Below are positions 1-51,991 of a DNA stretch of 51,991 nucleotides, one piece after another; position 1 is the first letter of the stretch; each line of letters begins with the position of its first letter. The position numbers were made by a program, and so were the translations under genes. The stretch lies in the NCBI RefSeq assembly GCF_029688865.1, contig NZ_JARUKV010000031.1, positions 1-51,991 of the forward strand, written 5' to 3'. The DNA comes from Natronococcus sp. A-GB7. Its GTDB lineage: Archaea > Halobacteriota > Halobacteria > Halobacteriales > Natrialbaceae. The notes under the pieces are model-generated. The model did no database searches. It was not told the DNA's origin and saw only the letters and a program-made list of their open reading frames with translations.

Positions 1-247
1 ATACGTGCTACCGTGTGATTACTATGACAGTGCACTTCGGTCTAAGTATCGTCTTCCTGCGTTCATCCGGACGGAATAGAACTCAATAATAGGGGTCAGT
101 CATCACCAGTATCGGTAGTAATTCACATCAAGCTATTTGACCGAAACTCTTTCAATATTATTGATCTCCCATAGGTAGGACCGGTAGACTTCCCAGCAAT
201 CATTCGTATCGATACTATTATTCAGTTCTATGTATTTTCTCTTCGCA

Positions 248-994
248 ATGACAATACCTCCTGATTCGATTACTATTGAATTTGTGGGGAATCCGGCGTC
301 GGGCAAATCAACAATTGCCTGTGAACTTGAGTCAAAACTCGCCTCACAATCCCTCTCAGTTAGAAACCGAACTTACGCTGTAACTCATCGGACTGGGTCA
401 GATATCAAACGGTATCTAATCATGGTTGTGTTCGCAGCGATGGCGCTCGTTCGTCACCCAATTCAGTCGGTACGAATCGTACGACTGCTCCTTCAAACCG
501 GTCAGCAATCGTGGTTCGACTTTTGCAAGCTAACCCTTTACTGCCTGTATATCCACACAATATCCGAGAAATCTGCGTCGGCGTCCGGTATTGACATTCT
601 TGACCAAGGACAGTTTCAAGCACTGTGGTCAGTACTACTCACTGGAACCAGTGATCAAGATCGTAACCATATCAGACAGATTCTGGCGCAATTTCCAACG
701 TTTTCACACCGAATCATCGTGTTTGTTGACGCAAGCGGCGAGGAGTCGCTTTCACGCCTTCAACAGAGAGACTCAAACCGAAGCCGTATCGAGCGGATTG
801 CGGAGAAACAAAACCAAGACGCCGCAGAGCTGTGTGACAGACTTTACAGTCAAGTGGTTGACCTTGCGAACGAACACTCCCAAAAACACCGCTCGGTGAC
901 CCAAGTAACCGTCAACAGCCACGAACTTGATGTTGATGCGTCTGTTGAGGCCATCCTCAAGGAGCTACCACCCATAAATATCAAAAATAATTAA
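248..994 (+). CDS. P-loop kinase (thymidylate/adenylyl kinase-like), glycan-island type
   Basis: Predicted cytoplasmic nucleotide-binding kinase of about 248 residues. Seen: a Walker A motif GNPASGKST at residues 14-22 after a short beta strand, a DQG motif in 'DILDQGQFQ' where a Walker B or lid acidic residue is expected, and 'VFVDASGEESLSRL..RD', typical of the strand-helix and LID region of nucleoside monophosphate-type kinases. The upstream in-frame ATG at 230 adds only six residues; the ATG at 248 puts the P-loop at the usual distance from the N-terminus and is preferred. The protein at 7122 has the same layout (P-loop, D-E/Q-G, FVDA..E..L.R), so the two are probably paralogues. The substrate is unknown: a sugar, nucleotide or polyprenol kinase is possible. 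A membrane protein gene follows on the same strand about 120 bases later. Confidence 0.75.
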   Translation: MTIPPDSITIEFVGNPASGKSTIACELESKLASQSLSVRNRTYAVTHRTGSDIKRYLIMVVFAAMALVRHPIQSVRIVRLLLQTGQQSWFDFCKLTLYCLYIHTISEKSASASGIDILDQGQFQALWSVLLTGTSDQDRNHIRQILAQFPTFSHRIIVFVDASGEESLSRLQQRDSNRSRIERIAEKQNQDAAELCDRLYSQVVDLANEHSQKHRSVTQVTVNSHELDVDASVEAILKELPPINIKNN

Positions 995-1115
995 CGATAC
1001 ATTTTTGGATGTATGTTTGAAACTAACCAATATGAAATGATTGCTGCAACCGCATTGTTAATTGCAATCCCTGTGGAGATTGTTGCCCTATCCAGATTTA
1101 AGAAAAATTGTTAAA

Positions 1116-2756
1116 ATGATGATCGAAACTCGTGACAAAGCTGTTGTTATAATCCTGTCATTACTTTTTTCAGGGATGGTCCTTGGTACACACTTTGTTG
1201 AAAGACTTTTTCCTGTACTCCCCATCTCACTCATCGCCTCGATGGGTGTCATTGTTCTATTCTATTTGAAAGGCGGGAAATTAATTGTACCAATTCTACT
1301 TGTTGGGTTTGTTACAGCACTTCACCTTTCTTGGACAACGCAGTTTGGAGCTTCTGTAATGCGCACCGATCCTGACCGAATTGCTCTGTGGACGCAGTCA
1401 GTTATAGAAAGTGGAAGCTCAGATACAATTAATAATTACTCGTCTTTCTATGGTTCAGCTCCTATTATGTTTCTTTTAGGAGCTATAGTGGCTATCGTGC
1501 TCGATATCTCTGCTCCTGTAGCGAACATACTCTGGCCAATAGCTACGGCCTTTGCACTTCCGACTACTACTTCAGCAATTGTTTGGCGGCTATGGGATGA
1601 TACTGATGCCTCTCTCGTAGCTGGTGTCTTTGCTGCGACTTTTACACATACTCATATGTATTCGTTTGGCGCGTTGCCACAGACGATCTCGGTCTATTTT
1701 TGGGCCGGGTTCCTATTGGTTGGTCTCTTACTCACCACGATGGCAATCGGTCGTCATACGGGTCTTCTTCTCCTCGGCCTGTTTTTCATCAGTAGTGTTT
1801 TTTCACACAAGATATCGGTGTTTATAATGATGTCTGCATTCGCTGCTGTGGTTCTTGCTATTACTATCCTACGACTAATCGGCAAGAGAAATAGAGATGC
1901 TTTGCCACTAACCCGGAGTTTTACCATGATCTCGGCTATATCGGCTCTATTACTCGCAGTTCAGTGGGAACATATCACTGGCTATACCGAGCGAGCTATC
2001 GCCAGAATTCTGGCAATAGGAGGGTCTCCATCGGGACTAGACACGGCGGAACCAACGGCTGCTGTCGCTCTCAATGGTGATCCGTACTCACTAATAGCAT
2101 ATTCAATGCAGATTGTCGTCGGATTGGCTATTGCAGGGATTTGTTGGCTGTATCTCTCCCTTACCGAATATGATAGGAACGGGGTCGTATACATCCTTGT
2201 GATCTGTGCAGTAGTTGTAGCTATGGCTATCGGTGCGATATTCGCGCCGGTTGCAAACGGACGGATTCACTTTTTCGCTGAACCACTTCTTGCGGTTATA
2301 ATTGCTGGCACACTCATTGTTAAAATTGGTCCTCGGAAGTCGTTCGTCGCTATCGCTATTCTTGCTTTTATTTCGGTTCAACTGTTTGCTGCTCCAGCAA
2401 CTCCAGATTACCCTAATACGTCACAGAGCTACCTTGAGCAAACGGATGTTGAGGCAAAGAGCTGGGGAGAAACCCACGCAGACACAGTTCATACCGATCA
2501 CCGGTACAAACAGAAGATCTTGATAGAAAATATCGAAGCTCTCGACAATCCAGATGTGTATCAATCATATAATGAGAGTATATTCGACGGTGAGATTCAC
2601 GATGATCATAGCTGCGCAGCGTACCGTGATAACGCAGACGATATCCATGCCGGACCGGCCGGAACATACCAGCTGACGTGGGATCTTGAGACCGAACTGC
2701 AATCCGAGTTCAGCCAGATTTATTCAAACACTGATGTTCGGCAGTACTGTCGCTAG
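1116..2756 (+). CDS. Large polytopic membrane protein, GT-C glycosyltransferase or polymerase-like
   Basis: About 546 residues with roughly a dozen hydrophobic helices in the first 430, then a hydrophilic C-terminal tail rich in Asp, His and Tyr that probably faces outside. An extracytoplasmic-looking loop after the third helix contains 'MRTDPDRIALW', an acidic position of the kind used by GT-C enzymes, and a following loop reads 'NNYSSFYGSAPIMF'. This suggests a PMT/ArnT-like or oligosaccharide polymerase protein that handles lipid-linked sugars, but no family signature is clear. An in-frame TTG at 1062 would add 18 residues; the ATG at 1116, just before the basic segment and first helix, is preferred. 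It follows the P-loop kinase. The protein at 45074-46900 has the same overall plan (helices, then a soluble tail). Confidence 0.6.
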   Translation: MMIETRDKAVVIILSLLFSGMVLGTHFVERLFPVLPISLIASMGVIVLFYLKGGKLIVPILLVGFVTALHLSWTTQFGASVMRTDPDRIALWTQSVIESGSSDTINNYSSFYGSAPIMFLLGAIVAIVLDISAPVANILWPIATAFALPTTTSAIVWRLWDDTDASLVAGVFAATFTHTHMYSFGALPQTISVYFWAGFLLVGLLLTTMAIGRHTGLLLLGLFFISSVFSHKISVFIMMSAFAAVVLAITILRLIGKRNRDALPLTRSFTMISAISALLLAVQWEHITGYTERAIARILAIGGSPSGLDTAEPTAAVALNGDPYSLIAYSMQIVVGLAIAGICWLYLSLTEYDRNGVVYILVICAVVVAMAIGAIFAPVANGRIHFFAEPLLAVIIAGTLIVKIGPRKSFVAIAILAFISVQLFAAPATPDYPNTSQSYLEQTDVEAKSWGETHADTVHTDHRYKQKILIENIEALDNPDVYQSYNESIFDGEIHDDHSCAAYRDNADDIHAGPAGTYQLTWDLETELQSEFSQIYSNTDVRQYCR

Positions 2757-2995
2757 TAGTCAACTGAGCTGACTAAAGTGAGTGCCCACCTGTCAGGATT
2801 TGACAACTGTTCGCCGGTTATTGCCTGCCCATCACGTAGCTATTCGACGACTATACGTCGTCTCGAATAACACGAGACTGAACCCCTTTCGCGAAGAGAT
2901 AATCAGGTCGGGCTGCGACACGCTCCCATTGTGGAGCGATTTTGACTTGCCATTATTGATTTGAGTGTTGAGAGAACGACAGTGACGAGTTGAGA

Positions 2996-3144
2996 CAGTT
3001 CGAGACGTGAGCGGATTATGGTATCTGTTGGACCACCTGCTCACAGCCCTAGTCAGCGGGAGCTACGACGGGGGCTCAGAAGCATTGTGGAAGAACGAAC
3101 GGACGGCGAACGCCTATCGGGGCGTTACTCTCCGTCTCCGCTAG
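2996..3144 (+). pseudogene. IS6-family transposase remnant (5' end only), plus strand
   Basis: The stretch aligns base by base with the IS-end and 5' coding sequence of the remnant at 44186-44292 read in reverse. Both have a GTTYRAGAxxTGAGxGG-like end, a short spacer, then codons for L-L-T-x-L-x-S-x-S-Y. Translation from about 3034 gives 'HLLTALVSGSYD' and then 'WKNERTA', close to the N-terminus of haloarchaeal IS6-family transposases (usually MLTDLLSESY...ENERTA), and stops at 3142. The catalytic part is missing, so this is a scar. It lies directly upstream of the flippase gene. Confidence 0.55.
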
Positions 3145-3226
3145 ACCGGTTGTTCATTCATTTGGAAAACCATAGCAAAGCGTGAAATCAACAGAACTAT
3201 TTTCGTCTTTGCTGATACCGTAGCCA

Positions 3227-4690
3227 ATGGCACTCGTAGAGGATATCAAGTCCGGGTTCAAAGCAGACCTAGTATCACAGGTCGCTAAGAGCCTCTCTGG
3301 CGGGATATTGGTTATTGTGCTTGCCCGACTTTTATCTCCTGAAGAGTATGGCTTGGTATATCTCTCCCTCTCTATATTCACATTTGTTACATTATTGGGT
3401 AAACTTGGACTAGGAAAATCTGCTGCGCGATATATTACAGAGTATGAAGAGAACGGTCCAGGTCAGATTCCACATATCATTGAAACTGCGGCGGTTTCTC
3501 TTTTTATTACACTTAGTATAGCTACAGTTGGACTGGTACTACTTAGTGGGCAAATAGCGGCGATTATGGGGGATCCAGAACTCCAAGCTTTGTTATTGGT
3601 CGGTGCGGTATTCGTCGCTACCAGTGGGTTTCTCGATTCTAGCCGGAAGATATGTCAAGGGTTTAAAAAGATTGAGTGGGCAGCCTACATCAAACTCGTT
3701 GATTCCATACTTCGTCCGATTCTCGCGATCGGACTCGTTCTTGCGGGGTTCGGTGCAGTTGGTGCCATAACTGGCTACGTAGTCGGTTCACTCAGTGCAG
3801 CGTTGTTCGGAATGGGCTTTAGTTATTATCTGTATTCGGGCAGCATCAGAGAAGAGATAGAACCCGACCTTCGGCGTCGCGTCGCTGAGTATGCCGCCCC
3901 GATCGCTCTGACCCACAACAGTGATACATTGTTGAAGCGTGTAGACATTATTCTTGTAGGGGCCTTTCTGACACCACTTGCGGTAAGCCATTACGTTGTC
4001 GCCAAGCAGCTCATGACCTTCTTGAAAACTCCTGCAAACTCACTCGGATTCGCTGTCACTCCTCGATATAGCGAGCAGATCCATCGCGGAAATCTCGATG
4101 TTGCATCACGTCTCTACAATAAGGCACTGACGAGTATACTCACGTTTTATTTGCCTGCTGCGGTTGGACTAATTCTTGTCGCCGAGCCGACGCTTGAACT
4201 GGTGTTTGGCCCTGAATATGCAGGTGGCGCAATCGTGTTACAAATTCTAACCCTCTACTTAGTTGTACAGACAATCTCATACGTTACAGGTGGTGGTCTT
4301 GATTACCTCGGCAAGGCGAAGTACCGTGCATATGCGAAAGGTAGCGCAGCAATTATAAATTTGATATTGAATATCATTCTAATTCCCTCGATCGGGATTG
4401 TTGGTGCGGCGGTCTCTACAGCGGGTAGCTATACAATATATGTAGCGCTGAACGTGTACCTTCTTCATCTCGAACTTGATTTAGATTGGTTAGAAATTGG
4501 ATTTAATTTTGCCAAGATTAGTATTGTCACAGCCGTCATGGCAATCTCAATCTTTCCCTTCGTGGCTTCAATCAATAGCCTTGTTTCACTTTTGACAGTA
4601 GTTGGGTTCGGAGGGCTAGTTTGGTTAGTAGCCACGGTTTCTGTTGGGCTAATTGAAAGGCAGCAGTTGCGAGCAGCAATCCCCGTATAG
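3227..4690 (+). CDS. Wzx-like oligosaccharide flippase (MATE/MOP superfamily)
   Basis: A 487-residue integral membrane protein with about 12-14 helices. It is recognisable as a polysaccharide export or flippase protein by its N-terminal amphipathic segment, 'ARLLSPEEYG' after helix 1, the 'LGKLGLGKSAARY' loop near residue 60, a central charged loop 'EPDLRRRVAEYAAP' and the 'TGGGLDYLGKAKYRA' motif about residue 350. Members translocate lipid-linked oligosaccharides across the cytoplasmic membrane (AglR-type role in haloarchaeal N-glycosylation). The start at 3227 is the first ATG and precedes a typical N-terminus. It converges with the ParB-like gene at 4859. A second flippase of exactly the same length lies at 49116-50579 and shares these motifs, so the window holds a pair. 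Confidence 0.85.
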   Translation: MALVEDIKSGFKADLVSQVAKSLSGGILVIVLARLLSPEEYGLVYLSLSIFTFVTLLGKLGLGKSAARYITEYEENGPGQIPHIIETAAVSLFITLSIATVGLVLLSGQIAAIMGDPELQALLLVGAVFVATSGFLDSSRKICQGFKKIEWAAYIKLVDSILRPILAIGLVLAGFGAVGAITGYVVGSLSAALFGMGFSYYLYSGSIREEIEPDLRRRVAEYAAPIALTHNSDTLLKRVDIILVGAFLTPLAVSHYVVAKQLMTFLKTPANSLGFAVTPRYSEQIHRGNLDVASRLYNKALTSILTFYLPAAVGLILVAEPTLELVFGPEYAGGAIVLQILTLYLVVQTISYVTGGGLDYLGKAKYRAYAKGSAAIINLILNIILIPSIGIVGAAVSTAGSYTIYVALNVYLLHLELDLDWLEIGFNFAKISIVTAVMAISIFPFVASINSLVSLLTVVGFGGLVWLVATVSVGLIERQQLRAAIPV

Positions 4691-4858
4691 TCGTCTGTAC
4701 CTCAAAGCGAGAAGACTATCTCTCATCTCTCGAATTAAATCCTAGCTGGCCCAACAGATAGTTCACAGACTGCTAGTAGTACTTGCCGTGAGTGAATCAA
4801 AAACAGATCGCGACGTCACCAGATATCGATACAAAATAGACTTTCGCGGGTTGTAAAT

Positions 4859-5611
4859 TTAGTTGACCTCGTCGGCCCACTTCGAATGCCGGACCAAAAT
4901 CACGACAGGAATCTCCTCGAGATCGAGAATCTTTGCGAGCGAGAGGCGGTGCTTGCCGTCGACAAATAATGGTTCTCCACTGCGACCGATATCGATACAG
5001 ATTTCATCCCTTACTCGCGATTTGAACTTAGCATACGGCCGACCTTCGGCGGTTTTTTGGAGGTGCTTTTGTGTCTGATACCCGTTTAGTATGATTGATT
5101 GATGAACCTCGTCAACGCTCTCGAAAAATTGGTCGACCTCTGCAACCGTCGTACATGAGTGATACGGGTCATCTTCGCTAACGTTCTGTTTGATCGTTTG
5201 CACTAGCTCGGTTTCAGACCACGGCGATCCGTTCTGATAATGCTCCTCAAAAGATTGGTGAAAGACAGAATCTTCGAACCGGTCGGCAAAGAGCAGATCA
5301 TTAAGCCACTCACTCCGGTCAGATGGCGTCTTTTGATCCCAGTCGCCGGATCTAACAGATCCAACGGACTCCCACCGTGTGTTGTGCATGCCCTTGCGTC
5401 CACTCCAGTGTACGATGTTGTCAGGATCGATCCAATGTACTTGATACGGATCCGCCACAGCTCTAGAAGTGTACCTATCATACAAGACTGGTGCAATCGA
5501 CCAGTAAAGTTTTGAGAGCATCAAGCCGGTTGGGTGCCATCGTCTTAGTGGATATGTTGATATCTGATATCCTCGTGAAACGATATTACTCCTCCAGAAC
5601 GGTCCGATCAT
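4859..5611 (-). CDS. ParB-like domain protein, glycan-island family (copy 1)
   Basis: 250 residues, no signal peptide, probably cytoplasmic. The C-terminal third carries 'DIGRSGEPLFVDGKHRL' followed by 'AKILDLEEIPVVILVRH', a pattern like the ParB/sulfiredoxin-type nucleotidyl-binding core (D-G-x-H-R). Upstream are 'YQVHWIDPDNI', 'RSGDWDQ' and a tryptophan-containing segment around residues 115-150. Two further proteins here, at 41292-42008 and 44298-45068, share all these blocks in the same order. ParB-like folds bind nucleotides (CTP in chromosomal ParB, ATP in sulfiredoxin), and the position among glycan genes argues against a partitioning role. The function is unknown. It lies 44 bases downstream of the PHP-domain gene on the same strand, probably in one transcript. 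Confidence 0.7.
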   Translation of the reverse strand: MIGPFWRSNIVSRGYQISTYPLRRWHPTGLMLSKLYWSIAPVLYDRYTSRAVADPYQVHWIDPDNIVHWSGRKGMHNTRWESVGSVRSGDWDQKTPSDRSEWLNDLLFADRFEDSVFHQSFEEHYQNGSPWSETELVQTIKQNVSEDDPYHSCTTVAEVDQFFESVDEVHQSIILNGYQTQKHLQKTAEGRPYAKFKSRVRDEICIDIGRSGEPLFVDGKHRLSLAKILDLEEIPVVILVRHSKWADEVN

Positions 5612-5655
5612 AATCGATATTAGTCATTCTAAAGGTAATTGTTTCGGAGTGTTGA

Positions 5656-6813
5656 TTAAGGGAACCGACTGAGAATCGCCTTTGCCGCTCGCTTTGGGAG
5701 TGTACGCAGCGGTTTTCGGGACAACTGAAACGTCCATTCGATGTCTTTGGATGGAAAGCCAAACGCCTGTGTTGTTGTTTCTCCTCCAGTGCCAGATTTT
5801 GCGACTGCGCGTGCGTAGTTGTAGATCTCCATCTTTCCGTAAGGTAGCGATCTTCCATGGTGAATAACGTCACCATTGCTGATCCACTCGATCGTCTCGT
5901 AGTCGTCGGCGTTGACAGTGATGACCTGCTCATCGCGATCAACGTCCACGAAGTTGATTGTCGGCGCTATTGCGCCAACTGGATCGTGACGGGCCGCGTG
6001 GAACCAGCCGTTTTGGAGTGACCTATGGACCGCTTCGGCACTACAATCACTTAGCAAGAGTTGGACATGCGCCATGTCAAAGTCGTTGCCCTCTTCCCAG
6101 CAGTGTCCGTCATCAACGCCGAGAGCATAGATCGGACGATCGGGCATCAAATTTGATAGGAGAACGTCCCAGAGTTTCTCATCATTTCGATCGTATCTCG
6201 AGAGCCCTTGGTTCCAAATTTCGAGTCCGATAACGTGTGACCCAGCGTTGAAGTGATCGAGGTATGACTCCCACTCATTTGCGTTGTGGTAGCGCCCTGG
6301 ATGGGCTAGCCACGCAATCGGATCGTACTCCTTCCACGTATCCACGAATCTGCCGTCCTCCCATTCCTGTAACTCCTCGAAAACCTCGAGTTCGGATGTT
6401 GCATTGCTTGCGTCGAGCGACGAGCCATAATCTGTGAATAGTGTGATTACGTGATGGATCCCGTTTCCTTCTGAGTCGTTCTGATTTTCGCGGCCGAGTA
6501 CAGGAATGAGTCCCACTTCTTCAGGACTGACGTTTTCGTAGCTCTCCGAGTTCGGTCCATCCATCGACTCAAAATCGCCCCAGGGGTAGGTCGGTTCTGG
6601 GGGATCCTGGATGTCGGAGAAGGCACGATCAGTGATCGCGAGAACGGTAGTATCTGTCTGGCGCTTGTATTCCTCGATATGCTCTTGAGGAGGGATTGCA
6701 CTCTCGAAACGCTCTCCGTGCTGGCGGTCAGAGTGTCCATGCAAGTTCGCCCGGTGAACACTGATGGAACTCCAATCAACCCCTTCGTAGGGGTTAGACA
6801 ACAACTCGACCAT
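5656..6813 (-). CDS. PHP-domain metal-dependent phosphoesterase-like protein
   Basis: 385 residues. An N-terminal 'HRANLHGHSD' (about residues 19-28) is the first metal-binding motif of the PHP family (HxH), and a later 'AWLAHPGRYH' and 'ALGVDDGHCW' look like the internal His and C-terminal D-x-H sites. A C-terminal beta-rich segment after residue 290 may be an added domain. PHP proteins hydrolyse phosphoesters using two or three metal ions; here the target could be a phosphorylated sugar or phosphodiester glycan, which is inference from context. The ATG at 6813 precedes 'VELLSNPY' and is the first in-frame start. It is the first gene of a two-gene minus-strand unit with the ParB-like gene. 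Confidence 0.7.
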   Translation of the reverse strand: MVELLSNPYEGVDWSSISVHRANLHGHSDRQHGERFESAIPPQEHIEEYKRQTDTTVLAITDRAFSDIQDPPEPTYPWGDFESMDGPNSESYENVSPEEVGLIPVLGRENQNDSEGNGIHHVITLFTDYGSSLDASNATSELEVFEELQEWEDGRFVDTWKEYDPIAWLAHPGRYHNANEWESYLDHFNAGSHVIGLEIWNQGLSRYDRNDEKLWDVLLSNLMPDRPIYALGVDDGHCWEEGNDFDMAHVQLLLSDCSAEAVHRSLQNGWFHAARHDPVGAIAPTINFVDVDRDEQVITVNADDYETIEWISNGDVIHHGRSLPYGKMEIYNYARAVAKSGTGGETTTQAFGFPSKDIEWTFQLSRKPLRTLPKRAAKAILSRFP

Positions 6814-6859
6814 TGTGGAATATCTTCAGAGTGAAGATCTATATACGTTAGGCTACTAG

Positions 6860-7095
6860 ACGACAATTCAGCGTCCGAGAGATCGCGCTTCTCACGAACC
6901 CATGCAGAACCACAGCCACCGGATCAGTGCCGTGCCGACCGCACAACGCGACGGCGACGCCCGTCAGAGCGCTCACCGTCCGCTCGTTCCCTTGTCGCTC
7001 TCGCCGGGCAGGTCTCCGAGCGGTTGAGCCATCTTGTTCAACGCCCCATCACTTCTCAAACAGGTACAGAGAGACAGTTCGTAATAGACACTATT
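6860..7095 (-). pseudogene. IS6-family transposase remnant with internal deletion
   Basis: Read on the minus strand, an end-like sequence 'CTGTTTGAGAAGTGATGGGG' is followed by a degenerate N-terminus ('MAQPLGDLPGESD', compare MLTDLLSESY). It jumps directly to 'CGRHGTDPVAVVLHGF' and then, in another frame, to codons reading like 'EKRDLSDAEL'. The last two blocks match the middle of haloarchaeal IS6 transposases (GRRGTDPAAAFLHGL.EKHDLS). The catalytic centre is gone and the frames are shifted. It sits in the gap between the PHP gene and the P-loop kinase gene at 7122, the kinase gene starting about 27 bases beyond its IS-end. Confidence 0.6.
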
Positions 7096-7121
7096 TTCTA
7101 ATTAGGACAGTTACAAACATT

Positions 7122-7850
7122 ATGAACCAGATCGAAATCATTGGTCCTCCGGGGTCTGGCAAATCTACTATCAAAAGGGGACTTGGTAACAAACCTGTTA
7201 TCCACTCATCTGATCAAGTAATTAGAGAGAATATCGAGCGAGATCTGCTGGGAAATTATAAATTAGCCATAGATCATATTTCCACTCCACTATACGATTA
7301 TGTACTCGACAAAATATGGAAATACAAATACAGAGACCATTATGTTAGGGAATTCAAAAGAGAGTACAGTGATCTATACAGACTGATAATAAAGGAAGGG
7401 AACGAGGACAAACGGGAGAATTATCCACGGATGTACCTCAACTCGGCATCTAAATATATGTTTGTGGGAGAAAAGTCGGGAGGGGACGACATTCACATAT
7501 TTGATGAGGGATTGTATCAAATGGCTTCTGAAATGCTAAGACAGAGTGAGGAGAATGGTTACAGGTATCTCCAAGAGCTGCCCGTTCCCAATTATCTACT
7601 ATTCGTTGATGCGACACCTGAGACGTGTTTACAAAGGCAAAAAGATAGAGAAAAAAAGGTCGCATCTAGTTTGAGAAACTGTGACTATGAGACTGCAATA
7701 AATAGGTTGGAACGGTACAGATCATACTATAGAACTATTTGTGAAAAGTCAAAACTGAATAGTGAAAATATAATCAAAATTGACTCTGAGTCCCTGACGC
7801 CGGAGCAATGCATCAGAGAATCCGTGGAAAACATTTCATTTCCCACATAG
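7122..7850 (+). CDS. P-loop kinase, paralogue of the kinase at 248
   Basis: 242 residues starting at ATG 7122. The longer open frame back to 6927 runs through IS6-remnant sequence and is not coding. Walker A 'GPPGSGKST' lies at residues 8-16, 'HIFDEGLYQ' provides the acidic D-E-G motif, and 'LFVDATPETCLQRQKDRE' resembles the LID and strand region of nucleoside monophosphate-type kinases. The middle is rich in Tyr, Lys and Arg. Codons are AT-rich, unlike the GC-rich core genes, which suggests separate acquisition. Probable role: phosphorylation of a small molecule in glycan synthesis; the substrate is unknown. It converges on the pyruvyl transferase gene, with only 10 bases between the two stop codons. 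Confidence 0.72.
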   Translation: MNQIEIIGPPGSGKSTIKRGLGNKPVIHSSDQVIRENIERDLLGNYKLAIDHISTPLYDYVLDKIWKYKYRDHYVREFKREYSDLYRLIIKEGNEDKRENYPRMYLNSASKYMFVGEKSGGDDIHIFDEGLYQMASEMLRQSEENGYRYLQELPVPNYLLFVDATPETCLQRQKDREKKVASSLRNCDYETAINRLERYRSYYRTICEKSKLNSENIIKIDSESLTPEQCIRESVENISFPT

Positions 7851-7860
7851 GAAAAATCAG

Positions 7861-8886
7861 TTATATCTCTTTACGTAGTAGGCGAAAATTCTCTTTCGAT
7901 CGATCGATTATTTCTCCTCGCCCGCTAGGCTGTTTGAAATCCAATGTCCCCGAATCTTGCGATGGGTAGCAGTACTCGATCTCTGCTCTTTCAGCCAGTT
8001 CTTCGACCTTCGGTGCGTACGCGATAGCTACTGAGGGAATGTTGCAGATGATAGAAAACACCAAGGAGTGATAGCGTGTGCAAATCATCTTTTTTACCTC
8101 TGCCACGTCTTTCAGTGCTTTCGATGCAGAATACTCATATCTTTTCACATCAATGTCCAGGTGTTCTCTTGCAAATCTCTCGTCTTCTATAGTAAAAGGT
8201 ATGAAAACCGGATCTGCAACTTGATCAATTGTCTCTTGACAAATTTTTATATATTCTTCATCTAATTCGCCTAGTGTTATACTCGAACTCTCATTTAGAT
8301 TCAGTCTATCTTTATGATACTCAGCATACTTTTCTCTAAAAAATCCCGGCCTGAAATTGATGCCGGTTTTGTATTTGATTTCCGCATCTGGGCGTTGGAG
8401 AGTGAGTGCAGGACAGGCAGTTGTTATGACCTCTGAGTCCGTATACCGCTGAAGTACATCTGTAGACCGTTGGTCTCTTGTCGTTATTAAATTTGCTTTA
8501 TCTAATGCTTCAGAGAGCAGCTGCTGAGATTTCTCATTCGAGATTGGATTCGCACCGACACCAAGAAAAACACTATTCTCATTTAAAAAGGACAGTCTCC
8601 TTTCAAGATCGGAGGGGGGACTGTCATGGATAACTCCGCCTCCGCCCAGAATGGTAGTCGACGCACTAGTTGAACACATCCTCTTCGTATACAGTCTACT
8701 TGTTATATCTTCATCATTTAACCAGGCCCTTATTGCCGTTCCGATCGCAAGATCGCCGATATTTCCGGTACTGTATGAACCTTGTACGCCTACTTCATGC
8801 GGAAGTTTGGCTGCCAGATAATACTTGGATTGCTTCGCAAACCTATTTGATAGATGAAGTGCTCGTCTCAGATTTTGACTTTTCAT
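7861..8886 (-). CDS. Polysaccharide pyruvyl transferase family protein
   Basis: 341 residues. Family hallmarks are visible in order: 'GSYSTGNIGDLAIG' near residue 35 (the G-x-x-N-x-G-D motif), 'ILGGGGVIHD' near residue 78, 'FLGVGANPI', 'ANLITTRDQRS' (the R-D-x-x-S pattern), 'CPALTL', and 'CTRYHSLVFSIICNIPSVAIAY' near the C-terminus. These enzymes transfer pyruvate from phosphoenolpyruvate onto sugars to form ketals (CsaB, WcaK), adding negative charge to a cell-surface glycan; the pyruvylated sugar here is not predictable. It starts at ATG 8886. The sequence is AT-rich, like the GT4 gene upstream on the same strand, with 188 bases between the two. Confidence 0.85.
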   Translation of the reverse strand: MKSQNLRRALHLSNRFAKQSKYYLAAKLPHEVGVQGSYSTGNIGDLAIGTAIRAWLNDEDITSRLYTKRMCSTSASTTILGGGGVIHDSPPSDLERRLSFLNENSVFLGVGANPISNEKSQQLLSEALDKANLITTRDQRSTDVLQRYTDSEVITTACPALTLQRPDAEIKYKTGINFRPGFFREKYAEYHKDRLNLNESSSITLGELDEEYIKICQETIDQVADPVFIPFTIEDERFAREHLDIDVKRYEYSASKALKDVAEVKKMICTRYHSLVFSIICNIPSVAIAYAPKVEELAERAEIEYCYPSQDSGTLDFKQPSGRGEIIDRSKENFRLLRKEI

Positions 8887-9074
8887 TCTAGGATATCGTA
8901 ACAGAACGAGTTTATAATATTTTCGTTTGTATTTTCTACTAATATCTATATATTTATTCTACACTGATAACGTTCGTAACTCTTCTGGTCTATTCAGCTA
9001 CACTATTACAGCTGCCCTCTAGCATCCAATTCTTCATATATTACTTGACTCAATCCGGTAGACGGAAACTTGGT

Positions 9075-10175
9075 TTATTTTAATAATCTCTGAAATAGCT
9101 TGTCGTATTGGTTAGCCGAATTATCTACGCTGAAGTCACTAGCTCTTTTACTGAGTGTATCTGATTTAGAGGGGGATTTCAGTACCTGCTCAATTGCTTT
9201 GGCCATTTTTTGTTCATCATCTACGGGTACCAACTGTCCATATTTTCCATCAGCTAGGATCTCTGACGGACCGCTCTCACAATTTGTTGAAACAATAGGG
9301 CAGCCACATGCCAAAGCTTCAACTAATACAATGCCAAATCCTTCATGTCTTGAAGAAAGAACAAACACGTCTGATTCATTTATATATGCATACGGGTTAT
9401 CAACATATCCCAAAAAATCCACTGAATCAGACACATCTAGCTCGGAGACTAGCTTTTTCAAGTTATCAGTCTCTGGTCCCTCTCCAAACAGGAGTAGTTT
9501 GTTTTTCTTTAGATTCGTCTGACTAAACGATCTAATCAGGGTATCAAAGCCTTTTTGCGTCTCATGTCGACCACCTGATATTATTATTCTGGTACTCGGA
9601 TTATCTATCCACGGATGACCACTTCGCTCCTCACTGAGCCTCCTAATCCCATCCACATCAATAGGATTATATATTTTTGATATACTTTCTTGTCTAGCTA
9701 ATGTGTTATTTCTAACACTCTCTGAGACCCCATCTGAGACTGTAACAATATGATCTGCTAATGGATACAATATTTTTGATAACTGAAAACATGCATTGGT
9801 TTTGTAATTTGTGACTTTGCTTTTCATCATATTATGCTCACTCACTACATTTTTAGTATCGCCCACTGAAAGAATGTTTGTCATGATAGCTATGATATTT
9901 AGCGGTGTGAGCATTGAGTACAGAAGATCAGGTTCCTTAGAGACTAGATACTCTCTCAATTCTATGGGTATTTTATAATCAGAGTCCACATTCAAATTCA
10001 CTATATTAACACCTCTTTTGATGTCTTCTAATAATTCACCAGATTTATTAATTAAGACTATATCGACTTTATACCCATATTCTAATAGCTTGTTAGATAG
10101 ATTTACCGCCACCTGTTCTATTCCACCAACCCCTAGCCTCGGCAAAAATATCCCCACATGCACTTGAGAGCCCAT
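9075..10175 (-). CDS. Glycosyltransferase family 4 protein
   Basis: 366 residues, GT-B fold. N-terminal 'FLPRLGVGGIEQVAVNLSNKL' is the acceptor-side Rossmann start common to GT4 enzymes. The C-terminal half has 'ISGGRHETQKGFDTLIRSF', 'LLFGEGPETDNLKKL' and the donor-binding motif 'SRHEGFGIVLVEALACGCPIV' containing E-x7-E, followed by 'ILADGKYGQLVPVDD'. It transfers a nucleotide-activated sugar to a growing, probably lipid-linked, glycan at the cytoplasmic face. The start at ATG 10175 precedes the Rossmann strand directly. AT-rich DNA upstream (10190-10215) could hold its promoter. Its GC content is clearly lower than that of the genes from 12 kb onward. Confidence 0.88.
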   Translation of the reverse strand: MGSQVHVGIFLPRLGVGGIEQVAVNLSNKLLEYGYKVDIVLINKSGELLEDIKRGVNIVNLNVDSDYKIPIELREYLVSKEPDLLYSMLTPLNIIAIMTNILSVGDTKNVVSEHNMMKSKVTNYKTNACFQLSKILYPLADHIVTVSDGVSESVRNNTLARQESISKIYNPIDVDGIRRLSEERSGHPWIDNPSTRIIISGGRHETQKGFDTLIRSFSQTNLKKNKLLLFGEGPETDNLKKLVSELDVSDSVDFLGYVDNPYAYINESDVFVLSSRHEGFGIVLVEALACGCPIVSTNCESGPSEILADGKYGQLVPVDDEQKMAKAIEQVLKSPSKSDTLSKRASDFSVDNSANQYDKLFQRLLK

Positions 10176-10419
10176 ATTCAGGCTATATCAATTGCTTATT
10201 AATTATCTCTTCGGTGCAACTTTCTGAGAGTGTTTATTAGAGTTGCTTATTTACCTGTGGAAGCAGTCCCGTCTGATACAATCTCAGGGTATTTTGGCAA
10301 CTCGATAGCATTGGCTTTTGATAAAATCACTTCTACCTCTCTACGAAAACACATACGCTACTGAAACGCTCTTGCAGATTCACGTGAACAATCAACCCAC
10401 TGCATATCTCTGTCATCGC

Positions 10420-11166
10420 CAGCGGATCCGTTGGAAGAACGATGCTGAGAGGAACACCGCCGAGGACGGAACAGTCCTCGGGGTTGACCCCGGCATCGAA
10501 AACCTTGCTGTCACCAGTACCGCCTACTTCTTCAGCGGCCGGGAGTTAACCCACAACCTCCGCGAGTTCGAAAAAGTACGCACCGGACTCCAGCAGACCG
10601 GGACGCAAAGCGGCCACCGAACGCTCGAACAGTCGAGTGGGCGCGAACTCTGTTGTGTTCGCGACGTACTGCATAGAGTCTCGAACGCGATTGTAGATGT
10701 AGCACTCCGACATGAGTGCGACATAATCGCGTTCGAGGACCTGACCGATATCCGCGATCGCACAGGCGCGTCGTGGGGTCACAAGTGGGCGTTCCGAACG
10801 CTGTACGAACAAGTGGAGTACGAGGCCGAAGCGGAGAGCATTTTGGTGAAGCAAGTCGGTTTAGCGTACACGTCGAAACGGTGCTCCGAATGTGGATTCA
10901 CGGCAGACGAGAATCGCCCGGCACGTAACGACTTCCACTGTGTGAACTGCGAGTCGGAGGCGAACGCGGATTACAACACGGCGAAAAACATCGGGATTCG
11001 GTATGTCCGTCGGGGCCAACAGTCGTCTCGTCTGACGGGCAACAGTCAGCTTGCCCTACAGTCTGGAACAGTGACGCCAAGTGGCGGATTTACCGCCTAC
11101 CCGGAAGGATTTGAAGCCGAGTTCATGGACAAGCCCCACTCTCCACGAGCGAACCCGTCAGGGTGA
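10420..11166 (+). pseudogene. tnpB: Truncated IS1341-type TnpB (N-terminus lost)
   Basis: From about 10435 the translation follows the intact TnpB at 28038-29228 almost residue for residue: 'GVDPGIEN' (RuvC Asp), 'IAFEDLTDIRDRTGASWGHKW' (Glu), zinc knuckle C-S-E-C...C-V-N-C, and 'NADYNTAKNI' (last Asp). The first 175 or so residues, with the N-terminal domains that bind RNA and the target-adjacent motif, are missing; upstream codons from 10318 are unrelated or decayed. The frame is longer at its C-terminus than the intact copy because a segment with two hairpins is absent. TnpB is the RNA-guided nuclease of IS200/IS605-type elements; this copy cannot be functional. Its right end falls immediately before UDP-glucose dehydrogenase codons. 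Confidence 0.85.
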
Positions 11167-11190
11167 GCGAAGTAGGGTGGGATAGTTGAC
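11100..11190 (+). mobile_element. Right end of truncated IS1341-type element
   Basis: The sequence from the tnpB tail through 'GTGAGCGAAGTAGGGTGG' to 'AGTTGAC' at 11190 recurs, inverted, at 27893-27980 and in part at 32869-32900. In IS200/IS605-type elements this end encodes the omega-RNA scaffold, and the bases just outside it (from 11191) act as the guide. The left end of this copy is not visible. Confidence 0.65.
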
Positions 11191-11463
11191 ACGCAGACGA
11201 CAACATTGGTCTCACCGCACTCGCGGCCGCTGTCGAAGCAATAGGGAAGCGCTCGCTGAGAAATCCGAACGGTAGCTCGTCGTCATCAAGAGTACGGCGA
11301 TGGCAATGAATATCGCGGACGTCCTCGAGTCAGCCGTCCACCACGGCGCGAACGACAACGAGAACGTCGGGGTCGGGATGAACTCCGAGTTCCTCCGCGA
11401 GGGGAGTACCGTCTCTGGCTTCATGCACCCCGACACGGTTATCTACGGACCGCACTCGGAGTG
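11191..11463 (+). pseudogene. UDP-glucose/GDP-mannose dehydrogenase fragment
   Basis: The translation from 11193 reads 'DDNIGLTALAAAVEAIG', then (with a stop and small shifts) 'KSTAMAMNIADVLESAV', 'NENVGVGMNSEFLREGSTVS' and 'FMHPDTVIYGPHSE' before a stop at 11461. This is the central part of UDP-glucose 6-dehydrogenase (AglM/Ugd type): the 'vKSTv.pg' strand, then 'NPEFLREGsAv.DF..Pd.vv.G'. The N-terminal NAD-binding domain and the catalytic Cys domain are absent. The 5' side is cut precisely at the right end of the tnpB element and the 3' side runs into an epimerase fragment on the other strand. A second decayed copy lies at 50783-51345. Confidence 0.7.
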
Positions 11464-11794
11464 AGCGGCTTGAGCAGTGTGTAGTCCTCGGGCGTCGGTC
11501 ACGGGACCTCACCGTAGACCATCGACGTGTAGCGAGTTCGTGAACACCGACTTCCTCCACCGTCTCGAGGAAGGTGTAGGTCGTCTGCCTGTTCGCCTCG
11601 GATTGCTCGCGCGGTCGCTTGCTGTTGATCGCCTTCGAGACTGCCAGCCGGCAGACGAGGTCGAACTCGTCAGTGAGCCAGTGCTCGGTTCTGACCAAGA
11701 AATCATCAACGACGGTGACGTCAGCACCCGCTGCAGTCAGATAGTCCGTAAGGTGTGTTCCAATAAATTTCGTTCCACAAGTCACCAGTATGTG
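11464..11794 (-). pseudogene. NAD-dependent sugar epimerase fragment
   Basis: Minus-strand translation gives 'HILVTCGTKFIGTHLTDYL' and 'GADVTVVDDF' (a damaged form of the GxxGxxG Rossmann start and following strand of extended SDR epimerases), then 'TYTFLETVEEVGVHE', and in shifted frames 'SMVYGEVP' and 'PTPEDYTLLKPL', which match the S-S-S-V-Y-G-E and P-x-P-E-D-Y blocks. At least two frameshifts and a missing central section show it is dead. It abuts the UDP-glucose dehydrogenase fragment at 11463. Confidence 0.65.
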
Positions 11795-12104
11795 GGGTTT
11801 GAATGGGTGAAAACGAGTATCTGCTATGTCGAAATATTCGACTTTTGTAGGAACTTGAAAACGGGGAGTAACGGTATCGGCGGTACGATCGATGCTCTCT
11901 CTGGATTGGGTATTCAAATATCAAACGAATACGTGTGATCAATAGCTATTTGTGATTGGTTTAGAGAGTACTGCCTGTTGTGAGTGAGGTCGTGTCGCAT
12001 TGAACGCGACTCCAGAGACACGGGAAGATCCCAGCGCCAGCAGGCGCACAAATGATTACAGAGATGGAAACTAGCATTGACAGTTCAATCGGTGATCGGA
12101 ACGA

Positions 12105-13061
12105 ATGAAGGCCGTCGTACTTGCGGGTGGGTACGCCACTCGACTGTGGCCGATCACCAAGCATCGGCCGAAGATGTTTCTCCCGATCGGCGAGTCGACC
12201 GTAATCGATCGGATCTTCGAGGAACTCGAAGCCGACGAACGGGTCGACGAGGTGTACGTCAGTACGAACGAGCGGTTCGCGTCCGACTTCGAGACACACC
12301 TCGAGAACGCCTCGTTCGAAAAACCACGGGTCTCGGTCGAAGAGACAACGGCCGAGGACGAAAAGTTCGGCGTCGTCGGCGCACTTGCGCAACTGATCGA
12401 GCGCGAGGGAATCGACGACGACCTCCTCGTCATCGCGGGCGACAACCTGATCAGCTTCGATCTCTCGGATTTCATAGATGCGTTTGAAACGAACGAGGCA
12501 CCGACGCTCGCCGCGTACGACGTCGGTTCCCATGAGCGGGCAACGTCGTACGGCATCGTCGAACTCGAGGACGATCGCGTCGTCGACTTCCAGGAGAAAC
12601 CCGACGAGCCCAAGAGCACGCTCGTCTCGATCGCCTGCTATGCGCTTCCGAGAGAGTCCGTCTCGCTGTTTCCGACGTACCTGGAGGACGGGAACAACCC
12701 GGACGAGCCGGGCTGGTTCATCCAGTGGCTCCAGAATCGGACCCCGACGCACGCCTACACGTTCGACGAAGCCTGGTTCGATATCGGCACGCCCGAGAGC
12801 TATCTTGATGCCGTTGCCTGGCATCTTGACGGTGATTCACGTATCGCTGACGACGCCACAGTCGAAGAGACGTCTATTGGCGAAAACGTTCACGTCATGC
12901 CTGGAGCGACACTTGTGGAATCCAATCTCGAGCGATCGGTCGTCTTTCCTGGGGTGACGCTCGAGCAAACCTCCCTTCGACGGTCCGTAGTCGACCGCGA
13001 TGTTGACATTTCTCAACTTGATCTAACTGGTGCTTTGATTGGAGCATACACCACAATCTAA
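12105..13061 (+). CDS. Sugar nucleotidyltransferase with C-terminal left-handed beta-helix (glucose-1-phosphate thymidylyltransferase-like)
   Basis: 318 residues, cytoplasmic. The N-terminal Rossmann-like domain begins with 'VLAGGYATRLWPITKHRPK', the G-G-x-x-T-R-L-x-P-x-T-x-x-x-P-K signature of nucleotidyltransferases, followed by 'LLVIAGDNLI' (metal-binding Asp) and 'FQEKPDEP'. 'DEAWFDIGTPESYLDA' closes the catalytic domain; residues from about 245 form imperfect hexapeptide repeats ('IADDATVEETSIGENVHVMPGA') of a left-handed beta-helix. It makes an NDP-sugar from NTP and a sugar-1-phosphate, like AglF-type enzymes in haloarchaeal N-glycosylation. It is GC-rich and stands alone, flanked on both sides by decayed sequence. 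A second, shorter enzyme of the class is at 30317-31051. Confidence 0.85.
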   Translation: MKAVVLAGGYATRLWPITKHRPKMFLPIGESTVIDRIFEELEADERVDEVYVSTNERFASDFETHLENASFEKPRVSVEETTAEDEKFGVVGALAQLIEREGIDDDLLVIAGDNLISFDLSDFIDAFETNEAPTLAAYDVGSHERATSYGIVELEDDRVVDFQEKPDEPKSTLVSIACYALPRESVSLFPTYLEDGNNPDEPGWFIQWLQNRTPTHAYTFDEAWFDIGTPESYLDAVAWHLDGDSRIADDATVEETSIGENVHVMPGATLVESNLERSVVFPGVTLEQTSLRRSVVDRDVDISQLDLTGALIGAYTTI

Positions 13062-13197
13062 GAGTTGCACTCTTGTTTCCTGCCATGTTCTACAGAGCTA
13101 TCTCGTACCGGAGAAAGAAGCGCTGTTGGTAGTCTTCATCTTTCGATCAATTCATATCCCGAATGATCTATCAATCAATAATATGTAATTGTGGTCC

Positions 13198-13647
13198 GCG
13201 TTTTTAGGCCAATAGCTGTTTGTGACTTCCGTGAAAAGTACCTTTCATAGAACTGTCAGCAATGGTGGTTATAGGGCTTCGGACCACGTCTACCGACTGG
13301 CGCTCGCCACCGAGACGGACGCCGTCCTTGTGATCGACGTTGACGTCCCTCGGGTCCGTGACGAGGGTATCTAAAATACGTTTGGGGTCGACACCGACTG
13401 CTGTATTGCGTCCCGGACACCGGATTCGGGCGGCGACGCTGCCATCCGTAGCATTCGTCCGAGGAACTCAGGGCGGGATTCAATCTGTTGGAGTCGGTAT
13501 CGGATGTGTTCGACGCGCAGTCGTCGCGGCATCCACAGTGGTCATGGGACTCAGTTGTCTCACCAAGGAACCTCGACCCAGAGCCGCCCAATCGCGTATT
13601 TGTTACGACTGGCGCAGCACAGGCTCGTACCAGTCTATGAACTTTTA
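13198..13647 (-). pseudogene. Decayed region with sugar-gene scraps, including an epimerase tail
   Basis: No intact gene is visible. On the minus strand, at about 13600-13640, codons read 'FIDWYEPVLRQS' followed by a stop, which matches the last residues of the intact epimerase at 33036 (FIDW...EWYEPLVRQS with eight residues missing). Further along the same strand come coding-like pieces 'RLQQIESRPEFLGRMLRMAA' and 'RDVNVDHKDGVRL'. The latter resembles the C-terminal domain of phosphohexomutases (DVNVDHTDGVR), but that is a weak match from memory. Frames change between the pieces. Confidence 0.35.
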
Positions 13648-13861
13648 AAACCAAATAGCTCCCACTCATTATATTGGAACGCTTGTGTTCTCAAAGGAGG
13701 CACTTCAGCAGATCGTTGTCTTCTACCTCGGTCTGAGTGGGACTCCCAAATCAGATGGCGAGCGACTTTTACACTACTTTCGATCTACTGGCTTGATGGC
13801 CCTTCCCGATATTGCTCTCTTGAACCGTTTCGGTAGTATTCAGGAAGAGCATACTTCTTAA
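13648..13861 (+). pseudogene. Unrecognised gene 3' fragment
   Basis: An open frame without an ATG runs from just after a stop near 13650 to TAA at about 13861. The translation includes 'LQQIVVFYLGLSGTPKSDGE' and 'GLMALPDIALLNRFGSI', which has the look of a protein C-terminus rather than random frame. A GTG near 13690 is the only plausible internal start. I do not recognise the family. It probably is the tail of a gene whose front was lost in the neighbouring rearrangement. Confidence 0.25.
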
Positions 13862-13924
13862 AATTTTCTCACTCAATTAGATATATGGACCTATCTCAAG
13901 GTAGAAAAAATAATATATTAAGGA

Positions 13925-14602
13925 ATGGAAAACAGAACCATGGCTCCACCTGTGCTTGCAGTCGACGATGTCTCGGTTCGTCGCGGGGACCAACCGATCC
14001 TCGAGGAACTGTCTCTGTCGATCCCGGCCGGCTCGCGGACGCTCGTCCAGGGACCGAGCGGCACCGGGAAGTCGACGCTGTTCTCGGTACTCGGGCTGCT
14101 CGAGTCGCCCGACAGCGGGCGAGTGCTGGTCGACGGAACGGACGCCAGTGGGCTCTCGGAACGGCAGCGTGCCCGGCTCCGCCGGGAGACGATCGGAGTC
14201 GTCTTTCAGGACTTCCAGCTGGTGCCGGATCTGACCGCTCGTGAGAACGCCCTGTTGCCCCAGCACCACGGCGGCGACCGCGACGAGGCGTGGGTCGACG
14301 AACTGCTCGAGGCGCTCGCTATTGGCGACCGGGCGGACCGGTATCCGGTGACGCTCAGCAACGGCGAGAAACAGCGGGTCGCGATCGCCCGCGCGCTCGC
14401 GAACCGACCCGACGTCGTCTTAGCCGACGAGCCGACCGGACAGCTCGATCCCGAGACGACCGATCGTCTCACTAACGTACTGTTTGACGTTCAACACCGT
14501 ACGGAGACAGCGCTCGTGACCATTAGTCACGATCGGTCGCTTGAGGGCCTGTTCGACCGGACGCTTACGCTTCGAGCCGGGAACATGGTCACTCCTCGGT
14601 AG
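13925..14602 (+). CDS. ABC transporter ATP-binding protein (LolD/MacB-type), orphan
   Basis: 225 residues. Walker A 'GPSGTGKST' at residues 43-51, Q-loop 'GVVFQDFQLVPDLT', a signature motif 'LSNGEKQRVAIARAL' (Asn in place of the second Gly of LSGGQ), Walker B 'VVLADEPTG' and switch His 'VTISHD'. This is the MJ0796/LolD class that powers FtsX-type permeases. No permease gene is adjacent: upstream is decayed DNA and downstream, after 309 bases, the convergent hypF. The ABC cassette at 20401-23620 has its own ATPase. An alternative start at 13940 (Met6) would give a leader closer to relatives. It is GC-rich while its upstream region is AT-rich. Confidence 0.85.
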   Translation: MENRTMAPPVLAVDDVSVRRGDQPILEELSLSIPAGSRTLVQGPSGTGKSTLFSVLGLLESPDSGRVLVDGTDASGLSERQRARLRRETIGVVFQDFQLVPDLTARENALLPQHHGGDRDEAWVDELLEALAIGDRADRYPVTLSNGEKQRVAIARALANRPDVVLADEPTGQLDPETTDRLTNVLFDVQHRTETALVTISHDRSLEGLFDRTLTLRAGNMVTPR

Positions 14603-14911
14603 CCACCTCCGTTTCTTGCGTATCACGTAGGTCCTTGACTGGCTTGGCTGACAGCTGGAGAAGGCCCGCATCGTTAGGCGTGCGAGACATCACTCGGTTT
14701 CTCAGTATCGTCGTAAGTAGGTGGATGGCTCTTGGGTGGCCTCAGTATCCACTTTCACTACGGTCGGCTCAGACTTTTGGGGTACCAGCCCGGAGCTATC
14801 AATCGAGTTCGGCCCTGTCACACGCTCCGAACTCGGTTTCTCCCACGAGTCGACACACTCTGTGCAGAGTACGAGTTGTCTTTATAGCCAGAATCGACCC
14901 CACACTGTGGG
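14603..14911. other. 309-base intergenic stretch, nothing recognised
   Basis: It lies between the convergent ABC ATPase and hypF genes. Open frames here show no protein-like composition or motif. No clear stem-loop terminator was seen. Confidence 0.5.
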
Positions 14912-17305
14912 TTATATGTTTTCTTGATCTCGGGCCGCTCGAGTCGCTGCTACCGTGAGCTGTCCGTAGGCAATGCCGCCGTCACCGGCTGGAACACGCT
15001 TGTTGACAATCAGTTCGAGGTCTGCACTGGTAACGCGTTCGCGAATCCGCGTCGCGATGTGATCGTTGTACGCCACCCCTCCAGTTAGCGCGACCGTCTT
15101 TCGGTTCCGAGCAGTCGCGACGCTGATCGCGAGGTCGGCGAGCCCGCGAGCGAGTACGTCCTGAGCCGTCGCCGCGACGGTGGATCGAGAGTGTCCCGCC
15201 TCACGCAGTTCAACGAGGGTGGCGAAGAGTGCCGGGGTGTCGACCACGGGCCGGCCATCAGCCCGCGCCGTCGGAACGTCGATTGCGATCGGCTTCCCGT
15301 CGGCTGCGAGTGCCTCGAGTTTCATCGCCGGCTCACCCTCATACCGGCGTTCGTCACAGACGTCGAGCAGGGCAGCGACCGCGTCGAGGACTCGGCCAGT
15401 GCTGCTCGTCAGCGGGATGTTCTCACCGCTCTCGAGCTGTCGGACGACGTCGTCGGGCTTTGTCTCATCACCAGGAAACGAGACGTCATGGCGCTCGAGG
15501 CGGTCGACGACACGATCCGACTCTCGGGCATAAAGCAGCGCTGCGGCCATCCGCCCCGGGTATCGTGTTGCCCGGTCGCCACCCAGCATCGGGACCGGCG
15601 CGAGGCCGCCGACGCGCTCGAAGTCGGCCAGGGAGGCGTCGAGCACCTCCCCGCCCCAGAGCGTGCCGTCGGGGCCGTACCCTAATCCGTCGAGTGTCAA
15701 CGCAACGGCGCGCTCGAGGCCGTGTTCGGCGAGGACGCTTGCGGCGTGGGCGTGGTGGTGTTGGACGGCAACACTGCGCTCTGCCGGACCAGCCGCGACC
15801 AGTCGGCGGGCGTAGTCTGCGGTCTCGAACGCCGGGTGGGCGTCGTGGGCGACGATCGGCGGATGCTCGAGGCCGGTAACGTCGAGCAGGTGGTCGACAG
15901 CGCTCTCAAACGACGCGAGACTCTCGGGACCGTCGATATCGCCGAGATACTGAGTGAGATAGCAGTCCCCCTCATGCAGTACGCCGGCAGCCGCGTCGCG
16001 GTCAGCGCCCGTCCCGAGTATCGGCGTCGAGGGTGTGGAGTCGATCGACACCGGTGTCGGGGTGAACCCTCGTGACCGACGGAGCAGCCGTCGGTTCCCG
16101 TCAACGACGCGCACGAGAGAGTCGTCGCAGCGGGCAGCGATACGGCGGTCATGGAGTACAAAGCCGTCAGCGACGGCGCCCAGACTGGCAACGAGGGGTC
16201 CGTTGGCGGTCCGCATCGGGTTCCCGGGGCGGTTCGCCGACGTCAGTACCAGCGGTGTATCGACCGCCTCGAAGAGGAGATAGTGAACCCCCGAGTAGGG
16301 AAGCATCGTCCCAACGGTGTGGAGTCCGGGTGCGACACCGGTTGCGAGTCTCAAGCCATCGTCTTCCGCTTGGGATGGCTCGTGCTCGAGGAGGACGATC
16401 GGCCGTCGTGGCGACTCGAGTGCCTCCTGTTCTCGAGCGGCAAGGGAGGCAAACGCTCCGACGGCAGCGACGTCCGGCGCCATCACGGCGAACGGTTTTT
16501 CCGGCCGGCCGATCCGTTCGCGGAGGCGGGCAACCGCTGCGGCGTTGGTGGCATCGCAGGCGAGGTGTGCGCCGCCGATCCCCTTTAAGACGACTGTCTC
16601 GCCGCGATTGAGTGTGGTAGCAGCGCGTTCGATCGCCGCCGTGCCGTCGGCGGTGTTCTCGAGTGTCTCCGGAAACGGATCGCGTCCGTTCTCGGCGTCG
16701 CTCGTCGGGTGGGTGTCGTCGCTCGTCTCGCCGTAGCGCAAACGCGGTCCACAGTCCGGGCAGGCGATCGACTGGGCGTGATATCGACGGTCGGTCGGCT
16801 CCTCGTACTCCTCTCGGCAGGCCTCACACATGGGGAATGCGGCCATCGACGTCGCCGATCGGTCGTATGGCAGCGAGTCGATGACGGTAAAACGCGGCCC
16901 GCAGTTGAGACAGGCCGTTGCCCAGTACCCCTGGTATCGGGAGTCGGGATCACGAACGTCCTCGAGACAGGCCGCACAGATCGCCGTGTCCGGTGGAATC
17001 GTTCCGCTTCCGTCCCCGCTGGTACTGGAGTCGACGATTTCGAACCTGTCGTATACGGCCTCGGAGACCCGTTCGCGATCGGCACTGACGGAGTCCACGC
17101 TCGCGAGCGGTGGCGGCTCTTCTCGGAGGTCGTCGAGCATCGCGTCGATGCTATCGTTCGCCCCCTCGAGTTCGATCCGGACGCCGGCACCACCACGGTT
17201 GTGAACCGTTCCACGGAGTTCGTGTGCGAGTGCCCGCCGGTAGACGAACGGTCGAAATCCCACACTCTGGACGACGCCGGTCACACGAACGGTCGCGCGT
17301 TCCAT
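14912..17305 (-). CDS. hypF: Carbamoyltransferase HypF
   Basis: About 797 residues with the complete HypF domain order. First an acylphosphatase domain with 'VQSVGFRPFVYRRA' (catalytic Arg kept; the usual Gly after VQ is Ser). Then two zinc fingers (C-A-A-C...C-L-N-C and C-E-A-C...C-P-D-C followed by 'GPRL'), and a YrdC-like domain 'VVLKGIGGAHLACDA' with 'RPEKPFAVM'. Last a Kae1-like domain with 'VQHHHAHAASVLAEHG', 'LDGLGYGPDGTLWGGEVL', 'LTGGVAYN' and 'VPAGDGGIAYGQ'. HypF converts carbamoyl phosphate and ATP into the carbamoyl group that HypE turns into cyanide ligands of [NiFe]-hydrogenase. No hypA-E or hydrogenase gene is in the window. The start at ATG 17305 is preferred to 17332 because family members begin with this motif. 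A broken piece of a second hypF is at 29871-30035. Confidence 0.93.
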   Translation of the reverse strand: MERATVRVTGVVQSVGFRPFVYRRALAHELRGTVHNRGGAGVRIELEGANDSIDAMLDDLREEPPPLASVDSVSADRERVSEAVYDRFEIVDSSTSGDGSGTIPPDTAICAACLEDVRDPDSRYQGYWATACLNCGPRFTVIDSLPYDRSATSMAAFPMCEACREEYEEPTDRRYHAQSIACPDCGPRLRYGETSDDTHPTSDAENGRDPFPETLENTADGTAAIERAATTLNRGETVVLKGIGGAHLACDATNAAAVARLRERIGRPEKPFAVMAPDVAAVGAFASLAAREQEALESPRRPIVLLEHEPSQAEDDGLRLATGVAPGLHTVGTMLPYSGVHYLLFEAVDTPLVLTSANRPGNPMRTANGPLVASLGAVADGFVLHDRRIAARCDDSLVRVVDGNRRLLRRSRGFTPTPVSIDSTPSTPILGTGADRDAAAGVLHEGDCYLTQYLGDIDGPESLASFESAVDHLLDVTGLEHPPIVAHDAHPAFETADYARRLVAAGPAERSVAVQHHHAHAASVLAEHGLERAVALTLDGLGYGPDGTLWGGEVLDASLADFERVGGLAPVPMLGGDRATRYPGRMAAALLYARESDRVVDRLERHDVSFPGDETKPDDVVRQLESGENIPLTSSTGRVLDAVAALLDVCDERRYEGEPAMKLEALAADGKPIAIDVPTARADGRPVVDTPALFATLVELREAGHSRSTVAATAQDVLARGLADLAISVATARNRKTVALTGGVAYNDHIATRIRERVTSADLELIVNKRVPAGDGGIAYGQLTVAATRAARDQENI

Positions 17306-17631
17306 ACCCCGACGGATTCTCACCCCGGTCACATTAACCGTGGTACCGAACGTACGGGCGGGACCGAGTGCCGAGCTGTGAAGTATCTGCTACCCGCGGT
17401 GGCTTTCGCTGGTAGGGAGTTCGTTGTTGATCGTGTCGCCGTCCCTCGGATCCGGTGAAATCGCCGTCCGAAGCCCCTCCGGGCACTCTACTTGGATCCA
17501 GCTATAAAACTGGGTACCCCCTGTCCGTTTGCGATTGGAGTCACCCTCTGCCAGTTAAACTCTCGATAGTCCTTTTTGCTGAAGAGTGGTCTGTGACCGC
17601 GGCTTTCTATGGTCAGATACCGGTCAGAACC
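17306..17631. other. Intergenic stretch upstream of hypF, nothing coding recognised
   Basis: GC-rich near hypF and turning AT-rich after 17600. It must contain the hypF promoter on the minus strand, but no convincing TATA element was located. Confidence 0.4.
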
Positions 17632-17646
17632 AATATATTATTATAC
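17632..17646 (+). promoter_or_regulatory. Probable TATA box for the small gene at 17669
   Basis: An AT-only run ('AATATATTATTATAC') is centred about 28-30 bases before the ATG at 17669, the distance expected for an archaeal TATA box driving a leaderless or nearly leaderless transcript. Confidence 0.45.
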
Positions 17647-17668
17647 TCAGTATACACACACAAACACG

Positions 17669-17764
17669 ATGATACCAAACCAAGATCAACTCATGCGGAT
17701 CGCCGGAGTGGCTGGAATTGGTCTGTCGCTACTCGTTATTCTCCAAGAGAACGGGATCATCTGA
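17669..17764 (+). CDS. Small single-span membrane protein (31 residues)
   Basis: The frame encodes a short polar head 'MIPNQDQLMRIAG' followed by an uninterrupted hydrophobic stretch (about residues 11-25, 'IAGVAGIGLSLLVIL') and a short tail 'QENGII'. Haloarchaeal genomes contain many such one-helix microproteins. Support is the clean hydrophobic segment, an ATG placed just downstream of a good TATA-like run, and AT-rich promoter DNA in an otherwise GC-rich gap. Function unknown. Confidence 0.4.
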   Translation: MIPNQDQLMRIAGVAGIGLSLLVILQENGII

Positions 17765-17884
17765 ACCGGTTTGGTTTCGACGTTACCTCCCGGTATTGAC
17801 TGAGCCGACTGCCTTCCGGCGTTCCTGGTCGGTGCAGCGTTTCGAGATGGTATCCACGGTTTAGTCGGTGTTAGTGACAGCCTC

Positions 17885-18205
17885 TCACAGCAGCCTCTGA
17901 TTTACGTGTGAGTCCAGTATGTACCCCCCAAAGGTATGCTCCCACCAGGAGTGGACTGAGCTGTCGGTGGCAGGGCCCGGAAACCCGTACCATTGGTAGT
18001 GAGGTGCACCTCGTTGCGCTTCACCGGCCCACCGACCAACAGCCTTCGAAATACTCGAGCACTCATCGAGATTGCTTCCTGGACCATCCAGCCCGACCGA
18101 GAGTCGGCTGTCCTTCTCTCTACGGCCAGTCCGTCGAGTACGCGAGTCGTGAACCGAATGAGAGGGGGAGCGAGTCACCGTGAGAGCTCCAGGCACCGGT
18201 TTCAC
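17885..18205 (-). other. Possible decayed coding region, minus strand
   Basis: In this gap one minus-strand frame reads 'TTRVLDGLAVERRTADSRSG' and 'ARVFRRLLVGGPVKRNEVHL', with protein-like amphipathic character, but it has no start codon in context and ends in a Gly/Thr-rich tail. An overlapping frame is open longer with poor composition. I cannot choose a frame or a family. Confidence 0.2.
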
Positions 18206-18284
18206 CTCTCTCAGGGAGGACGATCGGCAGGCTAGCGACGACTTGACTCTCTGTCGGGATGTTGTTGGCCAAAATAGTTTTCAG

Positions 18285-18545
18285 TTGAGGTGAACCACTG
18301 CTGTTCGAGGAGTGGGGTTGGTGTGTCCCCCACGGCCTCACCGCGTTGAGTGATCGTTACTACCCTTGGACGGCCGCATGGCCGCTGCTGAGTAGGTTTT
18401 CAGTTTCCGTATGAGTGTCGTCGCGCGTGAGAGGGTGGAAGAGCCACCAACTCCTCCCGGTCAGCGGGAGACCGTCCACCACCACCACTCGAGGCGAACC
18501 AGTCCTCGAGTGTGAGCACCGCCACTCCACGGGTGCTCTTTTGTT
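18285..18545 (+). ncRNA. Candidate structured RNA: row of stem-loops ending in a T-run
   Basis: No gene fits here, but perfect inverted repeats follow one another: CGGCC/GGCCG (18371-18384), GGTGG/CCACC (18434-18448), CTCCCG/CGGGAG (18454-18470), CACTCGAGG/CCTCGAGTG (18486-18512, nine pairs) and GAGCACC/GGTGCTC (18514-18538), then TTTTGTT. A further CCACT/AGTGG pair lies near 18293-18315. The loops are 4-11 bases long. This is denser than expected from GC content alone and the last hairpin plus T-run resembles a terminator on the plus strand. I do not recognise it as RNase P, SRP or another known RNA. Confidence 0.35.
18514..18545 (+). terminator. Hairpin followed by T-run
   Basis: Seven-pair stem GAGCACC/GGTGCTC with an 11-base loop, immediately followed by TTTTGTT. 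It would end the candidate structured RNA transcript. Confidence 0.4.
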
Positions 18546-18708
18546 CCAAACCCGACGAAGTTATTAAATCTTCCTAAGGAGGTTAGTTTTGTTCACCGGT
18601 GACACGATCGTGTTTCGATGATCGGTTGGAGTCGCCGGTCGAGCCGACAGTGTCTCATCGCTCGGTCAACGCCTCAAAAGTAGCGGACAGAGTGTACGAA
18701 ACTGCTGG

Positions 18709-19017
18709 CTACGCAGGATCACTTGGCGTGTCACAGACCTCTCGTGGCTGCGGTCGGCTGTCGGCGCCCGGCTCGAGTTCCGACCGTGGGGTGACCGAAA
18801 CGGTGCCCGTCTGATCGACGGTGACCGTGTACTCACCGTAGGTAAAGGAAACGACACCGGTGAACTCCGTTCGGGAGTGTGGGCCGGTGTGAACCAGCCT
18901 CTCGAGTGCCGTCACGTCGATTACGGCCTGTACCGGCGGCTCGAGGGTCGCCGGCTCGACCCCTTTCTCGGCGGCAATCTTGCGGGCGATTTCGACACCC
19001 AGCTCCGGTGGTTGCAT
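18709..19017 (-). CDS. HalOD1 output domain protein
   Basis: About 102 residues. The central part follows the HalOD1 (halobacterial output domain 1) pattern: 'VEIARKIAAEKGVEPATLEP', 'AVIDVTALERLV', then 'VSFTYGEYTVTVDQTGTVSV', a helix-helix-beta arrangement. HalOD1 proteins are haloarchaeal and thought to work as output modules in signalling or regulation; the ligand is unknown. The start at ATG 19017 puts 'PPELGVEIA' at the N-terminus; ATG 19032 would add five residues. It is divergent from the wHTH gene at 19173 and the two probably share a control region. Confidence 0.75.
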   Translation of the reverse strand: MQPPELGVEIARKIAAEKGVEPATLEPPVQAVIDVTALERLVHTGPHSRTEFTGVVSFTYGEYTVTVDQTGTVSVTPRSELEPGADSRPQPREVCDTPSDPA

Positions 19018-19172
19018 AGTTCCGGCCACCACAGCCGACTACTTGAAACTCAGTCAGACATGCCCTCGCTGAGAACGCCGGTTGGCTCACTAGGGTTTTC
19101 CCCTCCCTTTCATGCCTGATCGCCAGCCTTATGCCGATCTGCATCACCAGTCCAGCGTGCAACAGCCTGCCA

Positions 19173-19547
19173 ATGGAACACGCTGACACGGACCCCCAGC
19201 TCACAGCTCTTGCCCATCGGCGCCGGCGAGCTGTCTTAGCTTGTGTCCGCGAACACAACGTCGTGGCACTTGCCGATCTCGCGGACGAACTCGTCGTCGA
19301 GGAGCACGGCACGACGATCGACGGCATCTCCGCTGAGGTCGTTACGGAGCTGTATCTCAGTCTGTATCATCAACACGTCCCAACACTCGAGGACGCGGGT
19401 CTCATCACGTACGACCAGGAACGGGACCTCGTAACGATCACCGAGGCAGGGACCGTTGCACACACCTACCTCGAGGAACGGCTGTATCAGTTCAATGCAC
19501 ACGAGCCTCGGCCGTCACCCGACTGTCCGGACGAAGGGTCGTGTTGA
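19173..19547 (+). CDS. Winged-helix transcriptional regulator, DUF7344-like
   Basis: About 124 residues. 'LTALAHRRRRAVLACVREHN', 'VALADLADELVVEE' and 'LYHQHVPTLEDAGLITYDQE' are the three blocks of the haloarchaeal wHTH family DUF7344 (short N-terminal helix with Arg cluster, recognition helix, and the H-x-H-x-P-x-L-E-x-A-G-L-I wing). It is a likely DNA-binding regulator; targets are unknown. The start at ATG 19173 is chosen because the longer frame from 19131 adds residues without similarity. It is divergent from the HalOD1 gene, which it may regulate. Confidence 0.8.
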   Translation: MEHADTDPQLTALAHRRRRAVLACVREHNVVALADLADELVVEEHGTTIDGISAEVVTELYLSLYHQHVPTLEDAGLITYDQERDLVTITEAGTVAHTYLEERLYQFNAHEPRPSPDCPDEGSC

Positions 19548-19742
19548 ATCCGCCGCGCTCGAGCCATCACGCGTGGTCTCACGGTGAGCGCCTCGACTCG
19601 CGGTCGCTTCCGGACTAGGAAGGTGGCCACCGCTTCGTCCTTTCATCACGAGTCGGCACTCGCTGCTCGAACCGATCGGGGATCGCGGCGAGTTGGGCCT
19701 CGACCACACGTCGAAGACGGATAGACTGTTCCCGCGAGCGGA

Positions 19743-19856
19743 TCAGGAGTGACTGTACTCGAGCAGCAGACTCACCAGTCCGAAGTAGCCGAGTAGCGCG
19801 AGAGAGACGGTCAGAACTGCCAGAAACAGGAGCGGAACCGATCGCCGGACCATCAT
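19743..19856 (-). CDS. Small membrane protein (37 residues)
   Basis: Two adjacent ATGs at 19856 and 19853 lead into 'VRRSVPLLFLAVLTVSLALLG', a basic head and one transmembrane helix of about 25 residues, ending 'LLLEYSHS'. A 'GGGAG' lies about six bases upstream and could serve as ribosome binding site. The longer frame upstream (to 20000) has no coding character. Function unknown. Confidence 0.4.
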   Translation of the reverse strand: MMVRRSVPLLFLAVLTVSLALLGYFGLVSLLLEYSHS

Positions 19857-20400
19857 CGAACTCCCGTAACTCACTGTGGCCCCCCGTGTCGGTGGGCGAA
19901 CACGCGTCGTGGCGTGGTGTCGGTTATCGCTCCCAGTAGCGGTCCAGCAGGCGTACCCCTGAGGCTTGTTATGTCCATATTCCATAGTATGTGCTGGCAC
20001 TCAAAAACACCAGTCAGACGGATGTCAGACAGGTGGGTTCGTGTCGTGTGACTCGGCCACATCAATTGTAGTTCGGTAGGAATATTAACGCGGTGTGCTC
20101 GCGGCCGTCAGGCAGGAACCGGGTATGCACCCACTTGCAACTCCCGGACCGAGTGTACATGGTCTAATCAGCAGCGTTGGCAGCCGGTGTCTCTCCTCAC
20201 TTCTGGTCCGAGCTCGCCCTACGGCGTCGGGGCAGTCCTCGAGCGCTCCGACCGACCGCTCTCCACACCGTCTGACTCGTCGACCCACAGCTGTCGATCT
20301 CGCGATCAGTAACTCTCCGAGTGTATCACAATTGTTGTCTGCTTGGGAATTAAATCTATGATACCAAGGCTATTATTTACCCCCAGATTTCTTCACTAGT
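19857..20400. other. Intergenic stretch upstream of the ABC transporter operon
   Basis: No coding frame with protein-like composition was found. The last 70 bases before 20401 are AT-rich ('GGGAATTAAATC', 'GGCTATTATTTACC') and probably hold the operon promoter. Confidence 0.4.
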
Positions 20401-21168
20401 ATGGCTAATTCACACGGGCAGACGAGTACTCCGTCCGCTGTCGTTTCCGCGTCGGACGTGAGGAAAGTCTACACGCAGGGGTCCAATCCAGGGCGGATCG
20501 CCCGGGCCCTTGGGCGATCACCCCCACCTACTATTAGCGCGGTCGATACGGTGTCGCTTGCGGTCTCGCAGGAAGAAATCGTCGGCCTCGCGGGTCCGAG
20601 CGGGAGCGGCAAATCGACACTGCTGCATATCCTTGCGGGATTAGAACACCCAACCGAAGGGACGGTGACGTTCCAAGGGACGGAGCTTGCGGCGCTGTCA
20701 CGACGCGGCCGAACGCGACACCGACTCGAGCACATCGGAATCGTGTTCCAACATTTTCATCTCCTCAACTCGCTCTCGGCTCGCGCAAACGTCGCGCTTC
20801 CGCTGGTCGAACTCGGTGTTGGCAAGCGACAGCGTCGACAGCGGGCAACCGACCTGCTCGAGCGTGTCGGGCTCGGAGATCGAATCACGCACCGACCGGG
20901 AGAACTCAGCGGGGGCGAGCGACAACGCGTTGCGATCGCCCGTGCACTCGTTACAGATCCGGCACTCGTCGTCGCTGATGAACCGACCGGGGAACTCGAT
21001 ACGGACACTGGCCGAACGATACTCCAAGAGTTCCAGCGCGTCGCAGAAAACCGGGCGGTCGTCCTCGCCTCACACGATCGCGAAACGCTCGATATCTGCG
21101 ATCGACTACTCCGACTCCGCGATGGGTCTATCGCTGATCGTACGAGCCGCGGTGAGATCACCGGATGA
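20401..21168 (+). CDS. ABC transporter ATP-binding protein (MacB/LolD-type)
   Basis: 255 residues. Walker A 'GPSGSGKST' near residue 65, Q-loop 'GIVFQHFHLLNSLSA', canonical signature 'LSGGERQRVAIARAL', Walker B 'LVVADEPTGELD' and 'VLASHD'. About 20 extra N-terminal residues ('YTQGSNPGRIARALGRSPPP') separate strand 1 from the rest. It should energise the two FtsX-type permeases encoded next: its stop overlaps the start of 21165 by four bases and that gene overlaps 22367 the same way, so the three are translationally coupled. Systems of this class extract lipoproteins or export peptides and lipids; the substrate here is unknown. Confidence 0.92.
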   Translation: MANSHGQTSTPSAVVSASDVRKVYTQGSNPGRIARALGRSPPPTISAVDTVSLAVSQEEIVGLAGPSGSGKSTLLHILAGLEHPTEGTVTFQGTELAALSRRGRTRHRLEHIGIVFQHFHLLNSLSARANVALPLVELGVGKRQRRQRATDLLERVGLGDRITHRPGELSGGERQRVAIARALVTDPALVVADEPTGELDTDTGRTILQEFQRVAENRAVVLASHDRETLDICDRLLRLRDGSIADRTSRGEITG

Positions 21169-22370
21169 GGCTTCGGCGACTCCTTGCACGGTGGGTCGGC
21201 CTGATCGCCGTCGGTACCCGGCAAACAGCCTCGCGTGCGACCGCGACCGCAAAACAGCGGGTCTGGTTCAGCGTTCTCGGTGTCGCTGTTGTCATCGCGT
21301 TGCTGATTACGGTCACCGGACTTGGTATCGGCCTCGCGACAGGCGCGACAGTCGCCGATGACGATCTCGATTACTGGATCGTACCCGAAACGGAGAGTCC
21401 GGACTCGCCGTTAGTGGCGACTGACGATCCACAGTTTGGTTCGGTCCACGAGACGAACACCCAAATCCGTCAGAAAGAGGGGGTCGAGGGTTCGACACCG
21501 GTGCTGTCTCAGGTCCACCAGATCGAGGCAAACGGAACGACTGAGTTCGTTCTCATCAACGGGGTGATCAACTCCCCCGAGCTTGATCGTGTTAGCGGTC
21601 TCGACACCGACCTGCTCGCCTCGAACGACCCCTACTACACGGCCGACGACTGGACCGGTGAACTCGTCCTCTCCCAGAGTGCCGCCGAGACGCTGTCGGT
21701 TTCGGCCGGTGATTCGGTGACGGTCGCCGGCAACAGCTCGTTTACGGTGACGGCTATCGACGATCACTCACGTGCGAGTGGCGGTGTCCCCTCAGCACTC
21801 CTACAGCTGAGCGAGTTTCAGGCCGTCACTGGTGCCGGGGCAGACGATCAGGCGGATCAGTTCGTCGTTCGGGCTGACTCACCAGGCGTCGACGAGGAGC
21901 TGGCAGAGATCTATCCACAGTCCTCGGTGAACACCCGTGGCGAGATGATGGCGAGTGACACGGAGGACTCGGAGCTCTCCCTTTCACTCGCCCTTACCGC
22001 GTTCGTCGTTTCGCTCTCGATCGGCACGCTCTTCGTCGTTACGACGTCCGGGCTCAAGATCGTCACGGATCGCCAGCAGCTGACGGTTCTCTCGGCGATG
22101 GGCGTGTCAGTCCGCAGCCAGCTCCAGCTCGTGGGCACACAGACACTCGTTATGACGGCAATTGGGGGCGTTATCGGGTCCATCGGTGGCTTGCTCGGCA
22201 TTCGAGCAGTGAACGCCGTTGCCGTCCGAACACTCACCGCCGAGCCGATCGCGGTCTCGCATCCGCTGTTCGTTGGCTATGGCGTCGGTGTTGCACTTCT
22301 CATGGGACTGCTTTCGCTCCCGATCCTCTTGGCAGTCGCCCGGCGGGTTTCAGGAGGTGTGCCGCAGTGA
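21165..22370 (+). CDS. FtsX/MacB-type ABC transporter permease
   Basis: 401 residues. One transmembrane helix near residues 38-60 ('VVIALLITVTGLGIGLATG'), a large extracytoplasmic domain of about 210 residues, then three helices in the last 130 residues ('LALTALVVS'-like segment, 'LVGTQTLVMTAIGG', 'VGYGVGVALLMGLLSLPI'). This is the LolC/E and MacB permease topology. The external domain is acidic, as expected for a halophile. It starts within the end of the ATPase gene and ends within the start of the second permease, so it belongs to the 20401-23620 operon. Confidence 0.88.
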   Translation: MRLRRLLARWVGLIAVGTRQTASRATATAKQRVWFSVLGVAVVIALLITVTGLGIGLATGATVADDDLDYWIVPETESPDSPLVATDDPQFGSVHETNTQIRQKEGVEGSTPVLSQVHQIEANGTTEFVLINGVINSPELDRVSGLDTDLLASNDPYYTADDWTGELVLSQSAAETLSVSAGDSVTVAGNSSFTVTAIDDHSRASGGVPSALLQLSEFQAVTGAGADDQADQFVVRADSPGVDEELAEIYPQSSVNTRGEMMASDTEDSELSLSLALTAFVVSLSIGTLFVVTTSGLKIVTDRQQLTVLSAMGVSVRSQLQLVGTQTLVMTAIGGVIGSIGGLLGIRAVNAVAVRTLTAEPIAVSHPLFVGYGVGVALLMGLLSLPILLAVARRVSGGVPQ

Positions 22371-23620
22371 TCGACCGAAGTCGCCGCTGGGCGAACAGGA
22401 GCCTTGCACGACTTCAGACCGCCGGACGACTCACCATCGCCCAGTTCCGACAACAGAAGCTCCAGTTGCTCCTGGCCGTTATCGGCGTTGCGCTTGCCGT
22501 GCTCGCGATCACGCTGCTCGTCAGTACCGGACTCGGTGTCCTCGAGACGGGCCAGGAACAGTTCGACACGGCAGACCGTGACCTGTGGGTGACCTCGAGT
22601 GAAACCCGGATGACGGCCGATGGCGGCGGTGGGTTCGAGAACACGCTCTACGATTCACGAACCCTCTCGACCGAGATGGAATCGCACGACGGCATTTCAG
22701 ACGCGGTTCCATTGGCGTTCGATATGGCATATCTAGACAACGGGGAGACGGACGAGCCACAGTCGGTTGTTGCAACGGGCGTGTCAGGCGGTGGCCCAGC
22801 CGTCGAGGTGACGGAGGGCGGGGAGCTACCGACCGATCCTCATTTTGTGGACGACCCAGAGGAGGTGGAGACGACTCGTGAGGTGCTCATCGATCAAGAA
22901 ACAGCACGAACACACAATATCTCGGTCGGAGACACAGTTAGCGTCGGTGGCTCGCTTACCGCTGCACAGGACACCCAGTTCACCGTCGTTGGAATCTCCT
23001 CGACGTTTGAGGAGATGAGCGGGGCACCAACGGTGACGCTGCCACTCAACGAATTCCATCGGATTACGGGAACGACCGAGACCGAGCCGGCGACGTTCAT
23101 TACGATCACTGTTGAGGACGATGCCGACGTCGAGGCCGTCCAGCAGGACCTCGAGTCGGCGTACCCCGAGTACGAGATCCGCTCGAACCAGGAGCAGCTG
23201 TCAGCCGTGCTCCAGGAGCAGGTGATCCACCTCGCTGCCGCAGGCGCACTCATCGTGCTTGCGCTCAGCGCCGGCGTTGCACTCACGGTGTCGCTGCTGT
23301 CACTCGTGGTCTACCAGCAGCGCCAAACGTTTGCAGCGCTCACCGCCCAGGGTGTGTCGTCGTCACTGCTCATTTGTACGGTGATCGGACAGGGGCTCGT
23401 CATCGGCGTCCTCGGCGGAACGATCGGGGTCGCGCTTACGCCTCCCGCTGTGATCGGTCTCAACCGTCTCTCGGAACTCGTCGTCGGCTTCGAGGGTCTC
23501 GTCCAAACGGCACCCTGGGTGTACGGTGTCGCAGTCGGAATTGCGGTGGGTATTGGGACGAGCGCCGCGATGATCGCCGGTTGGCGAGTGAGCCGGTCGG
23601 CTCCACTTGATCATCTCTGA
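22367..23620 (+). CDS. FtsX/MacB-type ABC transporter permease
   Basis: 417 residues with the same layout as the preceding permease: helix 1 'LLLAVIGVALAVLAITLLVS', an acidic external domain to about residue 270, then three helices ('LIVLALSAGVALTVSLLSLVV', 'VIGQGLVIGVLGGTIGVAL', 'WVYGVAVGIAVGIGTSAAMIAGW'). It begins with GTG overlapping the previous stop (GTGA). The two permeases probably form a heterodimer around the external cavity. It is the last gene of the operon; the next gene faces it. Confidence 0.88.
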   Translation: MIDRSRRWANRSLARLQTAGRLTIAQFRQQKLQLLLAVIGVALAVLAITLLVSTGLGVLETGQEQFDTADRDLWVTSSETRMTADGGGGFENTLYDSRTLSTEMESHDGISDAVPLAFDMAYLDNGETDEPQSVVATGVSGGGPAVEVTEGGELPTDPHFVDDPEEVETTREVLIDQETARTHNISVGDTVSVGGSLTAAQDTQFTVVGISSTFEEMSGAPTVTLPLNEFHRITGTTETEPATFITITVEDDADVEAVQQDLESAYPEYEIRSNQEQLSAVLQEQVIHLAAAGALIVLALSAGVALTVSLLSLVVYQQRQTFAALTAQGVSSSLLICTVIGQGLVIGVLGGTIGVALTPPAVIGLNRLSELVVGFEGLVQTAPWVYGVAVGIAVGIGTSAAMIAGWRVSRSAPLDHL

Positions 23621-23764
23621 CTGTTCCTCCCTTACTCGAGAACGCCGAGGTCCGTGAACGGGGAGGACTGCCGCTAAATACATGTCGCGAGCAAAGGGGC
23701 GGCGTCCACTGATCGGCGTTAAAAACGTAGTGTGAAACGATCGCCAAGTGACTCAAGGCGTGAC

Positions 23765-24373
23765 CTACGCCTGTTCGATCTCGCTGCGGGCCATGTCGGC
23801 CAGCTCCTCGTTCGACAGATCGCCGTCGATGAACTCGCGGAGCCGGGCGGCGTTGAGATGGACGGAAACCAGGGTCTCTCTGGATTTGTTCTCGAGCGTG
23901 AATTCGATCTCCTCGATTTCGGAAAAGAACCCCTCAGCGTCGGTGATTCCACGCTCGAGACCGGGTGCGAGTTCGTCGAACTCCCTCCGGAGTTCGGCAA
24001 GATCGTCGGTCATCACGACGAGACACACGGTGAGCTTCCGACCGCGACGCTCGAACTTCTCAATACGGAGAAGATCGCTGTCGAATTCAGACTCATCAGG
24101 CATGAACCCAGGGATCTCCTCCGGTCGTCCGCGGTCTTCTCCGTTCCCTCGGTCCTCACCGTTCCCTTGATCGTCTCCGTTTCCAGGGTGGTCGTCTCCG
24201 TTTCCGTTGCCGTTCCCTCGGTCGCCGCCGTTCCCTTGACCGTCTCCGTTTCCGGGGTGGTCGTCGTCGGCGCCGTTCCCCGCACTGCTCTCTGATTCGC
24301 TATTGCCAGCACAGCCAGCAACGAGTGTTGTGAACGCACCAGCACTACCGAGGAGGATTTTTCGTCTATCCAT
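23765..24373 (-). CDS. Secreted lipoprotein with Gly-Asn-Asp low-complexity linker
   Basis: 202 residues. The N-terminus 'MDRRKILLGSAGAFTTLVAGC' has an Arg pair, a short hydrophobic stretch and a lipobox (V-A-G-C), so it is a lipid-anchored, probably Tat-exported, surface protein. Residues 25-80 form a linker of repeated G-N-G and D-D-H/Q-x-G-N-G units, visible in the DNA as near repeats around 24130-24280. The C-terminal part ('LLRIEKFERRGRKLTVCLVV', 'LAELRREFDELAPGLERGI') is folded alpha/beta in appearance; the domain is not recognised. It converges with the ABC operon. Confidence 0.75.
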   Translation of the reverse strand: MDRRKILLGSAGAFTTLVAGCAGNSESESSAGNGADDDHPGNGDGQGNGGDRGNGNGNGDDHPGNGDDQGNGEDRGNGEDRGRPEEIPGFMPDESEFDSDLLRIEKFERRGRKLTVCLVVMTDDLAELRREFDELAPGLERGITDAEGFFSEIEEIEFTLENKSRETLVSVHLNAARLREFIDGDLSNEELADMARSEIEQA

Positions 24374-24908
24374 TTACAGGTACTTATCACACAGACCAGC
24401 TAATAAGTTTTTATACTTATATAACTAGCAGTATATTCTCTACTACCATTTATAAACACCCATTCAGTTCGATCGCTTAACATATAGTCCTTCATCCGGC
24501 ATACTAATGTGGCCCAGATTCGTTCGCTGGAGCACATCCTCACACATCGTAGGTAGATGGTGCGGACTACTTTCGGAGAAAGCTACTCCGGTACTCTCTG
24601 CCGCTCCCACATCGGAAACGCTACCGACGATGTTACAGGGGAAGCCGGGTTCAGGCCAATCGACGACGAACCGTGGCTTCGGGCGATACCGTCTCGAGCG
24701 TCGCAGCGATCGGTGCCGTTCGAACGACTCACGCTCGCGCTACGTATCCGACTACGAGCGGATAGACCGTGCTTGAGCGGGTGATCGTCTGTTGACGGAC
24801 TTCGACTCATGAGGACGACCGTAACCAGCGCTCCAGTGTGTAAAATACCGGTCAGTTTGATGCAGGATCATCGCAACTTACATGTGAGTGTCTACTTGCG
24901 TTATTATA
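24374..24908. other. Intergenic stretch between divergent genes
   Basis: The first 110 bases are AT-rich and probably hold the promoter of the lipoprotein gene on the minus strand. The rest (24500-24880) is GC-rich, with open frames that lack protein-like composition; nothing was recognised. The cis-prenyltransferase promoter should lie near 24870-24905. Confidence 0.4.
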
Positions 24909-25841
24909 ATGGATGGATGGATACGGAAGCAAGCTACTGCACTCTACGAAGAGCTTCTTTCTGAGGAAGTGTCGGGTGCCCCGTCTCATGTCGCTGTTAT
25001 TCAGGATGGAAACCGGCGGTACGCTCGAGAGCAGGGGGACGATACCCACGAGGGGCACCGTTCGGGCGCGAAAACGACGGAACAGGTCCTCGAGTGGTGT
25101 CAGGAGATCGGCGTCGAGGAACTGACACTCTATGCGTTTTCGACGGAGAACTTCGAGCGATCGGACGAGGAGAACGAACCGTTGTTCGACCTGCTCTGTG
25201 AGAAGCTCTATGAGTTCGCTGATGCCGAGCGCGTCCACGACAACGAGGTGCGGATCAACGTGATCGGGACCGTCGACCGTCTCCCGACACGCGTCCAGGA
25301 GGCGGTTACGTACGCGACGGCCCAGACAGAGCAATACGACGACTTCGTGCTCAACATCGCCCTCGCATACGGTGGCCGGTCCCAGCTCCTCGAGGCTGCG
25401 CGAAGCGTTGCCGACGACGTCGACGCCGGCACCCTTGAGCCCGACGAGGTCGATATTCACGCCGTCGAGGAGCGACTTTATGCGACCCCGCTGCGCGACG
25501 TCGATCTCATCATCAGAACCGGCGGCGGTGAACGGACCTCGAACTTCCTGCCGTGGCATGCAAACGGGACTGAGGCCGCGGTCTTCTTCTGTACACCGTA
25601 CTGGCCGGAGTTCTCGAAAACCGACTTCCTGCGCGGGATCCGGACGTACGAACACCGCCAGCAGTCCTGGCAGCGGACGCGTGCTCGCCGCGCGCTTACA
25701 CTCCTGCGGTCGATGAGCGACCAGGACCTTCCCGAAGCACGCTCGACTGTCGCTCGCTTTCGGGATTCGCTCCCGGTTTCAGAACAGCCATCTGAAGACA
25801 CCATGGAGCTGACTGATTCGAACGAAGGGGTCCCCGATTGA
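24909..25841 (+). CDS. uppS: Cis-prenyltransferase (polyprenyl diphosphate synthase, UppS family)
   Basis: About 310 residues. Family motifs in order: 'VAVIQDGNRRYAREQG' with the catalytic Asp33 (usually M-D-G-N-R-R-W), 'HRSGAKTTEQVLEWC', 'LTLYAFSTENFERS', 'NIALAYGGRSQLLEA', and 'DLIIRTGGGERTSNFLPW' with 'PYWPEFSK' near the C-terminus. These enzymes condense isopentenyl diphosphate onto an allylic primer to make the long polyprenol (dolichol-type) that carries glycans in archaea, which ties it to the surrounding glycan genes. The start at ATG 24909 is preferred to 24888. The C-terminal 60 residues beyond the usual core are hydrophilic. Confidence 0.93.
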   Translation: MDGWIRKQATALYEELLSEEVSGAPSHVAVIQDGNRRYAREQGDDTHEGHRSGAKTTEQVLEWCQEIGVEELTLYAFSTENFERSDEENEPLFDLLCEKLYEFADAERVHDNEVRINVIGTVDRLPTRVQEAVTYATAQTEQYDDFVLNIALAYGGRSQLLEAARSVADDVDAGTLEPDEVDIHAVEERLYATPLRDVDLIIRTGGGERTSNFLPWHANGTEAAVFFCTPYWPEFSKTDFLRGIRTYEHRQQSWQRTRARRALTLLRSMSDQDLPEARSTVARFRDSLPVSEQPSEDTMELTDSNEGVPD

Positions 25842-26106
25842 TTCTCCTCTTTTCGCAGGTAGTGTCTTGTGAATACTCGATGGCTGTTCGGGCGACGGTT
25901 TCAGGATAGCGCCCACCACGACGGCACGGAGACAAGCGAAGCGTGCCGCTGAGCGGGTCGTACTTCTGGAGCGGTGTACTCAACTTTCGCTCGAGCGAAC
26001 TCCTTGCTGACGGGACGAACTGGAAGCCCGTTAAGCGTTCCTGTCTTTCACAGTGACTATATTCAGCTAGTGTTTTTACAAAGCAGACAGGTGAGAAACA
26101 CATCAT

Positions 26107-26379
26107 ATGCCACACACTGTCGTGGTCAACGGGGCGGAAATAACGGTCGGAGAGCAGACGACCGTCGCAACTCTCCAGGAGATTGCCGATGTTCCACAGG
26201 AGGCGACTGCGTTCTTCCGAGCGAACGACGTCATTTACCTCCTCCACGACACTGAGACCATTGCTGAACGCGTCCCAGACGAGGCCACAATCGGGTTCTA
26301 CCGCGGGCAGATCGGCCCTGAAACGGACCTCGAGGCCGACAACGGAGGGCGCTCCGGTACCGACGACAGCGGGGAGTGA
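26107..26379 (+). CDS. Small beta-grasp-like hypothetical protein
   Basis: 90 residues. 'HTVVVNGAEITVGEQTTVATL' suggests a beta hairpin followed by a helix ('LQEIADVPQEA'), as in ubiquitin/ThiS-like beta-grasp domains, then 'IYLLHDTETIAERV' and an acidic disordered tail. There is no terminal Gly-Gly, so it is not an obvious modifier. Small haloarchaeal proteins of this look are common and uncharacterised. AT-rich DNA upstream (26050-26100) fits a promoter. The assignment is by pattern only. Confidence 0.65.
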   Translation: MPHTVVVNGAEITVGEQTTVATLQEIADVPQEATAFFRANDVIYLLHDTETIAERVPDEATIGFYRGQIGPETDLEADNGGRSGTDDSGE

Positions 26380-26640
26380 TCGCTTACGCGAGGGGGTATC
26401 TGGTCGGTTGGGCCCGTGACGGGTACGCGACCGGCTGCCGGTAGGCGGTTGGTGTCTGGCGACCGCCAGGATGGATATAACTCAGTCCGATATTGAGATA
26501 ACGGAGGAAAGTACAATCGACAATAATATTGGGCTTGGAAATTGATTCCTTTTCGACGCAGCAGCGTTCAGACGTTCGGGCCCGGTCCTGTGTCACAGCA
26601 GGGGCCCCACTCCCCCTTTGAGGGGACTCCAGAGATTATC

Positions 26641-27267
26641 ATGGTAGAGACGACACGACGGAAGGCGGTTGCTAGTATCGGCGGACTGATGTTGATCAGC
26701 GGCTGTTCGGACATCCTCGGTTCTGATGACGACGGCGATGAGAACGGAGCGAACGGTGCAAACGGGCTCGACGAGAGTGATGCCGACGATGAGAACGGGG
26801 TATCGGACGACGAACCGGACCCCGACGAAGTGGCTGCAGACGATGCGGAGAACGAGACGGCCGAAGACGACACCGAGAACGAGACGGCTGCAAACGACAC
26901 TGAGGACGAAACCGACGCCGAGCTGTCGACCGAGGAGTTCGTCACGCAGCTCGAGACGGTTTACAGTGGCGAGGTGGGTGACTACGACGAGGACGATACG
27001 CACGGCTTCCTAACGTTGATCGCCGAGGAGGACACCTCGACCCTCGAACTCGCGAGTGATATGGACGGCATTCTGGCCGTCTATAGCTCGTATGTGGAGA
27101 GCAACAATGCCCCATCCCAGCAGCTCGAGGGCGAGGTCGAAACCACCGACGGCAGCCAGGAGGTCAGTGAGTTTGCGGTCGAGACCGAGTGGGTCGAAGC
27201 GTACAACCGCGGCGAGCTGTCAGAGGAGGAACTCCAGGACCGCGTCCTCGAGACGGTCGAGGCCTGA
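26641..27267 (+). CDS. Acidic secreted lipoprotein
   Basis: About 208 residues from ATG 26641; the frame is open from 26542, but the first 33 residues there lack coding character. 'TTRRKAVASIGGLMLISGC' is a signal with an Arg pair and lipobox (I-S-G-C). Residues 22-100 are an extremely acidic linker built from D-D-E-N-G, N-E-T-A-E-D-D and related short repeats. The C-terminal 100 residues ('TQLETVYSGEVGDYDED', 'EEDTSTLELASDMDGILAVY') look folded and helical; the family is not recognised. Like the lipoprotein at 23765 it is probably anchored outside the membrane on a flexible stalk. Confidence 0.75.
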   Translation: MVETTRRKAVASIGGLMLISGCSDILGSDDDGDENGANGANGLDESDADDENGVSDDEPDPDEVAADDAENETAEDDTENETAANDTEDETDAELSTEEFVTQLETVYSGEVGDYDEDDTHGFLTLIAEEDTSTLELASDMDGILAVYSSYVESNNAPSQQLEGEVETTDGSQEVSEFAVETEWVEAYNRGELSEEELQDRVLETVEA

Positions 27268-27405
27268 GACCGTTAGTTCCGTCATTTTGATTGGCGTATG
27301 CCCTGTCCGCGCCAGCCCCAGCATTCCCTCCGAGCTTGAGGGTGCTCTCGAGCGAGACGGTGACTCTGAAAGGTGAAACGGCAGAGTTCCGAGCGCGGCG
27401 TTCGG

Positions 27406-27591
27406 TTAGCGGAGGCGTTTCTCTCCTCGGAGTTGCTCTGTGCGGGAGTCAGCCGTGTCGTCGGCGGCGCTACCGTTGTTGAGTTCCCGGTAGGTCGTAC
27501 AGTCAGGACAGCCCGTGACCCTTCCGTCGACACCGAACACTCGAATGAAATCCCGGGTGACGTACGTTCCACAGTCGCTACAGTGTGGCAT
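27406..27591 (-). CDS. Small zinc-ribbon protein, DUF7563-like
   Basis: 61 residues: 'MPHCSDCGTYVTRDFIRVFG' and 'TGCPDCTTYRELNNG' give two C-x2-C knuckles spaced about 24 residues apart, the form of haloarchaeal DUF7563 zinc ribbons. It is likely to bind nucleic acid or protein. ATG at 27591; upstream DNA (27600-27650) is AT-rich and suitable as a promoter. Confidence 0.75.
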   Translation of the reverse strand: MPHCSDCGTYVTRDFIRVFGVDGRVTGCPDCTTYRELNNGSAADDTADSRTEQLRGEKRLR

Positions 27592-27892
27592 ACTCGGGTC
27601 GTTCGCGGCCAGTTACTAATAACTATGGTGATATAAGGAAGATTAATATTTCGGATCTTGCATCGTGGTAAATTCGAGTCCCGCTTGGAGGGTGAAGGCT
27701 GCGTTGCCGAGTCGTTCTCGACTCGACCGCTGTTCGGCCGGCTACCGTCTCCCTCCGATTGCCTCGAGCAACTGTGGTCGGATCTGGAACCTCGCTTTCG
27801 GTCTCATAGCTGGCACTGACACCGAGAGCGCCGAACCCACGACGCTCGAGCCTCGTGGCGCCATGCAGTTTCGATCGGGTTAGTGTCGCCTG
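27592..27892. other. Intergenic stretch, nothing recognised
   Basis: AT-rich promoter DNA for the zinc-ribbon gene up to about 27665, then GC-rich sequence without a convincing gene, ending at the right boundary of the TnpB element (27893). The 20 bases next to that boundary would be the guide segment of its omega-RNA. Confidence 0.4.
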
Positions 27893-28060
27893 GTCAACTC
27901 CCCCACCCTACTTCGCTCACCCTGACGGGTTCGCTCGTGGAGGGTGGGGCTTGTCCATGAACTCGGCCTCGAACCCTTCCGGGTGGGCGGTAAATCCGCC
28001 ACTTGGTGTTCACGAGAGCAAGCTCTCGTGCAGCCCATCAGGTTTCTCCGAAACCTGAGG
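27893..28060 (-). ncRNA. Probable omega-RNA (right-end RNA) scaffold region of the TnpB element
   Basis: By analogy with characterised TnpB systems, the RNA would run on the minus strand from the tnpB 3' end through the right end into flanking DNA. Visible structure: nine-pair hairpins TCAGGTTTC/GAAACCTGA (28038-28058) and CACGAGAGC/GCTCTCGTG (28011-28030), a GGCGG/CCGCC pair (about 27987-28004) and the conserved end at 27893. The guide would begin at 27892 and read outward. Confidence 0.55.
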
Positions 28061-29228
28061 ACATCACTGTTCCAGACTGTAGGGCAAGTTGACTGTTGCC
28101 CGTCCGCCGAGACGACTGTTGGCCCCGACGGACATACCGCATCCCGATGTTCTTCGCTGCGTTGTAATCCGCGTTCGCTTCCGACTCGCACTTCACGCAC
28201 CGGAAGTCGTTTCGGATCGGGCGATTCTCGTCTGCTGTGAAACCACACTCGGCGCACCGCTTCGAGGTGTACGCCGAACCCACCTGCTTCACCGAGATTC
28301 CTTCGGCTTCGGCCTTGTACTCCACTTGCTCGGAGAGTGATCGGAACGCCCACTTGTGACCCCACGACGCTCCGGTTCGGTCGCGGATGTGAGTCAAGTC
28401 CTCGAACACAATTACGTCACAGTCGTACCGGAGTGCTTCGTCTACGATGGCGTTCGACGCCCGGTGTAGTACGTCACGGACGTAGCGAAGTTCGCGGTCA
28501 CTCGACTGTTCGAGCGTTCGGTGGGCGCTTCGCGTCCCGGTCTGTTGGAGTCCGGCACGTACCTTCTCGAACTCGCGGAGGTTGTGGGTCAACTTCCGCC
28601 CGCTGAAGAAGTAGGCGGTGCTTGTGACGGCGAGGTTTTCGATACCGAGGTCAACCCCGAGAACCGTTCCGTCCTCGGCGGTGTTCCGCTCGGTGTCATT
28701 CTTGTGTCGGCGGAAGCCGATATGTAAGTGGTAGTCGCCATCACGGGCGGTAAGCGTACTTTCCGTGACGCTCCACTCGTCTGAATCGAGGTACTGCCGT
28801 TGGTAGCCATCGTCGGCGTCGGGTAGAGCAAGGTCACACCGGACGCGACTCTCCGTGGTGGAAAGCGACACCGTATCGTCATCAAACAGCGTCATAGTCC
28901 GAGTATCGTACCTCACCGTGGGTGCGGTGAAGGTCGGTTTGCTCACCTTCTTGCCTTTCGACCGACGTTCGATACAGCCGGTGATGGCTTGTGCAGCTTG
29001 GTGGGTGGCGAGAATCGCGTGCTGACTACCGAGGTCGGTGTGTTCGCGTACGTCGTCGTAGGCGAGGGGCTGTACGTCGCTTTTCGCGCTACACTTTCCC
29101 CACGCCATATCCGTGGCGATTTGGCAACCACGCTTCCACCCGGAGATAGTATCTTCGAGGAGGTCGCGTTGCTCGTCCGTAACCTCAAGACGAGTGATTG
29201 CCGTCCGACGCACGTAGTCGTCTGCCAC
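28038..29228 (-). CDS. tnpB: TnpB RNA-guided nuclease (intact)
   Basis: 396 residues, GTG start at 29228. RuvC residues are all present: D193 in 'VLGVDLGIEN', E276 in 'VIVFEDLTHI' and D354 in 'NADYNAAKNI'. The zinc knuckle C325/C328...C344/C347 sits between the last two. The N-terminal 180 residues are the helical and beta-barrel (WED/REC-like) region, starting 'RRTAITRLEVTDEQRDLLED'. TnpB uses an omega-RNA made from the element's right end to cut DNA next to a short motif, keeping the element in the population. The stop lies inside a palindromic hairpin (28038-28058). The truncated copy at 10420-11166 is about 85-90 percent identical by eye over the shared part. Confidence 0.92.
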   Translation of the reverse strand: MADDYVRRTAITRLEVTDEQRDLLEDTISGWKRGCQIATDMAWGKCSAKSDVQPLAYDDVREHTDLGSQHAILATHQAAQAITGCIERRSKGKKVSKPTFTAPTVRYDTRTMTLFDDDTVSLSTTESRVRCDLALPDADDGYQRQYLDSDEWSVTESTLTARDGDYHLHIGFRRHKNDTERNTAEDGTVLGVDLGIENLAVTSTAYFFSGRKLTHNLREFEKVRAGLQQTGTRSAHRTLEQSSDRELRYVRDVLHRASNAIVDEALRYDCDVIVFEDLTHIRDRTGASWGHKWAFRSLSEQVEYKAEAEGISVKQVGSAYTSKRCAECGFTADENRPIRNDFRCVKCESEANADYNAAKNIGMRYVRRGQQSSRRTGNSQLALQSGTVMSSGFGET

Positions 29229-29468
29229 AATTTCAATGTGAGTAGATGGCTACTTACAGATTGGTGCTTGTGACCGATGCGAACGCGCTCCTCCTCTCCC
29301 TACTCGCTCCCTCCGGTCGCTCCTTGAGGATAGCGCGGAACCGAAGGTTCCGCTGACCATGCGAACGGCGAAGCCGTGAGCAGAAGGGGACTCCGCGCGA
29401 CCTCGAAGTTGACAATCTCCTCGGCCGTCAGTGCTGGAGCCACGCCGCCCGCACCTCGTCGTCTGGGC

Positions 29469-29672
29469 TCACTCGGGAGTCGGTGTCCGCCAGCGGACCT
29501 GATCGACGTCGCTCGCGAGGTGGTAGTACTTCGTTGTCTCCGGCAGGTCCTCGCGAGAGCTCGGCTCCGCGCGGACACACCGGAGCCACCTCCCGTTCTC
29601 TCGATCTAGGACGACGACCTCGTCGAACGTGAGGCGGCGGCCGTTCTGTAACTCGACGATGATGGTTCCCAC
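29469..29672 (-). CDS. Small hypothetical protein (67 residues)
   Basis: GTG start at 29672 preceded by a perfect GGAGG six bases upstream, and by AT-rich promoter-like DNA at 29690-29725. The translation 'TIIVELQNGRRLTFDEVVVL' and 'YYHLASDVDQVRWRTPTPE' has the beta-rich, acidic look of a small folded haloarchaeal protein. The strong ribosome binding site supports expression. Family not recognised; a plain beta-barrel or SH3-like fold is possible. Confidence 0.55.
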   Translation of the reverse strand: MGTIIVELQNGRRLTFDEVVVLDRENGRWLRCVRAEPSSREDLPETTKYYHLASDVDQVRWRTPTPE

Positions 29673-29870
29673 TATAGTCCTCCGTCTGAGTCTAATTCTT
29701 TTATTTTGTTGTATGTATTTATAATTACTGTATGGTGGGTTGTAGTAGGAGGCTGAGTCGGGGAGAAATTGCCCGGCGGGAGCAGTCCGGCAGGGAAGGG
29801 GCGCCTGCTCATGGCCTCAGAGAAGCGGCTATGACACGCGTCGAGCGAACCGCAGTGATGGTGCTTTCCG

Positions 29871-30035
29871 ATGGCGGTGTGGACCAGTACAAGGTCGTCG
29901 AGGTGCTGCCGTACGACCGGCCGATGACATCGATTTGCCCATGTGTCCGACCGGTCGGGAGGCGTACGGGGAGCCGACCGACTGCCGGGACTTCGCCCAA
30001 GCGATCGCCTGTCTGTTCCCGCGGCCCAACGTACT
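29871..30035 (+). pseudogene. HypF fragment (zinc-finger region)
   Basis: Codons from about 29891 read 'VVEVLPYDRPMTSI' and, after a frameshift, 'PMCPTGREAYGEPTDCRDFA' with 'QAIACLFP'. Intact HypF at 14912-17305 has 'VIDSLPYDRSATSM' and 'PMCEACREEYEEPTDRRYHA' with 'QSIACPDC' in the same order. Two of the zinc cysteines are lost. Surrounding DNA (29730-30310) has no other recognisable part of hypF, so this is a small leftover. It is in the opposite orientation to the intact gene. Confidence 0.65.
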
Positions 30036-30316
30036 TTATCCGGTGTTGTTCGGCGGCCGTCTCGAGGCCCTCATCGAGCGTGTCGGCGGGCTTTCTCGGG
30101 TGGCTCCGAGCGGACGAGCCGGCCGACATCCCTGACTATGGGCGGCGCTGTGTGTGGTCCGTCGTTCCGACCGGTATCTCACGGGCGAGTGGTTCGGGTG
30201 GACGGTTCTGAGCTACCCACCACGGGCCGACGGCGGAGTCATCGCCTCGGTGGGCATCCAGCTCGATGGCTGCTCACAGATCGGTCGGTCACGCCCCAGC
30301 GGGACACGAGTCCCGT

Positions 30317-31051
30317 TCAGTCGGCCGTCGCCGGCAGCTCGGCCTCCTGCAGCCGTTCTTCGGCTTCGTCACGATCTTCGGGATACCCAACGTCGATGCG
30401 CCAGCCCTCGAGGCCGATCGCGTCGATCGTCCGACCGCTCTGGATCAGCAGGTCGACGGCGTCGCTGATCTCGTACTCGTCCCGATTGGAAGGCTGGACG
30501 AGATGGCAGGCATGGAAGATCGCGGGCGTAAAGGTGTAAAAGCCAGTCATCACGAGGTTCGAGGGTGGGTCGTCGGGTTTCTCGACGACGTCGGTGATCT
30601 CGCCGTACGCATTGGTGTCACAGACGCCGTAGCGGGAGGCTTCCTCCCACGGCACCTCCTCGACGAGAAAGGCCGCGTCCGCGCGGTCCTCGCGCTGGCG
30701 GCGGACGACGTCCTCGAGGTTCGCCTCGAAGACGTTGTCGCCCAGAATCAGCATGAAGTCGTCGTCGATATGCTCTTCGACACAGAGCAGGGCGTGGGCG
30801 AGGCCCTTCTGCTCGCGCTGGTGGGTGTAGGTGATCGGGACGCCACGGTACTCGTCGCCGTAGTGCTCGACGATCTTCTCTTTGAGGTAGCCGACGACGA
30901 CGATCAGTTCATCCGCACCCAGATCGACGAGCTGGTCGAAGCAGTGGGTCAGAATCGGCTCCTCGTCGATCTCGACCATCCCCTTCGGTTTGTCCTCCGT
31001 GAGTGGTCGGAGCCGCGTGCCTTCGCCGGCGGCGAGTACGACAGCTTGCAT
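30317..31051 (-). CDS. Sugar nucleotidyltransferase, short form (AglF-like)
   Basis: About 244 residues. 'QAVVLAAGEGTRLRPLTEDK' is the nucleotidyltransferase signature; 'FMLILGDNVFEANL' holds the metal Asp; 'EVPWEEASRYGVCDT', 'VVEKPDDPPSNLVMTGFYTF' and 'IGLEGWRIDVGYPEDRDEAE' complete the catalytic domain. It ends there, with no beta-helix extension, unlike the enzyme at 12105. It makes an NDP-activated hexose, probably for glycan assembly, as AglF does in Haloferax. The start at ATG 31051 is chosen because the motif follows directly; the AT-rich region 31060-31115 should be the promoter. The divergent neighbour upstream is decayed epimerase sequence. Confidence 0.87.
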   Translation of the reverse strand: MQAVVLAAGEGTRLRPLTEDKPKGMVEIDEEPILTHCFDQLVDLGADELIVVVGYLKEKIVEHYGDEYRGVPITYTHQREQKGLAHALLCVEEHIDDDFMLILGDNVFEANLEDVVRRQREDRADAAFLVEEVPWEEASRYGVCDTNAYGEITDVVEKPDDPPSNLVMTGFYTFTPAIFHACHLVQPSNRDEYEISDAVDLLIQSGRTIDAIGLEGWRIDVGYPEDRDEAEERLQEAELPATAD

Positions 31052-31221
31052 AGTACTGACAGATGGGGTCATCGTATAATAGATTTTTCCATGTATAAAA
31101 AATCTTTAAACAGGAAACGTTACCTCCGTTTCTCGTCTCGAGGCTCATAGCTGACTCGAGCGGATAGCCGTTCGGGTGAACGCACGTTCTCGGGTCGCCG
31201 GTCGAATGGAGGACGGAAGTC

Positions 31222-31490
31222 CCGGAGACCGGTCGTCGAGTACTAGGACTGGCGCACCAGCGGCTCGTACCACTCCCGATTCGTCTGAGTAGATGAGCTC
31301 CCGGACACCCTCGCGGATATCCCGCGTGGGCTCGTCGCCAAGCAGGGCGGTGGCCGTCGCGATGTCGGCGTGGGTGTGGGCGGCGTCCGCTTCGCCGGCT
31401 GCGGTGAACTTGAGGGCGAGGCGGGCGCGAGTTCGTCGCGGATGACCCCCGCGAGGGTCTGGGTGTCGATGGTGTCGGTGCGACCGGCGT
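31222..31490 (-). pseudogene. Epimerase 3' fragment (copy 3)
   Basis: Minus-strand codons read 'TDTIDTQTLAGVIRDELAPA', then after a frameshift 'EADAAHTHADIATATALLG', 'EPTRDIREGVRELI' and a corrupted tail. Each piece matches the intact epimerase C-terminus (TDNIDIETLAEVIRDELAPE, EADATHTHADISKANELLGY, EPTRDIREGVREFIDWY). Only the last third of the gene is represented, and it is frameshifted. Confidence 0.8.
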
Positions 31491-31687
31491 ACTGATCGGA
31501 CGGGCGCAGTAGACGACCGCGGGGCGGACCAATCCACTGGTGTTGTGTCGAGGACGGTCACTGCTCGAGGAGATCCTCGAGCGGTACAGGTGAGCTGTCC
31601 ACTGTCGTGCGTCCGAGCGCCCGGCACTCGCTGTGCCAAGCCAGGGGGGAGCAGGCCGAGTATCCTCAGGCTTAGCTTCGAGACGGT
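31491..31687. other. Short gap with a duplicated 30-base string
   Basis: No gene seen. The string GTCCACTGTCGTGCGTCCGA (31598-31617) recurs with one change at 32918-32937 next to the solitary TnpB right end, which suggests that both gaps derive from one ancestral sequence. Confidence 0.35.
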
Positions 31688-32134
31688 TCACGATGACCAC
31701 AGTTCTTCGATTCGCTTTTCGACTGCAGCAAGGACCGTCGAGTAGACTTCAAGTGGGTGCAGAGAAGGCACGGAGAGATCGGTTACCGCTTCAGCAGTTG
31801 GTGGTTGGTGAAAGTGCAAGCGAGTGTTGTGCGAATTTGGATGGCGATCCCATCGACACTCCCACCGAGTCCCTTCGAGCGGTTCTTCGACATAGTGCAC
31901 CGAGAAATCACCGGTTGTGAACCACCAGATATCGAGTCGGACGGTGGTAATCGACTCCGGATACTGGCTTTCGTCGAGTACTGCACGGAGGAGTCGCGGT
32001 TCGTGGCTGTTTGGATCGAACGTTGTCTCTGTCACTAACGAATCTGACCCGAGCTGTCGCTCGAGCAGTTGGAGGGTCTGTCGGTCGGGTGGTCCAACAG
32101 AGTCCCGTGGCTCGTCATCCGGTGGGGAACTCAT
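31688..32134 (-). CDS. DUF6516-like protein (downstream partner of HTH protein)
   Basis: 148 residues: 'DSVGPPDRQTLQLLERQLG' then 'HEPRLLRAVLDESQYPESI', 'VRLDIWWFTTGDFSVHYVEE', 'WECRWDRHPNSHNTRLHFHQ' and 'LHPLEVYSTVLAAVEKRIE'. The two R-W/W-D-R-H-P and H-F-H-P motifs are characteristic of a haloarchaeal family I know as DUF6516. Its start overlaps the HTH gene's stop (TAATG), so the two are coupled. Pairs of this kind resemble toxin-antitoxin or regulator-effector pairs; activity is unproven. Confidence 0.7.
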   Translation of the reverse strand: MSSPPDDEPRDSVGPPDRQTLQLLERQLGSDSLVTETTFDPNSHEPRLLRAVLDESQYPESITTVRLDIWWFTTGDFSVHYVEEPLEGTRWECRWDRHPNSHNTRLHFHQPPTAEAVTDLSVPSLHPLEVYSTVLAAVEKRIEELWSS

Positions 32135-32655
32135 TACGCTGGAATGAGGTGACCGTCGTTCTGCGAGAGCTGGCGAGCAAGCTCGTAGAGCCGGATATCC
32201 CGACGCACACCCTGCCAGTTGCCCACTGCGGCCATCCGTTCATGGTAGGTCTCGTGATCGCCTCGATCGAACACGGCCACGTCCGTCGGATGTGTGACTC
32301 CGAACTGCTCTTGGAACGTCGCGTGCCGTTCCTCGAGCGCTTGGACCCGACTGATGATCTCATCGGTGGTTAGGTCCTCTGCGATTCGGCTTGCATCCTG
32401 CCATTCGAGGTATGCGTCGTTCCGTTCGTACTGTGGGGGACGACTGTCGGTGTTCGCTCGAACGATCCCCATCTTGGACAACCGATCCAGGTGCTTTTTC
32501 GCGGCGTTTGGAGAACAGTCCGCCAACTCTGCAATCTCCGTGTGTGGGGTGGGTGAGGTAACGCCAAGCGCGACCTCGTAGACTCGGCCGAACGTATCAG
32601 TTCCCGCTTGCCACCGCTGCTGATCGGGTTCTGGTGCCGGGTCGAACTCGGTCAT
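32134..32655 (-). CDS. Winged-helix regulator (DUF7342-like), first gene of the pair
   Basis: 173 residues. 'FGRVYEVALGVTSPTPHTEI', 'AELADCSPNAAKKHLDRLSK' and 'MGIVRANTDSRPPQYERND' make an N-terminal helix-turn-helix with wing. A helical C-terminal half ('DEIISRVQALEERHATFQEQ') may dimerise and a Tyr-rich block 'YHERMAAVGNWQGVRRDIRLYE' closes the protein. It probably binds DNA and autoregulates the two-gene operon; as the HTH partner it would be the antitoxin if this is a toxin-antitoxin pair. The AT-rich stretch 32680-32710 is the likely promoter. Confidence 0.75.
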   Translation of the reverse strand: MTEFDPAPEPDQQRWQAGTDTFGRVYEVALGVTSPTPHTEIAELADCSPNAAKKHLDRLSKMGIVRANTDSRPPQYERNDAYLEWQDASRIAEDLTTDEIISRVQALEERHATFQEQFGVTHPTDVAVFDRGDHETYHERMAAVGNWQGVRRDIRLYELARQLSQNDGHLIPA

Positions 32656-32868
32656 GGGTGTCTATACGCGGCTGCGTTCAATATATTTTCGCATATTTCA
32701 AATATTTGGTGGCGGTTGTGAGTTCGGAGCGCTCCCGTGCGAGGCTCACGCTGGTGTCGTCCTCCTCTCCGATGCCGGCGTACCGCGTTGCGTCCGCGCT
32801 CATCAGGACGGTGAGACGTATCCAAGCCGAACTGTGTTCGCAGGCTGCGAAGTACTCGACGCGTGGGC

Positions 32869-32930
32869 GTCAACTACCCCACCCTACTTTGCTTACCCTC
32901 GAGCGGGACAGCTGCGCCGTCCACTGCCGT
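32869..32930 (-). mobile_element. Solitary right end of an IS1341-type element
   Basis: In minus orientation the sequence GGTAAGCAAAGTAGGGTGGGGTAGTTGAC ends at 32869 and matches the right ends at 11190 and 27893 with a few changes. No tnpB codons remain next to it. It is a scar of a third element. Confidence 0.55.
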
Positions 32931-33035
32931 GCGTCCGAGCGACCGGTACTTGCGCGAGGAGCCGACCGATAGCTAGCGACGTCGACTCCCCACGGTCCGC
33001 ATAGCTGGCTCCGTTATGGGTTTGGTGCTACACAG

Positions 33036-34022
33036 CTACGATTGGCGCACCAGCGGCTCGTACCACTCGCGGTTGGTCCGGTACCAGTCGATGAACTCCC
33101 GGACGCCCTCGCGGATATCCCGCGTGGGTTCGTAGCCCAGCAGCTCGTTGGCTTTCGAGATGTCGGCGTGGGTGTGGGTGGCGTCGGCCTCCCGGGCCTC
33201 GGTGTACTCGAGTTCGAGTTCGGGCGCGAGTTCGTCGCGGATCACCTCGGCGAGCGTCTCGATGTCGATGTTATCGGTGCTGCCGACGTTCAGAATCTCG
33301 CCGTCGGCCGAGTCGTCGCGGAGGAGCTGTTGGTTCACGTCGACGACGTCGTCGATATACGTGAAGTCCCGGGTCTGTTGGCCGTCGCCGTAGATGACCG
33401 GTGGTTCGCCGTTGAGACAGCGCGAGACGAAGTTGCTGATCGCCATATTGGGGCGCATCCGCGGGCCGTAGACGGTGAAGTAGCGCAGTGAGACCGTCGG
33501 CAGGCCGTACACCTCACTGTAGACGCGGGCGTACTGCTCGCCGGCGAGTTTGGAGACGCCGTAGGGACTAACCGGCGTCGTCGGGTGGGCCTCGTCGTAG
33601 GGGAGGTACTCGGGTTTGCCGTACACCGAGGAGGAACTCGCGAGGACGACGCGGTCGGTCTCGGAGTCGCGGGCGGCGTCGAGGACGTTCAGCGTCCCGT
33701 CGATGTTGATCGAGTTGGGCTTGCGCGGGTTGTCGACGCTGGTTCGGACGCCCGCCTGGGCGGCCTGGTGGTAGATCACGTCCGCGTCGCCGACGAGATC
33801 GGCGGTGAGGTCGTCGTCGCGGACGTCGCCGTTGACGAACTCGTACGTGCCGTCGGCGTCGGCCGCAGCCTCTTCGCAGATCTCGATGGTGTGTTGCTTG
33901 ATCCCCGTATCGTAGTACGGATCGAGGTTATCTAAGACCGTGACGTCGTGGCCATCGTGTGCGAAGGCCTCCGCGAGGTTGCCGCCGATGAATCCGGCGC
34001 CACCAGTCACTAATACATTCAT
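33036..34022 (-). CDS. NAD-dependent sugar epimerase/dehydratase (intact)
   Basis: 328 residues, extended SDR family. 'VLVTGGAGFIGGNLAEAF' gives the NAD-binding GxxGxxG at residues 7-13, 'VIYHQAAQAGVR' the next strand, 'ASSSSVYG' the catalytic Ser/Thr, and 'YGVSKLAGEQYARVY' the Tyr-x3-Lys pair. 'YFTVYGPRMRPNMAI' and 'PPVIYGDGQQTRDFTYIDDV' are substrate-side blocks of UDP-sugar 4-epimerases. Likely role: interconverting UDP-glucose/galactose or UDP-glucuronate/galacturonate for the glycan. The start at ATG 34022 directly precedes the Rossmann strand; the longer frame to 34265 is not coding. Four broken relatives lie in the window. Confidence 0.92.
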   Translation of the reverse strand: MNVLVTGGAGFIGGNLAEAFAHDGHDVTVLDNLDPYYDTGIKQHTIEICEEAAADADGTYEFVNGDVRDDDLTADLVGDADVIYHQAAQAGVRTSVDNPRKPNSINIDGTLNVLDAARDSETDRVVLASSSSVYGKPEYLPYDEAHPTTPVSPYGVSKLAGEQYARVYSEVYGLPTVSLRYFTVYGPRMRPNMAISNFVSRCLNGEPPVIYGDGQQTRDFTYIDDVVDVNQQLLRDDSADGEILNVGSTDNIDIETLAEVIRDELAPELELEYTEAREADATHTHADISKANELLGYEPTRDIREGVREFIDWYRTNREWYEPLVRQS

Positions 34023-34329
34023 TATCCGAGTGATGATATCCCACTCACAAAAGCATACCGTTCTGTCTGATTTCGACTCGTGGCAGTGCTGTTGTTCTCG
34101 TTTCGCCTGTGCTGAAGCGGGTGAGCGTGACTGCTCACCAGTGGTGGTGGCACGATTTACAGCGTCGCCTCGATACACCCGTGGTCGGAATAGCTGCGGT
34201 CCATGCAACCGAGCCAGCGGGTGGGCACCTGGTTGACGTTGCAGGGTAGTACGACTCCAGATCAATAAGCCGCCCTCGAGGTCTCCAGTGGTCCATCAGT
34301 TCGCAGGGGCCCACGCGCAGACGGTCAGT

Positions 34330-34545
34330 TTGGGTTCGTCTGCTGGTGTGCGACGGGCTGTTCTGTCGCCTGACCCTCTCTGTCGACGACCTCTCGGTAG
34401 ACGTTCGTCGTCTGGCAGACGGTGTCCCGCCAGGAGTACGTCTCGAGGATCGTCTCGCAGCCGGCGTGTCCATCTGGGCCGGCTGTTCGGCGTTCATCAC
34501 GAAGAGGTCGTCGAGTGCATCGGCGAGTTTCCCCGAATTCCAAGG
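34330..34545 (-). pseudogene. GT4 glycosyltransferase C-terminal fragment
   Basis: Minus-strand codons give 'LADALDDLFVMNAEQPAQMD' in one frame and 'ETILETYSWRDTVCQTTNVY' with 'REVVDREG' in another. Together they match the usual end of GT4 enzymes (LadaL..Ll.d...r..mg...r..v...ysW...v..t..vYrev). The remaining tail is Gln/Thr-rich and the rest of the gene is absent. It lies between the intact epimerase and the deacetylase gene. Confidence 0.55.
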
Positions 34546-34813
34546 GGACGAGTCACGCCTCTTTCCACCTCTCTACGAAGCAGGCATCGCTGGACCGTCG
34601 ATATGTACGTTCCCAAGAATGGCAACAGATTGCGTCTAGGAGTACTCGTCACCACTACCCGTGTTCAGCTGATTGTGGCAGTCCCTCATATTCAATTAAA
34701 CTAGTCTACAAACAGAGGGGTACTACTATATATTAGAACGAAGAACACCAGAGACAACTAATGAATTGTCAGCTGAGAGTCTCTAGTCTGACGGGTAGGT
34801 GGCGAGACGCCAC

Positions 34814-35740
34814 ATGGGATCACGGAGGCGATCGTTCGTGAGCGGCGATCGCACGGCGTGTCTCACGCTCGATCTCGAGAACGACTGGTACTTCGACGAC
34901 CCCGAGTACGACCATCTCACGTTCGAGTACATCGACGACTACATCGCCCAAATGAACCGGCTCGACGTCCCCGTGACGTTTTTCGTCGTCGGGAAGACGA
35001 TCGAGCGCTACCCCGAGGTCATCGACAAGCTCGATACCGAACTGGACAGCGAGTTCCACCTCCACTCCTACCAACACGACACGTCGAAATCCTACGATTT
35101 CCGGACCGAGATCCGGAAGGGGAAGGAAGCCTTTGAATCTCACTTCGGCTACGAGCCCGAGGGGTATCGGGCTCCGCAGGGCAACATCGATCCCGCAGAG
35201 TTCGCGATTCTCGAAGCGGAGGGCTTCGACTTCGACTCGAGTATCTTTCCGTCGTTCCGACCCGGCATCTACAGCAACCTCGACAAACCGCTGGCACCGT
35301 ACTGTCCGGAGGGAACCGACGACCTCGTCGAAGTCCCGATCGCGGCGACGCCCGGCACGCGGATCCCGGTCTGCCAGAGCTACCTCAAGCTGCTGGGTCG
35401 CCCCTATCTCTCCTATCTCAAGTACGGACCGTTGCCGGACCCGCTGGTGTTCAACACGCATCTGCAGGACTTCTACCAGACTGACTCCCATGATCAGCTT
35501 GGACAGCCCAAGCAGTCGATCATGAAACGGAATCTGGACGGGTCGCTCGAGCTGTTCGCCGAGGCGGTCGAGCGGATTCGGGCTCGTGGGTATGAGTTTG
35601 GGACGATGACGGACGTCATCGAGGCGCACGCGCCGTCTTGTACCGAACTGACGTACGATTCCACCGAGGTCGCGTCTCGACGGAGTCCCAAACCGGCTTG
35701 CCAACAGCACGAGCAGCCGGAGACAACGAACGGTGACTGA
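34814..35740 (+). CDS. Polysaccharide deacetylase (NodB-like)
   Basis: About 308 residues. 'ACLTLDLENDWYF' is the first NodB motif with the metal and catalytic Asp positions (D-x-E-x-D type). 'VTFFVVGKTIERYPEVIDKL', 'FHLHSYQHD' (two metal His), 'YRAPQGNIDPAEFAILEAEG' (the R-x-P motif) and 'FDSSIFPSF' follow, and a C-terminal 'GYEFGTMTDVI' completes the barrel. It removes N- or O-acetyl groups from sugars, probably of the surface glycan or its lipid-linked precursor. It has no signal peptide, so it should act inside or be exported with a partner. A GTG at 34799 would add five residues; ATG 34814 is preferred. Confidence 0.88.
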   Translation: MGSRRRSFVSGDRTACLTLDLENDWYFDDPEYDHLTFEYIDDYIAQMNRLDVPVTFFVVGKTIERYPEVIDKLDTELDSEFHLHSYQHDTSKSYDFRTEIRKGKEAFESHFGYEPEGYRAPQGNIDPAEFAILEAEGFDFDSSIFPSFRPGIYSNLDKPLAPYCPEGTDDLVEVPIAATPGTRIPVCQSYLKLLGRPYLSYLKYGPLPDPLVFNTHLQDFYQTDSHDQLGQPKQSIMKRNLDGSLELFAEAVERIRARGYEFGTMTDVIEAHAPSCTELTYDSTEVASRRSPKPACQQHEQPETTNGD

Positions 35741-35806
35741 CGGTCACCTATACAGTACTGCGTCTGAGCGTTCTGCTGCGAGACTCAAATACAACGACAG
35801 TCCGAA

Positions 35807-36340
35807 CTAGGACTGTCGAACCAACGGTTCGTACCACTCGCGGTTGGCCTGGTACCAGTCGATAAACTCCCGGACGCCCTCGCGGATGTCCCGTGTGGGT
35901 TCGTAGCCCAGCAGCTCGTTCGCTTTTTCGATGTCGGCGTGGGTGTGTGCAGCGTCGGCCTCCCGTACCTCGGTGTACTCGAGTTCGAGCTCTGGGGCGA
36001 GTTCGTCGCGGATCACTTCGGCGAGCGTCTCGATATCGATGGTGTCGGTGCTGCCGACGTTCATGATCTCACCATCCGCCGCGTCGTCGGTGAGGAGCGT
36101 GCGGTTCACGTCGACGACGTCGTCGATGTAGGTGAACTCACGCGTCTGCTGGCCGTCGCCGTAGATCACTGGTGGCTCGCCGTTCAGGCACCGCGAGACG
36201 AAGTTCGAGATTGCCATGTTCGGGCGCATCCGCGGACCATAGACGGTAAAGTAGCGTAATGAGACCGTCGGGAGGCCGTACATCTCGCTGTAGACGCGCG
36301 CGTACTGTTCGCGGAGACAATCGAACTGATCCAGGGTCAT
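35807..36340 (-). pseudogene. N-terminally truncated epimerase (copy 2)
   Basis: The frame is open for 177 residues and from 'YARVYSEMYGLPTVSLRYF' to the final 'WYEPLVRQS' it is nearly identical to the intact epimerase at 33036. It lacks the first 160 or so residues: the NAD-binding GxxGxxG, the SSSVYG block and the catalytic Tyr of YxxxK. The 'MTLDQFDCLRE' ahead of the match is unrelated. The DNA is also highly similar, so this looks like a recent duplication or recombination leftover. It could still be transcribed but cannot be an active epimerase. Confidence 0.85.
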
Positions 36341-36485
36341 GGCAACTCGTTCGAGACAATGACGGCTACCCTGGAGGCGAACGTGTTACTCGGTCTAGAC
36401 GCGAAACAACTGAGCCGCCATCCGTACAAAAGACCGAACGTATTTCGTCAAAAGTATATCCTACTGACTCAACTGATGATTGGTA

Positions 36486-37721
36486 ATGCGCGGACAGTTT
36501 CGAACTGGGAAGATCGACCAATCTCAGGTACTTTCCCTTTTGAACGAATCGTTCGGAGATTGGGGCGACGAGGAACTCTTCCAGTGGAAGTACGACGACT
36601 ACCCCGGATACGACCCTGACGAGCACGCGTTCTCGATTACTGTCGGCGACGAATTGGCTGCATTTCGTCGCCTCTTTCGGCGAGAGTTCGTCGTTGATGG
36701 GGAAACGATCCCGATCCACATCTACGGCGACACAGCAGTCGCGCCGAAGTACCGGAGTCAAGGACTGTACTCCGAGCTCTATGAACGCACGAGAGCGTAC
36801 AGCGAACAAAGCGACGCACAATACATTGGTGCGTTCAATCGCAAGGGAAATCTCACGTTCGACGCGAACCTCGAGCGAGGCTGGTCATATCGGACGCTTC
36901 CGCTGCAGCTACGGATTCTCTCTCCGAAAGCCGTCCTCGAGACCTATGCTTCGCTCATTACTGACGGTCTCCCCCTGATCGATTCGGTTGCAGAGGCAGT
37001 CGGTCACCGATTTCACGTTGGGACCAGCGACGGTCCGCTAACGCTTGACCAGATCGTCGCAACCGGGAACGATTTCAACGGGCGGTCTGTAGGACCTGCT
37101 CTTTCCAATACAGCAGTAACTGACTACGTCGAAGCTGTGAGTACAGACGGAAGTACAATCCGAGACCTTCTTACTACGTCTGCTCGGCTTGCTGCTAACG
37201 GCGATATTTCGATAGGCCGATCATCCAGTTCAACCACACTCACCTACGAGGATACTCCTGGCGAGGTCGACGTTACGGTGAGAGAGGCAGTCTCCAAAGC
37301 CGACCTCGAGCCGTTAACAACACTTTCTGGGGATGCTCCTTCGTTTCGACGAACGCGTGAAGACATCGAGCATCTCACTCGGTATCCGAACTCGGATCTT
37401 GTTCTTGCCCGTCGGAATGGGGCACTCGTTGGCTACGCCATCGTGGTTCCGTACGAGAACGATGGCGTCATAGAAGGTCGTGTTCTCGAAATGCAGACAA
37501 GAGACGAGGATCGAGCGGTATTCAACGCACTGATTAGACAGATCGAGAGTCGTGCACTCGAGCGCGAATTCGATTTACTTTTAATTCTCTCCGAAAAGGA
37601 AATTGACAATCAATGGGCAGCAGTCGATCAACAGGTCCTCGTCTGGGACGAATTAGAGCAAGCGGACAAAAAACCATTACAGCGCGGAAATATCCACGTC
37701 AGTTTCTATGACATTGTTTAA
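36486..37721 (+). CDS. GNAT-type N-acetyltransferase
   Basis: About 411 residues. The N-terminal half contains 'LLNESFGDWGDEELFQWKY', 'RLFRREFVVDGETIPIHIYG' and 'TAVAPKYRSQGLYSELYERT', the last being the acetyl-CoA binding V-x-P-x-x-R-x-x-G motif of GNAT enzymes, followed by 'YIGAFNRKGNL'. The C-terminal part ('NSDLVLARRNGALVGYAIVV') looks like a second GNAT half, giving a tandem arrangement. Likely acylates an amino sugar in the glycan pathway. A TTG at 36480 is in frame; ATG 36486 is preferred. It overlaps the next gene by 14 bases, so the two are coupled. Confidence 0.8.
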   Translation: MRGQFRTGKIDQSQVLSLLNESFGDWGDEELFQWKYDDYPGYDPDEHAFSITVGDELAAFRRLFRREFVVDGETIPIHIYGDTAVAPKYRSQGLYSELYERTRAYSEQSDAQYIGAFNRKGNLTFDANLERGWSYRTLPLQLRILSPKAVLETYASLITDGLPLIDSVAEAVGHRFHVGTSDGPLTLDQIVATGNDFNGRSVGPALSNTAVTDYVEAVSTDGSTIRDLLTTSARLAANGDISIGRSSSSTTLTYEDTPGEVDVTVREAVSKADLEPLTTLSGDAPSFRRTREDIEHLTRYPNSDLVLARRNGALVGYAIVVPYENDGVIEGRVLEMQTRDEDRAVFNALIRQIESRALEREFDLLLILSEKEIDNQWAAVDQQVLVWDELEQADKKPLQRGNIHVSFYDIV

Positions 37722-38784
37722 TCGGACAACGGGTACCCCTCCGGAAGATCGTCCGTTGAAAGTGATCTTCAGTATTCAGCATCCGGCTCACGTTCACCTC
37801 TTTCGAAACGCGATCACCGATCTCAGGGAGCAAGGTGAGAAGGTGGAAGTGTACGCTCGGGAGAAAGAGATCGTCAGCGACCTTCTGGAACAGTACGATA
37901 TCGATCACGAGATTCTTGCTCCAAAGACCGAGTCCGTCCTCGATCTGGCGAAGGTCGAACTGTTATACGAGTATCGACTGACGAAACGAGCTCGAGCGTT
38001 CGATCCCGACGTCATGGTCGCAATGGGTGGCGTCGCGATATCTCGACCGGGACTGCTGACGAGAGCCAAACGACTCGTCTTCACGGATACTGAGCACGCT
38101 ACCTTGCAGAATGCACTTGCGTTTCCGTTCGCGACGAAGATCTGTACCCCGGAGTGCTATCAGGATACGATCGGAAAGAAGCAGGTGTACTACCGCGGCT
38201 ACCACGAACTGGCATACCTTCACCCTAACCGATTCGAGCCGGACCCATCGGTTCTAGCAGAGGCTGATCTCGACCATGACGAACCGTTCGTCATTTTGCG
38301 GTTAGTCTCGTGGGATGCCTTGCACGACGTTGGTGACAGTGGTTTCGAGGATATCGTCGACGTCGTCCACGCGCTCGAGGAGACCGGCACAACGGTACGA
38401 ATCACATCCGAAGCGGATCTCCCAACCGAGATCGAGGATCGGCAGGTCTCGATCCCTCCGAATCGAATTCACGACCTGATGGCGTTTGCGGATCTCTACG
38501 TGGGTGAGAGTGCGACGATGGCAACCGAAAGTGCAGTGCTTGGAACTCCGGCAGTGTTCGTCTCTTCGAGTCGACGGGGGTACACTGACGAACTTGAGGA
38601 AAAGTACGGTCTGGTCTTCAACTACTCGGGGCAGGACCGACACGAACGCGGGCTGCAACGCGCTCTGAGTATCCTCGAATCAACCGATCCGGAGCGTTGG
38701 AAGCACCGTCGGGAAGAGATGCTCAGCGAGAAGGTCGATACGACGGACGTGATTACGGGGATGGTTCGAAAGATGGCTCAGTAA
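37708..38784 (+). CDS. DUF354-family GT-B fold protein
   Basis: 358 residues. 'KVIFSIQHPAHVHLFRNAIT', 'HEILAPKTESVLDLAKVELL', 'DPDVMVAMGGVAISRPGLLT', 'VFTDTEHATLQNALAFPFAT' and 'LMAFADLYVGESATMATESA' are the blocks of DUF354. This archaeal family resembles UDP-N-acetylglucosamine 2-epimerase and GT-B glycosyltransferases, with a nucleotide-sugar site in the C-terminal half (G-E-S-A-T-M...E-S-A). Its exact reaction is unknown. It is translationally coupled to the GNAT gene, which suggests both act on the same amino sugar. Its 3' end overlaps the convergent toroid gene by 32 bases. Confidence 0.85.
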   Translation: MTLFNRTTGTPPEDRPLKVIFSIQHPAHVHLFRNAITDLREQGEKVEVYAREKEIVSDLLEQYDIDHEILAPKTESVLDLAKVELLYEYRLTKRARAFDPDVMVAMGGVAISRPGLLTRAKRLVFTDTEHATLQNALAFPFATKICTPECYQDTIGKKQVYYRGYHELAYLHPNRFEPDPSVLAEADLDHDEPFVILRLVSWDALHDVGDSGFEDIVDVVHALEETGTTVRITSEADLPTEIEDRQVSIPPNRIHDLMAFADLYVGESATMATESAVLGTPAVFVSSSRRGYTDELEEKYGLVFNYSGQDRHERGLQRALSILESTDPERWKHRREEMLSEKVDTTDVITGMVRKMAQ

Positions 38785-39961
38785 CGTCGAACGAGAGCTC
38801 CAGATTCGGAAGTCGTGTTGCTTCATACAAGCGTGCAGTCAACGTTTCTGGGTCCGGATTGTTTCGGCTAAGCCGGTTGGTTGCTGGGTCGTAGGTACGC
38901 TCGAGCTGTCTCTTGAGCCAGATCTTCTGTTGCTCTCGACTTTGATCTCCATAGAACGTCTCGAGTGCAAATGGGACCTCGAATCCAGGAGGATTGTACG
39001 CGTACCCGAATTTGTTGTTCTGGAGTCGCTGGACGTATGCTCGTGTTTCGGCATACTTGAGAATACGCTCGAAGGTATCAGTAGACCAAAACCCATGGTC
39101 AGGGTAGCTTTCGTAGAGTAGTGCTAATGCATACAAATTAAATGAATGATACCCGGCCGACTTGTGGATGTGCTCTTCTCCAGAGAGTGGAGCTCTTCGA
39201 ACCGGTGCGAACTGGCTGTTGAAGAACGCATCAAGAACGCGGTTCCCAGTGAGATTAGTCCACTCGAGAGTTGATAGTACAAATAGCTTTTTGTCCTCTC
39301 TTGCTAAATTGTTCGTGGTCTTAATGCCGAACTCTGGAACGGATCGATGATAAATGAGACCGGGCGGAGCTGTGCTAATGAGGCTGCTAAGGTTATCAAG
39401 GAAAGTCAAGACCTGCTCTTCAACCTCTTTAGAGACGTTTTCATTACGCGCGAGGAGACCACCAGCGGCTGCAAACCAGAGCTGATGATTAAAAGTCGTG
39501 TCGAACCCGAGAACAGTCCCATCGATCTCGACCTGTTTCCAGAGGCCAACTGTTTCATTGAACGGATGTAGAAGAAATACCTCCTCAGCAACTTCGATCA
39601 AATCGTTTCGATCAAGTGCCTTTGCAGCAATAGTAAGTGCTTCAATTGTCCAGGCCTGCCCCATTACACCGTTACAGCTATCTTTTTCATCGCTATCACG
39701 ATGGTGAAAAGTTGTGTCTCCTGGACGAGCATCTTCGCTCAAAAGGTAGGTGGCTGCGTCTTGTACGGCGTTAATGAATCTCTCATCACCAGTTGATTCA
39801 TACACATTTGCAAAGGTGATAAGCCAGTGTCCCGTGTTTCGAACAGGGGTTTCTTGATCAGCGTACGGACCATTGTGGCCCGCTGGCATTGATCCATCGT
39901 TATTCTGGTTATTTATAAATTCTTCCGAAACAGAACACAAAAGCTGTTGTATATTATCCAT
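38753..39961 (-). CDS. Alpha/alpha-toroid (six-hairpin glycosidase-like) protein
   Basis: 402 residues, mainly helical with repeated helix pairs: 'NTGHWLITFANVYESTGDER', 'AVQDAATYLLSED', 'GQAWTIEALTIAAKALDRND', 'NHQLWFAAAGGLLARNENVS', 'YHSFNLYALALLYESYPDHG'. This is the pattern of six-hairpin glycosidase or heparinase-type toroids, enzymes that bind or cleave polysaccharides. No signal peptide is visible, so it could be a cytoplasmic sugar epimerase/isomerase-like toroid instead. Its 3' end overlaps the DUF354 gene by 32 bases. It is divergent from the GT4 gene at 40057 with fewer than 100 bases between starts. Confidence 0.7.
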   Translation of the reverse strand: MDNIQQLLCSVSEEFINNQNNDGSMPAGHNGPYADQETPVRNTGHWLITFANVYESTGDERFINAVQDAATYLLSEDARPGDTTFHHRDSDEKDSCNGVMGQAWTIEALTIAAKALDRNDLIEVAEEVFLLHPFNETVGLWKQVEIDGTVLGFDTTFNHQLWFAAAGGLLARNENVSKEVEEQVLTFLDNLSSLISTAPPGLIYHRSVPEFGIKTTNNLAREDKKLFVLSTLEWTNLTGNRVLDAFFNSQFAPVRRAPLSGEEHIHKSAGYHSFNLYALALLYESYPDHGFWSTDTFERILKYAETRAYVQRLQNNKFGYAYNPPGFEVPFALETFYGDQSREQQKIWLKRQLERTYDPATNRLSRNNPDPETLTARLYEATRLPNLELSFDVTEPSFEPSP

Positions 39962-40056
39962 GGTCGATCAACCAATAACGAACCCAGTTGTACACGTCCA
40001 CTATTACAAGAAAGATTCAAAAGTCTTTACTTCTGGGAACGGCATTTCTATTTCAA

Positions 40057-41250
40057 ATGTATAATGCTGTTGTGTCGGCACGCTCTCACCCTGATTCAGT
40101 TCGTCCAGTTCGAGCTCTTTACAACAAACGGTCCTTACAGAACCTCAGTTCGGTATGCAATGTAGACCTTGACGTAGTGTCTCCTCGCCCCCACGCTCCC
40201 CCGGTCGGGCCGTATTCGGAATATCGGAAGATACCCCAACAGTATGAATGGAGCGAGTACACTACTCACCACCCTAAATTCGTTTACTTCTTTCCCAGAA
40301 ATATTGCTCTCTCTACACTAACACCAATCTCATTTCGACGAACTGTTGGCAAATATGCGGAGGAAAATTTTGAAGTTCCAGATGTTGTCCACGCAGGTCA
40401 TATATTTCTTGACGGATACGGTATGATACCCTACTGCAAAGACCACGATCTGCCACTTTTTGTAATGGGTAGAGGTGCCACTCTGAATGATTACCCAGAT
40501 ATGTCCAATAAAAGGCAAGAAATGGTTGCTGAAACCCTTCAATTCTCTTCTGGAATCATTTGTGTAAGTGAGGCACTTGCAAAACGAGCACAACGGATTG
40601 TGTCTGACCCGACAAAGGTACATGTTGTTGCAAACGGCGAAAACCCAGACTTTTACCCGGAATCCCAGAGGGAAGAGATACGCAAAGAACTCAATATCCC
40701 CAGGGAAGATAACCTTGTTCTATTCGTTGGAGAGTTTGTAGAAAGGAAGGGGTTGAAGGAAATGATGAAGGTTTTGAATATGGTTGATCTACCAAACACT
40801 CACTTCATCTTCGTCGGTCAAACCGGTGGACTGCGGAGTGAGCTTCGAGATACTATTCTTTCTGCAAACATTGGGCATGAGTCTAAAATCCTCTGGCGCA
40901 TGTCTCCATTAGCACTTCGCCGCCTATATACTGCCGCTGATCTTGTATGGCTTCCCAGTCGTGCAGAAGGTCGACCTAATGTAATTTACGAAGCAATGGC
41001 GAGTAAAACACCTGTCTTAGCTACCAGTATTGGAGGGGTGACTGAGCAGGTTGAACACGAGAGAACAGGGGTTCTCGTTCCTCCTAAAAGTCCAGATAGT
41101 CTCAAAAAACAACTTGAGTATTTGTTAAGTGATGATATGGACTTGGAATCTATGGGGGAGAAGGGATATGAGAGGCTACTCGATAAGGGTTGGACTTGGG
41201 AAAACCATGCTAAAAAGATAGCAAGTATTCATAGGGAGTCACTGCAGTGA
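40057..41250 (+). CDS. Glycosyltransferase family 4 protein
   Basis: About 397 residues. 'DVVHAGHIFLDGYGMIPYCK' and 'GIICVSEALAKRAQRIVSDP' belong to the acceptor half, then 'VHVVANGENPDFYPES' links to the donor half. There 'NLVLFVGEFVERKGLKEMMK', 'HFIFVGQTGGLRSELR', 'DLVWLPSRAEGRPNVIYEAM' (E-x7-E) and 'SIGGVTEQVEHERTGVLVPP' give the GT4 signature. A TTG at 39988 would add 23 residues inside the divergent intergenic region; ATG 40057 is preferred. It lacks the usual N-terminal Gly-rich acceptor loop. AT-rich codons match the following ParB-like gene. Confidence 0.87.
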   Translation: MYNAVVSARSHPDSVRPVRALYNKRSLQNLSSVCNVDLDVVSPRPHAPPVGPYSEYRKIPQQYEWSEYTTHHPKFVYFFPRNIALSTLTPISFRRTVGKYAEENFEVPDVVHAGHIFLDGYGMIPYCKDHDLPLFVMGRGATLNDYPDMSNKRQEMVAETLQFSSGIICVSEALAKRAQRIVSDPTKVHVVANGENPDFYPESQREEIRKELNIPREDNLVLFVGEFVERKGLKEMMKVLNMVDLPNTHFIFVGQTGGLRSELRDTILSANIGHESKILWRMSPLALRRLYTAADLVWLPSRAEGRPNVIYEAMASKTPVLATSIGGVTEQVEHERTGVLVPPKSPDSLKKQLEYLLSDDMDLESMGEKGYERLLDKGWTWENHAKKIASIHRESLQ

Positions 41251-41291
41251 AAAGATATAAGTGAAAGCACTAAATCTATGAATATATATTC

Positions 41292-42008
41292 ATGAGTTCC
41301 GTCCGATCACTTTGGGGGAATGCCCGGACTATTCCTCTAACCATTCTAAATGATCTAGAATTACTAGAGAACATCTCACGATATGCAGATCCATTTCAAG
41401 TTGGATGGGTTAATACTAGTGAAATAGAATATATTACGGGTAGAGAAGGACCTAATAAATTCGCATGGGCAGATGCTGGTTTAGTTTTAGAAGGAGACTG
41501 GGATCAGACAACTGTGAGATTTGAAGAGAATTCAGAGTGGTATGAGGCCTTAGTCGATCGGTTTGTCCATGGTAAAGAGTGGGAAAATATAAGCGCTATA
41601 CAGAAGCGTATCGAGATGGTGGAAAAGGGAGAGACAGTTATGGATGGTAGAGAATCTATTCAGGGTGTTTATGACCGGTGTCGTTTATTAGATAAGATAT
41701 TTAAATATATGTCTAACAAGGGGTATAAAGAACAACCGATACTGGAAAAAGAAGGCCGTGGAAACCCGTATAATAAGATATTGCCATATAAAAATAGATA
41801 TCATGAGATAGCTGTAGATGTCGGTCGGAATGGCGAACTACTTTTTGTAGACGGTAAACACCGTCTCTCTATGGCTAAAATATTAGATATTGATCGTGTG
41901 CCTGTAAGGATAGTTGTGAGGCATAAGGAATTTATGAAAAAGGATATAGATCTCAATATGGATCCTCCTGTGACTAATTATGGCCATCCCTTATTCCCAA
42001 CACGGTGA
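41292..42008 (+). CDS. ParB-like domain protein, glycan-island family (copy 2)
   Basis: 238 residues. It shares with the protein at 4859 'YADPFQVGWVNTSEIEY' (compare YQVHWIDPDNI), 'LEGDWDQTT', 'KGYKEQPILEKEGRG' and the C-terminal core 'VDVGRNGELLFVDGKHRLSM' plus 'AKILDIDRVPVRIVVRH'. The V-D-G-K-H-R-L segment is the ParB/sulfiredoxin-like nucleotide-binding feature. It starts 41 bases after the GT4 stop on the same strand, so it is probably co-transcribed with it. The AT-rich coding sequence and lack of similarity at the DNA level to copy 1 argue for separate acquisition rather than local duplication. Function unknown. Confidence 0.72.
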   Translation: MSSVRSLWGNARTIPLTILNDLELLENISRYADPFQVGWVNTSEIEYITGREGPNKFAWADAGLVLEGDWDQTTVRFEENSEWYEALVDRFVHGKEWENISAIQKRIEMVEKGETVMDGRESIQGVYDRCRLLDKIFKYMSNKGYKEQPILEKEGRGNPYNKILPYKNRYHEIAVDVGRNGELLFVDGKHRLSMAKILDIDRVPVRIVVRHKEFMKKDIDLNMDPPVTNYGHPLFPTR

Positions 42009-42462
42009 ATAGTACAAATATTCGAAGTTATGAACCCGCTCTCCAATATGATTGTAGTTCTATATTTCATTAACTAATTAGTCTAAATAGGGCAAGGCTA
42101 GACTGATACCCGGATTGAGCAAGCAGGAACTCAGTGGCTGAGAATCGTGTTTCTCATAGATCTTACGCAGAAATGCAGATCAGTAAAAAATTGATTTCAG
42201 CTCAGAATTATTATATTCACTAAGACAATACACTGTTAATTTTGACAGCGACTTCGTCGATAGTGATTCGCGACAACGTTCGCTCGTTCTCTAAGGTTCT
42301 GCTAAATTTACGTCGTAACTCTCGCTGAGCAGGTTGGTGTGTATCAGTCCAAATCAACTCAACAACCTGCTTACTTCTCAAACTGGCTGTATTAGACAGG
42401 TCTCTCTTTGGAACAAATTAAATACCGAACTTATAAATAAACTCAGTCAAGATTAATTTCTG
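42009..42462. other. Gap with IS6 remnant and promoter of the TupA-like gene
   Basis: The first 220 bases are AT-rich with no gene. A remnant IS6 transposase occupies about 42235-42405. The last 40 bases ('ACTTATAAATAAAC' near 42435) probably form a TATA box for the gene at 42463, which would be transcribed with a very short leader. Confidence 0.4.
42235..42405 (-). pseudogene. IS6-family transposase remnant with internal deletion
   Basis: In minus orientation the end 'AGTTTGAGAAGTAAGCAGG' is followed by 'LIHTNLLSESYDVNLAE' (transposase N-terminus), then in another frame 'ENERTLSRITIDEVAVKIN', which joins the N-terminal E-N-E-R-T block to the 'SRVAVDETAVKING' block found about 70 residues further on in intact relatives. 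The remainder is missing. Confidence 0.65.
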
Positions 42463-43389
42463 ATGGAGATAACACATAAAGCACAAAAGGCTTATAGAAA
42501 AGGTGGGGTACGACATTTATTCAACGAGATCTGGGAAAGGACAGTATTTCGAAGTAAAATCTCATATATCTTGAAACAAGCCATAGGAAAAGAACAACAT
42601 GAGAGACTGGGGATGGCACCCCTAGTTGGCTATTGGCCTGATTTTGAAAATCCTAGATCTTTTAATGAAAAAATAGCTTATAGGAAGTTAAAAACGAATA
42701 AGTCTTGCTTTTCTACCCTTTCCGATAAATACCTTGTTCGAGAATATGTAAAAGAAAGAGTAGGCGAAGAATATCTCACTGATTTATATCATGTAACAGA
42801 CAATCCAGAAACAATACCTTTTGAGGAATTGCCTGACAAGTTTGTAATAAAAGCAAATCACAGCTCGGGTAGGAACAGGATCGTAACTAATAAATCCGAC
42901 ATAGATACTACTGAGATAAAATATGAATGTCGGCAATGGTTATCTGAAGATTTTGATGGATTAAGAGAATATTGGTATACTGAGATAAAACCGAGAATCA
43001 CCATCGAAGAATTTCTTGATGATGATCTTTATGAAGTACCACTAGATTACAAATTTTTTGTATTCGACGGAGAAGTGGAGTATGTCCAGGTTGATTATGG
43101 TCGGTTTGGTGCACATACAAGAAGTATATATGATAATAATTGGGAAGAGCAACCATTCGAGTATATCTATCCGAAAGCACCTCCGATTGATAAGCCAGAT
43201 TCATTAGAGGAAATGATTGAGGTTGCTGAGTCTTTAGCAGACAATCTTAATTTTGTGCGTGTTGATCTATTTGATGTCGAAGGTGGTGGAATTTATTTTG
43301 GCGAGATGACGTTTGCTCCCGAAGGCGGAACCGGTCGGTTCCAGACCAAAGAGTATGATTTCGCAGTAGGATCTCACTGGAGTATTTAA
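42463..43389 (+). CDS. TupA-like ATP-grasp protein
   Basis: 308 residues. 'YWPDFENPRSFNEKIAYRKL' and 'LSDKYLVREYVKERVGEEYL' open the family, 'FVIKANHSSGRNRIV' is the ATP-binding Lys region, 'ITIEEFLDDDLYEVPLDYKF' and 'FVFDGEVEYVQVDYGR' the central ATP-grasp fold, and 'FVRVDLFDVEGGGIYFGEMT' with 'FAPEGGTGRF' the metal-binding acidic residues. TupA-like proteins are named after a teichuronopeptide synthesis gene and are thought to ligate amino acids or related acids to cell-surface polymers. Here a glycan-decorating ligase is inferred. ATG at 42463. An AT-rich gene bracketed by IS6 remnants on both sides. Confidence 0.8.
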   Translation: MEITHKAQKAYRKGGVRHLFNEIWERTVFRSKISYILKQAIGKEQHERLGMAPLVGYWPDFENPRSFNEKIAYRKLKTNKSCFSTLSDKYLVREYVKERVGEEYLTDLYHVTDNPETIPFEELPDKFVIKANHSSGRNRIVTNKSDIDTTEIKYECRQWLSEDFDGLREYWYTEIKPRITIEEFLDDDLYEVPLDYKFFVFDGEVEYVQVDYGRFGAHTRSIYDNNWEEQPFEYIYPKAPPIDKPDSLEEMIEVAESLADNLNFVRVDLFDVEGGGIYFGEMTFAPEGGTGRFQTKEYDFAVGSHWSI

Positions 43390-43850
43390 ATTCATTGGCT
43401 ATTGGTTTAAAACACCCCCCGACGAACCGCGAGGGTGAAGTCCTCGAGATCGTCGAGTTTGACATGGGGACACACTAGGTGAACTTTGAAACCGAACTGC
43501 TGGGCGACGAGGCATACGAGTTTGTCGCCGACCGACCCAGCCAGCGATTCGACCGCGGTCGGTTAACCGACTCTGACTACCCGATCAACGGCAGGTCGGT
43601 GGGGGACCGGCGGCACTGCGGTGCCTACAACGACGGTTATCGGTCTGCTTTGAGCAGATCATCGTCGTCCAGAGCCTTGTTTACGGAACGTCCTGCGGGC
43701 GGACTATTTGGACCTGCCGAATCACGGGACTCGAGGGGTTGATCTCCGACTGCGATCCCGCAGAGACGATCGACGTTGCCAACTCCGCCGCGATCGATCA
43801 CGAGGATAACGCCAGTGCCGAGATTAAGACTACCTCGATTGCTGTGTGAA
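43390..43850 (+). other. Decayed, unrecognised GC-rich stretch
   Basis: Sharp change from AT-rich to GC-rich DNA. Pieces look coding: 'VNFETELLGDEAYEFVADRP' near 43479, and in another frame 'TIWTCRITGLEGLISDCDPA' to a stop near 43849. They do not form one frame and I cannot name the family. It is probably a pseudogene left from a replaced gene. Confidence 0.3.
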
Positions 43851-43852
43851 GC

Positions 43853-43977
43853 GCTGTGTTGAATAGCGCCTCGCAACCCACAGTGAAACCAAGTCGGTTT
43901 TGAGATCACTTCCGTTAGCGTCGAGTACGTCGGCCCAGATTATGACGATCCGCGACGACACCGCTATTCAACAGAGC
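43853..43977. mobile_element. MITE-like inverted-repeat element (125 bases)
   Basis: GCTGTGTTGAATAGCG (43853-43868) and CGCTATTCAACAGAGC (43962-43977) are inverted repeats matching at 15 of 16 positions, enclosing 93 bases without a gene. Short ends like CTCTGTTGAATAGC are, from memory, found on some haloarchaeal insertion sequences. It may be a miniature or internally deleted element. Confidence 0.35.
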
Positions 43978-44185
43978 AATGTGAAGATTGACCATAAGAT
44001 CATTCTACCCGACGAGCGGATCACTTGGAACACGATGCCCAAGTTCCACGAAGCCGAATACATTGTGATCCGCGGGGCGACAGCACTATCCCTGATACGG
44101 CCGACCAGTTGCTTTGCTGTAGCGTCTTCTTCAGGATTGTGATAGCAGCCGGCACATCAAGCATGTTAAGCGTGAGGGACTAACA

Positions 44186-44292
44186 CTCGTTCTTTTAAAT
44201 TCCCCTCGTAGTTCTCGCTGAGAAGGTCTGTGAGCATTAGTCCAATTCAATCCCACGACCCACTCATTTCTTAAACCATTTGAGTAGACACA
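44186..44292 (-). pseudogene. IS6-family transposase remnant (5' end)
   Basis: In minus orientation the IS-end 'ATGGTTTAAGAAATGAGTGG' is followed by ATG at 44237 and 'MLTDLLSENYEGNLKER', almost the expected N-terminus of haloarchaeal IS6 transposases; it then loses frame. This is the best-preserved start of the four copies in the window and lets the others be aligned. Confidence 0.7.
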
Positions 44293-44297
44293 AACCA

Positions 44298-45068
44298 TTA
44301 ATTATCAATACCATTTAGATCTGGGTGCTCAATTGAAAGATTTCCTTCTAGAGCTTCTTCACGCTTTTTTTGCCATCCACTATGGCGGATTATAACATGA
44401 ACTGGGATCTTATCAATATTAAGAACATTAGCTATTGCAAGACGGTGCCACCCTCCTCCGCCAAAAACAAACTGGCCATTACGGCCAACATTTAAACAAA
44501 CTTCGTCTAATGCGGCTCGCCGTGGATCGTTATTTGTGAGTTCCCGTTGGGAGTAGTAGCCATTTTGCTTTATTGACTTGTATAATTCATCGATGTGTCT
44601 ATATCGTTCTTTGAGGTCCCTTTCAGTATAACACCCATCAATACTTCCATATTCTTCAATATAATCCGCGAGTTCGTCATATATCCCTGTTTCTTCCCAT
44701 GACTTATCTTCCTTATATCGCTCAAGAACAGCACGATACTTTGGGGACGTTTTGATGTGTGGACAATTTTTTTCTAAGTCCCAATCTCCACCCACTATCT
44801 TTCCAGTATCTGTATATTTACTAACGGATAGGATCCCGTTTGAATGGTATGATAGACCACACAATCTAACGTTGGCTGGATCAACCATTATTGGTGTATA
44901 AGGGTCTGGAATTTCGTCAAATCCTTTGACAAATTTATTGTATAATAAATTGTATCTAATATGGTGTCTATATAAATAGTGCCTTTGAAGTGATTTATTC
45001 ACGGCCTTAATTATATAAGAAGGGTCATGTGTAGCTAACAGGTTTTTGATTAATTTTTTTCTAGCCAT
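44298..45068 (-). CDS. ParB-like domain protein, glycan-island family (copy 3, variant motif)
   Basis: 256 residues. It keeps the family order: 'PYTPIMVDPANVRLCGLSYH', 'GKIVGGDWD', 'DKSWEETGIYDELADYIEE', 'ELYKSIKQNGYYSQRELT', and the C-terminal 'VCLNVGRNGQFVFGGGGWHR' followed by 'LAIANVLNIDKIPVHVIIRH'. The D-G-K-H-R-L of the other two copies is replaced by G-G-G-W-H-R-L, so the acidic residue is lost while His-Arg stays. It follows the membrane protein gene on the same strand with only five bases between, so they form an operon. Very AT-rich. Function unknown. Confidence 0.72.
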   Translation of the reverse strand: MARKKLIKNLLATHDPSYIIKAVNKSLQRHYLYRHHIRYNLLYNKFVKGFDEIPDPYTPIMVDPANVRLCGLSYHSNGILSVSKYTDTGKIVGGDWDLEKNCPHIKTSPKYRAVLERYKEDKSWEETGIYDELADYIEEYGSIDGCYTERDLKERYRHIDELYKSIKQNGYYSQRELTNNDPRRAALDEVCLNVGRNGQFVFGGGGWHRLAIANVLNIDKIPVHVIIRHSGWQKKREEALEGNLSIEHPDLNGIDN

Positions 45069-45073
45069 AAAAT

Positions 45074-46900
45074 CTAAATCACGCTTTGCTGTTCTGAGGA
45101 TTGTACGAAATATAGGTCGTGGCCAGCATTTGAATGGATTCTTTGAATATAAGGTGTATTGTCTAGATAGTTAAAGTCGTTGTGATCGAATCTTAAACCA
45201 TTATACACAACAGGATCTCGTATTCGGTCTGCTTCAGTAATTGCTAAATATGTACTTTCATTATAGTGGTTCTCTAGATCGTGGTGGGCAAAATGATTCG
45301 GAACGCCACCTGGGTCAACATCAGAATGATAATAATCGCTGCTATCTCTACCGCTTGATCCAAGGATCGCATCACCATACCGATCAACACTTGAACGAAC
45401 ATGATCGAAATTAGCATCATCAGTATACTCAAATGATATTTCAAAACCAGCTAATTGGGATTCCGTCACATGCTCCGAATCTTGGAAAACATAAGGGGAA
45501 GGATGAATGACTAGAACACTCATTAACATAAATATCACAATGAGAATAGATAGAGTGCTTTTAAGAGATTTGCTTGACGTGTAGTGGAGAACATCTCCTA
45601 TCGCAACAGAACCGATAATCGAGACTATAACAAGAAGGAAACCGACATACCGAACCGCTTGATTTGCATCATTGATGATTAGATATGCAACAGTCACCAA
45701 AAAGACTGGCACACCGCCAATAAGGAGCCCTGTTCCAATAGAAATTCCAAGCGGGTTGTGGCTTTTCTTCTTATTGGAGTGATTTGTATAGGTACCCCAA
45801 AGAAGGTATAGCACAGAAGAGACCCCAAATACAGCCCCGGCCAAAAACAGTTTTATGAATATCTCTTCTACACTTCCCCCCACTGCTGCTAACGAGGCGC
45901 CCCGCTCGGCAGCTCCACCGGATCCGGCGGAGGCAGTTCCCGAGAATATATAATATGCAATCCTTCCTAATGAGCTTTCAAACTGGTCACTATATCCAAT
46001 CCAAACCCAGGCAACTGTCGCTAAAAAGAAGGAGAAAATAAGAGGACTAGGCTTATTTTCAATCATTGGGTTTCGCACATAGCTATTGTCTAGTATATAC
46101 AGCGATATAGCCAATAACAGACTAGTCATAGCCAGCATAGCAGCCATTTGTGGATGAAATAACAAGAGGGACAGACAAACGAGGGAAAACAACAAGAAGT
46201 TCTTCTTATTTCCGCCTTTTATTGCTTTTAAGAGAAAAAAGAGAGCAGCAGGAGATAAAAACAACGCAATGTTTCGAGGTGCTGGTTGTAGATGGGTAGA
46301 TATGTGGTCAATCGGGATATATAAAAGCCCGGATAGAAATCCAACCGCTAACACGCTATAATTATCGCTAATAGTTCTAGCACAAAGGCCAATAAACAAT
46401 GGAAATAGTGTCGCTATGACTAATGAGAGGATAGAGTAAGAATGGAAAAGATCCAACGAACCAATTACACTGATGGTGATAGACAGAACATGAGACAAAG
46501 GATAGAACAGATCGAGAGGCGCGGTTAGACCGTCTTTTATGTCCATTGCGATTCCTACATGGCTCAACATATCGCCCTCTCCAACATGCCTATATCCGCG
46601 AATTAATGGCAAGGCAACAACAGTGACCACTGTGAAAAAACTAGTGAATAATAGCAAGGATTCGTGGTTGCGACCTATGGAAAAAACACTGCTAAGTGAA
46701 GCGAGTAACATTGATAAAGAGGTTAGTAGTGGAAGTAAAATTAAAGCCCAGACGACGGTTGGGGTTTTCGAATAAATTGACACTTCATATCCTTGTGCAG
46801 GTGCATTGTATGCAACTAGAACTCCGACAAAAATAGACAAATAACAAAATGAGAGAATGAGATGAAGATACCGTTTGGTGACTATAGAAGTTGAACTCAT
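45074..46900 (-). CDS. Large polytopic membrane protein, GT-C/polymerase-like
   Basis: About 608 residues with some 13-14 hydrophobic segments up to residue 480, then a hydrophilic tail rich in Asp, His and Tyr ('YYHSDVDPGGVPNHFAHHDL'). The loop 'YRHVGEGDMLSHVGIAMD' before the third or fourth helix carries acidic residues where GT-C enzymes have their catalytic Asp, and 'HISTHLQPAPRNIALFL' follows. A role as GT-C glycosyltransferase or Wzy-type polymerase acting on the lipid-linked glycan outside the membrane is inferred. The start at ATG 46900 precedes a basic segment and first helix; in-frame ATGs at 46942 and 46981 would add non-membrane residues. It is transcribed ahead of the ParB-like gene. 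Confidence 0.65.
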   Translation of the reverse strand: MSSTSIVTKRYLHLILSFCYLSIFVGVLVAYNAPAQGYEVSIYSKTPTVVWALILLPLLTSLSMLLASLSSVFSIGRNHESLLLFTSFFTVVTVVALPLIRGYRHVGEGDMLSHVGIAMDIKDGLTAPLDLFYPLSHVLSITISVIGSLDLFHSYSILSLVIATLFPLFIGLCARTISDNYSVLAVGFLSGLLYIPIDHISTHLQPAPRNIALFLSPAALFFLLKAIKGGNKKNFLLFSLVCLSLLLFHPQMAAMLAMTSLLLAISLYILDNSYVRNPMIENKPSPLIFSFFLATVAWVWIGYSDQFESSLGRIAYYIFSGTASAGSGGAAERGASLAAVGGSVEEIFIKLFLAGAVFGVSSVLYLLWGTYTNHSNKKKSHNPLGISIGTGLLIGGVPVFLVTVAYLIINDANQAVRYVGFLLVIVSIIGSVAIGDVLHYTSSKSLKSTLSILIVIFMLMSVLVIHPSPYVFQDSEHVTESQLAGFEISFEYTDDANFDHVRSSVDRYGDAILGSSGRDSSDYYHSDVDPGGVPNHFAHHDLENHYNESTYLAITEADRIRDPVVYNGLRFDHNDFNYLDNTPYIQRIHSNAGHDLYFVQSSEQQSVI

Positions 46901-47109
46901 TCTTTTCAAGGTTGTATCTCCATCACATATATGGTTTTTCATCCAAGTTATCCAGATCACTCCGGTCCTGACGCTGTCCACTCGTTTTCCTAAGATATTT
47001 CTGAATCTCCATGTTTTACTAGAATCTTCTATTAACTTATCTAAAACCGACTGCTCTTCAGAATTAGTTCAATCATTAGTGTGAAATCTCTGATATGGGG
47101 ACGATTCGA

Positions 47110-47128
47110 AGAATATATAGATTTAAAG
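47110..47128 (+). promoter_or_regulatory. Probable TATA box of the gene at 47143
   Basis: 'GAATATATAGATTTAAA' lies 16-33 bases before the ATG, with the AATATATA core about 26 bases upstream. This fits a leaderless archaeal transcript. Confidence 0.45.
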
Positions 47129-47142
47129 CATAGTTATGATGT

Positions 47143-48255
47143 ATGAGTGAAATCAAGACACAATATAAAAAGGGAGGACTACCCTTGGTAGCTGTAAAAG
47201 CGGCAGAGGGGTTCTTTTCTCAGGTGGGAAGCATAAGCTCCGTAATGAAACTGATAGGGAAAGAAATAAAATATCGAGATCGATATCCGCTTTCGATGAC
47301 GGATCGCGTGGCAGCCTGGAGAAATGGATTTTCGTCTAAAACATATGCTTCCCTCTCACTAATGGACAGAGACCCTAATGATTATTTGTCGGATATTGAA
47401 CAGAGAAATCTTGTCCGCCCAGGTGTAAATGAAGAATATGTTGACATAATAGAAAACAAAGCTGCCTTTCATAAATCAACATCTCCTTACTCAAATAATT
47501 TACCTGTCGTATATGGATCTATTAATAATGGTGATTACTTATCGGTTGAGGATAAGTCTCAGAATATGTTTTCCACTCTTCACAAAGAAGGCAATTTAAT
47601 AATAAAACCTGCAGCTGGGAAGGCGGGTAGGCGTGTGCACCGTTTGTCATATGATGGCTCAAGCTACTATGTGAACGGTGATAAAAAAAGAAAAGAAGCA
47701 ATCGAGAAGTGGATAAGTAGCATTGACAACTATGTTGTAGTCGAATTCATTGACCAGGACCAATACTCTGATAATATATTCCCCGACTCTGTTAATACGA
47801 TTAGAATATTAACTATTAGAGACCCCGATACAAAAAACTTCTTTATAGGCCGGGCAATACACCGTTTTGGCAGTCAGTCATCTATCCCAACGGATAACTG
47901 GTCAAGGGGAGGGTATGCTGCAGCAGTTGAAATCGAAACTGGTGAAATAGGGCGTCTTTGGAAGTATTCTAGAGAGAAAGGATTAGAATCATATAAAAAG
48001 CATCCAGAAACAGACCAGCCAGTTACGGGTACGAAAGTGCCTGATTGGGAGAAAATCAAGGAATCTGTATTAGAAATGGCGGAAATACATAGAGAAAACC
48101 CATATGTTGGATGGGACGTGGTTTTGTCACGAAATGGTCCTAAGATCATTGAGGGTAATTGTGCACCAGGAACAATCACCCTTCAGATTGAGAATGGACT
48201 TTTGTCTGAAAATAGAATACACCGGTTCTTTAATAGTGTTAGTGGACAGGAATGA
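47143..48255 (+). CDS. Sugar-transfer-associated ATP-grasp protein
   Basis: 370 residues. 'NLIIKPAAGKAGRRVHRLSY' is the ATP-binding Lys loop, 'NYVVVEFIDQDQYSDNIFPD' and 'VNTIRILTIRDPDTKNFFIG' the middle sheet, 'DNWSRGGYAAAVEIETGEIG' the Gly-rich region, and 'YVGWDVVLSRNGPKIIEGNC' the acidic metal-binding end (W-D-V.....E-G-N). These blocks define the ATP-grasp family found next to sugar-transfer genes, thought to form amide or ester bonds between carboxylates and sugar amines. With the TupA-like protein at 42463 it makes a second ligase in this island. The start at 47143 fits the TATA box. AT-rich gene, divergent from the membrane protein operon. Confidence 0.85.
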   Translation: MSEIKTQYKKGGLPLVAVKAAEGFFSQVGSISSVMKLIGKEIKYRDRYPLSMTDRVAAWRNGFSSKTYASLSLMDRDPNDYLSDIEQRNLVRPGVNEEYVDIIENKAAFHKSTSPYSNNLPVVYGSINNGDYLSVEDKSQNMFSTLHKEGNLIIKPAAGKAGRRVHRLSYDGSSYYVNGDKKRKEAIEKWISSIDNYVVVEFIDQDQYSDNIFPDSVNTIRILTIRDPDTKNFFIGRAIHRFGSQSSIPTDNWSRGGYAAAVEIETGEIGRLWKYSREKGLESYKKHPETDQPVTGTKVPDWEKIKESVLEMAEIHRENPYVGWDVVLSRNGPKIIEGNCAPGTITLQIENGLLSENRIHRFFNSVSGQE

Positions 48256-48364
48256 CCGCTGTCGGTACAGATAGTTCCCGCAGCGCTCTTCGGAAGCAAA
48301 CCGTTGGTCGGACAGAACTGGCGCTGTGAAAACGTAGCGGGCAAGAGTGATGCGTCAGCATCAC

Positions 48365-49070
48365 CCGACTACGTTCCCAGTTGAAGTAATTCGCTCAGAG
48401 GCAAGCGCTGCGATGGCCTCTATTGCCCGCGCTGCCAGTCTGAATCGGTGATCAAGTATGGTAGCTATCGGGAGTATCAGCGGTATCGCTGTAAGGATTA
48501 TCGACGCACCTTCAATGACAAGACTGGCACGATCTTCGCGCACGCGAAGATCGGCCTCAATAAGTTGTTGTTCGTGTTCTACTCGTTGCTTTGGTCCAAC
48601 ACGAGCGTCCGCCAGTTAGACGCTGAACTTGATGTCTTTTACCGGTCGGTTCACTGGTGCGTCAAGCGTTCTGGCGAACTGCTTGACGCGCCTACCATCG
48701 ATCTCGTTGGCCCAGTCGAAATGCATGAGTGTTACGTCTCTGCCGAGAAGAAAAGCCGCGAGCGCGACCAAGAGTCACGCTCGTGTGGCCTTTCGAAACG
48801 TGGGCGAGGAAGCTACGACGATGACAAGCCACCATTGTTTTTCCTTGTTGATCATGGCTGCGATATATTGTGCCTTCGAAATCCGCCGACGCATCCACAT
48901 GAACATCTGCGAGAGCCACCGTCGCGCCAGCGACGCGTGACTCTCGCCGCACCGAGGCGTCTAAGGACAAACTGACCGCGTATCTCAGAGCGTTCCAGTC
49001 CGGTAAAGGATCCTCCGCAAATTCAGTCAAGAAGCCCTCAAAGAAATCGTTCGAACCGTTCTTTGACTCA
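48365..49070 (+). pseudogene. IS1595-family transposase remnant
   Basis: From about 48391 the translation reads 'RCDGLYCPRCQSESVIKYGS' with 'YREYQRYRCKDYRRTFNDKT', a zinc ribbon whose last Cys is now Tyr. It continues 'TIFAHAKIGLNKLLFVFYSL', 'VGPVEMHECYVSAEKKSRER' and 'GRGSYDDDKPPLFFLVDHGC'. These match IS1595-type transposases (V-E-I-D-E-V-Y-V-S-A); the catalytic Asp has become His. After about 48860 the frame shifts and most of the catalytic domain is deleted; later pieces 'KDKLTAYLRAFQ' and 'SQEALKEIVRTVL' mark the C-terminus near 49070. It is inactive. Confidence 0.75.
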
Positions 49071-49115
49071 CTAACAACGTACTTCACAAGAGCGTCCCGC
49101 AGTATAGGTCAGTCA

Positions 49116-50579
49116 CTATATTAACTTTGAAGCTATGTACTTTATATCTAATACACCTATGATAGATGAAAGGGCTGCCCAAACCAAGGTCCCAGTTGCA
49201 ACAACTAGTAAGAGCGTAACCCAGCCGTGAATAAACTCGAGTAGCAGAAAGACTACCACAGACATGACTGCAGTAGTAAAAGCTATCGACAGTACATTTT
49301 TTAGCAAGTATCTGTACCTTATATTGAATTCACTAGTTATTATATAGAAATTGAAAGCGACATAAATAGAATGGGTAATAACCGTAGCGATTGCAGCACC
49401 AACAACACCAATAGTGGGAATAAGGACGATATTGAGGAGAACATTGCTTCCTGAAGAGATTCCCTTAGCAACTGCACGTGATCTTGCCCTTCCCAGAAAG
49501 TCCAATCCGTTACCTGTGATTTTCGAAATTGCCTCTAATACGATATAGATACTTAATACTTGAATGACCGGTACTGCACCGGTATAGTCTGCCCCAAAAA
49601 TGAGTCCAATAAGTGGTTCCGCAACAAGTGCTAATCCTGCCGCTGCAGGTATATAGAGTAGTAACGTGTGAGTCAAGGCGGTTTCATAGATCTTAGATGC
49701 ACGGGAAATATTCCCCGACGATTTCTCCGCTCCAAATGTAGGAGAAAGGGTAAAACCAAGAGCAGAGACAGGAGTTTCAACGAATTCAACAGCTTGCTTT
49801 CCGATGACATAGTATCCTACGTGTACTGGACTAAGGAAAAATCCAACAAGAAGTGTATCAACTCTCTTATCTAATACTGTCGCTGTATGAGTTGCGGTTA
49901 TAGGAATAGAATATTCCATAATTCGCCGTCGAAGACCTGGTTCAGTTTCTCCAGAATCATCTGATCTATAATAATTCACATAAATCACATAAAGACCAAA
50001 CAAAAACGCTAGTATGGCTGAAAGAATATAGCCAACGAGAGCACCTATTACACCATATCCAAGAACCAGAATAGCGATTACTATGAACAACCTGGATACT
50101 TTATGTAGAGCATGTATAGATGATGCGTTCTTTATGTCTTCAAGTCCTTGGAAAAACTTCCGGAAATCATAAACAAGAACAGAAAAAATAACATAAGGAG
50201 TTCCAAGTAAGAGTAATAGAGCTATTTCTGGTTCTCCAAGTAAGTCTGCAATTATCTCACGGGCGAATATCAGAGCCCCAATTATAATAAATAATGTTGC
50301 CAGATTTAGTGTAATTGCTATTCTGATAATAGCGGGGATTTGATCTGGCTGGCTTTCCTTATATTCAGAAAGGTATCGGGCTGCGGACTTCGCAATCCCT
50401 AATTTCGCACCAATTTTCAATACTGCAAAAACTGAGAGAGTAAGGAAAAATAAACCATAGCTATTTGGATCAAGAAAACGAGCGAGAAGAACTGATATGA
50501 GCCCACCAGAAATCGTTGTGAGTATTTGACCTAAAAATTCAACTTTGAATCGTGAACTTATACGTGAAGATATACCCAT
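49116..50579 (-). CDS. Wzx-like oligosaccharide flippase (second copy)
   Basis: 487 residues, the same length as the flippase at 3227, with matching landmarks: 'LLARFLDPNSYGLFFLTLSV', 'GAKLGIAKSAARYLSEYKES', 'DSGETEPGLRRRIMEYSIPI', 'TGNGLDFLGRARSRAVAKGI' and 'VVGAAIATVITHSIYVAFNF'. About 12-14 membrane helices. It should translocate lipid-linked glycan across the membrane. Codon use is AT-rich, unlike the GC-rich core. The last codons overlap no neighbour; the IS1595 remnant ends about 45 bases downstream. Start at ATG 50579, followed by 'GISSRISSRFKVEFLGQ', the expected amphipathic beginning. Confidence 0.87.
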   Translation of the reverse strand: MGISSRISSRFKVEFLGQILTTISGGLISVLLARFLDPNSYGLFFLTLSVFAVLKIGAKLGIAKSAARYLSEYKESQPDQIPAIIRIAITLNLATLFIIIGALIFAREIIADLLGEPEIALLLLLGTPYVIFSVLVYDFRKFFQGLEDIKNASSIHALHKVSRLFIVIAILVLGYGVIGALVGYILSAILAFLFGLYVIYVNYYRSDDSGETEPGLRRRIMEYSIPITATHTATVLDKRVDTLLVGFFLSPVHVGYYVIGKQAVEFVETPVSALGFTLSPTFGAEKSSGNISRASKIYETALTHTLLLYIPAAAGLALVAEPLIGLIFGADYTGAVPVIQVLSIYIVLEAISKITGNGLDFLGRARSRAVAKGISSGSNVLLNIVLIPTIGVVGAAIATVITHSIYVAFNFYIITSEFNIRYRYLLKNVLSIAFTTAVMSVVVFLLLEFIHGWVTLLLVVATGTLVWAALSSIIGVLDIKYIASKLI

Positions 50580-50782
50580 TATGTGTTAATGAATTCTGAG
50601 ACAGTCATATATTTTATACTATTTTAAGAATTTTATATTACTTGTGCTGCGAAAGGATATCCTTATTTCCACTCTCAGATTGGGTAGTCTCTCGTTAAAA
50701 ACGTATCGACTCAATTGTATATCTCCATTATCAGCAGCGGTTATGTTGGAACGGCGGTTGCAGCCTGTTTCGCAGAGTTCAG

Positions 50783-51345
50783 TCACGGCGATCGATGTCG
50801 TCGAAAACGTCTTCAACACGCTCAATGAAGGGAAAGCGCCGATCGACTCGAGGTAACCACTTCCTATGACGCGGTGCCCCAGTGGACGTCACGTTCCTCG
50901 CGACCGGCATACCCCCGAACGAAGTCGGCAGCATCAACCTCACCGCACCCGAGGCAGCCGTCGAGGCGACAGGCGATCCCCTCGCTGACAAGTCTGAACG
51001 ACACCTCGTCGCCACCAAGAGTACCGTGACGCCAATGAGTCTCGGGGGCGTCCTCGAGCCGGCAGTCAAACGAGGCGTACCGGTAACGAGAACGTCGAAG
51101 TCGGCATGAATCCCGAGTTCTTCTGCGAGGGGAGTGCGGTCTCGGACTTCGTGCACCCGAGTAAGGTCGTCTACGGGACTCGCTCCTAGTGGGCAACCGA
51201 ACGGCTACACGAGGTGTTCGAACCGCTGCTCGAGCAACACGACGCCGACGTCGTCGAGACCGATCCGCGGCGGCATCGATGACCGAGTACGCCAACAACG
51301 CCTTCCTTGCCTCAAAGATTAATCTCGTCAACGACCTCGGGAACA
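50783..51345 (+). pseudogene. UDP-glucose dehydrogenase, decayed, interrupted by ISH3-type remnant
   Basis: Pieces of the enzyme occur in correct order in three frames. First 'VTAIDVVENVFNTLNEGKAP' (Rossmann strand and N-x-G-x-x-P), then 'DVTFLATGIPPNEVGSINLT' and 'SERHLVATKSTVTP'. Then 'NVEVGMNPEFFCEGSAVSDF' with 'VHPSKVVYG', 'ERLHEVFEPLLEQHDADVVE', and finally 'TEYANNAFLASKINLVNDLG' at about 51279-51340. Stops and frameshifts separate them and the catalytic Cys domain is missing. UDP-glucose dehydrogenase (AglM) makes UDP-glucuronate for haloarchaeal glycans. The sequence breaks into transposase-derived codons at about 51345. Confidence 0.78.
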
Positions 51346-51991
51346 TCTTTCGAGCCGGAACGGCTCGAACAAGTCGTCAACACGCTCGTTCACCGGGGTA
51401 TTGCCGAGCTGCTTTCTGAGCAGGTGGAAATTTACGCAGACCTTTACCTGCGGCTCTACTATGGTAACGAAGACGACACAGAGCCTCTACCATTCGGAAG
51501 CGAAGCATGGAAACTATACACTGGCGGTGTCGCCGTCTTCGAAACGGCACACCGCCAGCAGTGTCTTCGCTGAGTTTTTGATGTTCTCGACGGTCTCGAT
51601 ACCGAGGCCAGGCCGTCTCCCTTGACTGCGAATTCTACGATAGCAAGTACTCACGCTGCTTCTGGCGTACAACTACGCTTATATCAGCCTGATTACCCGT
51701 TGGTGCAAGGCGATTGAGCAGGACTCTCTGAAGACTGGAGTCGCGTCAGTTAGGAAAACTCAGCGGTCACAGCTGAACCATCAAGTTTCCCGTCTACATC
51801 GACTGCCCGTACCTGAATGGTCAATACGACCACACGAGGTGACGCGTCACGGCTACGCCGCTGACGCGCCGTTCATCGAGACTCTACACGATGCGCGATA
51901 CCACTACAGCAAATATTTCAGTATCGAGTCGAGCTCTCGCTTGTCCGAACAAGCGATAGCGACGATAACGACACGAGACTTGACGGTAAGA
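51345..51991 (+). pseudogene. ISH3-family transposase remnant (runs off the window)
   Basis: Translation pieces in three frames follow an ISH3-type transposase: 'QVEIYADLYLRLYYGNEDDT', 'LYHSEAKHG', 'SLDCEFYDSKY', 'AYNYAYISLITRWCKAIEQD', 'VTRHGYAADAPFIETLHDAR' and 'HYSKYFSIESSSRLSEQAIA'. Intact relatives read CADLHLRPYYGDEDDTE, LDREFYDSKC, AHNYAYVMPIVRWG and KRFGIEASYRL. Several internal deletions and stops make it inactive. It lacks the first part of the gene and continues to the end of the window. Confidence 0.72.

Follow-up and report, generated by a model that had tools for sequence, protein, structure and literature searches.

Two different ATP-grasp ligases, both intact, lie in one glycan island of the haloarchaeon Natronococcus sp. 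A-GB7, and both are good candidates for enzymes that decorate an archaeal surface sugar with amide-linked groups. The window analysed here, 51,991 nucleotides long, is an entire contig of the 4.88-Mb genome (Table 1). An earlier reading made from the DNA letters alone (the sequence-only reading) had placed a TupA-like ATP-grasp at 42463 and a sugar-transfer-associated ATP-grasp, here called ST, at 47143, and both genes were found at exactly these coordinates. We propose that TupA is a uronate amidoligase and that ST is a second carboxylate-amine ligase on the same glycan class, a proposal to which, as a whole, we give an even chance. Since relatives of TupA have been proven to amidate uronates, its presence in haloarchaeal glycan islands provides concrete candidate genes for archaeal amide chemistry; how far the finding reaches is restricted, as few haloarchaea carry a TupA gene.

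Table 1. Positions of the two ligases and of accompanying features in the window
Positions	Strand	Feature	Basis and remarks
4859-5611		Third ParB-like ORF	
11222..11470	+	UDP-sugar dehydrogenase fragment	tblastn 1.4e-9
34799..35740	+	Polysaccharide deacetylase	PF01522 2.7e-13; homologue near ST in Natrarchaeobius (L128)
36480..37721	+	GNAT acetyltransferase	PF00583/PF13527; homologues adjoin nearest ST relatives (L128, L129)
37708..38784	+	DUF354 protein	PF04007 5.1e-16; homologues adjoin ST in L128, L129
39988..41250	+	GT4 glycosyltransferase	PF00534 2.1e-37
41292..42008	+	ParB-like (GxHR motif) protein	Alignments; just upstream of TupA
42463..43389	+	Predicted TupA-type ATP-grasp amidoligase	PF14305 ATPgrasp_TupA; 308 aa, full length
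43390..44297		Spacer, 908 bp, likely a remnant	GC 0.54 vs 0.37-0.38 either side; intact gene absent
44298..45068	-	ParB-like (GxHR motif) protein	5 bp from membrane protein, same direction
45074..46981	-	Large membrane protein, GT-C-like/PTPS_related-like	PF10131 1.4e-5, below cutoff; homologues in other glycan islands
47143..48255	+	Predicted sugar-transfer-associated ATP-grasp ligase (ST)	PF14397, RimK/Ddl-like fold; 370 aa, full length
49116..50579	-	Polysaccharide flippase	PF01943 2.4e-27
50715..51356	+	Broken UDP-sugar dehydrogenase, several frames	tblastn with L023 dehydrogenase

A TupA-type ligase with characterised relatives

The TupA protein matches PF14305 at 4.8e-48 over profile positions 1-238 of 241, and thus belongs to the family over its whole length; its gene is the only TupA gene of the genome. 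An alignment of homologues shows the conserved residues K89, K130, E182/E183, D195, K197, R266, D268, E281 and T283 to be present, and five of these positions (K89, K130, E182/E183, D268 and E281), kept across the haloarchaeal copies, are by analogy of the ATP/metal-site type. TupA is rare in haloarchaea: it was found in 10 of 391 genomes sampled across the class and in 11 of 392 sampled across the order, which combine to 12 genomes with 13 loci, and these loci sit amid glycosyltransferases and flippases. In one of them (L158, genome G429, 9604-12771) TupA adjoins both a ParB-like gene and a gene for a poly-gamma-glutamate capsule protein (PGA_cap, PF09587 7e-51). The plasmid relatives listed come from bacteria, share no more than 39% identity and often carry the annotation 'ATP-grasp fold amidoligase'. 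A phage origin was considered and rejected, as only four phage records were returned and none combined at least 80% protein coverage with an annotation.

In Campylobacter jejuni capsules, the TupA-like domains of Cj1438C and HS19.11C amidate glucuronic acid at its C6 carboxylate with (S)-serinol-phosphate as the capsule chain grows; Cj1438C also accepts ethanolamine-phosphate, and a phosphatase strips the phosphate after amidation (PMC11800379, PMC13276843). They share with the window protein, by family rather than by direct alignment, a TupA-like ATP-grasp, a glycan locus and a (here predicted) sugar-carboxylate amide ligation. The Campylobacter domains form one polypeptide with a GT2 transferase and work alongside a serinol-phosphate supply and a phosphatase, whereas the window TupA is a stand-alone protein, and among the window proteins scanned no amine-supplying gene or Cj1435-type phosphatase was recognised. 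As for genes that make uronates, which would lie in the same locus in a system of the Cj1438C kind, the window contains only broken dehydrogenases. The genome holds six intact UDP-sugar dehydrogenases elsewhere, so the host can make uronates.

We infer from these relatives that the archaeal enzymes amidate as they do. The TupA protein would be a cytoplasmic ATP-dependent amidoligase. Its target would be a uronic acid at the end where a surface glycan is being extended; it would convert the C6 carboxylate of this sugar into an acyl phosphate and then join it to a small amine, which may be an amino acid or an amino alcohol, possibly phosphorylated; the amide would be made before the glycan is flipped to the outside.

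A second ligase with a RimK/Ddl-like fold

ST matches PF14397 (ATPgrasp_ST) at 1.2e-37 over profile positions 5-266 of 278, with a match to PF14398 that is also above its cutoff, and is thus in one Pfam family with the 'sugar-transfer associated ATP-grasp' proteins of haloarchaea and bacteria. The conserved residues K106, K155, G159/G162, E201, R221, R241, D251, N252, D325, E337 and N339 are present. Sequence searches of the PDB with the single ST protein, as with the single TupA protein, gave chance matches only. An AlphaFold2 model of ST is confident (pLDDT 90.8); in a Foldseek search of the PDB its best match was the RimK structure 5zct (1.3e-7), followed by Ddl, PsnB, LysX and an L-amino acid ligase. 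These nearest solved folds are all carboxylate-amine ligases, although the query-normalised TM-scores are about 0.4-0.5, the identities 10-16% and the substrates different, and ST carries an extra N-terminal helical region. An inositol-pyrophosphate kinase stands lower in the list, and a kinase-like reaction for ST is therefore conceivable, though less likely. As a RimK alpha-L-glutamate ligase ST scores below the family cutoff, reaching 44.9 bits with TIGR02291 where 314 are required; its near-matches in NCBIfam, rimK_rel_E_lig (7e-12) and MptN (6.5e-5), are glutamate ligases, and both fall far under the cutoff. The name of PF14397 gives no reaction, because the literature searched turned up no member that has been characterised.

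Amidation is our best guess for both ligases, since TupA-like domains have been published to make amides and the nearest folds of ST are carboxylate-amine ligases. ST would then be a second carboxylate-amine ligase, RimK/Ddl-like in fold, and would most likely work on the glycan class that TupA modifies, with another amine or carboxylate.

ST is commoner than TupA, being found in 90 of 391 genomes at E<=1e-15, and the genome of A-GB7 holds three copies. The closest named relative, found in a collection search with a four-row ST alignment as query, comes from Natrarchaeobius chitinivorans (Natrialbaceae; 46% identity). Tandem arrays of 2-4 paralogues occur in haloarchaea (L069, L072, L075, L076, L086), Truepera, Balneolaceae and Gemmatimonadales. 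Full-length paralogues stand in tandem or clustered in L069 (6297-13001), L075 (7526-12809), L076 (7362-12642), L133 and L149, a set that covers haloarchaeal glycan islands as well as Truepera and Balneolaceae contigs.

The arrays bring up a teichuronopeptide-like alternative, in which TupA would prime on a uronate and ST would extend from there a short peptide or poly-amino-acid side chain one residue at a time, tandem paralogues adding successive ones. The nearest solved fold of ST, a poly-alpha-glutamate synthetase, and the adjoining PGA_cap gene in L158 are in keeping with it. The founder that gave the TupA family its name acts in Bacillus halodurans on teichuronopeptide, an acidic polymer of glucuronate and poly-gamma-glutamate (PMC8153356), which belongs to a Gram-positive wall; near the window genes no poly-gamma-glutamate synthase genes were seen. 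Only one ST is present in the window, and a homologue search found no PGA_cap there; PGA_cap occurs at just one of the 12 other TupA loci, and those TupA-like domains that have been characterised attach a single amino alcohol and no peptide. We regard a peptide chain as quite improbable.

The sequence-only reading had envisaged an acidic glycan carrying peptidyl or acyl groups. An amide is the likeliest link, given the proven TupA-like relatives; the peptidyl form is unproven and, like the acyl form, has no specific support, and nothing points to acyl groups. That reading also knew of no description of such an amide-decorated polymer in haloarchaea. Amide-linked constituents are already on record: PMC4187196 cites N-glycyl-glucosamine bridges in the wall of Halococcus morrhuae and a glutaminylglycan in that of Natronococcus occultus. 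The novelty would thus lie in the enzymes rather than in the existence of amide links, as we found no description of the enzyme for haloarchaeal wall amides. Methanococcal N-glycans carry threonine on mannuronic acid, and the attaching enzyme had not been identified as of a 2010 review (PMC2952790). The wider idea, that haloarchaeal glycan uronates bear amide-linked amino compounds added by TupA and ST on the cytoplasmic side, and that these two families are the missing archaeal amide enzymes, seems to us unlikely at present.

Proximity of the two ligases

The two ligase genes belong to different transcription units. Between them lie the 908-bp spacer and then the ParB-like and membrane protein genes on the opposite strand, so the ligases do not form one operon. 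We compared the ~20-kb surroundings of TupA, of ST and of 40 control flippase loci; as several tests were made on small counts, all p values are nominal, and one TupA contig spans 6 kb only. The window locus is ascertained and was omitted from the counts over 12 TupA loci. ST occurs near 2 of these 12 and near none of the 40 control loci (one-sided p=0.05, or 0.012 with the window included). In genomes that bear ST, measured by coordinates, an ST lies within 10 kb of 3 of 6 TupA loci (p=0.02, or 0.09 with the window excluded), compared with 3 of about 41 flippases.

This closeness argues against the view that a mosaic, IS-rich glycan island gathered the ligases by chance accretion as unrelated cargo, each of them serving a different glycan now or in the past. 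The same holds for genome G045, in which the two genes are adjacent, and for a shared N-terminal tract: the motif YRxGGhxxL occurs in 5 of 13 TupA and 4 of 95 ST proteins and in 1 of 481 background ORFs, and a tract of the YRxGG type is found on both window ligases (42463-42510 and 47143-47185) and on both ligases of G045. The tract was considered as an amphipathic helix, but its hydrophobic moments were unremarkable, and it is therefore reported as a sequence feature alone. Several observations favour accretion nonetheless. In G045, and in G268 where the genes lie about 8 kb apart, the STs beside TupA come from clades other than that of the window ST and the pairing is not an operon; the pairing was therefore assembled separately, or it reflects accretion. 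The nearest relatives of the window ST (in Natrarchaeobius, a soda-lake MAG, Haloglomus and Natrialba SSL1) have no TupA close by, and decayed genes and insertion-sequence debris surround the ligases.

Two other kinds of gene that had been read together with the ligases are no commoner beside them than at control loci, which also suits accretion. The comparison placed ParB-like genes near 2 of 12 TupA and 3 of 20 ST loci, as against 3 of 40 control flippases, and uronate dehydrogenases near 3 of 10 TupA and 10 of 40 control loci; neither is enriched. We consider chance accretion a possible explanation, if a somewhat doubtful one, and retain the reading in which both ligases would act on one glycan, bearing a uronate and a small amine.

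ParB-like proteins and the membrane protein

As had been described, the ligases flank a ParB-like gene and a GT-C-like membrane protein gene. The positions are right; the ParB fold found no confirmation, and the match of the membrane protein to PF10131 is sub-threshold. The ParB-like label rests on a GxHR motif. The family keeps an invariant G..H/NR motif and counts 12 matches in the genome, several of them short; it has no Pfam match. With an 8-row profile the best natural PDB chain was SbnI (E 0.6, over the DGxHR motif), which is not significant, and a fold prediction made from three window paralogues reached a pLDDT of 44, so that the model was discarded.

SerK and SbnI are serine kinases with the ParB fold (PMC5120207, PMC12704722). 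The ParB-like proteins might accordingly be kinases of this kind that supply TupA with a phosphorylated amine, for example O-phosphoserine, comparable to the serinol-phosphate of Campylobacter; in the window as well as in L019 and L158, TupA has a ParB-like gene within 1.5 kb. With a deeper, 20-row profile, however, the SbnI match weakened to E 3.3, and neither the discarded model nor the lack of enrichment near either ligase speaks for such a role. At two sites in the genome (45074/44298 in the window, and L162) a ParB-like gene directly follows a membrane protein gene instead, which suggests a partner other than the ligases. We therefore judge a kinase role highly improbable.

The ParB-like family has multiplied in haloarchaeal glycan islands (the window, L162, L163 and L019, the last with five ORFs, two of them fragments). 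A PHP-like protein adjoins ParB-like genes in two islands of the A-GB7 genome, at 4859-6813 of the window, where both genes share a strand with 44 bp between them, and at 4790-18729 of L162. The sequence-only reading had called this window gene (5656-6813) a PHP protein, for which Pfam gives no match.

Genomic partners of ST

A grouping of GNAT, DUF354 and ST looks better supported than one of TupA, ParB-like and ST, because homologues of the GNAT and DUF354 genes recur beside ST in L128 and L129 and no homologue of the window GNAT was found at any of the 40 control flippase loci. In L129 (Natrialba SSL1) the ST, split over two ORFs, lies by a dehydrogenase, an oxidoreductase, an aminotransferase, an acetyltransferase and a 2-epimerase, a set that by eye resembles a diacetamido-uronate pathway. 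AsnB-like genes were found near 5 of 20 ST and 3 of 40 control loci (nominal p=0.07), a result that is not relied on. A locus conserved in Natrialbaceae (L136 and L140, from Natrialba asiatica and Haloterrigena salina, at about 2.6-16 kb) contains ST together with a flippase, a DPM1-like transferase and two proteins that resemble an aspartoacylase and, in divergent form, an asparagine synthase.

Composition and decay of the island

Of the other genes named in the sequence-only reading, the pyruvyl transferase (PF04230 6.4e-28) and the cis-prenyltransferase (PF01255 9.7e-68) were both recovered, and the decayed UDP-sugar dehydrogenases proved in tblastn to be two broken genes. Its kinases could be followed in part: there are P-loop matches, above a cutoff for 6927-7850, and the other kinase calls fall below cutoff.

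Duplication and decay are visible elsewhere in the window. An NDP-sugar epimerase gene (33036-34265) is intact, with a truncated second copy, 92% identical, at 35807-36340 and a shorter third remnant near 31246-31485. A shortened TnpB-like ORF (10318-11166) shares about 85% identity with a full-length counterpart (28038-29228). A long ORF at 14912-17332 resembles by eye HypF, the hydrogenase maturation carbamoyltransferase, which one would not expect in a glycan island.
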